NCBI GenBank assembly: GCA_003971905.1
Contig: RSEE01000008.1
Span: forward strand, 372,001 to 436,000
Source: Moniliella sp. 'wahieum'
Lineage: Eukaryota > Basidiomycota > Moniliellomycetes > Moniliellales > Moniliellaceae
Reading direction: 5' to 3'
Length of the DNA stretch: 64,000 bases
Below are positions 1 through 64,000 of the stretch, in pieces (position 1 is the first letter of the stretch; the number at the start of each line of letters is the position of its first letter). A program made the position numbers and the translations under genes. Under the pieces are notes generated by a model. It saw only the letters and a list, made by a program, of their open reading frames with translations, did not search any database and was not told the origin of the DNA.

Positions 1-1562
1 ACTGCTGTCCCCCGTACCCCCCGCAAACGGACCAAAACCGTGCCTTCCACCCCAGCTACTGGGCGCAAAAAGCTTGCAGCCAAGGTGAAGGCAGCCCGTT
101 TCCCGACAGCCCTAGCCCGAGGGGACGATGATGAAGGCGGAGAACTCTTGGCCGAGTTGGAGCGCAAGTGCAAGCCATTTGGTGGCGTGGCCAAGGCTCC
201 AGCCCATGAGCGGGCTCGCTTCCCTCCACGTAGGGAGTACTCCATCATTTTTGCCTTGCCGCGAAACCGAATTCTGCTCGATCCAAACTCACTTGGAGAA
301 CGCGCTGGACAATCGTCAGGGGGGATGCTTGTACGTTTGCGGCGTTCCTGGGACGGGAAAGACAGCCACGTGTCGCCAGGTCGTCGGTCTCTTTGCTCCA
401 CCCGCGGAGACGAGTTCAACTTTGTCGAGATCAACGGGATGAAGCTGGCCGAGGCGTCCCAGGTCTACACTGTTCTCTGGTCTGCCCTGCGTCCTGAAGA
501 CGATACCTCGGGTCGTGGGGCCAACTCGGCACTCGACTCGCTCCGTCGCCATTTCGAGCGTGGAGCGATGGGCGCCGGTCTCCGTGGCGGCGGACGCAAG
601 ATGACGGTGGTCCTCTTGGATGAAGTAGACCAGCTACTCACCTCGAGACAGGAGGTGCTCTACAACTTGTTCCATTGGCCCCACCTGCCAGGCGCTCGAC
701 TAGTTGTCCTCGCTTTGGCGAACACGATGGATCTTCCTCAACGTGCGCTTTCGGCCCGTGTGGCTTCCCGTTTGGGCGGGGCCAACGTTCCTTTCCAACC
801 TTATGACGATGCCCAATTGGCCGCTATTGTCCGTTCTCGCCTTGGCATCGCGACGGAAGCCATGGCAGTTTTCCCTCCCCCAGCCATGGAGCAGGCAGCC
901 AAGGGATGTGCCCAGTCCTTCCAGCCCCATGCCATCACGCTAATGGCCAAGCGGGTGGCCGTGGTCAATGGGATGCACGACGAATGCTCGATGTTGCACG
1001 TCGGGCCTTGGAGAGGGCAGCGAGCGCGTCGCCGCAAGGCCAGGCGCCGCTCCCAGTAACGATTGCCGATGTGAATGCTGTCTTTACCGACCTGGCCAGT
1101 TCTGGCGTCGCCGTGATGATCCGTTCTCTCTCCACCCATGCAAAGATGTTACTTTGGGCGGCGCTGATGTGCGCGCGTAAGACGGGACTGTGCGAGTGCA
1201 CGCTGTCGGACCTGGTGGCTACGCATGGGGCGTTGGCTGTTGGGCACAGCATCGGGGCCGCTGCCACGTCTGCGGCGGTAGAGCGGGCTCGACTGTTTGC
1301 GCAAACGGGCTTGCTCGACGAGGAGAAAGCCAGTCGAGACGCCCGCCACGCCCGCATTGCGCCTAAACCCCTGTCGCTGGAGACGTTGGCTGCGCCCCTG
1401 GCCTCTCTTTGCACCCTCGGGCTTCTTGTCCCGTTGGGGAAGGAGTTTGCCCCGGCCCGAGCAGGTGCGTGTGCGCGCGTTCTGATTGCGGTGCGGGAAG
1501 ACGAGGTTCGAATTGCGTTGCGGGAAGATGAGGATCTTCGGTTCCGCCACTTGGTTGCATGA
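1..1562 (+). CDS. ORC1: Origin recognition complex subunit 1 (5' partial)
   Basis: Largest ORC subunit, an AAA+ ATPase that binds replication origins and loads CDC6 and the MCM helicase in the nucleus. The reading frame is open from base 1, so the N-terminal part (the BAH domain in this family) lies outside the window. Visible are the lead-in ERAR/LHVG, Walker A GVPGTGKT (341-364), FNFVEINGMKL, Walker B VVLLDE (607-624), the sensor-1 stretch ALANTMD, and the winged-helix C-terminal region after ARRMLDVARRALE, ending at the stop at 1560-1562. The conserved protein changes frame near 228, 405 and 970. At the last site the expected NGDARRML needs one more G in a GGG run, which suggests sequencing error rather than a pseudogene. 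CDC6 is the alternative; FNFVEINGM and DEVDQL favour ORC1. Confidence 0.9.
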
Positions 1563-1967
1563 CCGTATGGAAGAGTAAAACGCGCGATTACTGTTCTTCC
1601 TACCGACCATTACCCTCTTTTCTTTGTATAATTTCCCGTGCAAGGAGCGGCAGCAGCCATTGCTCCGCTGTGCACTGCCCTGGCCTTGCTGCGGGCCAGG
1701 CAAACCACGACATTCATTTCATCCGACGCGCGAAGTGAGGTAGCTAATACGGTAGCTTATACAGGCAGCGCGTAACGGGGTCCAACAATAGTCGGTGTCT
1801 GGGGTAAAACGCGATGTGGCCGCTAGGGTTGAACACGCAGAGCGCGTTCGCGTTGTGGATTGGCGTCTGTTCCGCCGTGGCACCACAGCGCACCCCTCGC
1901 CACTGCCGGCCAGAGTGCGAGCCCCCAAGCCACCTTCTTCTGCCTCTCTCTCCCCTTCCCCACCGCC
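1563..1967. other. Intergenic region ORC1-SLD5
   Basis: This holds the 3' flank of ORC1 and the upstream region of SLD5. A pyrimidine-rich stretch (about 1935-1965) leads into the SLD5 start. No other gene or clear element was seen. Confidence 0.6.
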
Positions 1968-3140
1968 ATGGCCACGCGCCACGCATACGACTCGGACTCG
2001 TCCGACGATGACATTCCCTCTGCGCCGCCTCTGCGCTCCTCCACTGCGGTGGGACCCAGCGAAGCAGGCCTGGATGCCAGCGACGCTACCCCGCCTCTTG
2101 CCTTCTCCCCCCGTCGAGGCCGCATCGCAGGCCGCTCCGCCGCCGCCCCGCCCCGCTTTGCGGTAGATGACGACGCTATGGACGAAAGTGCTTGGCCTGG
2201 TTCCGAATCTGACCCATTGCGCGCAAGCAGCCTGTTGGACTCCGTTCCCAGACGGGGCGCTTCGACCATGTCCCCCACTCCCGGCCTCGGTGGCCTGGGG
2301 CCTTCGCCGGCCGAGATCATTGCTGCTCTCGGTCCTCCAGGGCCGCCCTTATCTCCCCCTCCTCGCTCTTCTGGACGAACAGGCGTAGGTCTGCCCGCGT
2401 CGGTGGCTTTGGCTCGCGTTCGGGCCGCATGGCAGTCGGAACGCGGGGCACCCGAGTTGCGAATTTGGGAAGGCGAGGCAGTGGCGGCGGTGGAGGCAAT
2501 GATCGAAGAGCAATCTGACATCCTCAACACCCTTGCCGCAGACGACGATACGACAGAGGAAGAGCACCTCCGTCTTTCGCTTGTGGCCGTGGACATGGAA
2601 CGGGCCAAATGGCTGCTCAAGGCGTACCTCCAAGTCCGCCTTGGCAAGCTGGAGCAGTACTCGACCTATATTCAAGAAACACCAGGGGAGATGCTTAAGC
2701 TGTCTTCGGCAGAGCGTGCCTACCTGCGTGGCTTTGAGGGACTGCGTCTGCGCACCCTCGCCTCTACCGTTCTGGACCATTTGCCGCCAGAATGGGCAGG
2801 GCTCAACGACCAGGTCGCCTTGGATGCATGGACTACTGGGATGGGTACGTGTTTTTTGTTTGGGTGCGCTTGGCTCTCGACTGACTCCAGTTCCGGCAGT
2901 GGACAAACCCCCGTTGGACTCGCCCGTTTTTGTGCACTGTCTACAGGACAGCGAGACGTTGCAATTACCCGAGTACGTCTCTACCCCCCCCCCCCCCCTC
3001 CCCCCCCTTAGACCATGCGCGCTGACCTCACGGGCCCTTGAAGCGGCACGACGGCCGAAATGAAAAAGGGGTCCATGCACTTGCTGCGATACAGTGCAAT
3101 CAAGTCTCTCCTGGATCGAGGCAGGGTGGAGCTGCTCTGA
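1968..3140 (+). CDS. SLD5: GINS complex subunit SLD5
   Basis: Subunit of the GINS tetramer, which joins CDC45 and MCM2-7 in the replicative helicase. Exons join(1968..2844, 2900..2972, 3044..3140) give 348 residues with no frame break. Introns of 55 and 71 nt have GTACGT donors. ATG 1968 was chosen for its strong context (CACCGCCATGG) and because the downstream frame stays open. The first 180 or so residues are an acidic and proline-rich extension (YDSDSSDDD). The family core follows: WQSERGAPEL, VDMERAKWLLKAYLQVRLGK, LSSAERAYLRGF, and the B-domain end LLRYSAIKSLLDRGRVELL. The protein is longer than the compact yeast and animal proteins because of that extension. It neighbours ORC1, another replication-initiation gene, in the same orientation, 405 bp apart. 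Confidence 0.9.
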
Positions 3141-3354
3141 CTGTCTGGTCGAAGCCCCGTTTCGTTCTCAGCATGTCATTTCGGACGTGCCTCCTCGCAT
3201 GCATCATGCTCCCTCTATGTATTGCATGCTACGATTCCATCGGGTTGGGCTGCATCTGACAACATCGTTAAAAGTGCGAGTAGCAGGGAAGTGGTGAAAG
3301 GAGCAGGCCAATTGCGATACCATGAGACGCCAGACCCACTCAGTGTATTTTGGG

Positions 3355-5196
3355 TTAGGCCTTGACTTGCTTAGCAGAGCGTGCGGCCGCTTGCTGTGCC
3401 GCTTTGAGCTGGCGCCAGACCATCACTGCATGGGTAGGGCGACGCAGATTGGCTAGGAGGGTCAGGAGCATGCTGAACACGGCCAGGGCAATGGCTTGGT
3501 GGGCCGAGGCCAAGGGGATGGGGACCATGTAGATCAAGGTGGCAATGCCCAGCACCACTTGGGTCGCCGCGGCATGGGTGCTGCCCTTGGCCAGCTTGAG
3601 AATCTTGGGAGGCAAGTACAGCGGGCCACCGGGTAAGGTGGCTGTCGCTTTGGGCAACTCGCGTGCTAGTTTCTTGGTCTTGATCATCAGGCCAATGATG
3701 CAGGCAAACGTAGTGACAGCCAGGATCCGGTGCGCCAGCTGCACCGTCACAGGGTTCTGCGTCAGGTTGGCCCAGATCAGTTGACCCGTCGAGACAGGGG
3801 CGTGGGTGCCGTCAGGGCCGGGACGCTGGTAGCGCGTCACGTACCGTTCGTCCCACAGTTCCTTGGAGGGGGGAGTGAGACGCCAGTCGCCCATGGTGGG
3901 GAACTCATTGTAGACCAGGCCAGCGTCCAGGCCGGCGACCATAGCACCCGAAACAATCGTCACGCACAGCAACGTCGCCACACCAGCGACAGTACGCGTG
4001 TACTTTCTCACCAGCGGGTGGGCCAGCGCACGGGCATACAGCCGCGCCGCGGCCTCGCCCACCGGCTGACCCGGTTGTGCCGCAATTCCATTCGGAGACA
4101 CATCCCAGCCACCAACCTTGCCCGAGCGATGGGCCAGTTTCCAGTCGCGCATGATCCCGAGCCCCGTGTAGAGCATGCCCGCGTACAGGGCAAAGGCGGC
4201 AGCCAGATGGGCCGTGAGGCGGAATTGGCTAACACGAGGGTGCCAGTCTGCCACCTCGTTGGACGAGGGGGAGATGCCAGCCTGCTCTTGCGCCAAGCGC
4301 TCAGCAACAAGACTTCCCTTGGGAGGGACCAGACCTGACTTGACCATAAACCAACCCAGCGCACCTTGGAATGCAATACCCGCCGCGATCGCGTACAGCT
4401 TCCAACGCGTTCCAGGCCCAACCCAACCAGGCTTGGCAAGGAAGAAGGTGGCAGGGATGATGAAAGCGATTCCAATCACACGGCCGAGTACACGGTGGCC
4501 CCACTCCCAGAGGAAAATCGACTTGAAGTCCTCAAGGGTCATGTTCCGGTTCAGCCTGCACCGAGTTAGCATTGCTTGTCACATGTTTTCTCGGGGGGAA
4601 GGAGGGGGAGGTACTGACAAGTAAAACTCAGGAGACTGTTTGTACTTTTCCCATTCCTCTTCCCAGCCTGCTTGCCCTGTCGGCAGCTTCCATCCCATCA
4701 CAGGGTTCCACTCAACGATCGACAGGCCTGACTCAGTCAGGCGGGTAAGGCCGCCAACGATAACGATCCCATATACCAGCAAGGCAAGGAAGAATAGCTG
4801 CTTGGCCACGGCCGGGTGGTGAGCGTGATAGGCTTCTCCCCCCACCCGACGAGGGGGAGGTGGGCTCCTGTTGCGAGGACGGGGAGAAGAAGCAGCGACA
4901 GAATGCGCGGACGAGGACGAAGACGAAACAGATGAAGCGGAGGACGAGGCGATGCCGCGGCAAAGCGCCAGGACGGCGGAGCGGGGCAAAGCAGGAGCCG
5001 AACGAGATAGGTTGAGACCAGCGAAAAGCGAACACAATGGGACAGGCGCACGCGGCGTGGAGCGCACTCCAACGCGCGGGGCTGCGAAGTGGAGAGCACG
5101 CGCCATGGCGGGCGTGCAGGGGCGAGGGCGTAGGAGTGTGCCCCGGATAGGGGCACACATCCCGACGCGCCGCAGCGCCGAGAGTAGGTCAGCCAT
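3355..5196 (-). CDS. COX15: Heme A synthase COX15
   Basis: Mitochondrial inner-membrane enzyme that oxidises the C8 methyl of heme O to give heme A for cytochrome c oxidase. Exons complement(join(3355..4555, 4619..5196)) give 592 residues with no frame break. The 63-nt intron has donor GTCAGT and branch CTAAC. The N-terminus is Arg/Ser-rich, as expected of a mitochondrial presequence. Family blocks visible are GGLTRLTESGLSIVEWNPVM, then across the splice FYLLNRNMTLEDFKSIF, WEWGHRVLGR (heme-ligand His), AHLAAAFALY, GLDAGLVYNEFPTMG, QLAHRILA and ASAHQAIA. About eight hydrophobic segments are present. The protein is longer than average because of the presequence. Confidence 0.95.
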
Positions 5197-5739
5197 CGAC
5201 AACCAAGATTGAGTATAAGGGAAGATGGTGGGGGGAAGATGTGGGGCAGCTGTTCGGCTACCAATAGCCGCCTCTGCGGCGCTGGAAGTGGCACGATCTT
5301 CTTCCTGCCCACTCCGCTGGAGTCGGTGCGTGCGTCGGTGGGTCAGGCCGATCACCGGTCACCGGTCAGGCCGGCCAGGCGCCCCTCAGGCCATGTATGC
5401 ACTACCTTGAAATTTGGATCGTCCCTCCCGAGACGTTTATTCTAGGGGCCCATTAGTAACGGGTTATCGGCTACCTGTCGCCGACACCAACACTCCTTCC
5501 ACTGACAAGTTTCGCGTTACGGTACAGGCAGTGATTATCTCTCATTTGCAACCCAGTGGGCTGCTCCGGGTAGATGAACCACAGGCCGTCAAGACGTTAC
5601 GATAAGAGGAGGGGGAGGGGAGGGGAGGGGAGTTGAAAATGATCGCATAAAGGTCGATGGAGTACGAGATACGGATGCGCAATAGCTACGCTGTGCGCAA
5701 AAATCAGAAGACTTCAGTTGTCCTGTATATACGCCCAAA
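5197..5739. other. Intergenic region COX15-SDR with G-rich tract
   Basis: This is the upstream region of COX15 and the 3' flank of the dehydrogenase gene. A purine tract at 5607-5632 carries four G-runs in succession on the plus strand. No gene was recognised. Confidence 0.6.
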
Positions 5740-7001
5740 CTAATCTTCTGCAAGGCGAGCCTTGTAGCCTGCCGCGGTGGCTTGCTTGGTCAAGTCTTCC
5801 GTGGCATAGTGGTCCGTGTCCGCGTAGAGCTCAAAGATACGGCGCAACCAAGCCGGACCACGCGACACGGTGGGCAGCAGGTTCATAATAACAGGCAAGA
5901 TGATCTGCTTAGAAAGGCCCGAGGCCACCGCAGCCGTCACAGCAGTAGCAACCTGCTCGGGGTAAAGGTTAGGTCCAAGGAAGGTGAACTGGTGGTCCGC
6001 CAGTGCCGCTCCCAACGCCGTCTTGACCTTCGTAGGGCAGACAACCGTGGTGCGGATGCGATCGGCATGAGCATACCGCGTCCGCAACTCTCCCGTCAAC
6101 GCCTCGTGGAACGCCAGGGCAGCCGACTTGGACGCCGCGTACGAACTCATGTGGGGCAGCGACATGTAAGATGCGGACGAAGCAATCGTCACAACGTGCC
6201 CATGGTTCTCCTTGAGCATGGCGGGTAGGAACTGCTGCACCGTCACCCAGTGCGACAGAGCATTGACACTAAACTCGCGCAGAATTTGCTCTTGCGTCTT
6301 GTCGAGGATCAACCCAGGCATAAAGATACCAGCATTGTTGACTGATACAGTGTTAGCCGTCTGCTCGCAGAAGAGAGAGGGGCGGGGCGAACCAAAGACT
6401 TACTCAAGACGCTCGGGTCACGCCCAAATCGGGCGCGGATTTGTTCTGCAGCGGCAGCCACAGCAGCTTTGTTGGTGATATCCGTTTTGACGTACAGGAT
6501 GTCGGGGTGGCTCCCACTGGCGGGTTTGTATGTGGGAGCACCCATGTCGAGCACCGCAATCTTAGCTCCGTAAGCCTGGGAGAAGCGCTCGACCATGGCC
6601 TTGCCAATACCGGAGGAACCACCAGTGATGACAATCACGTCACGCTTGAAGTCGATGGGATCGGGGTTAAATCGACCCAAGTTTTTCACATAGCGGGTGG
6701 CCAGGCGATGGAGGCGCAAGAGGATCAAACCCGCATACAGTGTCTTTGCCCACTTGGGGATGGCGCTGTTAAGCTTGCGTACGAAGACGGTAAGCTGGAT
6801 GAGGTTGAATGCATGAGTGCTCTGCTCGAACAGCTCGCCAGGAGCCAAGTTGAGCATGGGGCGCCGCGCCTTGCCGGTCTTGATGGCCCAGGCAGCGGCC
6901 AGGATAGGCAGCCAGGTGAGCGCCGAGGGCTGGAGCACCGTGCGTTCCAACGCGTTGGTAATCGTGTCAAGGGTGAACACGGGCGGGCGGTTGGTGGCCA
7001 T
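5740..7001 (-). CDS. Short-chain dehydrogenase/reductase, membrane-anchored (SDR16C/RDH-like)
   Basis: NAD(P)-dependent oxidoreductase of the classical SDR superfamily, probably acting on a lipid, retinoid-like or steroid-like substrate at the ER or lipid droplets (inferred from architecture). Exons complement(join(5740..6341, 6404..7001)) give 399 residues with no frame break. The intron is 62 nt with donor GTAAGT. ATG 7001 is in good context (GGCCACC follows). A hydrophobic N-terminal region (TWLPILAAAWAI; TLYAGLILLRL) precedes the cofactor motif TGGSSGIGKAM. Then come NNAG (rebuilt across the splice), the catalytic YAASK and the PTKVKT region. The substrate cannot be told from sequence. 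Confidence 0.88.
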
Positions 7002-8458
7002 GGTGGGTAGACGGAGAACTGTGGGCGAGGGTGTGGGTGTGGGCTGGGGCTGGGGGGAGGTGGTGGTGCACGGCAGGAAGGAAGGAGAGGATGGGCGGGG
7101 CAGGTTGGCTCGTGCGAATGCCGGACGCTGTGTTAAAAAGAGACCAGGCGCGCGGCAATCACCCATGCTCGATCATCGATGTCAGTACTCAGTATGGGGG
7201 CGGTGGTGCGCGTCAAGCGTCAATTCCATAGAAGCTCACTAGTCACTTCATGAAAGCTCAAGGTGGGGTAAAGGCGCCTGTGCGTTGTGCCGGGGTCTGC
7301 GTCCGCCCCAGCGAGCCTGGGCGCATGAGGGGAGTCCCAGTGCGGGTGAGGACGCTCGTACAAGACGGCTCTTGTGGCCGGTTTTCGATTATCGACACTA
7401 TCGCTGAGCGATCAGGCTGACCTGCTTGCCCCAAAATTGAGTGGGGACGAGGGTGTGTGGGTGGGAGCAGCCTGGCCGCTCCCTTCCCTATGTCTAACCT
7501 CCCACAGACTGAGAGGAAGAGCAAAGCGTCCGCCTTGGTGCTTGAAGCTTGTCAAGCGCTCAGGCTGAGCAGCCCCCGACTCAAACAGGACCTAGTCGCT
7601 CAGCCACAGCGGGCAACCTGGCGCAGCTGTCAACTTGAACGTTAAACCCAACATTGAAGGAAGTGTGTGAATCGGCCTGGCACGGCCTGCTCTTCGGCGC
7701 TGCTCGGCCACAGTCCAAGGGACATCAGCTCATCGTGTTCAGGAGGCATAGCCGCTGGCTCAGCCGCCCATGACAGGGCGCCAGCGTTGCGCGTGAAAAG
7801 GGCACGGCACCCGTGGTTGCCCCATCAGAACATTGAATCCCCTTGGCCCATAGGCGGCCACAGAAGCAGGTGGCTAGTGGGGCCTGGGGCCATTTATAAA
7901 CACGATGTCAAGGGATTGGCCTTTCCGAACTTGTACGATTTTGGCGGCTGGTAGCCACCAACCATCGATGATCGACATCGCTCATTCGATCGGCCCTACT
8001 TGCTGACCTAACCATCGATGCAGGGAGGGAGTATCGATCATCGATCATCGATCGATCATCATCGAGCAACACATCATGCGTCATATATTGCGGTGTGGGA
8101 TGCGTGATGTGGGATGCGTGACGCGTGACATCTGGCATGCTGACATGGCTGACATGTGATACATCAGGCATCATGCATCATGCATCATCGATTATCCTCT
8201 GCTTGGGCCTTTGCCTGCACCCACAAGGCGTTTTAGCAAGCCGAATGGATTCGTACGAATACTTTCATCGCACTCCATCTCGTACAGCAGTCATCATACC
8301 GCCCTCTACGTTGGTCACGCCAAAGGTGCCATAGCACTTGACGCTGGTGCGTTCGCAAGCGTGCATGTATGCAACAGAATGATGTATCGATTCATTAGGG
8401 AGGGCCAGCCGAGCCGACCAGAAGAGAGGAACGGCAGCGCGCTTCATTCCAATCCATG
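7002..8458. other. 1.46-kb intergenic region
   Basis: Upstream of the SDR gene and downstream of the COPI gene. The first part is purine/GT-rich (7020-7100). The last third is filled by ATCGATC/CATGCATC-type short repeats, annotated separately. No protein-coding frame was recognised. Confidence 0.6.
7963..8200. repeat. Degenerate ATCGATC / CATGCATC / TGACATG simple-repeat block
   Basis: Overlapping copies of CATCGATGATCGAC, ATCATCGATC and CATCATGCATCATGC form an imperfect, largely self-complementary low-complexity stretch. Similar blocks recur at 16557-16657, 28180-28260, 44690-44775 and 54920-55010. Confidence 0.7.
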
Positions 8459-11400
8459 CTACTCGACAGTGGTCTTTTGAGCCATCGTAATCTTGTCCCC
8501 GAGGCTGAGGGCAATGCCCTGGGTCTTGGAGCGGATGCGCACATGGCCTTGGATGTGTCCATTGTCCAGCTGCTCCATGCTGACGTTGGCCAGCGCATCT
8601 TCCCCGAACAACGAGCGGGCATACAGGTTGGCCGACAGGAAACCACAGTCGCCTGCCAGCGAAGCCTCGGGAGTGAGGCAGGCCATGTTGGTGGAGCGCA
8701 TTACATGTTCCAAGTACTGCCGCAAAGAAGGGATGACCGTGTTGACGTTCACCTTGTTTTCCCACTCAAACTCGGTCCACATCGACCGGAACTGGGTCTC
8801 GTCGCAGTACGAGGGCTTGATGTAGTCGAGAATGTCAATGTGAATGTCGTTCATCACCACCAGCCCTCCTTCAGGTGGCGCTGCCGCTTTGGCCCCTCGG
8901 CGCGAAGACGGCGCGACAACGGGTGCAGATGACTCATAGGTGATGTTGCCAAAGATCACACCCGTTTCCGTAGAAGCGACCTTGATAGCAGCCTTGATAG
9001 ACTGGTAGTTATAAGGGCCAATGGTGTAGGTTCCCGGCCGATCCACCAGCGACAGGTCGCCCAGCGTAGCAAATTCAATCGTGAGATTTTGGAGAGTGTC
9101 CTGCGTCTGATTGACAACGAGCACATCGAGAAGAATGTCAAATTGATGAACTTGAACATAGGCCTCCGCGTAAACCGCGTCCGAGAATCCGGTCAGCTGA
9201 ACCACCCGCTGCAGTTTAGAGATAAAGTCGTCCTTGCCCCCTCGGCGGCCCCTGTCGCGGCACCCAGCTCCTTCTCCAAATCGTCCACATCAAAGTCCTC
9301 GGCACCCTTGCGCGCAAACTGACGGAACTGGATCAAGTCCTCAGGCTGGGTCTTGGTTTCCTTGATCGCACTTTGCCTTGTTTCAGCCTCGGCCTTCTTG
9401 GCCACTTGGTGTTCTTCCATCCTGGCAAACGCACTCTTAGTTTCGTCAAGGAACACATCTTCCACATCTGCGTCTTCCGCCCGCCCTTGAGGGGAGGAAG
9501 CATTGGCCGGCAACGAAGCCAGCGTCTGGATGCACGTCATGATACGCTCTGCACTGTCCTCGTCAATTGGGGCAGCTGCCAAAGACGACTGTCCTACCCG
9601 CAGGACCGAGGTCATAATCAGCATGGCCTCCGCCCGCAATGCGTTGAGCTTCGTCTCATCCGCAAAGATCTGCGCATGTCGTAGGACCAGCTTGACCAGA
9701 GTAGAGGCCAAGACAGTGGCCGTATAATAGTCTCCCACAAGAATCAACGCGCGAAGAGGCGGTTTGGACGAAGCCCGGCCTTCGAGCGGGTGACCGCGGC
9801 ATCAAACGCCGTCTCGGTAGCATAGGTGCCATCGGCACGGACCTTGGGTGCACTAGGCTGAGCGGGTGTCACAAGAGCGTCGTTTGGTGGTGTCTCCTCC
9901 CCATGCAGAGCCCGCTCCTCCGCGGCCAGAATAGGGATCTCCCCCAACACTTTGCGAATCCGCTCAAGCGAAGCCAAGACGTCCGCCTGTTCTGTCGCAT
10001 ACTCACCCACAATCCACAGTGCACCGCGGAAGACCTTACCCGACTTGATTTGGTCAAATGTGGCAAGAAGCTTGCTGAGGATTGACGAGCGCAAGTCCGG
10101 GAACCGTTCCACCACTTCTCGCACAAACGCAATCACATCCACCGCTGTCGAGTTGGAGTTGTCACCCAAATAATCGATCAGGACATGGACCACGCTCGAT
10201 GCCACCTCGCTAAACTTGATAGCGCATTGGTGAATGCTCTGGATGAGCAGTTGCTTGTTCTCTGCCGCCGCCGCGGTCCGCCGCCGCCGCATTCGCCGCG
10301 CTCGTTGACTTGGCCAACTCCTTTTGTAAGAAGAGGACCACCTCCTCCACGTTGCGTGAACTCACCATATCCAACGCAATGCGTAGCGCTTTGCGCCTGA
10401 CGTCCATGTCGGTACTGTTCAGCACCCGCAGCAAGTCCATCACCAACGGGTCAATAACGTGACCATGCCGCTTACGCAGCGCATCCAGTCGGTCTAGGAC
10501 GATCAGCTTAACGTTGTTATCGCTCTCCTTTACCACGAGCTCAATCAACGCGCTGGCTGTTGCCTTGATCGCTGCCGCCGTCTGGGTGAGTGCAGCCAAA
10601 GTCGTCGCAGCTTCATACTTGACTGCATGGCTCGGCGCCTCCAGAAGCTCAGAGATGATGCGCACAAAGGCGGTCTGCAAGTGGGTTAGTCGTTTGGGGG
10701 TCATAGGGCGGATAAGAGGAAAGATACGTGCCTTATGTTTGCCCCGCTGAGCTTGATCTCTGTGCGAATAAACTCAATGACAGCGAGCTGGATGCCCTCG
10801 TCCTGCTGGCTGATCTGGTCGCTGAGGGGAGGACGTAATTGAGCGCCTTTTCAGGCGCCACATGGGCGAGAAAAATGAGTGCGTTCCGTCTGCACGCATT
10901 GTCTGACTCGGCGGCAAGGAAGGACTCGATGAGCTCGGGGGCATCAGGGATCAGGTGGCTCGTCGAAGGTGCAGTGTAGATGGAGTAGATACAGACAGCG
11001 TTCTTGCGCACGTAAGAGTAGCGATGGTCGAGGCAGGCCTGGATGGAGGGCACAAGGGGCTCCAACAGTTCTGCCTCGCGAATCTTTTCAATAAAACGGA
11101 GGGTGCTGCCGCGGATGTACTCGTTGGGATGCTGAAGGTCGTTGCGGATGTAGTTGCAGACAAGAATCATCTCCTGACGCAGTTTGCCCTGTTCGTCGGT
11201 CTTAGGACACACCTCCCAGTAAAAGTGCAGCATCTTTTTGAGCGCCTTATTTTTGCTGGGCAGCACATATTGGATGATGGGCATGAGCAGCGTCGGGTGC
11301 GGACGACCATTGAGAGTGGAAGTGATGATGGCGCGCAGGGCCTCCAGCTTGACCTCATCGTCGTTCTTGGTGAGCAGCTTGCGCAGGTCGTTGGACGACA

Positions 11401-11470
11401 GGTTGGTCAGTAGGTCCACGCCGTCAGACGGCGCGACGACGGTGTAGGCTGCCGCCTCGGAGGTAGCCAT
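8459..11470 (-). CDS. SEC26: Coatomer subunit beta (beta-COP)
   Basis: Core subunit of the COPI coat, which drives Golgi-to-ER and intra-Golgi vesicle transport. ATG 11470 begins the frame [12 protein letters not shown]. The N-terminal adaptin-like solenoid follows ([87 protein letters not shown]). The appendage part ends in [15 protein letters not shown] 53-nt intron (10675..10727, GTATCT...TGCAG) splits the region before AFVRIISEL. The conserved protein changes frame near 10835, 10275, 9775 and 9240. The last falls in a GGGG run, and the others look like single indels in GC-rich triplets. It is divergent from the NKAP-like gene. Confidence 0.93.
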
Positions 11471-11780
11471 CGTGCAGGCAAAGCAGGGTGATGGGCAGAC
11501 GAGCACCGCTGCCGGCGACACGACCAGCTGGCCCCACGAAGAGTGGAGCGCGCCCTGCAAGGGTGCCTCGCAGCAGGACGCATGGCGCCAGTGTCCAGCC
11601 GCCGTCGCCTCCCGATGCTCCACGTGTGCAGGGCGGCTGAGGTAAGCAGCGTCCCAGTGGTCCGCATTCAATATTCATCGCTCCTCGCCGGCGGCAAATA
11701 CTGACAACAGAGGCAGCCTGCCAGCGGCCACACCCCACCCATCACCACCATCTCCTCCCCCAGCCCAGTCCAGCACCGCC
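11471..11780. promoter_or_regulatory. Shared upstream region of SEC26 and NKAP-like gene
   Basis: A 310-bp divergent intergenic region. No canonical TATA box is obvious. The segment 11740-11780 is CA/C-rich, like a fungal 5' leader. Confidence 0.5.
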
Positions 11781-13449
<1,669 letters not shown>

Positions 13450-14070
13450 GAAAGACTGAAGGGTGTGTACGGGCAAAGCAATGTAGTAGCCAGTTTATTT
13501 GGTTCCCACTGTAAGTACTGGGTACCAACCGACCAGAGACAAGAAGGCATTCAAGACCCGAAGTTGCCTGCGTTGCTCAAATGCTACTCACATCATACTG
13601 TCTCCTTGCCCGGTAATGCCGGTAATGCATGTCCTAATCAATGATGAGATCGCATTTTGGGTAAGCTGTTGGCAGGCCCCCATTTTGGTGATGCTGCGCC
13701 AAACTGCGCGAGACTGTGTTAAGAGGATGGTAAGGAAAAAAGTGTCCGGGGAAGGTTCATAAAACGGTCATGTGTATGCATCATGCGTACTAGACCTCTA
13801 CTAGGTAAAGGCCAGCGCACCGGGAAAAGGTGTGGGGGGGTGGTACATTAGGGGAAGAACGGGCAACAGCATTAGCTCTGCTCTAAACCCGCCAGACTGG
13901 GGGTAGGTAATACACGACTGACTCGGGCCGAGGGCGGATTTGCTTGCCCCGTTGGGACCTCCAACGGGCCAGAGGCGGGACAAACTTTTGTTCCTCCAGG
14001 GTGGGTGCCGTAAAAGGAGCAGAGGGAAAGGTCGTGGTGGATGTGGTACGGGCATGGCCGTGCACGGAAC
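13450..14070. other. Intergenic region between convergent genes
   Basis: This lies between the 3' ends of the NKAP-like gene and AVL9. One alternative minus frame (about 13883-14182) is open and could be a C-terminal extension of AVL9 if a frame error lies near 14170. Nothing else was recognised. Confidence 0.45.
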
Positions 14071-16185
14071 TCAGGGCGCGAGCCAGGGCGTGTGCCTCGT
14101 CCGCCTCCTTGGGAAGGGGAGCGGTGGCTTGTCTGCGCGGTGCCCGAATCGGAGGAGCGCCCAAGGGGGGGTTGCATTCCAAGAAGAGAGGTAAGTCCCC
14201 ATTGACCCCCAGGCAGCCCGAGCAGCAGAAAGAGGGGTGCCTGTACCGTCCAGCGGAGGATTCGCGGAATTACCTTCCGACCTTGAGGAGAGAGGGGGAG
14301 GCAGGGTGTCGTTAGGGGTGTTGGAGGGAATAGGCGGCGACGCTTGCCCTAAGGCGGACGCGAACCATCGCAGCCCGGCTGTGCTCGCTGTGGCGATACC
14401 TTTGCCGAGGGCAGACGCGCGTGAATCATCCAGTGTGGCTGCTAGGCGAGCTGAGACCCCCTCGAGCATGGTTAGGCGGGCTTCGAACGGATGTCCGATA
14501 GGCCCTTGTGAATCTGGAGCCGACGTCCGCCAAAGGCGGTAGGCAGGTGTAGTTTGCAATGCACGGGTGAAAGGTTTACCAAAGTGAGTCATGGCGACGG
14601 CAACGTTCGGGTCCCTCTCCTCTCGTCCCAGACCTACGGCGGAGGGAGTGCGAGAGAATGAAGGCCTGAGTGAGTCATGCAGCGAGACCGATGAGGACAA
14701 GGGGGTATTGGGCATCGTGGCAGGTAACTTCTTGTCCTGCTGCTCCACTCGCTCTGCTTGAGCTACCGAGTGGAGCAAGCGCGTAATGTACCCTTGGAAT
14801 TGAGCGCGAAGCCAGTCGTCCGAACCGCGGTAAGATAGAGTTGCCGCTCTTTGGGGGTTACTTTCGTCCCATGTCTCAAGGAGGGCAGGGATAATCTCCT
14901 CATCCATCCAGCGCTTGTCGGCTGCAGTAAGTTGGAGCGCCCCTTGAAGCTCACTCAATGTCAAAGCGGAATCGGGAGGGGGATTGCGGAGCTTGTTCCC
15001 CAGTAAGGGAGGGCTGGTAGTCTTTCTCGTTGGCTTGCGAGCCAGTGGAGGGACAGGGACAGGTGACCTAGCCCGTGCCAGGGTGGGCGCAGCTTCATGG
15101 GAGCTTGCTCCCTTTGAAGAGGAAGGGAATGGTGGATCCGACTGTTCCTGTGATGGGCTGGGAGGCTCTGCTACTGTGATCGTCTTGGTCTCGAGATCGA
15201 CCAAGACATCCATTTGAGCTTCCTGCTGGCTCAGTAGGACCGAGTTGCTGGTCCCCACTAGCCAGGAGTGGGCTCGAAGCAGGCCAATTTGTTGGAGAGG
15301 AGGTAAGGGTGGAAAACAGCATTTCCACTAAAGAGCGGAAGGTCCCAGGTGGTATGTGTTGAGGGAGGGGTAGCGCCTGTGCACAATCATCCAGATGCGC
15401 CAACAGGCCTGGAACAAGCAAAACAAGGTCGTACTGCATCCCGCACAAGGCTTCAATCGGATAAAAAGACCATGACCCGCCGTTGAAGGAGCAGTAACTT
15501 GAGAAGCACAAGAAGGTTTGCCCGCCAATCATATACCAACTGCCGTAGGTTGGTACCCATACTCAACGTAGCATCGAGTGAGAGCAATGATATAGGCTTG
15601 TCCTCATCTCCTTGAGGGTCTTCATCCCCCGAGGGGAGGCTCAACCCCAGACCCACCAGCCCAGCATCCCCCTGGACACGAGCACGTGCATCAATCACGG
15701 ATTGGCGTAGGCTGGCCCGCAATCCGTCCTCGAGGGAAGTAGCAAAGTCGGTCAGAAGAGTGCGGTCGTTGAGATCGCCTTGGGCCAAATAGACCCTCGT
15801 GACAATGGCGAGCTTTTGCTTGACAGGAGCAAAGACGGGGGCGGAAGTGAGAACAACGACTGCCTTCTGAACCGTAGCGCGGGTCATGCTGGCGTCGCGT
15901 ACGGCCAGTTTGGATACATTCACCTGGCGGTTGCAGGCCAGCCCGTACACGGTGCCCCGACTGCGAGTGAGAGGGGCAGCGAGGTGGAAGAGACAGAGGC
16001 CCTCGTCGGATTGGTGGCTGCCATCGGGCAAGGCATAGAACGGCACCTGGTTCATCAGCTCGGCATCTTCCTGGAGCGAGGCAGGGTAGGCCCACTCCAC
16101 CTGGGGGCCTACTTGATGGTGAAAGTTGACGACGGCCACGCCGAGCACAAGAGGCTCTGTGCTGGCCGCAGCGTGGGGGGCGCAT
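14071..16185 (-). CDS. AVL9: AVL9-like DENN-domain protein (late secretory pathway)
   Basis: AVL9 proteins are DENN-related factors needed for export from the Golgi to the cell surface. The start region is PLVLGVAVVNFHHQVGPQVE, the hallmark N-terminus. Then come LMNQVPFYALPDGSHQ, YGLACNRQV, the conserved middle LLLLQRRVMVF plus YPIEALCGMQYDLVLLVPGL, DVLVDLETKTITV, and the C-terminal LTAADKRWMDEEI. The frame changes near 15462 (in a T run) and near 15250. The start is uncertain: ATG 16185 lies just upstream of PLVLGV but needs one indel in an adjoining C run to be in frame. The end is taken at the stop at 14071. The C-terminal third is Ser/Pro-rich and poorly conserved. Confidence 0.85.
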
Positions 16186-16802
16186 GTGCGTGCCGAGGCA
16201 AGGGCGGGGCAGGCATGGCGGGGCGGCAAGAGACGGGGCCGCCAGACGTCGGCGGCGGAGAGCAGAAGGGCGAAGGCGATGGGGAGGGCGGAGGGCGGTC
16301 GCTGGGGCGCTTGAAGGCTGCCTGCGGCGCACCGGTGTGGGCCGCTCGCGCGCTCAGAGACAGCGGCACAAATTGGCAACACCCGGCCTTCGTCGCATCT
16401 CAGACGGTGATCGGAGCCTCTCCCAACACGCGCACCGCCGCCAAAGCCCCCGGCCGCCCCTGCCGCGGCCCGCCACCAGCGCCCCACGTGGCCACTGCCG
16501 TGGTGCGGCTCCGGCACTCACCGGTGGCACTCACCGGTCAGCCGACGCCCCCCGTGTCGCATGTCACATGTCACATGTCACATGGCCTATGCCCCTAGTC
16601 ACTAGTGCAGTCACGCGTCATGCAGTCACTAGTCATGCGTCATGCAGTCATGCGTCACTCTCGGCGGACGCCGCTGTACACCGATTGAAATGTGCACGTT
16701 CCATCGCCATCCTGTATTCCGCCCGCCCCCCGCGCCCATCCCACCACTTCCGCCTCATGCCAGGCCCGCAGTGCCCCACCGCCACCACCTTGCTGCTCTG
16801 CC
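16186..16802. promoter_or_regulatory. Divergent AVL9-CSN7 upstream region
   Basis: The shared 5' region of two divergent genes. The centre (16557-16657) is a simple-repeat block. The CSN7-proximal part (16720-16800) is C-rich, like a leader. No separate gene is supported. Confidence 0.5.
16557..16657. repeat. CATGTCA / GTCACTAG / TCATGCG short tandem-like repeats
   Basis: Three successive CATGTCA units are followed by alternating CTAGTCA and CATGCAGTCATGCGTCA units. The unit is degenerate, so this is low-complexity intergenic DNA rather than a clean satellite. Confidence 0.8.
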
Positions 16803-17758
16803 ATGGCGTCCGGCACACTCCAAGGCGCCGCGCTCGTGGAGCAGGCCACCTCGTCTCCCAGCCAGTTTGGCTTTGGCGAGTTGGTTGCAGAGCCCTCTGT
16901 CCGCACCCTCGCCTCCGCCCCGCCTGGCACCCCCGACGCCCGTGCTTACCAGCTTGCTCGCCTCTTTGCCTGCACCTGGACCGATTACGCTGCCTCCCCC
17001 GAGGCCTTCTCCTTGACTCCTGTGCAGGAACACAAGCTCAAGCTTCTCTCTCTCATCTCCCTCGTTGCTTCGCAGCTGGAATTGCGATATGCCGAGCCCA
17101 GGGTGCTCACTGCCTTGGGCTGTACCGACGCTCGCGGCGCCGAGGCGCTTATCGCCGATGCGATCGCCACCGGGATCCTGACAGGGCACATTGACGAGCC
17201 AAGTAAAGTGTTGTACATCGCCTTCGTCTCCACCTCCCGAGATCTGTCCACAACTCCATCCAGCAACACACCGACCTGGCAACACTTGCCACCAAGCTGG
17301 ACGCATGGGTGCAGACCATCAAACGGGCACAAGCGGCGGTGGCAGCACAAATGCAGCAGATCCGACAAGAGCCGGATGAGAAAATGGCCACCCGCCTTGC
17401 GCACGAGGAGCTTATCGCTTCGCGTATGCCTCTTGCCCTGTGGAGAGCTGCCAACAAGCCCACGTCCCAGAGCGAACAGCGGGTGTGGACCGAATCTGGC
17501 GAGCGCGGCCCACTCGGGGGTCGTCACCGTGGGATAATGGGCAAGAACCGAGCCAAACCCAAGCCGGCGTATGTCCTGGGTCTATTGCGTTGCGACCGAA
17601 GGGTCCCTATCGGGAGGCTGACTCTTTCATATTTCGTCTCGTACAGGAATCGACCGGTGGTACCAAAGGGAGGGCCTCGGATCAAGCGCTCCCGCCAGGG
17701 CCATGGGCCCGTGTCAGCCCCTGACTATGATGAGGACGATGTGGTGATGGAGGAATAA
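16803..17758 (+). CDS. CSN7: COP9 signalosome subunit 7 (PCI domain)
   Basis: Subunit of the COP9 signalosome, which removes NEDD8 from cullins. ATG 16803 gives MASGTLQGAALVEQA. The family pattern follows in order: FGFGELVAEPSVRTL, YQLARLFACTWTDYA, LTPVQEHKLKLLSLISL, GILTGHIDEPSKVL (end of the PCI winged helix), then the linker helix LDAWVQTIKRAQ and a basic/acidic tail. An intron at 17569..17646 (GTATGT...TACAG) joins KPA to NRPVVPKGG. One frame change lies near 17240 between the STSRDL and HNSIQQHTDL blocks. eIF3m is the other short PCI candidate but fits less well. Confidence 0.8.
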
Positions 17759-18230
17759 GTCCCTTTTCTTGCATTATAGCGAAGCTTTATGTCACCAGAC
17801 CTTCTCACGAGGTCTCGCGGCAATCCCCAGCAATTCTAGCCGTCCGTCACCGCATTGGTGAGCATTGTATACTTACATTTTTCATTATCTTAACGACCGT
17901 GTGAGCTTTGTATCTACCTCGAGATGTTCCCCCACGTCAAGCTGGAAGAGCTGGCCGGAACGAATAAAACGCGAGAGCAGCCTCAAGCCCCGATAGCTGA
18001 TAGCTGAGAGGAGATCTGAGAGAGATGAGATTTAGATGGAATCGATGATTTCAGACGATCAGTGATTGATGAACTGAGGTGTGGGTGTTATGTCAGCATC
18101 TGACTTTCGTTCGTCACGCGTCAGTGTTTCTTCAAGGACTGCTGCTACTCCACCAACTCAGCTCTGACCTGGACTGCCGGGCTGGCTGGCCAGTGTAGGT
18201 GTGCTCTTTGTACGGTGGTTGAGCAGCCCA
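17759..18230. other. Intergenic region CSN7-PAP1
   Basis: This contains short AGCTGATAGCTGA and GAGAGATGAGATTTAGATG repeats (17990-18060) and the PAP1 leader. No gene was recognised. Confidence 0.55.
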
Positions 18231-19976
18231 ATGTCCTTGACCCAAAACCTTGGCGTCACCCCACCCGTGTCGACGGCACCACCGACCGACGCTGAGAAGA
18301 AATTGACCGAGGAGCTGGTTACTGAGTTGCACAGGCAGGGCGTCTTTGAGTCGCCTGCTGAAAGCCAATTGAGGCAAGATGTGCTCGATAAGCTCGATGC
18401 ACTACTCAAGGAGTTCGTTTACCAAGCCTCCCTCAACCAAGGATTCCCCGAAAAGCTTGCCCGATCCGCAGGCGCAAAAGTCTTCGTCTTTGGCTCGTAC
18501 AGCCTCGGTGTCCATGGCCCAGGAAGCGACATTGACGTACTCTGTGTCGTGCCCAAGCATATCCATCGCGACGATTTTTTCCATCTATTTGTGAGCCTCT
18601 TGCGTGCACATCCAGAGGCAACCAATATCACCCCAGTGCCAAGCGCATATGTTCCAGTTATCAATGCCAAGTTCTCGGGTATCAAGATCGACTTGGTATT
18701 TGCCGCTCTCGCCTTCCCCACCATCAAGGACAACCTAGTCCTCTCCAACCCTAGCGTTCTCAAATTCATCGACCCTCCAAGCGTACGTGCCCTGGGGGGA
18801 ACGCGAGTGACAGATGAAATCCTTCGTCTGGTACCCAATGTGTCCATCTTCCGCACCGCTCTTCGAGCCATCAAGCTCTGGGCTCAACGTAAGGGGGTCT
18901 ACTCCAACATTGTTGGCTTCCTTGGAGGCGTGGCATGGGCCATGCTAACTGCCCGGATATGTCAACTGTACCCAAACGGAACGGCTTCAACGGTCGTCAG
19001 TCAGTTCTTTGTCACGTACAAACAATGGGACTGGCCGCAACCTGTCTTGCTGAAGCCGATCGAGACGGGTCCGTTGGCGATGCCCGTTTGGAATCCTGAG
19101 GTATGCTCGCCATCTGTTCGCTGCTGTGCTTGTGTGGTCCGACTAACCCTCCCCTAGCGCAACAAAAACGACCGCGAACACCGAATGCCAATCATCACAC
19201 CGGCTTACCCGTCCATGTGCGCCACGCACAACGTCTCCCTCTCGACCCAGGTGCTGATGACAAAAGCTTTTGAAGAAGCTGATGAGACGTGCCGCAGCAT
19301 CACACTTGGAACGGCAACATGGGCTGATTTGTTCGGCAAGGGCGACTTCTTTTACCGCTACACCTACTATCTCCTCGTCATTGCATCGAGTGATTCACCC
19401 TCCGCCCATCACATCTGCGGGCGCGTCGAGAGCCAGCTGAGGAAACTCATATCCAAACTGGAGGCAAGAAATAATGTTCTTCTTGCGGACCCATTTCCCG
19501 AACGGTTCGATCGTATACAAGGTGGCGAACCAAGAAGAACGTGGAGAAGTGGTAGTGGGCCGAGTACCACCTAAGGTCGCCGCACTGGCCAACTCGGACC
19601 TCGCGTTGGTGAAGAGACGGTCTGCACAACCATATTTTGCATCGGTTTGGCTGTCGTTCCCGCCGCGGGGAGAAAATGCTGGACTTCACCCAACTGAGTA
19701 AAGCTTGGATCGGTGGAGTGAAGCAGTGGAAAGACTACAACGACACATCAATGGGCGTCATGCTTAAATTGGTCAAACAGTGCGCCTCCATCCTAGCTGC
19801 TTTTGGCTATAGTAGACTAACATCCTAGCAGTGATCAGCTCCCACTTTACATGTTCGAAGACAAAAGCTCTACCCCTCATGACAAGCATGACAAGCGGGA
19901 GGATGAAGAGGAGGGGCCTGTTCGTAAGAAAGTCAAGACGGATGATCTCTCACCACTGTACGATCCCTCGTATTGA
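18231..19976 (+). CDS. PAP1: Nuclear poly(A) polymerase
   Basis: Template-independent polymerase that adds poly(A) tails to pre-mRNA. ATG 18231 is preferred because it begins right before the conserved LGVTPPVSTAPPT. The nucleotidyltransferase core shows FGSYSLGVHGPGSDIDVLCV (the catalytic Asp pair), the third Asp in KIDLVFA, and LRAIKLWAQRKGVYSN (central domain). The RNA-binding C-terminal part follows (HRMPIITPAYPSMCATHNV, LDFTQLSKAWIGGVKQW, DQLPLYMFED). Introns are 19101..19157 and 19780..19828; the second joins KLVK to HSDQLPLYM. The tail is charged with a likely nuclear signal (RKKVKTDD). The frame changes twice or more between 19500 and 19680, in a conserved region, so assembly error is likely. 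Confidence 0.92.
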
Positions 19977-20802
19977 CCTTACCTCATATGTATTCTATTA
20001 GCCCACATGTTGGCAAAAGCGTCATACTATAGTAACCTTCTCCTGTAATAGCCCTCGTCCTTCTTACCACCAACGCCTATTTCTCGCCTGCGATTGATCG
20101 TCTACGCTACTATCCTATACGCTTCAGTATGCATTGCAGGAGTCCCCATAACCGGGCGGATCAGGATGTGGCTACGCTCTCCCACTGCTGTATAGGGCCC
20201 CAGCGATCCTTGGCTCGAATCCCATTACTTCTTGGCTTCGACAGCGTTCAGCCATTGGCGAGATCCACAATGGCCTTGGATCTGGGAGACGACTATATTT
20301 CCTGAGGCAGTTGTATCTACACTGGAGACCCATGGCCCACACACACTACCTAATCACCCCAGTGGTATCTCGTCCTCTCCCCTTCCAACCAAGTCTCGCT
20401 TCAACCTATCGCCAGCCCGCAATATGTCACACTGACTACGTTGCTGTGTTCTAAGTTCAATCATTCAACACGATCGCTCTCTGGCTCAGTGATCACTGGA
20501 GCGGGTGTCGCTAAGCAAACTACCAGCCAAACACGACTTGACCAAAAATGAAGGATCGTAGGGCGGGCGAGATGAATCAGCGGTAACACGCAGCCGGTCA
20601 GCGGCAGCAGAAGCGAGCTAGACACTGTCCCAGTGCCGGTATCAAATGTGCGAGCAACCTGCTGAGTCCGCACTGGGCCAGAGTTCCGCTAGATGATGCC
20701 CCTCCCTTCCATGTCAGCGTCAGGCAGTGTGTGTAGTCTCTGTTGGCCATTTTCGTATACCACAGTAGGTATAGGCATCTCACCCCCCACCACACCACCT
20801 CA
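19977..20802. other. Intergenic region PAP1-chitin synthase
   Basis: This holds the 3' flank of PAP1 and the chitin synthase upstream region. A C-rich leader (20780-20800) precedes the start. No other coding frame or RNA gene could be supported. Confidence 0.6.
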
Positions 20803-23800
20803 ATGCCGCCCACCATGACTGGCTCGGACCTGGTGCTTGGACCCGATGCCGCTGATGGTGTCGTCACCACTCTGCAGCAGCGTTTCGCGCCGACCAACCG
20901 TACTCAGCCTGGGCGCCCACCCTGGTCAGCGCCAACCCGCTCCGCATCTTGGCCAACCTCAACGACGCATCGGCCGAGACATACCGCACCCACACCTATG
21001 AAAATGCCAATTGGGAGAGGGATGGTCGCGACCAGCCGACATCCTTCCCCGCACCCGTATGAACTAGCTGCGCGCGTGTACCACTCAATGCGTCGCAAGC
21101 GCCAGTCCCAAGCTTTGCTCTACACGTGCGTATATCTCTCTTTTCATGCCTTGTTCACGTATTATAGGGCTTCTATTAACTCTTAAACTGATACAACAGT
21201 GGTATAAGTGATTCGGGCAAATCGTTTCTCTCCAAACTGGTCCAGAACCAACTGCTGCGCCTTGCACCCACATCTCGCCCTGGGAAACTCCTGGCGGAAA
21301 ACCTGCAACACGCAGATCAGATTCTTACAGCCTTCGGCCATGCCAAGACGAAAGGAAACTCGAACGCGTCACGCTTTAGCCGGTATACCGAACTGCACTA
21401 TGACACGGCTGGAAACACAACTGGAGCACGTATCTTCACATTTGGCCTCGACAGGTCTCGGGTAATTAGCTTACCCTCGTGAGGAACGTACGTTTCATGT
21501 GTTTTACCAGCTCGTCTCAGGAGCCACCCATGAAGAGAGGGAGATGCTTCGTTTGGACGACACCTCTCCTACCAGCTTTTTAACTCCTCTCGGTGCTATC
21601 GGTACGTCTCCTCATTCAGATTATCGGAACGCCGCATATGCTAACTTTTCTGTGTTCTCTCACACAGTCTCCCGGGTGGTCCATACAGTGATGACTCCTT
21701 ATGATGGACTCACTCCGTGTAGCCATGTTTGACATTGGATTCAAGCCCAAACATATTGTCTCCATATTCTCCGTCTTGTCTGCCCTTCTGGCGCTGGGCA
21801 ACATGAATTCGGAGACCAAATGGCTTCGACGCGACCTTTGAAGCGGCCCATGTGCTTAATCCAGACACACTGGCCAACGCTGCGGACCTCCTTGGGGTAG
21901 AAAAAGAAGTCTGGCCCAACCCTCACCACCCGTACTCGATGTGTCAAGAAAGAAGTCATCACTTCTCTAATGAACGCAAGCGGTTCATCGAAGCAACGCG
22001 ATACTTTGACGCGCGACGTGTATGCCACCCTGTTTGCTTTCATCGTCGAGACGGTCAACCACAAAATTGCTCCTCCTGAAACGGTAGACTCATCAAGGTT
22101 ATTGCAGCCCTCGACATCCCGGGATTTGCCTCAAACGAGGGACACTCCCTCTTCGAGTACTTCCCCCTTGGCTTTGAAGACCTTTGCAACAACCTTTTAT
22201 CCGAGATGCTGTTCAATGGTGTTAACCACTCGTGAGTTTGAAGATTCAGCCAACCCTCCACCCGGGAAATGGTAGACGACGACGTCATCTACTCAAGTCA
22301 TTCCTTCGGAAAATGGTGCGGTTGTAGAACTCCTCCGAGGAACAGTGGTGGGCAAATCGGCGGATACCGTCGTCGGGCTGCTTGGTGTCCTTGACCGCGC
22401 CGGCGCAAAAATCCGCATGGGCAAGTTGAATGAGGAGGATGATTTTCCTCTCGGCCGATTTGGATACGTTTGCCTATCAACCTCGTACATCTCAACACAG
22501 GCCATATATGCATCTTCAAGCAAGCGGAACCAGTTCGGGGTGCGGCACTACCAAAACCCCTGTGTATACTCTGTCGACCATTTCTGGCCTCCGACACGGC
22601 TTCATTTGACGCGGGCCTTGTCTCCCTCCTCCGCCATTCTCGCAACCCCTTCATTGCCCGTTTGTTTTCCGGCCCGAGTCTCGCGATTGAGACCCACCCC
22701 TTGGATGATTCGGTCATTGTCGGAGCTCAGGTTAGTGCCCGGCCACTGCGGCCCATTACGTCGTTAGGCAACCAGCGTACCCGTATGGGCGGTGAAAAGG
22801 TCGAGTCATATCTCAGCTCTGATAAGATATACGGCGTATCTCGGCAGCTCGATGCTACCCTGGTCGAAATCATTGATGCCATCGAGGTGGCAGGCACAGT
22901 TTGGTCCGTCCTCTGTCTCCGAGCCAACGAGTTATCTCAACCCAACGCATTCGACTCTACATTGGTTCGTTCTCAGGTTGCCTCACTGAACATCCCCGAA
23001 CTGATTGTGCGGAAGCAAGTGGAGTACTTTGCGGGCTTCCAACTGCACGAATTTTGCCGTCGCTATGGCAACTTTGTTGCACCAATTGCAGCTGCTGCTG
23101 GTGCTGATAATGCCCGTGGAGAAATACAGGCCTTGGCCATCGCCAACGCTTGGCAACATGGCCCTGATTACACGCTGGGTAAGAGCCAAGTATGGCTCTC
23201 GTATGCTACTTGGCGCAAGCTGGAAGACCGATTGCGTGTCATTGAGAACGAAGCCGACCCATCGGAATCCCCAAGGAGGAGACTTTGGGAGACGAGAGAA
23301 CCTCTGAGGAGCTGCCTCACAAAGAGAACCAAAACCGGATGGGCGAAGAGTATCCCCCTTCTCAGGGTGCTACCCTGTCGGATAATCTGGAATATGGTGG
23401 ACCAGGCCCGCCAGTCGAGCGAGTGAATAACTTGAATATGCCTATTCCCAAGTGGGGACAGGAGGCATATGATGATGCTAATATGGACTTCATGGGCCCC
23501 GCCGAAAGGGGAGGCGACTCGAAGGAAACCGTTGGACTCGGTGGTGATGGACAGTGAGGAGGTGAGCACACCCGTCGGGTGTGGAAGGGAGTGGTTTGGG
23601 GTTTGACGTGTTGGATCCCCAACGTTTTGATTACTACTTTCTCACACATCCACCGTCCGGACGTGATGTTTGCCTTCCGGGAAAAGGTGGCTATCTTCAT
23701 TTTGATTCTCATTGCCAACGGTCTCGTACTATTTTACATCATCGGTGTCGGCGAGATCGTGGTCCAGAGTACAACAAGGTTTGGGACTCAGGGCAGCTGA

Positions 23801-26800
23801 CAGAACATGCGAGTTCAAACAATTTTTGGGTTGCTGTGGCGGGCAACGTTTATGATTTAACCAAGTTCTACAAGGGGTCCCACTCAGGATCACCTAGTTA
23901 CTTCAGCATGACCGACGACGAGAAACTTGGTTACTTTGGGGGAAAAGACTTGACACTCTATTTTCCTGTGCCCTTTACATGGGCTGTCCTGGCCTGGTGA
24001 CAGACAAAGGGTTAGAGCTCACCTACAGTGTCAACTCTACTCAAATCATCGAGGAGGTTCCGGGGCAGGTGATCCACAAGTCCGGCGCCAGCAAGACGAC
24101 AAGGGGATTGCCCTAGCTTCGGATGATTGGTACCCCAACTCCTTTGTGCCAACGATGAAAAAGTACTACAAGGGCGGCTTCGTTTACGCTAAGAAGGACT
24201 TTGCCTCGCAAGGTAGCTACAGAAACTGGGTCTCTGTCGACAACAGCATCTACGATTTGACCGACTATATCAACTCCCAGTCACAGGCGGCCAATGCAAG
24301 CCAATGGAGCTGGATCAACCCCAGCCTGGTGAACCTATTCCGCAACCAGGGTGGCTCAGACGTGACCAAAGATTTTAAGAGCACTCTTTCATCAATGCCC
24401 AAGCTCGAGCAGACACAAACATGAACTGCCTCCAAAAGACGTTCTATGTCGGCAAGATAGACCCTCGGGAAACCCCGCGCTGCATGGTCCAAAACTACAT
24501 CCTCTCTCCTTCTCGGCTGTAATCATGCTGATCATGCTGAGCCGCTTCGTTGCAGCGTTGCAACTCACTCCCAAGCGCCTTCCGGAGCAACAAGACAAGT
24601 TTGTGGTCTGTCAAGTCCCATGCTACACCGAAGATGAGACAGCATCCGCAAGACAATTGACTCCATACGGCTCTGAAGTCGACAAGCGCAAGCCTTTTGT
24701 CATTTGTGACGGCATGATTGTTGGTTCAGGCAACGACGCCCCCACTCCCGAATTGTGCTCGACATTCTGGGAGTTGACAGTCGTGTTGATCCCGAACCGT
24801 TGCCTTTCAAGTCAATCGCTGAGGGAAGCAAGCAGCTCAACTTTGCCAAGGTTTACTCAGGGCTGTATGAGTTTGACGGTCATGTAGTACCATACATCGT
24901 AACTGTCAAGGTAGGCCGTCCCTCGGAGCGTGCCCGACCAGGAAACCGGGGCAAGCGCGACACCCAGATCCTTTTGATGAGCTGGCTCAATCGTGTCCAC
25001 TTTGATGCGCCCATGAGTCCACTCCAGCTTGAATTGACCCATCAATGCAAGAACGTGATTGGGATCGACCCCGCCTTTTACGAGTATGTCCTGACCGTGG
25101 ATGCCGATACGCGAGTACGAGAAGACTCGCTCAATCGTCTGGTTGCGGTCGCGGTAGATGACTCCAAGGTTGTCGCTCTCTGCGGCGAAACGATGCTGGA
25201 CAACGAGGAGAGTAGCTGGTGGACAATGATCCAAGTGTACGAGTACTACATTTCCCACCACTTGGCCAAAGCATTCGAGTCTATTTTTAACTCTGTGACC
25301 TGCTTACCGGGGTGCTTCACCATCTACCGCATCCGGTCAGCTGATAAGGGGAAGCCCCTGTTTATCTCCTCAAGGGTTATTGAAGAGTACAGTGAGAATA
25401 AAGTTGACACGCTTCACAAGAAAAACCTGTTCTCGCTGGGGGAAGATCGGTACCTGACTACTCTTCTCCTCAAGAACTTTCCCTCATTCAAGACCAAGTT
25501 CACCTCGGACGCCAAGTCTCTTACCTCTGCTCCAGACAGATGGGGAATCCTTCTCTCTCAGCGGCGTCGTTGGATTAATTCTACGGTACACAACCTGGCG
25601 GAGCTATCAACTATGGAAGAAATGTGTGGATTCTGTCTCATTTCCATGCGATTTGTTGTCTTCATCGACCTGGTTGGCACCATCATTCTCCCCTCGACAG
25701 TCGTGTATCTCATCTACATGATTTACATGGCTTCCACAAAGAGGGCTGCTGTACCTTATATCTCCATCGCCCTTATCGCAGCCACCTACGGTCTACAGAT
25801 CATTATTTTTCTTCTCAAGCGCCAGTGGCAGTACATTGGCTGGATGTTCATTTATGTGCGTGTTTATCTCCATTGCTGGTATAAACCATAAGAACGTACA
25901 CATGACTGACACCTTTTCGTTCTGCTACAAAAAGTTGCTGGCTTATCCGCTCTGGTCCTTCTTCCTCCCGCTCTACTCTTTCTGGCACATGGATGACTTT
26001 TCCTGGGGAAACACTCGTGTTGTGGTTGGGGAGAAGGGGAACAGGAAGATTATCGCTGGCACCGACGACGAGCCGTATCACGATTCGATGATTCCACTGA
26101 AACGCTTCAGCGAGTACCAGAACGAGGTATGGGATCAAGGAAGCGCAGCCATCGACCCTGATGTCGAACTCAATAATGTACCTGACCCAGGCGAGCTAGG
26201 AAACCCCCTGATCACCTCTTCGAGACGAAGTTTGTTGAAGGGGTCGGTTAAACGATTCTCAGCCTTGGATGAAGGGTCGATGCACAAGGCCAGCTCTGTC
26301 TATTCCGATGAGGAGTCCAAGTACGATACAGGTGACTACTACCAAACTACCAATCTCCTGCAGCCTGCCCCTCCTAGCCAGAGTCACTTCTCGGGCTCTT
26401 ACACTGACGGAAAAAGGCAAGTGCCTACTGGGCCGACCCCGCCCCAGTGGCGTGTGCCTCCAACCGTGCCAATGAGGGAAACGACCTTCGGATCATCAGG
26501 ATACGGCGTTCCACTTCAGGGATCGATGTACAGTCTCCCAGCCCCCATGCCATGTACAGTCTCCCCAGTATGGGGGCGATGCGTGCCAACCCTACCAGCC
26601 CGATGGCTACTGGACAAATAAGCGGCGTGTCCCCAATGGCTAACCCAACAACCTCAGGATTCGGGGGTATGCAGACGCCCTCTGTTATCCCTGACCTCAC
26701 ACCTCAAGCACCCACAGGAGTACCCACCTCATCCCGCCCTGTTTCGATCAATCCCTACGCCGCCCCGGCCGTCCCCCTCCGCGCGAGAGACACCGCCAGC

Positions 26801-26984
26801 CCCTCGACGGGGGATCGTCGTAGCAGTCCAAGAGTACTTGGCGCAGCAGCCATCGCTGATGACCATTACCAAGCGTACTGCTCGTGAGGCCGTTATGGGG
26901 GCCTTCCCTAATGCCGTTTCTATCAAGGGAAAGAAGACTCTCATCAATCAGGCGATCGACGACACACTCCGAGGCAAGTGTTGA
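20803..26984 (+). CDS. Class V chitin synthase with N-terminal myosin motor
   Basis: Plasma-membrane glycosyltransferase family 2 enzyme that extends beta-1,4-linked chitin, with a fused myosin-like motor (the smut Mcs1 type). ATG 20803 (a second at 20814) opens MPPTMTGSD. Order of parts: motor with P-loop GISDSGKS, whose codons are joined across an intron starting near 21128; [58 protein letters not shown]; transmembrane segments about 23640-23760; cytochrome-b5-like block ([16 protein letters not shown]); GT2 core with VDADT (about 25097), [17 protein letters not shown] and QRRRW (25559-25573); an intron at 25856..25934; multipass C-terminal membrane part; Ser/Pro-rich linker; DEK_C end ([19 protein letters not shown]). 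Ten or so frame changes are scattered through conserved blocks. A downstream exon may extend the end. Confidence 0.93.
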
Positions 26985-27334
26985 ACCTATATTGACTTTC
27001 CCGTATCTCGATATTCTCTCTGTTTGTTTTATATATAGGAAAAGAGGGATCACAGGTCGAGACCATCAGGAATGGGCGTGGACCTCACCCCCTGGCCAAA
27101 GGATATCAGAAGGTTGTTCACCGCAAGGCGGTATACGAACAGACAACGGCAAAACGCCTGCATGTGAAAAAGAGGGCGGGAGAAGGAAAATTGCATCTTG
27201 AACTGTTTTGGAACCGCCGGAACGGAAAGCTTCAGTATCAACACACAGCATACTGCTTCAGTACAACTCAGTCTGCGTACTCGTACTCACAGCACCCAGT
27301 ACACTCAATACTCAGTCGTTCAGCCGTTCAGTAA
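26974..27334 (+). other. Possible extra chitin synthase exon behind a GC-AG intron
   Basis: Just before the apparent stop, CCGAG|GCAAGT matches the GC-donor consensus. A TTGAC branch and a pyrimidine tract ending TATATAG at 27038 make a 65-nt intron. Splicing would replace the stop with about 98 basic residues, ending at 27332-27334. The encoded tail was not recognised, and known class V enzymes usually end near DEK_C, so a 3' UTR intron or chance is possible. Confidence 0.3.
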
Positions 27335-28922
27335 AAGGCATGAAAAACGAGTGGACCCACCTGTATACGAGTGGGGCGAAGAGTATGGCGACGGTGGTAA
27401 GGAGCCAACAGGTAAATAGAACAGAGGAAGAAGCACTCCAGGCGAAACGGGCGATGAATGGCCTCGTGCGGATGCGGGTATACGGCGCCAGCTAGGTAAG
27501 CGATCATACTATATCTTCTCCCTTCCATGCCACAACAGCACCTGAGGCGCCGCGCTGAGAGGGATATGAGGATCTGAGAGAGAAACTGAGCTTGAGGCCT
27601 GTGAGGCCGAGGCCTGAGGGAGGCCTCAGGCCTCAGGTCTGATTGAGAGGTTACGCGTTACGGCTGCTGTTTTTGAGAGAGGGCTTTTCTGCGGAACTGA
27701 TCGCGATGCTCGCCTAAACACCAGGCTACTGGTAGAGCAGTAGCGTTTGAAGCTTGAAGCCGGCTTGAGGTGTGTGGAGATCGTAGAAAGTTCGGTTTTG
27801 AGTTCAAAGTAAAGTACGTATATATACACGGTGAGTTCGGGCTCGGCGCTCAGGCTGAGCAGCCTTTTTAGATCTTAGGCCTTAGGCCTTAGGCCCTGAT
27901 TGCTGAGGCTCAGCCTGAGCCGCCAAGCCCCAAAGCCCCAAAGCCCCAAGCGACGTCGTCAACGCGTCAACGCGTCAACGTCGTCATCGTATTAGGGTAC
28001 GTAGGCAGAGCACACTACTTAGCGAACTTATCCGTCGGCAATTACTAGTTACTAGGGTTAGATCTTAAGATCTTCGATCTTATTAGATCGTTTGTGGATT
28101 CTCGGACTGGATGTTAGACAGGGCCAACGCTAAAAAGCTCAAAGATGCAGACTGAGTTACTGAGTGGCTAGTGGAAATGACTGGTGCCTAGCGACTAGGT
28201 GACTAGGTGACCGGTGACTAGCGATGGCCGAGTGATCGATGATCGATGTCGATGACTATTCGATCAGAGACTGATCTCTCGCAGATCGTCTCAGAACTCT
28301 AAGATCTAATCATCCGATCGACAATCTTAGATCGTAGATCTCACAGCTTAATAGGCGAGAGGTACGTACGTTAGGAATAACGCACTTCCTGTTTCGGAAA
28401 TGGGGGGGCAACCTCCGCCTGGTTAATCACCGGTCACCGAGGTAATGCGACTGGGGCATCGCGCAGCTTTTAGGCTTTACGCGTTACGCCTTTCGCTTTA
28501 CCCGCGTTATTACCGGTTACCGGTTACCATATAGCAGGGGGTACTTTGGTTATCTACTCACATGATGTGTCACACATCTCACACCACATATATCTATCCT
28601 CGGCCTCAGGCCTCATTGCAGGCCCCCCCAGCCCTCCCCCCAACCCCGTTCCCTTGGTTTTTCCCCACATCCATATCCTGCCGTCACGCTCTTTCGGCCA
28701 CAGCACCAAGTCGTTTCCTTCATTAACATATTGGAGCAGCGCTTTCTGTTTATCGAATCAGCCTCTCTCCTCATTACCACCATCCAAATACACAGTCTCT
28801 CCCCGCTTCCAGTTTTCTCATCCAGGGTGAGTACTCTCCCCCACCTTGTGGTTACTGCCACCTGACGGAATGTTGACCGGAAAGGTTCTCCACTGCCCCA
28901 CTACATCAGAAGTTATTGAACC
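27335..28922. repeat. Gene-free block of short degenerate repeats
   Basis: About 1.6 kb without a supported gene. It contains AGGCCT/GAGGCCTGAG clusters (27590-27640, 27871-27900, 28600-28622), three AAGCCCCA units (27925-27950), GTCAACGC units (27958-27985), GTGACTAGGTGACTAG units (28185-28225), GATCGATGATCGATG (28232-28250) and AGATCTTAGATC palindromes (28060-28090, 28300-28345). The last 250 bases (CT-rich, 28620-28830) may serve as promoter or leader of the following gene. Confidence 0.7.
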
Positions 28923-30758
28923 ATGACGGAAACCGTTCCCCCTCTTCCTCCCATCAGTATGTCGGAGCGAGCTCTGAACATGGCAATGACCCCACCACCC
29001 CCTCCGCCTAAGAAGAGAACAAGCTTGCTGCGTCGTGCTTCGACCCGGATACGCATGTCTCTCTTCAGCCAGTCTAGTCAAACCCAACAGCTTACCGAGC
29101 CACCCCAGGTTCAACAGGATGAAGGTTCTGCAGCTCCTGGGGTGGGAATAATGTCTTCCCTCGGTCGAGGTAGCCGACACTATTGGCACAACCATCGCCG
29201 GCCAAATACCCTGTTGGCCACGGAAAGCAGCGCAATTGGCCCCCGCGAGATGAGCGTTCTGGATGCGATGGCCGAAAGCTCTTCAAGATCTTTCCTCATG
29301 CTCCCACCTCCCCTCCCTTTGGATGCAAAGGCAAGCAGGTCGGCTTCTTCCTTCACAAGTGACGGCCTTCCCATTCCTCCTCTTGGGTTGGAGAGCAGCT
29401 CATCATACTCTGGTCCGGGAACGCCGCTATCTTGTCAGATGCTTACTCCAACGTCTACCCAATGGACTGGATATGATATGGAAGATGAGTGCACACCCTC
29501 AGCCATCACGCTACCAATGCCCTCTACCCACCATCTCATACTGAGTTGCTAAAAGCACCATTGGGGGGGTACCCGCTAGCACTTCCCATCAACAGCAAAT
29601 GTTTGGGTCCCTCTTCCCAAAATTCGCTGGGACTGCTTCCCAATTTATCTCCGACGAACAGGCACATGCTGTCTCGAGGAAACAGCGAACAAGGCAGAGT
29701 TTCCTTTCTCTCGGAGAACAAAAAGGAATCTGTTGAAGCCTGCAATGAAGTCCACGAGCAGCCCTCTTTTCGCGCACCCAATGCAAAGATGCAAACACAT
29801 ATCCTCTCGCCTGGGTCAAACTTGGATCAGCTCTATGCATTACCTCTTTTACTGGCAAAGCAATCCCGCGCACCACAAGATACTCCTCCCTCCTTGTCCA
29901 AGGGGACTGATTTTTATCTCCATCTACAAACACCTGAGAAGGGCAACCTTAAGGAAGGAGAGAAAACGCAACAATGGTCCGAAGCTGCCTCCCGTCCCTT
30001 GTGTAATAATGCTTCATCCGATCCACACTACTTGACATCTTTTTCAGCGTTGTCGGACGACACGTTTCCTGCTTTATCACGTCCACCGCCCAAGATTTCG
30101 CACCCATCTGAAGTAGCAGACGACTTGCATGACCGCAACAGCATCCGCCATGTCAGTCGAGGGTGGAGCGATTGTTTCTCTGACTTCGATGGGAGCCCCA
30201 CATTGTTACCGTCAAGTCACGGAAGTGTCATGCGGCCTTTTTGCAATAATGAGTGCGAACCCGACAGTGGTCTTGCATCGATGCGAGCACAAGTATCAGA
30301 AGAACCATCGGTCGAGGCATGGTCCAACAAGGAGGCGTTCGATGCGGAAGAGCAGGCGGCCATTGCTCATGCTCGCAACGAAACCCTGAAGAAACTCATT
30401 GGTTACAAAGCAGGCCCAGTACTGCGCAAGTCACCATCTTCATCCGTGACCCCCAACCACTCCTCTCATATGGATTCCTCCACAAGAACCTATCATCTAT
30501 GCTGACCGTACACCAGGTTCCCCTTCATGGAAAATGCTTTTGTCCACGTTGGCGTCTCCGATTCCTGACTCATCTGATGCCATGGATTCCGGGGAGGTCC
30601 GTGTTCAAGAGCACTTACCGACCATCGCGCCAGGGCCCTCACTTGCTCGTCTGCGGCTTTCCCATCGTTCACTATCCAAGACTACTGCAGGGGCAGGAGC
30701 GATGGGAGAGTTCCCCGACCGGCCCTTGGTGCTTGGCTCACCATTTGGTTCACCCTAA
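28923..30758 (+). CDS. Hypothetical Ser/Pro-rich protein
   Basis: Not recognised. ATG 28923 (AACCATGACG) opens a proline-rich start (PPLPPIS, PPPPPPKKR) and a short basic stretch (LLRRASTRIRM). Long Ser/Thr/Pro-rich, probably disordered segments follow. The coding character passes from one frame to another near 29500 and again near 30460, as in its neighbours, giving about 600 residues in total. A short, more ordered helix-like segment, EEQAAIAHARNETLKKLIGY, lies at about 30345. There is no signal peptide or membrane span. It sits between the chitin synthase and a mobile-element zone. The stop at 30756-30758 is provisional because another frame stays open beyond it. Confidence 0.5.
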
Positions 30759-31610
30759 TGCACGCCTTTGGTCTGCACGCCTACAATATGCCCTGCTCAT
30801 CCTAAGGCGGCCATCCGGCTCAATTGACCGCCGTCCCCACCTCTGCATCAGGGGTTACTTATCCGCTCCTACCTTACGGACAGAGGGACATAATATGAAT
30901 TTCACTTCAAGTCCTTCTGCCGGCTATGAAAGCAACCCTCCCGCTTATATGCCATGCGCCTTGGTTACTCTCGCTGTACTAGACTCTTTCCCATCCGTGT
31001 CTCCTCCCCCACGCTTTCCCTACCATTCCCGTCTTATCTCCAGCCTCTCTCTCGACCAAGACATCTTGTTGATTATACAATAATACGCAAGAATTCACCA
31101 CTGGCTGGAAGAAACGGCACAGCCGCCGAGCCACCTGCGGTGATGGGGTTTTCCCTCCATTTCTCTATCGATGTCCGCTCGCGTTTCCTCGTTTCCGTCC
31201 ACACGTTCTCTCAATCTCTTGTATCTATGCCCTTGCCGCGTACTTTAGCGGCTACAGAATCTGTTTGTTGTTGATTGAATTCTTCTCTTTTTGCCTCTCC
31301 TTATATCACAGAAAGCATTCAATTGTTGATCGTAGTTAATGGAAGGCTTGAGCTCTTTCGGTGAGCTTGAGCTTTAGTTGAGTGCGCGTTCAGCGTATTT
31401 TTCGCGTTCGTGAGAGGTGGACCTGTGAGAGCACCTGATGGAGTAGGTGTATATTTCATTGAGATCTGTTGACATTGGCATATCTGATGCATGCGATGGC
31501 CATATGTTGATAACCTCGATGTCCGAACATATCGACCATGCCCCATTGAAAAAGGAAGAGGCTTCCGACGTGGTGTGCATCTTCCAGCGTCAAGTTTCTA
31601 TAGTTCCACG
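30759..31610. other. Intergenic region before repeat zone
   Basis: The first part may include the true 3' end of the Ser/Pro-rich gene. Then comes AT-richer DNA with a pyrimidine-rich segment (30990-31060, 31270-31310). No gene was recognised. Confidence 0.5.
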
Positions 31611-31775
31611 AGGAGACCACCGGGCCTACGCGGCCCGGTCTGCTGTGTCGCCACCTTAGCCACCGTTCCACGCTGGAACCCGTCTACGCTGGAAAGACGA
31701 AATCATATCACCGATACGCGCTGGTGGGTGGCTGGGAACGTGGCAGGGGGCATGCTGATGTAGAAAGTGCACAGG
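31611..31775 (+). repeat. Dispersed repeat R2, copy a
   Basis: Shares with 58599-58783, in the same orientation, the GGAGAC/AACCACCGGGCC start, the CCACC(G/T)TAGCCACCGTTCCAC middle and the GAACGTGGCA...GCTGATGTA.AAAGTGCACAGG end. The start can fold (ACCGGGC...GCCCGGT). It directly abuts LINE copy 1. No coding potential was seen. Confidence 0.7.
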
Positions 31776-32649
31776 CGTTTCCCACGGCAATAGCTGAGCC
31801 ACAACTGGCTCTCCGCCATTCCGTCCGTCCCGTACCTCAAGCTCTCTGATCAGCAGGTCCAGGTTGGTCTCCAGCTCCGCACGTTGTGCCGCACCACGCG
31901 CAGCATATGCAAGTGCGGTGCCATGTCCTCGCTGGAGCACATCATGTCTTGTACCCGCACCCAGGCCAAGTTTAGTGCGTTGCATGAGGCAGTGCGGGAG
32001 CCCATTCTCCAGCTCATTCGCTCCATCCCCGACACTCACGTCCGCAACGCACCTATGGTGGAGGACGAGGATGGGACGAGGCGCGGACGGAAGGCACAGC
32101 GCACCGATTACCGCGTGATGGGGCCCGGAGCACTGGGAGGAACCGGAATGGAGGTAGACCACACGCTGCGCGACACGGGATCGCAGGAGGCGCAGAGCGC
32201 GTACCGGCGGTGGTACACGAGAGCACTGCGTCGCCTTTGGAACGCCGGGAGAAGGAACTGCTTCGGCTGCTTAAACAAGCAGAATGCGACAAGAACGCCA
32301 AGTACCAGGGACGCACTCAAGAGCCGTTTTTCCCCCTGGTTTTGACGACGCGAGGATACTACGGCACCAAGACAGCGGGCAAGTTGTTACGCATTGGAAG
32401 GAGTTGGCTACTAAGTCTCAGTGAAAATGGTTCCTCGCTCGGATGTCAACCACGTTCATCCGTGTCCACACGCGCTTCCTAGGGTACGGGACCGGATGGC
32501 GTGAGCCGGAGGGTCCTGATATCCTGGCGATCCCCCTGGTTCCTTGACCTTAGTGGCGCTTCCAAGTAACCCCCGCAAGATGAACGGTTCGGTTTAGACG
32601 TAGCGTTCCCCCTGTCCCAGCCTTAGGCTCTGTCAATGATATGGATTCA
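31776..32649 (+). mobile_element. LINE-like (non-LTR) retroelement, 3' part, copy 1
   Basis: Carries the end of a reverse-transcriptase-type ORF: a CKCG-x6-H-x3-C zinc finger (CKCGAMSSLEHIMSC), the typical motif after the RT domain of non-LTR elements. It is followed by a charged C-terminal region (LERREKEL, RTQEPFF, FIRVHTRFLGYGTGWREPEG) and a 3' tail ending near TGTCAATGATATGGATTCA. The RT core itself is absent, so the copy is 5'-truncated, and the ORF is interrupted. Two other copies in the window share the same 3' end, at 32758-33068 and 57727-58491. Element family assignment rests on the zinc finger and the shared 3' end with variable 5' truncation. Confidence 0.75.
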
Positions 32650-33068
32650 GAAGGGGAGATGTGCATCCGCCTGGCTGCGCCCACCTGGAACGCGCCGGGT
32701 GGAACGTGCCAGGTGGCATGCTTGCGTAATTTTACGTAAAGAAAAAAACGGGGTCTCTTGAATTCATATCATTGACAGAGCTTAAGGCTGGGACAGGGGG
32801 AACGCTACGTCTAAACCGAACCGTTCATCTTGCGGGGGTTACTTGGAAGCGCCACTAAGGTCAAGGAACCAGGGGGATCGCCAGGATATCAGGACCCTCC
32901 GGCTCACGCCATCCGGTCCCGTACCTAGGAAGCGCGTGTGGACACGGATGAACGTGGTTGACATCCGAGCGAGGAACCATTTTCACTGAGACTTAGTAGC
33001 CAACTCCTTCCAATGCGTAAACAACTTGCCCGCTGTCTTGGTGCCGTAGTATCCTCGCGTCGTCAAAA
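32339..33068. repeat. Inverted repeat formed by two LINE 3' ends
   Basis: Arms 32339-32649 and 32758-33068 (311 nt each) are near-perfect reverse complements around a 108-nt spacer. They are the 3' ends of two LINE-like copies placed tail to tail. The spacer contains a GGAACGTGCCAGGTGGCATGCT segment (32695-32716) resembling the end of repeat R2. Confidence 0.88.
32758..33068 (-). mobile_element. LINE-like retroelement, 3' end only, copy 2
   Basis: Reverse complement of the last 311 nt of copy 1, beginning at GAATTCATATCATTGACAG and ending at CGTCAAAAC. It is strongly 5'-truncated, with only the C-terminal codons and the 3' tail present, as is usual for LINE insertions. Confidence 0.75.
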
Positions 33069-34555
33069 CTTTATACGCGAGGGTGCAAAGAAATCCGCCA
33101 ACGACCCTACTGCCCTCCGACCTGCACGTGACAGGGGGGGCGCTGGCTACGCCAATAATCGGGCATATGACAGAGTCGCGTCGACGCGTCCTCCACCCCC
33201 TTAAAATGCCCCCTACCCGTGCTCACTGGCGGTGTCCTCATTGCACTCGCACCCGGTGTCCCTTCAATCCACGCCCACCGTTGTGCCGCCACTGCCGTCG
33301 CCCCAAGACTGCCGACTCCCCACAATGATTATTTTCGCAAGACGGATGACCACCCGACGCGTCTCTGACTGGCTCAAAGGGGGGCGGTGGGGTGCAAAGA
33401 GTAACCGTGGCACAAGGCGGAGTGGTGGAGCAAGGAGGAGATGTGGAGAGCAATTGAGGGGGGGGGGGCAAGGGGGGACAAGAAGTGGAGGGGGACAAAG
33501 GGGATCGGTGGATGGTGGGCTCGATCCTTACCCTGGGCCCTGCCAGGAGGCTCTCACCCAGGTTGAGGGGTACAATCCCTTAGGTGAAGGACTCACGGTA
33601 GTTTCGGGTTTGAGCTATTTGGTGGCGTGAATCCGAGGCGGCTGTACGCGTGGCAAGGCTGCGTATGCGCCGGCTTGGAGGTAGTAACGTGTCTGAAGCC
33701 TCCGCGGCTCAGAGACGGGTAGAGGCAGTGGAGGACAAACCCTGCCAGGGCTGAGGCTGGGCAGGGGCGGCTGTCGACGTAGCTGTGAAAGGAACCTACG
33801 CAATATATGCTGTGGTAGGGGGAATCGACGCCGCTGAAGCAAGGCTCGCGCGACTGGGGGATGGAAAGCTGGAGAGGACGAGGTTGGATAATGAAGAGAT
33901 GAGGCAGCTAAGTGGGGACGAGAGGCTGCCTGCATTATACTCGACCAGTTGGCCGGAAACCGTCATGGGATGGACAAGAAAGGCGGTGGGAAGGCACGAG
34001 AATGGAAGGTGGGATAAAGGATCCTTCAGACAGGCGTGAAGGCAAAGGGGTGAGCCACAAGTCTTCAACTGAGCAACATCTGAAGGAAAGGAGACAGGAG
34101 AGAGAGAAGGGAGATAATGGAGCGAGCAGGGCGTGCGCGGCCTGCGAGCGGAACTCTTTCGACCGGCTAAGCGAGAGAGTCACCGATTTACTGAGGAGTG
34201 CAGGGGAGGCCTAGCACTACGTACTACCCCCCAACAGAAGCAAGCGGAGGCTGCGAACACACTAAGAAATCATCCGTGATAGCACTTCCTCGTACCCTCA
34301 TATATCGTGCCCCATAGCTTTTGAGCACCTGTGATTCGGTCAGCGCCGGTTATTAAATAGCCGGTAATTTCGGTTAGTGCAGGCCGTGCTTTTTTATTTG
34401 TTTCAGCACGTTTGCCCCACCGCCCATGTCGCTTGGGGCGGATACAAACGGGTGCGAGTGCCGTTGGCCACACCGAAATTTAAGCCCCACCTTTCCCTGC
34501 TCACGCTGACGACATACCACCACCTTGCCTACCCTTTCCAACACCATCAACCACA
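33069..34555. other. Unassigned region between LINE fragments and HMG-CoA lyase
   Basis: No host gene was recognised. At 33206-33328 a small plus frame encodes a zinc-ribbon-like WRCPHC...CPF...PPLCRHC segment, possibly the start of a mobile-element protein. A G-rich low-complexity stretch spans 33380-33500. Another open plus frame runs about 33750-34039 (VKGTYAIYAVVGGIDAAEAR) with no recognised family. The last 250 bases form the HMG-CoA lyase upstream region. Confidence 0.45.
33206..33328 (+). CDS. Small zinc-ribbon-like ORF (40 codons)
   Basis: ATG 33206 opens MPPTRAHWRCPHC, followed by CPF and LCRHC, giving a CxxC...C...CxxC spacing. It lies 140 bp beyond LINE copy 2 in gene-poor DNA, so it could be the 5' piece of another mobile element. 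There is no homologue I can name. Confidence 0.25.
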   Translation: MPPTRAHWRCPHCTRTRCPFNPRPPLCRHCRRPKTADSPQ

Positions 34556-35660
34556 ATGCCGGTCTTGCCCAGTGCAGCTTTCCTTCGGCTTCCACGCGTC
34601 GCATATTCATCGCTTGCGCGCCGGTCACTCGCTACTGCCACGGGGGCAACCAACTTCATCAAGGTCAGTAGCTCTCGCTGCCAACCAACATGCACCTCTT
34701 CGACCGTATACGTCTAACCTGGCCGCACAGATAGTTGAGGTTTCACCCCGTGATGGCCTGCAAAATGAAAAGAAAATCGTCCCCACCGATGTCAAGCTGG
34801 AACTCATCAACCGCCTGGCAGCAGCGGGATGCAAGACGATCGAGGCTGGCGCATTCGTATCACCCAAATGGGTTCCGCAAATGGGCGATACAGAAACCCT
34901 TTTGCGTCAGCTCGTACCTCAAAAAGGTGTTTCCTACCCTGTCCTCGTCCCTAACGGCAAAGGCCTTGACAAACTGCTTGCTCTCTTGGCGGAGCCTGCG
35001 CTGGCCGCGCGCCCCCCACCCAAGAAATCGCCATCTTCACCGCTGCTACGGATTCCTTTACTAGGGCCAACACTAACTGCACCGTGAGAGAAAGCTTGGA
35101 TCGATGCAAAGAGGTGGCTCAAAGAGCCTTGAACGCCAACCTGGCTGTGCGGGGGTATGTGTCGGTGGTTGCTGTCTGCCCATACGAGGGCAAAGTCGCT
35201 CCTGAGCAAGTGGCCCACGTGGCACGCGAATTGGGAGATGGGCTGCTACGAGGTTTCTTTAGGCGACACAACGGGCGCTGGGACACCAGATCAAATGTTG
35301 AAGGTGTTGGAAGCATGCGAACAGAGCGGTGTACCCACCTCCAAGCTTGCTGGTCATTGCCACAATACATTTGGGACGGGGTTGGCCAACGTCCTCGCCC
35401 TCGCTGAGGCAGGGGTACGTACCTTTGACTCATCTGTCGCGAGCTTAGGGGGGTGCCCCTACTCCCCTGGCGCCACCGGAAACGTGGACACGGAGAGTCT
35501 GGTCTATGCTTTCCATGCTCAAGGCTACCAAACCGGAATCGATCTCCCTGCCTTAGCCCACATTGGGGAGTGGGTGTCGCAAGCAATTGGCCGTCCGAAT
35601 GCTTCCTTGGCTGGGCGCGCCCTTTTAGCCCGGGAAAGAGCCAACAAACCAAAGCTATAA
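34556..35660 (+). CDS. Hydroxymethylglutaryl-CoA lyase
   Basis: Mitochondrial enzyme that cleaves HMG-CoA to acetoacetate and acetyl-CoA, the last step of leucine breakdown. ATG 34556 gives an Arg/Ser/Ala-rich presequence (FLRLPRVAYSSLARRSLATA). Intron 34664..34730 (GTCAGT, branch CTAAC) joins NFIK to IVEVSPRDGLQNEKK. Family motifs are EAGAFVSPKWVPQMGDT, SLGDTTGAGTP, the metal-site region GHCHNTFGTGLANVL and the signature SLGGCPYSPGATGNVDTE. Where many family members have HCHDT this one has HCHNT. The frame changes near 35015 (in a C run) and near 35240. Confidence 0.93.
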
Positions 35661-36174
35661 CTGTCCACCGTCCAAGCGCGACAGGGTGATCAATGCATTC
35701 ATAAATGTGCTGTGCTCTCGTCATCCCAATCAGCTGGTCATCGAGGAGACGATAGCAGCCCTTCTTCAAGGTACAGCCTGGCGCGGAGCGAAATGGACAA
35801 GGTGCAACGTTTTTGCAATGCACTCAGTATATGTGCCTTCCGCACGAGGCAAGATGCAATCACTCTTCGAACGGCACCGATACTGCGCACACATGAAGTC
35901 ACTATAGATGCACACAACGTAACCCTTGCGAAACGGCCATGTCGGCTCAGCTATTCACACAGCGTGCACGCTTCTCATGGTTTTTTTGTGGTGGTCAGTA
36001 CTCAGTGGCGACGGCTAACCCGCTCACATCAATCATCTGGGGTGGGCGAATGCCCGACAGAGACAATCCGTATACACCTGAACTGATAAGCTGGAGAAAT
36101 TGGATACAGATTGTCTACTGTGAAGAGTACTACGACAAAATTGTCATATAATGTGTTTCTGACCATAAAGTACT
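35661..36174. other. Intergenic region between convergent genes
   Basis: The 3' flanks of HMG-CoA lyase and eL8. No gene, RNA or clear repeat was seen. Confidence 0.6.
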
Positions 36175-37359
36175 CTAGTTGTTCTCAAGCGCAGCAACCG
36201 TGGTGCCAGCGGCCTTGGCGCGCTTGCGCAACTTGTCGGCCGACTTGTTGCCGCGCACACCGCCACCCCAATGGCGACGGCTCTCTCGTACTTGTCAACG
36301 TAGTTGGCCTTGGCAGCTGCCACAAGGTTGGCCAGCTCGCGTTGGTCCTCAGCACGGACATCCTGAACGACGGCGATAGCTGCGGTCTTCTTGTGAACAA
36401 CCTGGCCAAGACGAGCTTTGCCACCCTTGACAATCACCCAGGGGATGCCCATCTTGCGGCAAAGAGCGGGCACGGCAACGACCAACTCGATAGGGTCAAC
36501 ATCGTCGGCAAGAACGACAAGGGAAGCCTTCTGGCTTCGATGAGAGCAATCGAGTGGTTGAGACCGTACTTGACAAAAAGGGGCTTCTTGCCGTCGGCCT
36601 TGAGGTCGGCCTTCTTGCCAGCCGCCACATCGGCAGCCACTGCTGCCAGACGAGCCTTTCTCCTGTTTGCTCTCAGGACGGTACTTGTTCAGCAACTTGA
36701 ACAGGGCAGTGGCAGTGTTCTTGTCAAGCGTGTTGCTGAACTGAGCACGCAAGGAGGGACCTTCAAACGCGAGTTGAGGATGACACGTTGACGCTGGAGG
36801 CGGATGTACTCGGGCCACTTGACGAAGCGAGTCAATCGCGGGCCGGTTGAATGTTCTGGCCCCAATGCCAAAGTGCCGAGGACGGCCTCAAACAAGGGGT
36901 TGGCCTGCTTCTTGGACGCAGACGAGGCGGCCTTCAGGTTCGAAGGGAGCTTGGGGTTCTTCTTGCTGGGAGCCTAAGAAAATCAAGCACAAATAAATCA
37001 TGTCAGCAATGCGAACGAAAAAAGAAAGGAGCGTGGATCATTGAGCAGGGGGGTGTGGATTCCCAAGCCCGGCGTCGCACACGCCGGACCCCCTTACATC
37101 CCCATCGTGCCAGGCTCGATGGGAATGGCTCTAACCGGAAGACTCGCATCGAAATTGGCGTCTCCCCATACGGGTACTAGTTCAATTCGTACAAGGCCTT
37201 CCCCACATCAACTTCAACACTTGGAGCGTAGCTCCAAGCTCAGCTGTCCTTTCTAGCCCTTCCCTCTGAGGGTGTGAGCATGACCTGCGGGCAGTAAGGT
37301 GCAGGCGAGAGTTGAGGTAGATGGGTGTGTCAAGAACGGCGATTGACAACACCTACCAT
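36175..37359 (-). CDS. RPL8: 60S ribosomal protein eL8 (L8/L7a)
   Basis: Large-subunit ribosomal protein of the L7Ae/L30e/S12e family. The main exon (36175..36973) starts [16 protein letters not shown] and contains [66 protein letters not shown] and the tail [16 protein letters not shown]. The start codon is inferred at 37359..37357, where ATG is followed at once by GTAGGTG. That makes a 383-nt first intron ending CTTAG at 36974. It is the only ATG|GT junction I found within 400 bases upstream. Three frame changes fall in conserved blocks (about 36655 in an A run, 36535 and 36750). Confidence 0.88.
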
Positions 37360-37606
37360 ATCGAGTGTCGAGACAAAGGTGGGGTGGGAAAGATGGGTAA
37401 GGGAGGCGGATGCAGACAATCCACTTTATGCCTTAGCCCCAAAAATTCGCCGCAGCACCAACAACCCTACCGCTACGGGTGGAATTCCGCCGTCAAATTT
37501 CGGCCATGTGTGGAATGAAGCCGTTGCACCGATGTCCCAAAAAGTTCTCTTCCTCTCCCCCCCCGTCGTCCCGCCACGAATCCTCACCTCAAGCACCCAG
37601 CTACAA
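37360..37606. promoter_or_regulatory. Short divergent upstream region eL8-RPA49
   Basis: About 250 bp separate the inferred eL8 start from the RPA49 start, so a ribosomal protein gene and an RNA polymerase I subunit gene probably share a promoter. The region contains GGTAAGGGAGG- and CCCCCCC-type runs but no TATA box. Confidence 0.45.
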
Positions 37607-39065
37607 ATGGGCTCGAAGGACTCGCACGACAAAAGCGCAAGGCGCGCAGCAGCGACGCCTCCAAGCCCAAGCCTAAGCGTACGAAGTCGGCTGAATCGGG
37701 GGCCACTGAAGCCTTGATTAAGGTGGATGATCGTCCGGAAACGGGGCCCGTCTTGGTCAGTTGCCCCGACTTGATGTGCCGACTGAGATTCCCTTTACGC
37801 TCTACACCGCCCCTCCTCTCGAGGAGGAGGGTATGGGGGATGATCATGACCAGAACTTGCTTGTGGGTGAGGACGACGTAATGCGTTACGTGTCAAACAA
37901 CGGCGATTGGTCCACCTTTGCGGAGGAGGAGCGCGGCATGGGCCGCGTCCGTGAGTATGATGGCGAGTACATGTTGGGCGTGTACGACCCGGATGAAAAG
38001 ACGGTAACTCTTCGTCGGGCACCGCTCTTGTCTATCCGACGCACCGTGCGTGCCCACGCGGACCTCAACTCCATGGCAACGGGGGTCGAACGACTATGCG
38101 GCTCGGCAGCTGCAGCGGAGGCACCTTGGCGATCTATTTGGTAATCGCAAGATGAAGGCGAAGGCATCCAATGCGGATCGGATGAAGGTTGAGGGCTCGT
38201 CGGAAAGCATGCAGCGGATTCTTACTCAAGTTTCTAGGGTATTCAATCTTCCAGCACCGAGAATGCCCAAGAGGCCAAGGCGACACACGGGGAAGAAGAG
38301 GCCGCCGCTCTCGCCGCAGGTGTACCCGCAGAGGTGCTACGTTACATCCCCATGCCCAATATGAAGGCCGAGCACCCAGAAGAGGTCTATCCCATCTCCA
38401 CATTGGTCCCGACTGACATCCTGCGCATTCTCAAAATCACCTGGATCGAGTCAGCTGAGACTGCGGCGATGTATCCAAATGCCTTCCCTTTCCTCGCCCG
38501 CCAAGAGCACCTACATGCCCGCTCGTGTTCTAGAGACGATCAAGGCGTACAAGACCAACACCTCAAGCCAACTGTTGGAGGATCGAGTTCGTCTGGCTTA
38601 CTTCGGGGCCTTGCTCTGGGGTCTACTCTTCTCTGAGCGGTTGCTCAACAACCGCAAAGCGCTTTCTCAGCGTCTCAAACTCAATGACCCCGCAGGTAGC
38701 TCCACGGTGCTGAATCATCTGTACCTCCACTTCACCGAATCTCAGCGCGGTACCAAGGAGCGGTACATTACCACCTTTATGAAGACCAAAATTCTGGCCC
38801 ACCTAGCCGCCATTTTGCTTCACCTTGACGCCTTTGCGGTCGACTGTGGCCGGGTGTCGGCGGAATTGGAACTCACGCCAAAACGGTGCGTACCTAGGAC
38901 CTCCTGCTGCTGAACTATTACTGACGCTATATCACCAGGTTGACCGACATCTTCCACTCCTTGGGATGCAAGCCGTCAATGGTCAAGTCTTCCACCGAAA
39001 ACCGGACGATCAACAAAAGAGTTCTCCGCTTGCCCTTGTCATGGCCAAAGGCCCGGGCTTTCTGA
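37607..39065 (+). CDS. RPA49: RNA polymerase I subunit A49
   Basis: TFIIE-like/TFIIF-like subunit of RNA polymerase I, used in rDNA transcription. Recognisable blocks are GPVLVS...DVPTEIPFTLYTAP (dimerisation part), TLRRAPLLSIRRTVRAH, AARQLQRRHLGDLFGNRKMKA, EVLRYIPMPNMKAEHPEEVYP, MYPNAFPFLAR, YMPARVLETIKAYK and the tandem winged-helix region ending LTDIFHSLGCKPSMVK. An intron at 38886..38938 (GTGCGT...CACCAG) joins TPKR to LTDIF. The start is uncertain: ATG 37607 (MGSKDSHD) leads into a Lys/Arg/Ser-rich N-terminus; ATG 37532 is an alternative. The frame changes about six times (37630 to 38500), which fits assembly error. Confidence 0.85.
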
Positions 39066-39325
39066 TTGCATTTGCGACCCACTCATTTCTGGCACGATAC
39101 ATTGGGCACATTTCCCTATGTACATGCATCAATGGCGTGTTTGCGTTTTATTGTAGACAAAATGGATTGCTTTAACGAGAGAAAAAGGGGAGAATCTGAG
39201 ATGTTGTTCGCTACGACCCAGCTGCAACAGACTCCGTTTTTGTATACAGTGCCCAACTCACGCTTCGGTCGGCCACTGAACATCCGTTACTCTATTACTA
39301 ATGAGTTGTGAGAAGGGAAAAAAGG

Positions 39326-39422
39326 TGCGGCCGCCGGGAATCGAACCCGAACCTTCAGCTGCCCCCTGTCAGTCGAGTAACCAACGTGGAAGGCTAAAAT
39401 TCTACCTTTAAACTACAGCCGC
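39326..39422 (-). tRNA. tRNA-Gly (UCC) with 26-nt intron
   Basis: Acceptor strands GCGGCTG and CGGCCGC pair over seven bases (one G-U). The D-arm region is TAGTTTAAAGGTAGAAT. The anticodon loop CTTCCA carries UCC at 39390-39388. The T arm is CGGGTTCGATTCCCG, and A73 is at 39326. A 26-nt intron (39361..39386) interrupts the loop one base 3' of the anticodon; removing it restores the TTAGC/GCTGA anticodon stem. No CCA is encoded, as normal for eukaryotes. The Pol III terminator would lie beyond 39326; TTTTTTCCC is present on that strand at 39315-39323. Confidence 0.92.
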
Positions 39423-39693
39423 TTGTGTTCAACTTCTGAATGCTCCAGTGGTCTTTCTGATTGACTGGGCACAAACTGACACAAAAGAGCTGAGTGTGAG
39501 TCTGCATTGTACGCAAAACACTTTTCGCGTGTCAAATGCCAAAGCTCTACAAATGCTACAGTTAGTGTGGTATAGGGACTAGTATGCAGGTTGTTAATGG
39601 TGCGGGATTCAAATCGACAGTTCCATAACATCAGCAAAAAGAGGTGGAAGGCAAAGGGTCTTAGCTGGGTGGTGCCGGGGAGGTGGAAGTGCC

Positions 39694-40380
39694 TGATGAG
39701 ACCTGGAGTCATGTTGGTCCTTGTCACGGGGCGATGCGCAGCACAGCCACCGGAGATATTTCCGTTGGCGCCGCCGCTGCTTATCGTTCGCTCTTGGCTT
39801 CTAATCAGTTCGATCGCCGATGTTCCGCGCGTGCAGATCGGCGGGAGCCATCAGCCACGTGGTCTCCAACAGACCACAGTCAGGCCGCTTGCCTATTGTA
39901 CGACTTGCGGGCCTTTGCCTGCCTATATAAAGACCCGCTCTGTACTAAGAATGCATGGAGGCAAGCGACCAATCGTCTTGTCCTACGTCACCCTCAGCGC
40001 CGCCTTCTCCAGGACTCAGCTTAGGAACGCTATCGCTAGGAAGGCAGAGGGGAGGACGCCTCTTGGGTACGAAGCTCGTGCTTCGGGCCTACGACTGGTC
40101 CCCTTGCCTGACGAGCCAGAGGGCAGGCTCCCCTTTGTGCCCCGTCGGGCGAGGTTGTCATCGCCCGGGAGGCCACACCGTTACAGTCCTGTAGGGTGAT
40201 ACGATTGCACTGATGGTGGTGGGGGCCGGAGCCAACCAACGGCGGCCACAGGGACATCAACCGGCCGGCGACATTGAATCTGGCTGCGGATCAAGAGAAG
40301 CAGGAAAACATCGGAGCTCCTAGGCTTGAAGAGGGGCTGAATGGACCTTGGCCAAATGCACAAGACACCTCGTGGCTCAA
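39694..40380 (+). repeat. Dispersed element R3, copy a (split by a solo LTR)
   Basis: Outer ends TGATGAGACCTGGAGTC (39694) and CTCGTGGCTCAA (40380) match copy b at 56731-56960. A perfect 7-bp direct repeat AAGTGCC lies at 39687-39693 and 40381-40387. Without the nested LTR and its duplication the element is 218 nt. No terminal inverted repeats and no coding frame were seen, so it behaves like a small non-autonomous retroposon (inference). The right duplication overlaps the last base of the pirin stop codon. Confidence 0.8.
39722..40185 (+). mobile_element. Solo LTR of an LTR retrotransposon
   Basis: A 464-bp segment starting TGTCACG and ending GTTACA, with TG...CA termini and short imperfect inverted ends. 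It is flanked by the 5-bp direct repeat GTCCT (39717-39721 and 40186-40190). Its absence from R3 copy b confirms insertion into R3. A TATATAAAG motif at about 39922-39930 fits an LTR promoter. No internal element remains. It is younger than the R3 insertion that contains it. The family is not determined. Confidence 0.75.
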
Positions 40381-40386
40381 AAGTGC

Positions 40387-41451
40387 CTAGAACGTGTGAG
40401 AGCGGGCAACGTTACCAATCTTACTCTTCCAGGTACGGGCTCCCTCGAACCCGTTCTGACCCATGGAAAAGTCAATGAGCGTCTGTTGCACCTCTTGCCT
40501 CGAGGTAAGAACAAACGGTCCATACTGGTATACATCTTGATCCAACGGATTGCCCGCAATGAGAGCAAACGTTGCATCCTCGTCTCCCCTGCATGGGTGA
40601 GCCACACTCCATTTTCTTGCTTGGATCGATCCATTGCAATCGCATCGCGCTCCGATTCGATCTGTGCCTTGTTGGTAAGAACGAGGGTGTGATAAGGCTG
40701 ATACAGGTTGTCCTTAGTTGGCTCGCCCACGTAGATACTGGCCCCAGGCAGCGAATAAATGAAAGCATTCCATCCCGTTGGCAGCGGTTGGAACACCTTA
40801 CCGCCTGGCTTGAGCGTAATGAGGAAGTACCAGCACTGACCCTTGTCCGCACTGCGGACAGGGGAGATAACACCATGCGAGGCACCGGCGATAACCTTAA
40901 TGTCCCATCCGTTCCCTTCGCGCTCCGGGGTTTCAACCTCGGCAGGGCGGGGAAAGGCATGGGGAATGTCTTCATTGCTAATTTCTTGGTAATTAGGCTC
41001 AGAGTATTTGAGCTCGGCAGGCAGGTCGATCCACAACTGCAAACCCTGAGGTTCTTGATCAATGGGCTCGCCCGTCTTTGGATCTTCAAACAAGGGCATC
41101 TCAGCGTGCACCAGGCCCTTTCCAGCTGTCATCCACCATCGCCCCAGGGCCAAAGCGTGCCATAGTGACCCTGGGAGTCTTCGTGTTGGGCAGAGCCTTG
41201 AGGAGGAGGGTGACAGTTGTCATGCCGCGGTGCGGGTGGTCGGGGAAACCGCTGCCCTTTCGGATGCTGAAATGGTCAAGCATCAAGAACGGAGACAGGT
41301 TGCGCAACTGCGGGTGCCAATCGAGCGGCGTACTGTGACTCCATCTCTTCGGGGGTGGCCACCACTCTTGATGGCACGGGCAACGCTGCGGGTGATGGCT
41401 GATCGGGTAGCTTGGCATCAGCAGCTCATCGGGGTGGTCCATTGTTGACAT
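40387..41451 (-). CDS. Pirin
   Basis: Cupin-fold nuclear or cytosolic iron-binding protein of the pirin family, whose members act as transcription cofactors or quercetin-type dioxygenases. Blocks visible are RRSIGT then QLRNLSPFLMLDHFSIRKG, FPDHPHRGMTTVTLLL (metal-site His region), MTAGKGLVHAEMP, LQLWIDLP, and the C-terminal cupin part ALIAGNPLDQDVYQYGPFVLTSRQE. The stop codon is at 40389..40387. The frame changes near 41310, 41160 and 40590. The start at 41451 (MSTMDHPDE) is provisional because the conserved N-terminus (VARAIKSGG) lies in another frame. The gene ends exactly where element R3 is inserted. Confidence 0.88.
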
Positions 41452-41760
41452 TGTGCGAGTGGGTTGGGAGCGGTGCGTAGCGGAGGTGGAAAGGTACCGG
41501 CGAAGGAGTTGAGGGAACGGAAGACGTGAAGGGAGGCTGGAGGTGGCCCTGAGAGGCGGGAGGGTTTAAATACCATGGCGGTGCTTACATAGGGTGCGCA
41601 TGGGGGCAGTAGGCTTGGGAAGCATGCGCTTATGAATGGCTTATGCCCGAGCCAAGCTGCCGGTTCGCACTCGGGACGCTTTTGGGGCAACGCAGGGCAA
41701 CGCCCCCGTGCGGCGTCACAGCATCACCGCTCCCTGTCCGGTGACCTCGCCAGTCACTAG
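41452..41760. other. Intergenic region upstream of pirin
   Basis: Contains the pirin upstream region. The end (41738-41800) carries CCAGTCACTAGTCACTGCGCC-type short repeats like those elsewhere in the window. Confidence 0.5.
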
Positions 41761-42198
41761 TCACTGCGCCACTAGGTCATCGGCGAAGTCACCGGTCGTC
41801 CACTGTGCATCCCGTTCCGGTTCTACTTGGTCCGGCCCCGACGCCACCCCCTCCAGGCAGGATGCAGCAGGGGCCAGCCTTGCTTCCGCTGCCTTCCAGC
41901 GTTCCACCCTCTCTTCTCGTGCGTTCGTCTCCGTTCGACTACGTCCAACGTTGCGGCCTGAGGCGCAATGCTCAACGTTCTCGCTTCCACGGGGTAAGTG
42001 CGCGTCTACCGGTATCGTTGCTCTGTCGCATCCATCGGCGAAGAGGGGTGCTTTGTTACGTGCAGCGAGCATACGGAGCAGGCCCGGCTTTTGCCGTTCA
42101 TAACGGGGTTTTGGCTCCAGTCCTGCGAGCATGCCCTCATCGATCTCATCGGTATCCACGAAGGAAGAGGGGATTGCCCCCCCCAGTGCCGTCGCCAT
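41761..42198 (-). CDS. Hypothetical protein (145 codons)
   Basis: Not recognised. ATG 42198 (CATGGCG context) opens MATALGGAIPSSFVDTDEID, then GMLAGLEPKPRYERQKPGLL and MLAARNKAPLFADG, a hydrophilic, plausibly coding sequence. After about residue 60 the composition changes, and an intron or frame break is possible. The opposite strand has overlapping open frames of similar length, so the assignment is weak. Confidence 0.35.
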   Translation of the reverse strand: MATALGGAIPSSFVDTDEIDEGMLAGLEPKPRYERQKPGLLRMLAARNKAPLFADGCDRATIPVDAHLPRGSENVEHCASGRNVGRSRTETNAREERVERWKAAEARLAPAASCLEGVASGPDQVEPERDAQWTTGDFADDLVAQ

Positions 42199-43063
42199 GA
42201 TTGCAAGGGAGTTGGAAGAAGCAGGCGAGAAGACATGGACTCCTTGCGTTAGACATCGCTACAAAAACGTGGCGTGAACGTTGAACGTTGAGTAGTGGAA
42301 CGTGTTGAGCCTAGTAGGGCATGTAAGCGAGTGCAGACGCATTCGTGTTGAATGCGACCCTAACGTAACGGGAGTGCCACCAAACCCAAGCGCCCTCTGC
42401 GTCCGCGCCACCAGGCGAGGTCCGCTTGCTGTCCGCCCCCAAACACCATTGCCCATCACGGCCGGGAGGACGAGTATGACTACCTCAACGACTCTTTCGA
42501 AGCACGCAGCGTCTCTCACCAGTCCGTCTCTCATTATCCCACGCGCCCGCACCATATCCTTCTGCGCCACGATCCTTCCGCAGCGGCGTGCGCATATAGC
42601 CCAGCTACAGCCGGTTCCTGCAGTGGACAGAAAAGCGGGCACCTGGGTGTATCGGCATTCGAGGCAACAATCTTTTGTTTTCAACAGCTGATGAGAAAGA
42701 GGGAAAGTGTGTTTGCTGTGCTACTACTACCCCCCGCACTGTTAATGTCTGTGAAGAATTGTAACTTGTTGACGTGGGGATTATGCAGCGCTTCCTATAA
42801 CGTTTCCAAATGCGCCCAACCTTCCCCTATGCGGCAATAGTTTCATATAGTGTCCAATGTAGGTGGCTTCCAGTAGAAGCAGAAACAGGAAGAGAGACAG
42901 GATGCTGTCTGACGATAGAAAAAGTGAATTAGGACCACAATAACACAAGTGTCCCGCGGAGGGTTCCGCATCCAACGGCCTGAGACCTGAAGGAGAGCCA
43001 GGGCGACAAAAGAAAGTTTTGAGATGCACGGTAACAGACGACGATCGGCAATTTAAAGCCCAC
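42199..43063. other. Intergenic region with no clear gene
   Basis: Holds two GAACGTT units (42274-42291), a motif also clustered at 49505-49556. A plus frame about 42400-42690 (GREDEYDYLNDSFEARS) is open but unrecognised. The end contains the GH16 3' flank. Confidence 0.4.
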
Positions 43064-44321
43064 TTAAAGCAGCAACGAGATGCCCAAGCCTGTCACAGCG
43101 ACAGCCACCACCGCTGTTCCGGCACGGACGATGCTAGCTGGGCTTTTGTGACTCTGGTTGCTCGAGCCCGATGAGCCCGATGAGCTCGACGAGCCCGCTG
43201 ACTTGACAAAGGCACGCACATCGTTTACCGCCCAGTATGCCTCCGAATAAGACGATCCGTTAAGCCCCACCTGGGACGGACACGAGGGGAAGTACTTGTT
43301 GCAACCAGAGATGTCATACGTGTTGGCTGCCCAGTCACCACACAGCGTCATAGTAAAGACAAGCGACATGTTGGAGAATTGGGATGAGCACGATGCGACA
43401 GGGAAGTCCGCTCCCGGCCGCCCCCAAGTCGAGGTATCGACGGTCTGGGAACCGGACTTGAGGTTGCTAGGTACCTGACTGTGCGGGAAGTACCAGACAC
43501 GAATACCAGAGCCCCCCGAGCTCAGGTCGCGCTCCATAGCGAACAATCCGCCTTGGGCTTGGTTCAGTGCCGGACCTGGTGGGAACGACGGTCTTGTCGC
43601 CCAGCACCGTCGTCTGGTTCATCTCGATACGGCAGCCTTCGTTGCCCGCAGCGTAGTTCACAGTGCAATTGTTGAGGGTCGTAATGCCAGTCTGATTCTG
43701 CTGGGTGGTAGGAAAGGTGCATTCGCCCCCAGTGTGGAGGGAAACGAGGTTGCCATTGAACTGGCCGCCGGTTTGGCCCGCATTAGGCACATTGGCATTC
43801 TCGAAAATGTCAATCTCCCCGCCTTGGGGGTAGTTTGGGTGTCGGGCGGGACCATCCAGAAGGAAGGCCAGACGGAGCAGCCGGTGGGGACATGGGTGGC
43901 ATTAAGGACAAATACACCATCTCCATAGGTCTGGTTGGAAGTGATGCGCACCGATGGACGGCCTCAGGCTGCACCTCGGTGGTATCCACGCGCATAATAA
44001 ATTGTCCATCGTTTTGGACATAGGTCAAGTTGGAGGCGATCGCGGTCGCCTTGGGCACATACTTTACCAGACCATGAGTCGAATCTGGGGAAGGCGGAGG
44101 GAAAAGAAAGGTGGAGTCAGCAAGGGGTGATGGACGGGTAGCATGCTGTTAGGAAGAAAGGGGGACCCACCAGACTGGTTGGTGATGTAGTCGCCCCAGT
44201 AGCGGAACTTGTTCTCAAAGTCCGAGCCGGTGTAGGTGTCCTGTAGGCCCCACTTGGCGGCGGACACGAGGGGGGCGAGCACAGCTGCACCGGCGGCAGC
44301 AGCAACAAAGGAGGAGCGCAT
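43064..44321 (-). CDS. GH16 family beta-glucanase, secreted and probably GPI-anchored
   Basis: Extracellular endo-1,3(4)-beta-glucanase-type enzyme of glycoside hydrolase family 16, acting on cell-wall glucans. ATG 44321 begins a signal peptide (SSFVAAAAGAAVLAPLVSA). Intron 44085..44170 joins NQS to DSTHGLVKYV. The GH16 core shows CSVWPSFWMV and the catalytic GGEIDIFENAN (E..D..E), then GGQFNGNLVSLHT, AMERDLSSGGSGIRVWYFP, TLCGDWA and YSEAYWAVNDVRAFV. The C-terminus is a Ser/Gly-rich linker plus a hydrophobic tail (VAVAVTGLGISLLL), typical of GPI attachment. The frame changes near 43950, 43840 and 43560; the last is next to a CCC run. The first ATG is at 44321; the preceding codon TTG is not a start. 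Confidence 0.9.
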
Positions 44322-44689
44322 GCGGGGCAAAAGAGTTGGTGGTGGGTGGGAAGCAGACGCGTGCGCAGCTGGCCGGATGGGCTTCTTTTAATGGGGCTAC
44401 ATACTGCGCGGCGCTGCCGATCAGCGGCGGGGATGCAGGATGCCGGTCGGCCGCTGAGCCGGGCGGCCGCTGAGCTCAGCAAACACTGCCCGACTGGGGG
44501 GCGCACCAGACAGGCCCCGAGGGGTGGTGCATGCTGTGACGTTGTGGCATGCAATGGGCTGGTGCTGGGGGGGGCGGCAGCCGGCTGCCACACTAGCATG
44601 CACTGGCATGTACTCAGTAACTCGGTACTCACAACTGACATGTCACAGCAACGCCTAATGCTTGCAGGATGCATGGTGGGCAATATGCA

Positions 44690-44775
44690 ATCCTCATCAT
44701 CGACATCATCGACATCATCGATCATCTGAACAGCGACCAGCGATCATCGATCAGATCGATCACCAGGATTACCCA
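44690..44775. repeat. CATCATCGA / GATCATCGATC simple repeat
   Basis: Three CATCATCGA units run into GATCATCGATCAGATCGATCA, which is largely palindromic. Same class as the block at 7963-8200. Confidence 0.8.
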
Positions 44776-44901
44776 GGTTGGGAGTCCTCACCAAATCAAC
44801 CAGTCAAGCTAGTCACCAGAAACGGGCAACGAGTAACGTTTAACGTTTAACGACTATCGATTAGGGTCGAGTAAATGACACAGAATCGCACGCACCGCTA
44901 G

Positions 44902-45030
44902 GGTACACGAACCACACGGCAACGCCTGTCGAACGCCGGGAGATGGAGCAGCATCGACTATTGAAGCAAGGGGAAAACGACAACAACGCCAAGTATACCA
45001 TCAGCCACGCACTCATCAGGAACCGTTCCT
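44902..45030 (+). mobile_element. Diverged relic of the LINE-like element
   Basis: Aligns with 32214-32340 of copy 1. It shares GTACACGA, TCGAACGCCGGGAGA, TTGAAGCAAGG and AACGCCAAGTA, and the encoded ERRE...LLKQ...NNAKY still parallels copy 1. It is much more divergent than the other copies, so it is an older insertion. Confidence 0.6.
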
Positions 45031-45981
45031 CCTGTCGTAGTGCATAATGTTGAGATCAATAAACGCACGCGGGCAAACTAGGCCGCCATGACGCCAAGAA
45101 GATGTTTGAGCTCTGGACGAAATTATATTGAGGGTACCGAGTACCGAGCAATGAAGCCTGAAGCGAAGCTTGAAGCTTAAAGCTTGAAGGCCGAGGGGTC
45201 TTCGCATCATCCATTACATCACGCCTCACCTGGCCACCCTCATCCACTCGCGCATTTTCGGTTTGGAAGCGATTGGGGGTAGCCGGTAGCCAGAGGGACT
45301 TATTGGCCTGTTAGCGAGACGCCATTGGTTTCCCAATAGGGTTATTGGCGCGTTGGCGCAAGCTAGCAACACATCCTGGATTGTAGCGTTTCTTAGTCCC
45401 TTCTGCCTTGCAAATGATATTGGATCTACCCTTCCCACAATCGGATGTAGCGCGACCCCGGAGACACGAATGTGCATCAGTGTGTGTGCCAGCCCAGTCA
45501 CTAGTCAGCCCTGTAACTTGTTTTCGAGTTGCCCTCACAAGTATAGCTCGCGGCATACCCCGTCCTCTGTCGCATTCATCGTGCTCGGAACAGTGGATCA
45601 TGAGACGGTGGGCGATACAACGGTGACATGGTGGTTACGTGGTTACCCTGACCTCAGTGTGGCCATGAGCCTTGTCGTCAACTAGTGCTATAGAACACGT
45701 CACACGTGGCATCGCGCGTGTGGTAAGGAACTGTAGCCAACTTGCAGTCTGTCTAAGGCCTACTGTGCCTCCCCTAAAAGGTGCTCTAAGTGGATACAGA
45801 AACGAGTGACAATCGCAAGGTGCTGGTAGGCATACTTTGAAAAGCTTGAAGAGCTTGAAGAGCTTCAAGCTCCACGACGGTTTCGCAACAAACGGGGTCC
45901 CCAAATGGGACCCAATTAGTCCATGCTTGACGTCGATCGGGAGTTTTGCCTAGACCACGACACCACCAGCCGTAATCATGC

Positions 45982-46396
45982 TTAGGTGTTGGGGTTCATG
46001 CGACGCTTGCCGTTGGGAGCCAGAGTGGCGTTCACAAAGCTACAATCCAGTCAGAATGGGTCCAACACAAACGAGAAGCGCAAAAAGGGAATGATACGCA
46101 CCGGCGCGTGTAAAGCAGGCGCTTCTTAGCGCGGCCCTTGGGCAGCTTCTTCTTCTCTTGAGGCTCAACCTTGGGAGTCTGGCCCTTGACCTTACCGGCA
46201 CGCGCGAGGGAACCGTGAACCTTACCCCTGTTTTAAGATAGGTCAGTATACCGCTATTCGAAAGCCAAAGGAGGGTGGGAGCAGGGGGAATGGTGCAGGC
46301 GGCAATCCCAAGTTGCAGCCACGCAATTTCCAAAGGGAACAGCAAGCAACAAGGGTAGCTGCAACGCCAGACTCCCCGCCGGGGAGAGACGTACAT
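45982..46396 (-). CDS. RPS30: 40S ribosomal protein eS30
   Basis: Small-subunit ribosomal protein eS30, here not fused to a ubiquitin-like domain, as usual in fungi. Exons complement(join(45982..46039, 46102..46227, 46395..46396)) give 61 residues with no frame break: [17 protein letters not shown], then a Lys-rich core and GKRRMNPNT at the end. The first exon contributes only AT of the start codon. The donor GTACGT follows directly, and the 167-nt intron ends ACAG before G-GGT-AAG. The second intron is 62 nt (GTGCGT...GTAG). Confidence 0.92.
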
Positions 46397-46906
46397 GTTG
46401 ATGGACTTGCTAAGGCAATCTGGTGGTTAGTCAAAGCACTGTGGCAACTAGCTGAGCCGAGTCAAATACACGAGCAATAGGGTTTGGGCGTTTTTTTTCT
46501 GCAGAGCAAATGAGCTGCGGTAATAACCCTACTAATTTACGCCATCGCGTCTTGGATCATCGATCACGACCACTTCGGAAATCGCTGATTTCCGCTGTCG
46601 ACTGCTGATTTAAAGTACCTGTGCGGACCCAAACTACCGAACCTATTTGCGAGCTCTTCAGTTTCTGTCCATCTGCAGGCAACCGCGCTTGACCTGTATC
46701 TTGTGCACGTGAGCTCAGACGGGACGTTGCCTACTATCTATATATCACACAGGATAATCCTGTTGGTCCGGTTTGACAAAAAAAGTACAGTCCGTAGGCC
46801 ATTTGGCCAGAGGCGGGGCGGGGGGGGGGGAGGATGTCGGGAAGAGAAGTAAACGAAAGGAAGAGAACATGCCCAGGAAACGTTATTTGTCGTCTAATGC
46901 ACACGA
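46397..46906. other. Intergenic region eS30-ITFG1-like
   Basis: Upstream of eS30 and downstream of the ITFG1-like gene. It has a TTTTTTTCT run (46491-46500), GATTTCCGCTGATTT repeats (46578-46612) and a TATATATC motif (46738-46746). No gene was recognised. Confidence 0.55.
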
Positions 46907-49428
46907 TCACAATGCGTCGAAATTGATCGCGTACACAATCTTCTTTCGTTCCCGTTCGTCCTCCCGCTGCAAAAACGTCAGTATGATTGGAAACAAAGTG
47001 GGAGAAAGAGGGACTCGCCTTCTCATGGTAGTGCAACAGTAGCACAATCCCCGCTAGGATCAAGAGGAAAACGCCGAGAACAATGGTGACCCATGCAATC
47101 CAGTCACCAGGTCGGAGGTACATTTCCTTGCCCCAGGTGATAGGGGACGGGTGGTGACCGTTGGCGGCTGCCACGGATTGATAAACACAAGCGAGTTGGG
47201 AATGACACCCTCCATCGACATTATCAAGCTTGCCTCCTCGGCTGCCTCGCGCTCCTGCGTCTTGCGATCCCGCGCCCATAGGTCATTGGCTGAGAATGCA
47301 ATCTGCCGTGCCTCTCGTGAGGTAATAGTCGAGTTGTCCACCACCGGGTGAGCCTTCACGGAGTGAATCTGTTTCGCCTCTTTTTCGTGGAGGCGACGAG
47401 ATGAGCCCATCTGGATCAGCTCCACATAATTGTTTGTTCGCCCCAGGCCGAGGTAGGTGTTGGGATGAACCAGCGAGCCGTAGCCGGTATGTGAGTACTG
47501 TGTGGCAGCCTGCGCCCGACGAACTCCATTGGTGTCGAGCACAGTGAACTTGTACGAAGCCCCGGCGTAGTTGACCCCCATGGCTTGAAGGGTAAGATGG
47601 ACTTGTTGCTTGGCTCGCACTCTCCATCACAGGCACCGTTGAGCATGGAAAGTTAAGGAAAAAGGAGTCAAAGAATAAGTTGTTCTGGACAAATGTGGGC
47701 CCCGGCGCACGATAGGAGGGCGGGAGGGTCCTTGATCCAATACTTCGACCGTTTGGAGCATATATCCAGCGTCCCGTCCTCGTCCAAATCCACGAAACTG
47801 ACCCCAACAACATTGGTGATCGTATCCAAGAGCTCCGACTGAGGGGCTTTGATAAACGTTCGCTCCTCTTTCCAGTCGTCGCCGCCTCCGCGGCCAGGGC
47901 CACAGCCAGCCACGCCGAGCCCAGCCTGGCCACACGCCACATTCTCCAACAGCACCGCCACACTGCCACCTTGGAACGCCTTGGTTGCCGTGACAAGGAG
48001 GTCAGGGTAGCCGTCCTTGTTGTAGTCCCCCACGCTGAAAGAAATGATGGGAGGCTGGGGAGTACACTCGTATCACTCAACAGAAGCATCCACCCCGGCC
48101 CCAGAATTTGAGAGACGGGGATCCTCCGGTCCCTTCGATTACCGGTGCCACCATTGCGGTGGGTAAGGCGGTCCAGGTCCAACGCGAAATGAGGGTCAGG
48201 TAGACAGAGTCGCTGAGGATCACGACACTTCACCTCCTCTTCCCCCGAGTCAGATGCTTCCGTATCACCCCAGGGAGGCCAAGTACGCCAGTTCCAGGAC
48301 CAATTCCAGGGCCATTCCCAGTGCTGATCGGCAAGAGTACAAAGTCCCACCTGCCGGTTGTAGACAATGTTGATGTAGCAATCCTTCTCGTCACAATTTC
48401 CAAATACCAGGTCGATCGTCCCGTCGCGGTTGAGATCAGAAAAACTCACCATCCCACTTCCAGGAGGCAAGTCGCCTGTCCGACTCAGTTGGAAATACGC
48501 CGTCTCATTCTCGACCGGAACCGAGGTACGAAGTGCGGTCCAGATCTCGTAGCTTGGGGCCGTAAATTGTTTCCCGACGCAAGTAAGGAACAGATCTGCA
48601 CAGCAATGTTAGGCACCCGTACGGATCACTAGGCATCAAAACGTACCAGCGACACAATCACCATTCAGGTCCACAAACGAGGACGAGTGAGGCGAGGTAA
48701 GCTGGCATCGGGACTTGGTCGGATGGCCATCCTGGTCGAGAAGAATAATTTTGTCCGCAACGAAGGCAGGATGGGTAGCGTTGGCGCTCTTTCTTCCCTC
48801 CATTTGATTCGGAAGAGCGTAAGAGGAGTATTGAAGCCCGGTGTGTGTCCCAGGAAGTCCATGGTCAAGTCCCCTGTGGCGTCAACGAGCACAGGATGGG
48901 CCAAGTTGGTCGACGGCAACTCAATTGGGGTTGGGTCAAATCCACCAGTCTCTCGTCCAATAAAGAGATGAAGGTTCAGAGTGTCTACCAACCCGTCTTT
49001 CGAGGGGGCCGACATGAGCACCAGTCCAGCACCCCATCGTGATTCACATCAGTCGGGACTGCGTTCTGGATCACACCTTTGCCAGGGAGGTTGAGTGTGG
49101 TGTACACAGTTGGCACGCCTTGGGGTGGTTCAAAGGCAAACCTGGCATGGTTCCACCTCCGCACTGATACGGCTGTGCCAGTGTCGTCCAGCAAAAACGC
49201 ATCGGTGAACTGGTCGCCATCCTCGTCACCCCAGGCGAGAATGCGGCCATCGTTGAGGCCCAGATCGCCGGTGCGGATCAGCCCCTCGTACTTGAAGCGC
49301 TTGCGGTTGAAGAGCCCCGCCTGGACCGGCTCTGCGCCGACATTCAGAAGAAGGAGAGCAAGAAGTGGCGACAGCGACAGCGACAGCAGCGCCCGCGCGC
49401 ACCAGTCCAGCCCAGTGAGCCGAGCCAT
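46907..49428 (-). CDS. ITFG1/LINKIN (T-cell immunomodulatory protein)-like FG-GAP membrane protein
   Basis: Type I membrane glycoprotein family with an FG-GAP/beta-propeller ectodomain; the fungal role is unknown. ATG 49428 (CCAATGGC) opens a signal peptide (LSLSPLLALLLLNVGAEPVQA). Propeller repeats follow (LAWGDEDGDQFTDAFLLD, FSDLNRDGTIDLVFGN, DYNKDGYPDLLVT, FVDLDEDGTLDI). The family blocks GVNYAGASYKFTVLDTNG, YLGLGRTNNYVE and IPNSLVFINPWQ come next, then one transmembrane helix (WVTIVLGVFLLILAGIVLLL). The short cytoplasmic tail ends REDERERKKIVYAINFDAL. The last intron (46967..47018) appears to use a GC donor. Several frame changes occur between 47160 and 49020, so inner exon limits are provisional. 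Confidence 0.82.
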
Positions 49429-49653
49429 TGGTGGGCGTTGTGGAGATGAGAGGCGCTGATTGGGTGCACTTGTGGCCCGGAGGCCGCCGCCACAACGACG
49501 CGCGTTGAACATTGAACGTACATTGAACGTTCAGGCCAACATTGAACGTTTGAACGCGCCCAGTTGCACCGACTGGGCGGTCTTTTTTTTTCGGGTGCCC
49601 TCGCCAGCCGCTCCCCACCTCCTTCTTTCTCCCACCCAATCTGCCTCACCACC
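49429..49653. promoter_or_regulatory. Divergent ITFG1-like/ERB1 upstream region with repeated ACATTGAACGT motif
   Basis: ACATTGAACGT occurs three times (49509-49519, 49520-49530, 49539-49549), with half-copies at both sides (GTTGAAC at 49505, TTGAACG at 49551). A T-run (49583-49590) and a C-rich leader precede the ERB1 start. The spacing and repetition suggest a binding-site cluster; the factor is unknown. Confidence 0.5.
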
Positions 49654-52205
49654 ATGCCGCCCGCCCGGGTCGATGGCAAGCGCAAGCGTGCCCGAGAGCA
49701 ATCCGGCGTCCCTGCGACCAAGGAGGATGTGAAGGACGTGCTGGGACAGACTGCGTCCGGTGAATTGGACCTTGCCGATGCTGGCTCCTCGTCGGAGGAG
49801 GAAGCAGAGGCAGACGACGAGTCCGACCCGGAGGTGGAGGCCCTGCCTGAGATTGATGCAGCGCCTTCGGACGATGAAGAGAAGCCGTCGGGTGATTCGG
49901 AAACGGAGGATGACGAAGGGTTCGATTCGGAGGACATCGATAACTGGGATGGATCCGGCGAAGAAGGAGAGGATGACCGTTTGCGCGCGTTTGGCCGAAA
50001 GAAGATGAGTCCTCGGATATCTCGAGTGGAGACGAAACCGCTCCTGGAACTGCTGAAGAGGCTTCCAAGATTGAGTCTCGTCTGTCGCGTGCCATTCAAA
50101 AGGCGCGCGGTGCCAAACCCGAGGAAGGCGAGACGGAATACAACAATCTTGGTATCGACACCCGCTTCGCCGCATCCAACATCGACCCTGCAAAACAAAA
50201 CCCAGATGGGTCAAACAAGGGCGTGCTCACAGTCAGTGAGCTGACGGGTGTACCCAAGCGTGTCTACCCCCAATCGAGCCTAATTACGACTCTGATTCGT
50301 CCACGGAAGAGACGACGAACCGCATTGGGAATGTGCCGCTGGAGTGGTACGATGATCTTCCGCACATTGGGTATGATGTGAACGGGAAGAAGGTGCTCCG
50401 CCCGGCCCAGGGTGATGCACTGGACAACTTCCTTGCCACAATGGAGGACCCCGAAAGCTGGATGACGGCTGAAGACAAGCGCACGGGTGGACAAGTGCGT
50501 CTGACGGACGAGGAGCTGGACATCATTCGTCGTTTGCAAAATTCGGAGATTCCCGACGAATCTTACAACCCCTACGAGCCTACCGTCGAGTGGTTCACTG
50601 GAAAGGGGATGGAAATGCAGACTCCTATGACGGCACGACCGGAGCCCAAGTCAAGGTTTGTCCCATCCAAGTGGGAGCACAAGAAGATCATGAAGATTGT
50701 GCGGGCCATCCGCGAGGGAAGAATTGTGCCACGGCGCCGGCGCAGGAGACGCCCGAGTACTACGATGTGGGAGAACGAGCAGGCTAGGGAAGACCACCCT
50801 ATGCACATGCCCGCGCCCAAGCTCGCCCTCCCTGGGCATGAAGAGAGCTACAACCCGCCCGCTGAATACTTGCTGGATGAGGCGGAGCGCAAGGCTTGGG
50901 AACAAGCTGCACCTGAGGACCGTAAGCTGAACTTCTTGCCCGCCAAGATGAGCTCGTTGCGGTCGTGCCACGGTATGAGAATTCTGTCAGGGAGCGTATG
51001 GACCGTTGCTTGGACCTACTTGGCCCCGCGCATGCTCAAGCGTAAGGTCGACGTGCCGAACGCAGAGGTGTTGTTGCCAAGCTGCCTGCTCCCAAGGACT
51101 TGCGTCCGTTCCCTACCCACAGCGGCAGTCGAGTACAAACATCCTTCTGCTCCCCGTGTGCGGGCAGCTGCTCTGGACCCTACCGGTGCCTGGGCCGCTA
51201 CTGGCGCTGAGGATGGTCGTGTGCGTCTGTGGAACTTGACAACGGGACGGTGCGATGCCGTGTACGACCTTCATGCCTCCTCGGCAAAGGAGGACCGCGC
51301 ACCCGTGTACTCGCTTGCCTGGTGCCCCAACGCAAGCAAGTCACTTTTGGTTGCCAGCACGGTGGGCCGAATCGCGATCATCGCCCCCCGGGAGGGAAAC
51401 GTTGGCTTCCCTGCGACAACTAGCGAGTCGTTCCAATATGCCATTCAAGGCTTTCCTATTGGGGATGAGGAAAAGGATGAGAAAGCACCTGCTGAGTGGG
51501 TACGTCCTGCGAATGCGGAGCGTGAGCGTGGAATCGCTGTCTACATTCACATCCCCGGTACGGCCCGACAGGTTGCATTCCACCCCAAGGGTGACTACTT
51601 CGTCACGGTGGTACCTGATGCGACACGCGGGCGGGCTGTGTTGGTTCACCAGCTGTCGCGCCATCGTTCCCAGGCGCCATTCCGAAGGGTGGCTAAGGGT
51701 TCGGCAGTGCAACGTGCTGTGTTCCATCCTACTCGGCCACACCTCCTGGTCGCGACGCAACGGTACGTACGGATCTACGACTTGGCCCAGCAAGCTCTGG
51801 TGCAGACGCTCCAGACAGGGCTACGCTGGATCTCGTCGCTATCCGTGCACCCAAGCGGGGAGCATGTCTTGGTCGGTTCGTACGATCGCAAGTTGCTCTG
51901 GTTTGACCTTGAACTATCAACGCGGGCTACAAGATGCTCGGTACCACGCTCGGGCGGTACGCCAGGTGGCTTTCCATCCGACCTTGCCGCTTTTTGCATC
52001 GGTCGCCGACGACGGCCAAGCGCACATCTACCACGCCACGGTTTACTCGGACTGGGCACAGAACGCTTTGATTGTACCGCTCAAGATCTTGCGTGGCCAC
52101 CAGGTTAAGCAAGGACTTGGGATCTTGGACGCCATGTGGCATCCCTCCAAGCCCTGGCTACTCACCGCAGGTGCTGACGGCCTCGCTCGTCTTTGGTCTA
52201 ACTGA
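49654..52205 (+). CDS. ERB1: Ribosome biogenesis protein ERB1 (BOP1)
   Basis: Component of the PeBoW complex (NOP7-ERB1-YTM1), required in the nucleolus for 27S pre-rRNA processing and 60S assembly. ATG 49654 (CACCATGCC) opens a basic then very acidic N-terminus ([19 protein letters not shown]). The BOP1NT domain follows: [69 protein letters not shown]. Then come WD40 repeats ([40 protein letters not shown]) and the last repeat [20 protein letters not shown]. The frame changes near 50010, 50265, 50735, 50980-51120 and 51930, each with the protein continuing in another frame. No introns were needed. Confidence 0.93.
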
Positions 52206-52554
52206 TTGGCCCCCAAAGGGCAGTTACTTGCGTTTTCTTTGACTCTGGTCAGGTCGAGGCTATAGAGGCTCCGTATAGTCAAGTGAGAACACGCACACGT
52301 GGTACTTGGATGTACACGTAGCAGCAATTGTAAGAAACTGGCGGCAATTAGATGGCCTCTATAGCCAGCTAATTGAAGAAGTCAGGGAGCAGAGCAAGAG
52401 CACGGAGGGTGAACAAAGTATCGGGCGCAAGCAGTAGTGCCAAAATATCAGACAGGGTATAGAAGCCACCAGCGGTACGGAGGGTCGGTTATACGACAAT
52501 GAAGCTATCATCTGTCACTACAGTACAGTCAAGAGAGGGGAAGAGAGTGCATCA
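52206..52554. other. Intergenic region ERB1-left palindrome arm
   Basis: The 3' flank of ERB1. From about 52500 it is recognisably but imperfectly related to 62886-62935, beyond the edge of the right arm. No gene was recognised. Confidence 0.55.
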
Positions 52555-52704
52555 TGTCAATTTTTTCTCCGGGGTGGAAGGGGGGATGAAGTACGTGAGG
52601 TCGTGAAGCCAGAGCAGACGGATCAGGGTAACGTGAAAGGAGGGGTGTAATAGACATCCCTCGAGGGGGGAAAAGTGGTATCTGAGGAGGGTGAAGATGG
52701 GGCT

Positions 52705-54583
52705 TTAGTACGTTTCCGGAGTAGAAGGTTCCGGCGTCTATCGCCAAGAGACGATTCGGCCATCTTTTCATCCTCCACTTTCTCCTCGCCAATCTTCTCC
52801 ATGTCCGCGGCAGTCACGAGAGTGGCAACCTCGCCCTTAACCAAAGCACGGCGCGAAGTGAAGCCAGGAGGGCACCACGTGCGGCTGTTCCAGGGCTTGC
52901 AGCTCGGGTCGTGGTACATCAAGTCGACTTGCTCAAGAGTAAGCCCCTGAGTCTCCGGACGAAGAAGAAGACGAGGAGAGCGTTGACAATGTTCCAGGAA
53001 GCAAAGATGAAACCGTAGGCTGCGAATGCAAGAGGTCAGCGCGGGATCGATACAACCAGAGCCCAACAAACATCAGGAGAAATATGCGTACCATAGCCAA
53101 TATTGCCCGTAATGGGCTGCGTGAAGAATGCCAAAGCAAAGTTCCAGGCCCAATTGGTGGCTGTCGAAAGGGCGGCTTGCTTGGAACGAGTGCGCGCGCC
53201 AAAGTTCTCGCCGCACCAGACCCACACGGCAGGAGACCATGTGCAAGCAAGGCAGAAGACAAAGAAGCAGCCAGCAACGGTCATCAGATCACCCACTCCC
53301 TTGGAGAGGTGGGGCTGACCCATCACACCGCTCTCGTTACCAGCGACACCCGCGATGGCAAAGACGAACAGCCACAGGGAGCATCCAAGCGCGCCATAGA
53401 AGAGCGTGTTGCGGCGACCCCATGCTTCCACCATCCACAGACCAGGGGCAGTGCAGACAAAGTTGACCGCGCCAAGAATGATTTGAGTCACGTACGAGTC
53501 CTTGAGGCCGGCGTTGGCAAATACCTGGTTGCCATAGAAGAAGAAATCTGGGGAGAAGAAAAAGAGTCAGGAAGGAGCGGTCGGGAAGAGGTGGGAGTGT
53601 AACGTACAGTTGCCGCCACAGAGTTGCTGCCCCATCTGAAGCGCCATGCCCATGCACGTCCGGAAGCAAGTCGAGTTTTCGAATTTGAAGCAGTCAGCCC
53701 ACGTTGCGTCGGCGGCGTTGGCAGCTTTTTCCTCCTCGATATGCTGGATCAGGTCCTGGTACTCCGATTCGACGTGCGGGTCCTGGTCCGCAACGCTCAC
53801 ACCATGCATCTGGGCGATCGCCCTCTTCGCTTCATCGTACCGGCCTTTTTGTACGCTAATGGTGGGCGACTCGGGCGTCAGCATCGCAACTGCGCCTTGA
53901 AGCATGGCAAACACAAAGCCGATCGCAACCAATACTCGCCACGATGCCGAATCGTTGTTGCCAGCGTACCGCGTACCGATGGCAATGGCGTAGGCCAACA
54001 GAATGCCAAGGGTAATCGCAAACTGGAAGAAGCCGCCCATCATACCACGGATTTGCCGGGGCATGAGTTCGGATTGATACACTGGCGCAAGGGCGGAGGA
54101 CATGCCAATGCCGTAGCCAGATACCAAACGGCCAATGCCAAATTGAACCCAGGAGTGGACAGAGGCGACCTTGATGATGCAACCGATGATGATCCACAGA
54201 GCTGACACCTGGACACTGTACTTTGTGCCCAGGCGGTTTTGCCAGATGTTGCCCGTAAGAGCGCCAATGCCACAGCCGATCGACATGAAACCAGTGATCA
54301 GGCCCTGGAGCCAAGGCGACCAGGCCTTCTCATACTTCCCGTCGGGGTAAGTGACCGCCCCGTAGCAAACCGGCGTTGGAAATCTTGCATGGGGTACAAA
54401 CCAGCCATAATGCCGGTCTCATAGCCAAACTGTTGTCATGAAAATAACAGCGATCAGTATGGGATGTTCTTCATTTGGTGCACGAATGAGGGGGAGACAT
54501 GGACATACGTTAAGACCGGCACCGATGGTCACCAGGGTTACCAGGTGAACCATAATGCCGATAGAAGTGCCTCCGAGTTTCAT
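52705..54583 (-). CDS. MFS sugar (hexose-type) transporter, copy A
   Basis: Plasma-membrane sugar transporter of the major facilitator superfamily, with 12 predicted hydrophobic segments. It is the mirror copy of 60853-62735, with the same four exons. Exon 1 is 54509..54583 and the first intron 54430..54508. Sequence features are as in copy B: LNFGYETGIMAG, YGIGMSSALAPVYQSELMPR, PESPTIS, VEAWGRRNT and RETQGLTLEQVDLMY. Relative to copy B it lacks one base in a C run in exon 2 (near 54357) and one A near 52741, which as written would change the frame and move the stop downstream to 52623. These look like read errors, since the rest of the arm is otherwise nearly identical. Confidence 0.9.
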
Positions 54584-56040
54584 GGTGAAGCCGAAGAACT
54601 AGTGGTAAGGAAATAGGAGCGCGGAAAGAGTAGGAGTGTGTGAACCTCAAAGAGGTGGGCGTGTGGCTGGTATAATAGCCTGTAGGGTGTGGGTTGGTTA
54701 CTGAGAAGACGGAGGAGAGATGTTGTGGACAAGAAGAACAATCGATGGGGTCGGTGGTCCTCTGTTATATACCCCAAAGATGTATAACACAAGAGAGAAG
54801 ACTAGGCGCCAAGAAGCCAGTGTAGGAACAAGCACAACAGTACAGGAACAATTCCAACTGTTGCATGGGGGAACTTTTGCCAGCCACGCGGGTCATCCAT
54901 CAGTCGACCAGCGGTGCTGCTTCATGCATCATGCATCATGACCATTCCATATTCATCTCAGGCTCTTGATCCCCTGTGAGAGACATGTGACATGTGACAT
55001 GTGAGGCCTGAGATCTGGCGATCAGTCGATCAGGAGAAGAAGGCAAAGGCCTAAGGCCTACCGCATAACAGTAACCCCCCCCTCCACTCTGTACGCAACG
55101 TTCACAAAATGCTTAATGCAGCGCGCCCTCCCTGCGATTGCAGGCTGTTCCTCTGCGAGAGCTATACACAAACGCCGTCCCAGACAGCACTGCGACTTCG
55201 ATGCGAGTGCGCAGTGTGGGGGCTATGGACAGCCATACGGAGCCCCAGGGAGCCCCACTATTATGCTCTAGGTCCCAGACACGCAAAGCCTCTTGCCTCT
55301 GCCCACAATATAGCCGCCATGTTTCAGGTAATCAAATGTCTATAGGCTCTAGGCACGAGGCCTGAGGCCGGCCTGAGGTCTTTCCGGACTTTGCCGGCGG
55401 TACGTATGTTTCTAGTGTGAGTGATATAATAGTCTCGGCCGCACTTCTGTCACGCTCCCGTCTGACCAGTGTCCATATGTAGCCCGTTGTTCGGCTTAGG
55501 TCTTACTCAGTCCGCCGGCACAGTTGCGACAATCTGGCGTGCCTGTATGTCCCGTTGGCGCTTAGCGCATTAGCTCACTACTACATGGACAGTTGCACCG
55601 CCAGTACTCCGCCCCACTAAGCTTCGAACTTTTCAAGCCGTCAGGCCTCAGGCTCAGGCCTCAGGCTTCAGGAGCTTCGGGCCCCTCACCTCAGGCTTCA
55701 GACCCTTCTTTGCTCTAACCTTTCAACGCCCCATTCGACACCCAATTTAGTCTCGCTAACGTCCCATAAACCCCACGCGAGGGCCTGCCTTTAGAACAAC
55801 ATCCCCAGGTGCGGTTGCCTGCGCAAGGGTCACCGGCGGTCTCCAGCGGTCCGAGGGCTAGCCCTGGCCACACATGTCCGAGACCACAAAAATGACCTGC
55901 TCTCTCTCTCCACCTATTTGTAAGGGCGCCATATGCCGTCAGCATCCCCATCCTCTCGCCTCTGGCGCCACTCCTCATCTCCATTCCCATTTCGTCTCTT
56001 TCTCTTCTCCTCTTCCCAGTCCGGGCTCGACCCAGCGCAT
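54584..56040. other. Transporter A upstream region inside left arm
   Basis: 1.46 kb without a gene. It contains CATGCATCATGCATCATGAC (54923-54943), ATGTGACATGTGACATGTGA (54984-55004), AGGCCTAAGGCCTA (55047-55061) and GGCCTCAGG clusters (55355-55382, 55642-55670). It is mirrored in the right arm, so it is either selected or recently copied. Confidence 0.6.
54763..54772 (-). promoter_or_regulatory. TATA-like box of transporter A
   Basis: GTATATAAC on the minus strand, about 185 bases upstream of the start codon, mirrored exactly at copy B. A CTC-rich, CA-ending leader follows. Confidence 0.5.
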
Positions 56041-56730
56041 GTCTTCCCGCTCATGATCCACACTGCATAACTGTACTTGAGATAATATGTCGCTGGAAAG
56101 CCAGGATCCTTGCAGCTCGCCTTGGCCTCGCTCATGTTGGAGCATTTGTCACGGGTGAAGGCGGACTGACAATCCCCGCGGAGCCTACGCGCGCCCTTCG
56201 CCTTCCTAACCCCGTTCCCTTGTTGGTTAAATGGTCAGATCCTTTCTGATCCGATCTCAACATTCAACTGAGGCCCGTTCTCTACCGAGAATAGAGCACA
56301 CTCCCTGATCATCGATCAGATTCAACTCAATCCGATCCTCGTAGTGGCTGTGGCAAGCCCCCCAGTGCGACGACCAAAGTTTTACATATCCGCACAACAA
56401 TAGCCCAGGCCCCCGCGGGCGGTGCCAGCCCCCCGTGACAGAGCTCGACTTTGGTGGTCTACACCTCTCACCCCTATTTTGGTTCGACGCGATCAACAGA
56501 AGGCGCTCAGCCTCACATGCAAAACCAGCTCCATCATTGTTTGTCCTCACTGATGCACACTGCTGCTCTGTCGTTCCACGATCTCGTCCGTCTTTCCCTG
56601 GCAGTAGCGTTAAATGCGTTTCCACCTGACCTCTCTCCTGTCCCAGAAATGAGACCGCCTCTGCTTTTGCTCGAAGGAAACTGATCATTTCCCGGCTCCA
56701 TTTCCCGGCTCCACTTCCCTAAGCAACATG

Positions 56731-56960
56731 TGATGACACCTGGAGTCCTGATGGTCCTCGAGGGTGACGCAATCGCACTGATGGTGGTGGTGGTCTAAGT
56801 CAACCAGCAACGCCTACAGAGGAACATCATGCAGCGAGTCGCCACCAGGGGCTAAGCCGCGGAAGAAGGAAAAGCAGGAGAGAGAAAACAACGGAACTCC
56901 CAGGCCTGAGGAGAACTGAAGGGACATTGGCCAAAAAGCACGAGCCACCCCATGGCTCAA
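56731..56960 (+). repeat. Dispersed element R3, copy b (intact 230 nt)
   Basis: Starts TGATGACACCTGGAGTC and ends CCATGGCTCAA. It is flanked by perfect 7-bp direct repeats CAACATG (56724-56730 and 56961-56967). It aligns along its length with copy a (39694-40380) once the nested LTR is removed. It carries a (TGG)4 run (56780-56792). No coding frame or inverted termini were seen. Confidence 0.82.
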
Positions 56961-57134
56961 CAACATGCAAAACATTGGCCCTTCTTGGATGGTGGGGAGC
57001 AGACCAGGAGATGCCTCTTCAAATACTCTCATCCGCCTGACTCTATATGATGGGGGACGATTCACATTTATGGCCTTGCTCGAGAAACTGAGAGAGACCT
57101 CCATTGCCAAGCTTCTGGAGTCAATCACGATCCC

Positions 57135-57743
57135 ATGTCTTCTTCAAACGGATCCAAGCAGCGAGAGAAGTCGTTCGAATTGATCGCAGCAGACAGTGTG
57201 ATTCACTGCAACACGAACTTCTTCCACGTCGACCGACATCACCGAGATCGGTTAGAGCCACAACCGAAACGACAACCCAAAAAAGGGGGTGACAAGTTCC
57301 TGCCTGCTACGGATCAAATTCCATCTGCTTCTTCGTCGCATCGGCTCTTGATCCTCTGCTTCGGCTACGCATATAAGGCCAAGAATAGAAACACTTTTTT
57401 TACCAATGAGACAACCTGTGGCGGAACGAGATGCAAGCATTGTTTGTCCACCGAGAGTGGGTGTCTGCCACATCCGTGTTTCCTATACTGTTTTGTGCCG
57501 GCCCGACTGCTTTTTGGGGTATATACAGTCTCAGCTAGCCTAGAAGCAACGTTTTTGTATTCTCATGGCCTGTCGTTGTGCCCCGACCTCATGGCTGAAT
57601 TCCGGGCCAACCCAATCCCCCACATGTGGCCGATCGGTCATCAAAGGGCGAATGGAGAGCACTTAAAGAGGAAATGTTTACCCTCCTCAAAAACTGATGC
57701 CACTTCCTGCCTTAATTCCCCCCTTTTGAATCCATATCATTGA
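57135..57743 (+). CDS. Doubtful 202-codon ORF in the palindrome spacer
   Basis: The longest open frame of the spacer, ATG 57135 (MSSSNGSKQREKSFEL). Its centre is Cys/His-rich (TTCGGTRCKHCLS, CLPHPCFLYC). It runs into the LINE copy 3 tail, where its last codons and stop come from LINE sequence. That argues that it is either chance or a gene truncated by the insertion. No family was recognised. Confidence 0.2.
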   Translation: MSSSNGSKQREKSFELIAADSVIHCNTNFFHVDRHHRDRLEPQPKRQPKKGGDKFLPATDQIPSASSSHRLLILCFGYAYKAKNRNTFFTNETTCGGTRCKHCLSTESGCLPHPCFLYCFVPARLLFGVYTVSASLEATFLYSHGLSLCPDLMAEFRANPIPHMWPIGHQRANGEHLKRKCLPSSKTDATSCLNSPLLNPYH

Positions 57744-58491
57744 CAGAGCTTAAGGCTGGGACAGGGGAACGCTACGTCTAAACCGAACCGTTCATCTTGC
57801 GGGGGTTACTTGGAAGCCCCACTAAGGTCAAGGAACCAGGGGGATCGCCAGGATATCAGGACCCTCCGGTTCTCGCCATCCGGTCCCGTACCCTAGGAAG
57901 CGCGTGTGGACACGGATGAACGTGGTTGGCATCCGAGCGAGGAACCATTTCCACTGAGACTTAGTAGCCAACTCCTTCCAATGCGCAAACAACTTGTCCG
58001 CTGTCTTGGTTCCGTAGTATCCTCGCGTCGTCAAAACCAGGGGGAAAAACGGCTCTTGAGTGCGTCCCTGGTACTTGGCGTTCTTGTCGCATTCTGCTTG
58101 TTCAAGCAGCCGAAACAGTTCCTTCTCCCGGCGTTCCAAAGGCGACGCAGTGCTCTCGTGTACCACCCGCCGGTACGCGCTCTGCGCCTCTTGCGTTCCC
58201 GTGTCGCGCAGGTGTGGTCCATCTCCATTCCTGATCCTCCAGTGCTCCAGGCCCCATCACGCGGTAGTCGGTGCGCTGTGCCCTCGGTCCGCGCCTCGTC
58301 CCATCCTCGTCCTCCACCATAGGTTCGTTGCGGACGTGAGTGTCGGGGATGGAGCGAATGAGCTGGAGAATGGGCTCCCGCACTGCCTCATGCAACGCAC
58401 TAAACTTGGCCTGGGTGCGGGTACAAGACATGATGTGCTCCAGCGAGGACATGGCACCGCACTTGCATATGCTGCGCGTGGGTGCGGCACA
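57727..58491 (-). mobile_element. LINE-like retroelement, 3' part, copy 3
   Basis: Minus-strand copy sharing the 3' end (TGTCAATGATATGGATTCA) and the region coding for CKCGAMSSLEHIMSC, LERREKEL and FIRVHTRFLGYGTGWREPEG with copy 1. It is 5'-truncated close to the zinc finger, and its ORF is interrupted. It lies inside the palindrome spacer and not in the arms, so it arrived independently of arm copying. Confidence 0.75.
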
Positions 58492-58598
58492 TAAGGGGGG
58501 GTTCACCACACCTTCCTCTTCTTCCCCATCCCGTTGTGCTGAAGACATATAGGACTTTCCAAAAACCGATTGACTTTAGACGTTTTGTAATGATTACA

Positions 58599-58783
58599 AG
58601 GAGAACCACCGGGCCTACTGCCCGGTCAGCCGGGGCTTCGCCCCAGCTGCCGTTCCCCCTTCGCCACCGTAGCCACCGTTCCACCGTCGCCAACACCGAC
58701 ATAGAAATAATTCACCGATTCGTTCTGACTGCAGGGGGCGTGGAACGTGGCACGGGGCACAGCTGATGTAAAAAGTGCACAGG
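58599..58783 (+). repeat. Dispersed repeat R2, copy b
   Basis: Same orientation as copy a at 31611-31775. It contains two hairpins, ACCGGGC-CTACT-GCCCGGT and GGGGC-TTC-GCCCC, followed by the shared CCACCGTTCCAC and GTGCACAGG blocks. It lies about 110 bp from the truncated end of LINE copy 3, here in opposite relative orientation to that seen at copy a, so R2 is not simply part of the LINE. Confidence 0.7.
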
Positions 58784-60662
58784 GCGAATGGAGGAATAAT
58801 ATAACGTAGGGATATGCCGTACTATGTGTATTACCCTCTCCCTCTCTTTTCGGTTGGAAGGTACTGTAGCGACGTACTATACGGCAAGCAGAAGGCGCGA
58901 TCTGAGCTACCACACAGAAGCAGATGAGCGAAACGAGGTAACGAGGTGCGTGACGAGGTGGCAGTGGCAGGGAAGAACTGAGGAATGCGCCAACAGCGGT
59001 GTCTACTACACGAGCGGCTTACAATTGAAACAAATGGTGGAGGCGCCACTGCTGGGACGCGCGGCGCAGACTAAGCCTGAAACAAGCTTGTAACGCCACT
59101 CACAACAGCCACAGTGCAACAGTATATTTTTCAAAAGCAAAAAGACATTGACCTCGTTTCCCTACTGGCCAAAACACAACGGCTGATGCATATAGTTACC
59201 TACTGCTCCTTCGCGAGTTGCCCCAGGCCACTTGCCATGGCTAGGGGGCGCACCAGAGCGTGGCTGATACATTGGTGGTTGCCGCGTGTGTGGCGGGTCC
59301 GTGCGACTCGGCATCATCACCCTGCTCCTTCTGCGGCGCTTCTTACAAAACGCGTTAAGCCACCAGTAATGAGCTCTATAGAGAGAAGATATGCGCTGGG
59401 TCGAGCCCGGACTGGGGAAGAGGAGAAGAGAAAGAGACGAAATGGGAATGGAGATGAGGAGTGGCGCCAGAGGCGAGAGGATGGGGATGCTGACGGCATA
59501 TGGCGCCCTTACAAATAGGTGGAGAGAGAGAAGCAGGTCATTTTTGTGGTCTCGGACATGTGTGGCCAGGGCTAGCCCTCGGACCGCTGGAGACCGCCGG
59601 TGACCCTTGCGCAGGCAACCGCACCTGGGGATGTTGTTCTAAAGGCAGGCCCTCGCGTGGGGTTTATGGGACGTTAGCGAGACTAAATTGGGTGTCGAAT
59701 GGGGCGTTGAAAGGTTGAGAGCAAAGAAGGGTCTGAAGCCTGAGGTGAGGGGCCCGAAGCTCCTGAAGCCTGAGGCCTGAGCCTGAGGCCTGACGGCTTG
59801 AAAAGTTCGAAGCTTAGTGGGGCGGAGTACTGGCGGTGCAACTGTCCATGTAGTAGTGAGCTAATGCGCTAAGCGCCAACGGGACATACAGGCACGCCAG
59901 ATTGTCGCAACTGTGCCGGCGGACTGAGTAAGACCTAAGCCGAACAACGGGCTACATATGGACACTGGTCAGACGGGAGACGTGACAGAAGTGCGGCCGA
60001 GACTATTATATCACTCACACTAGAAACATACGTACCGCCGGCAAAGTCCGGAAAGACCTCAGGCCGGCCTCAGGCCTCGTGCCTAGAGCCTATAGACATT
60101 TGATTACCTGAAACATGGCGGCTATATTGTGGGCAGAGGCAAGAGGCTTTGCGTGTCTGGGACCTAGAGCATAATAGTGGGGCTCCCTGGGGCTCCGTAT
60201 GGCTGTCCATAGCCCCCACATCTGCGCACTCGCATCGAAGTCGCAGTGCTGTCTGGGACGGCGTTTGTGTATAGCTCTCGCAGAGGAACAGCCTGCAATC
60301 GCAGGGAGGGCGCGCTGCATTAAGCATTTTGTGAACGTTGCGTACAGAGTGGAGGGGGGGTTACTGTTATGCGGTAGGCCTTAGGCCTTTGCCTTCTTCT
60401 CCTGATCGACTGATCGCCAGATCTCAGGCCTCACATGTCACATGTCACATGTCTCTCACAGGGGAATCAAGAGCCTGAGATGAATATGGAATGGTCATGA
60501 TGCATGATGCATGAAGCAGCACCGCTGGTCGACTGATGGATGACCCGCGTGGCTGGCAAAAGTTCCCCCATGCAACAGTTGGAATTGTTCCTGTACTGTT
60601 GTGCTTGTTCCTACACTGGCTTCTTGGCGCCTAGTCTTCTCTCTTGTGTTATACATCTTTGG

Positions 60663-60672
60663 GGTATATAAC
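60663..60672 (+). promoter_or_regulatory. TATA-like box of transporter B
   Basis: GGTATATAAC, about 185 bases upstream of ATG 60853, followed by a CT/CA-rich leader (60700-60790). Mirrored at copy A. Confidence 0.5.
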
Positions 60673-60852
60673 AGAGGACCACCGACCCCATCGATTGTTC
60701 TTCTTGTCCACAACATCTCTCCTCCGTCTTCTCAGTAACCAACCCACACCCTACAGGCTATTATACCAGCCACACGCCCACCTCTTTGAGGTTCACACAC
60801 TCCTACTCTTTCCGCGCTCCTATTTCCTTACCACTAGTTCTTCGGCTTCACC

Positions 60853-62735
60853 ATGAAACTCGGAGGCACTTCTATCGGCATTATGGTTCACCTGGTAACC
60901 CTGGTGACCATCGGTGCCGGTCTTAACGTATGTCCATGTCTCCCCCTCATTCGTGCACCAAATGAAGAACATCCCATACTGATCGCTGTTATTTTCATGA
61001 CAACAGTTTGGCTATGAGACCGGCATTATGGCTGGTTTGTACCCCATGCAAGATTTCCAACGCCGGTTTGCTACGGGGGCGGTCACTTACCCCGACGGGA
61101 AGTATGAGAAGGCCTGGTCGCCTTGGCTCCAGGGCCTGATCACTGGTTTCATGTCGATCGGCTGTGGCATTGGCGCTCTTACGGGCAACATCTGGCAAAA
61201 CCGCCTGGGCACAAAGTACAGTGTCCAGGTGTCAGCTCTGTGGATCATCATCGGTTGCATCATCAAGGTCGCCTCTGTCCACTCCTGGGTTCAATTTGGC
61301 ATTGGCCGTTTGGTATCTGGCTACGGCATTGGCATGTCCTCCGCCCTTGCGCCAGTGTATCAATCCGAACTCATGCCCCGGCAAATCCGTGGTATGATGG
61401 GCGGCTTCTTCCAGTTTGCGATTACCCTTGGCATTCTGTTGGCCTACGCCATTGCCATCGGTACGCGGTACGCTGGCAACAACGATTCGGCATCGTGGCG
61501 AGTATTGGTTGCGATCGGCTTTGTGTTTGCCATGCTTCAAGGCGCAGTTGCGATGCTGACGCCCGAGTCGCCCACCATTAGCGTACAAAAAGGCCGGTAC
61601 GATGAAGCGAAGAGGGCGATCGCCCAGATGCATGGTGTGAGCGTTGCGGACCAGGACCCGCACGTCGAATCGGAGTACCAGGACCTGATCCAGCATATCG
61701 AGGAGGAAAAAGCTGCCAACGCCGCCGACGCAACGTGGGCTGACTGCTTCAAATTCGAAAACTCGACTTGCTTCCGGACGTGCATGGGCATGGCGCTTCA
61801 GATGGGGCAGCAACTCTGTGGCGGCAACTGTACGTTACACTCCCACCTCTTCCCGACCGCTCCCTTCCTGACTCTTTTTCTTCTCCCCAGATTTCTTCTT
61901 CTATGGCAACCAGGTATTTGCCAACGCCGGCCTCAAGGACTCGTACGTGACTCAAATCATTCTTGGCGCGGTCAACTTTGTCTGCACTGCCCCTGGTCTG
62001 TGGATGGTGGAAGCATGGGGTCGCCGCAACACGCTCTTCTATGGCGCGCTTGGATGCTCCCTGTGGCTGTTCGTCTTTGCCATCGCGGGTGTCGCTGGTA
62101 ACGAGAGCGGTGTGATGGGTCAGCCCCACCTCTCCAAGGGAGTGGGTGATCTGATGACCGTTGCTGGCTGCTTCTTTGTCTTCTGCCTTGCTTGCACATG
62201 GTCTCCTGCCGTGTGGGTCTGGTGCGGCGAGAACTTTGGCGCGCGCACTCGTTCCAAGCAAGCCGCCCTTTCGACAGCCACCAATTGGGCCTGGAACTTT
62301 GCTTTGGCATTCTTCACGCAGCCCATTACGGGCAATATTGGCTATGGTACGCATATTTCTCCTGATGTTTGTTGGGCTCTGGTTGTATCGATCCCGCGCT
62401 GACCTCTTGCATTCGCAGCCTACGGTTTCATCTTTGCTTCCTGGAACATTGTCAACGCTCTCCTCGTCTTCTTCTTCGTCCGGGAGACTCAGGGGCTTAC
62501 TCTTGAGCAAGTCGACTTGATGTACCACGACCCGAGCTGCAAGCCCTGGAACAGCCGCACGTGGTGCCCTCCTGGCTTCACTTCGCGCCGTGCTTTGGTT
62601 AAGGGCGAGGTTGCCACTCTCGTGACTGCCGCGGACATGGAGAAGATTGGCGAGGAGAAAGTGGAGGATGAAAAGATGGCCGAATCGTCTCTTGGCGATA
62701 AGACGCCGGAACCTTCTACTCCGGAAACGTACTAA
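60853..62735 (+). CDS. MFS sugar (hexose-type) transporter, copy B
   Basis: Plasma-membrane sugar transporter. Exons join(60853..60927, 61007..61829, 61891..62346, 62419..62735) give 556 residues with no frame break. All introns are GT-AG (79, 61 and 72 nt). ATG 60853 has CACCATGAA context. Motifs: first helix with LNFGYETGIMAG, GRLVSGYGIGMSSALAPVYQ and ELMPRQIRG (loop 2-3 type), PESPTISVQKGRYDEAKRAI before the central loop, QQLCGGNYFFFYG (helix 7), EAWGRRNT, and RETQGLTLEQVDLMY after helix 12, where most family members have PETKGL. The C-terminal tail is acidic/Lys-rich (GEEKVEDEKMAE). Substrate is inferred, not proven. Confidence 0.93.
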
Positions 62736-62885
62736 AGCCCCATCTTCACCCTCCTCAGATACCACTTTTCCCCCTCGAGGGATGTCTATTACACCCTCCT
62801 TTCACGTTACCCTGATCCGTCTGCTCTGGCTTCACGACCTCACGTACTTCATCCCCTCTTCCACCCCGGAGAAAAAATTGACATT

Positions 62886-64000
62886 CTGCACCCTCCCCTC
62901 TCTTGACTGCGCTGTGATAGAGATGATAGCTTCCCTATAGGCTGACCCCCCTGGCACCAATCCCGCTTCTATTTTGTTCGAGTATGGTTCATGCACCTCC
63001 ATGCTTCCAGTGTGTCGCGCTGCCATCGGGAGCATCGGTGATACACCAGCTGCGCTTCTGCTGCAGGTGCTGAATTAAGGGGGTCATTTTGCTGGGGGGC
63101 GAAAGGCGGCCTAAAACCCGGATCAAATGGGCACAGTCCGCATCCCCTGCTGTTCGGGGAGGACTCACCTACTGTATGTTTTGGCCGGATCCGAATGGCC
63201 ATCGGTTGAGCAGACCAACCACGTAACCACGTGAAGTCCAGTATAGTAGACCGCCTCGAGGTTCACAGCTCGGGAAGAAACGAAGATGGGTTACGCGGTC
63301 CTGGATCATGATCCGGCAGAGGGGAACGATGCCTTCCACTGCTTGGTGCTCTGGATTGTTGACGGGGGGGCACCCATGCGTACCCAGTACTCGTTTGGCC
63401 ATCGGAAATATCTATAGTAGTGGGAACGGATATTTCGGTGGAGCGGTTGAACCACAAGAAACAAGTGCATACCCGTTGGTGTGATCACGTTGGACGGGCG
63501 CTTGATCGTGACCTCATCCTTGCTGCTCACCGGGGCGAACGTTGCGTCTCCGTCAGCCACAGAAAGGATCGCGCGTTGGTCAACAGGTGAATCGCACATA
63601 ATATGAACGTTTTGTTGTCCGATATGAAGGCAGCTATGATTATAGGCAAGAGGAAAGAGCCATGGCGGAGTGAGAGGTCCGAAATGGAGTTCAGTGAGTC
63701 GGAGAAGAATTTGCTTATTTTCAAGTCAAGGAGAACACAGGAGCGGGGCACTGTGGTGGCAACGTCAATACACAACACCACGGCGTAGTCATGACCACAT
63801 CGCTCGGCCTGTGCACATTCTGTTCAATCAGCATCCCTGCTCTGGACCAACGTAGCATGAAGTTCAACCTGCCTGCCAACATGCATGCGCGCTGGCACCA
63901 GTGCAACTGAGCTCACCATCCCCTTTTGAGCACCAGGCAAAATTTCGACACATTCCCTTTCTCGTCCGGAAGGGAGGCCTCAAGGAAAAAGAGACTGGCA
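62886..64000. other. Right end of window, no clear gene
   Basis: Beyond the right arm. A minus frame from about 63720 to 63306 is open for roughly 138 codons (LRLTELHFGPLTPPWLFPL, then an internal ATG at 63599 and DEVTIKRPSNVITPTG). It could be an exon or relic of an unrecognised gene. The last 100 bases show nothing definite. Confidence 0.4.

Follow-up and report, generated by a model that had tools for sequence, protein, structure and literature searches.

Structure of the palindrome

Does the inverted pair of sugar-transporter genes on contig C8 of the Moniliella sp. 'wahieum' assembly represent a real palindrome and, if so, how have its two arms remained almost identical? The window examined here, a stretch of 64,000 nucleotides (C8:372001-436000), belongs to a genome assembly of 69.5 Mb in 223 contigs; coordinates on C8 are those of the window, with the numbering continued past its end where required. 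Comparison of the window with itself by BLASTN yields one large inverted repeat, in which arm A (52501-56046, forward strand) matches arm B (62933-59385, reverse strand) at 99.24% identity over 3556 columns, with 10 mismatches and 15 gap openings. The palindrome proposed by the sequence-only reading is therefore real, and slightly longer than the reported 52555 to 62885: the outermost 50 bp or so of the arms are alignable at higher divergence, out to edges at 52501 and 62933. The inner arms (52560-56040 and 59386-62870) match almost perfectly, as had been noted, with 1 substitution in 3470 compared bases; the remaining differences are mostly single-base gaps. The arms enclose a spacer of 3.34 kb (56047-59384), close to the earlier estimate of 3.35 kb.

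Each arm holds a transporter gene and about 1.47 kb of upstream DNA, and both genes are transcribed outward, as previously described. Copy B (60853-62735, forward strand) is intact and encodes 556 amino acids in four exons (60853-60927, 61007-61829, 61891-62346 and 62419-62732; stop codon 62733-62735), its start codon lying 1468 bp from the inner edge of arm B, in agreement with the roughly 1.46 kb first given. The predicted protein matches Pfam Sugar_tr (PF00083; 2.6e-107) over its full length (profile positions 2-452 of 452), and its score of 359.9 bits against a curated cut-off of 22.3 places it in that family; the four exons agree with the first description. Copy A is present at 52705-54583 on the reverse strand; three exon bases of copy B are missing from it. 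Some exon bases are also missing from the transporter copies of the homologous contig described below; the missing bases of copy A are probably assembly errors, real breakage of the gene being a possible alternative. Among the best 120 of 215 listed relatives of the transporter protein, identity does not exceed 47%. Close paralogues within the assembly, at 77-82% DNA identity, lie on contigs C33, C15/C26, C3/C79 and C12; the paired contigs C15/C26 and C3/C79 are 93-94% alike, and no partner for C12 or C33 was found among the six 9-kb pieces compared.

The left flank of arm A contains the later part of a BOP1/ERB1 gene (50240-52205, forward strand; Pfam BOP1NT, 7.4e-83), whose protein has two relatives at 84% and 80% identity, followed by Tilletiaria anomala at 60% as the nearest named organism. 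No structured RNA reached the Rfam gathering score within 44000-64000, and a promoter and terminator scan of 52400-52600 employed a bacterial-type model that is uninformative for a eukaryote.

A homologous contig with the spacer reversed

The same palindrome is found on contig C23, which is collinear with C8: window positions 1-3000 are matched at 97%, and about 10 kb of matching sequence lies on either side of the palindrome. The C23 arms occupy 99954-103443 and 105847-109339, with edges that coincide with those on C8 to about 20 bp. With all 17 candidates scored, the arm is found in four places at 95% identity or more, two on each of C8 and C23; other long matches are paralogues at 77-82%, and the upstream portion of the arm is confined to these four arms, barring 3 short matches elsewhere.

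The arms are more alike within a chromosome than between chromosomes, with 1 substitution in 3470 bases within C8 and 6 in 3430 within C23, against 139 in 3424 between the left arms of the two contigs. Arms that had evolved apart since C8 and C23 separated would be expected to differ by about 140 substitutions or more; the 1 and 6 observed thus point to exchange within each chromosome. Synonymous divergence (dS) of the transporter follows the same pattern, being 0 within C8, 0 within C23 (where the two genes differ by 1 nonsynonymous change) and 0.098 between the contigs, with 0.044 for BOP1 between the contigs. Outside the arms, C8 and C23 differ by substitution at 248 of 9797 bases to the left of the palindrome, at 519 of 10516 to its right and at 218 of 2323 within the spacer. 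The ratio dN/dS of the transporter between C8 and C23 is about 0.04, which indicates that the gene is under purifying selection. A doubled transporter dosage, as suggested earlier, would be consistent with the presence of two such selected genes on each chromosome. No GC-biased signature of conversion emerged from the changes from W to S and from S to W, whose numbers are too small to be decisive: 13 and 16 in the arm gene (10 unpolarised) and 7 and 12 in BOP1 (5 unpolarised).

Alignment of all four arms confirms this pairing column by column. Of the 114 gap-free two-state columns in the interior, 113 group the two arms of one contig together and the other is a difference confined to one arm; none groups left arm with left arm or the arms crosswise. 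Over the whole alignment, the 17 left-left columns occur exclusively in the outermost 200, and the 17 crosswise columns, with one exception, in the last 100 or so; hence the outer flanks are collinear and the inner edges are swapped. The spacer itself gives the same picture: its C8 and C23 versions match in three pieces, every one of them in reverse orientation, whereas the outer flanks run in the same direction on both contigs. Both spacer orientations are accordingly present in the assembly, and the spacer inversion that had been envisaged is supported at that level, as the expected crossover product of exchange between the arms.

Probable conversion and crossover between the arms

Taken together, the comparisons make it probable that a sugar-transporter gene was duplicated in inverted orientation long ago and that the two resulting arms have since recombined on the same chromosome. 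Non-crossover exchange, or gene conversion, would copy one arm onto the other and would keep the arms of each chromosome nearly identical even as divergence accumulates between the homologous chromosomes; an occasional crossover between the same arms would turn the spacer round, and C8 and C23 would then be separated by an odd number of flips. Conversion plus crossover as the cause of both homogenisation and flip is what we infer from these sequence patterns.

It is unlikely, though the chief caution here, that the arms are truly homogenised and the opposite spacer orientations merely reflect a choice by the assembler, one true orientation being common to both chromosomes. Arms of 3.5 kb this similar can allow an assembler to misplace a spacer or to homogenise the arms, and the residual gaps betray an imperfect assembly; however, the entire palindrome would fit inside any read longer than about 10 kb, the 4% difference between the C8 and C23 arms makes reads assignable to one contig or the other, and contigs reach more than 1 Mb.

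Creation of the identity within each contig by read correction or polishing, from arms that are in truth more diverged, is very improbable. Errors of this sort are conceivable, and the same artefact is weighed for Saccharomyces in the relevant part of PMC9731477; that part also reports, from comparison of independent assemblies, that repeat sequences from long reads are generally accurate. In the present assembly, contigs 4% apart stayed separate and the arms retain single-base gaps of their own. With gaps that adjoin other gap columns excluded from the count, the arm interiors show 22 isolated single-column gaps when all four arms are aligned, of which 21 are confined to one arm, as would be the case for residual deletion errors of assembly.

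Contents of the spacer and age of the palindrome

The spacer contains a decayed fragment of a gene designated R (56503-59360, forward strand; 77-80% identical to C28:116357-117817), which is interrupted by two inserts present on C8 only. The first insert (57731-58492), opposite a gap of 762 columns in C23, is a high-copy dispersed repeat found in at least 40 places including itself (40 scored of 1149 candidates); the second (58607-58819), opposite a gap of 213 columns, is related to shorter dispersed repeats, with partial matches elsewhere. Another dispersed repeat, of 232 bp (56731-56962), recurs at 89-92% identity in no fewer than 37 further places (40 of 643 candidates scored). The spacer was considered as a gene in its own right and rejected: two frames of a C8-only insert are without a Pfam match, and the remainder is a relic of R. 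Directly outside arm B lies a decayed copy of a second gene, X (62947-64000, reverse strand, continuing to 65113 past the window; 72.7% identical to C28:113979-116049).

Within C28:113612-119410, X and R are adjacent on the same strand, and both are open there (R at C28:116357-117817 and beyond, minus strand); the frames of both are interrupted on C8 and C23 alike. None of the three R frames on C28 has a Pfam match. One frame of X scores just under the cut-off for PIG-H, another is below the cut-off for PD40, and a profile search of the genome returns one PIG-H match over the cut-off, on C28. This single match stands beside the presence of BOP1 on three contigs.

Compared with C28, the C8 and C23 spacers have seven identical gap runs in common, one of them of 127 columns, and in three-way alignment the two spacers agree against C28 in 442 columns, with 72 and 65 columns for the other two pairings. 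Decay of the R fragment thus seems to predate the separation of C8 and C23. The R and X fragments are co-oriented on C23 as on C28, but not on C8, a weak hint that the C23 spacer may have the older orientation.

Since the palindromes share their edges and the same decayed spacer fragment, separate formation is implausible and the palindrome is, on this sequence comparison, older than the C8/C23 split and homogenised within each chromosome. Two recent events, one on each homologue, would also yield arms with almost no divergence within a contig, yet they would have had to arrive at corresponding edges that differ by no more than about 20 bp from C8 to C23 and at spacers derived from one and the same decayed fragment, which makes such a history highly improbable. 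Fold-back chimeras do occur in long-read data, and an assembly duplication had been named as a possible undoing of the palindrome; a second arm produced by such a chimera or by a duplicated contig end can be virtually dismissed, as the structure is present on two contigs diverged by about 4%, where each arm is bordered on its outer side by unique sequence of its own and the outer sequence is collinear between the contigs for about 10 kb on each side. The proposal that the palindrome is a copy-number intermediate is not supported, given its age, which exceeds a C8/C23 divergence of 0.098 in transporter dS, and the presence of two arms per contig.

A diverged region with one transporter

A third region, C33:635000-647000, is homologous to C8 50160-69181, with a dS of about 0.9-1.0 from C8. 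Its gene order is BOP1 (83%), one transporter in the orientation of arm A (80%) and a later gene matching C8 68485-69181; between the transporter and the homologue of 68485-69181, BLASTN at 1e-6 finds no second transporter and no match to R or X. Synonymous divergence against C33 ranges from 0.86 to 1.00. The position of BOP1 beside the transporter is a gene order common to C8, C23 and C33. The one-transporter order is plausibly ancestral, as would fit descent of the palindrome from a single gene; loss of one transporter copy from C33 is a possible alternative.

BOP1NT has 5 matches on C8, C23 and C33 (6 of 6 candidates scored), which suggests three or more homologous sets in this genome, of which two are close to each other and another is distant. 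Candidate explanations for multiple sets are a dikaryon, a hybrid, a duplicated genome or a mixed culture.

Relation to known systems

In methylotrophic yeasts, mating type is switched by a flip/flop in which a segment is inverted through crossover between its flanking inverted repeats, each a few kilobases long; the likeness of the C8/C23 palindrome to this system is confined to the geometry of the inverting crossover. A nearer parallel is the flip/flop (FF) region of Saccharomyces chromosome XIV (PMC9731477). Its inverted repeats, gene-bearing and about 4 kb long, keep constant edges and are homogenised in each strain and species; the DNA they enclose occurs in both orientations, and gene conversion with occasional crossover is proposed as the cause. 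Homogenised gene-bearing repeats, constant edges and, as assembled here, both orientations are common to the two systems. The FF region carries sporulation (Centroid) genes in its arms and has a 24-kb middle with 15 genes (PMC9731477), whereas the palindrome reported here carries a sugar transporter, has a spacer of 2.4-3.3 kb that holds no intact gene and is known from one assembly. Identity with the FF locus itself was considered and rejected: the arm gene is a Sugar_tr transporter rather than a Centroid gene, and thus the palindrome resembles FF in its working without being a member of it. By analogy, then, it is a structure of an already known kind, one that works like a flip/flop region.

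On the mammalian X, inversion has recurred between homogenised repeats (Caceres et al., cited after PMC9731477); there, too, one pair of inverted repeats undergoes conversion as well as inversion, in other organisms and with other genes, and the arrangement is maintained over many species. Mammalian sex-chromosome palindromes (PMC8981503) are alike in holding arm identity above 99% through gene conversion, and a GC bias is reported for them; unlike these, the C8/C23 palindrome does not, as far as known, lie on a sex chromosome. The analogy with Y palindromes drawn earlier holds for arm homogenisation, the Saccharomyces FF region described in PMC9731477 being the closer precedent. In yeast, template switching at short inverted repeats likewise gives both homogenised arms and inverted spacers, and differs in that the repeats are short, lie inside genes and recombine by switching of the polymerase template (PMC8604942). 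No description of the C8/C23 locus was found in the literature searched.

A single assembly thus offers three comparisons, namely the arms of the palindrome, a homologue with reversed spacer and a diverged region with one transporter, which together constitute a small natural basidiomycete system for inversion and for conversion from one arm to the other. No intact gene lies between the arms, an indication that persistence of the palindrome rests on its arms rather than on its spacer. A bolder proposal, and a decidedly unlikely one, is that selection for two identical transporters keeps the palindrome and that the arm exchange this needs flips the spacer repeatedly within one fungus, leaving its nuclei structurally mixed, with an orientation that could shift expression between the copies. 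A flip would not alter the 1.47 kb nearest to each gene, which is part of the arm, and would swap which copy adjoins the repeat-laden end of the spacer, with a possible shift in expression between the two.

Other inverted arrangements

On contig C70, two DKCLD (Cbf5-type) genes separated by about 103 kb point in opposite directions (C70:37001-42000 and 140501-145500). As a second homogenised palindrome this pair was rejected, the two 5-kb pieces matching over 1483 columns at only 86%. Within the window, positions 31648-33069 contain a copy of the spacer's high-copy repeat with an inverted pair of its own (32339-33069, 89.5%).
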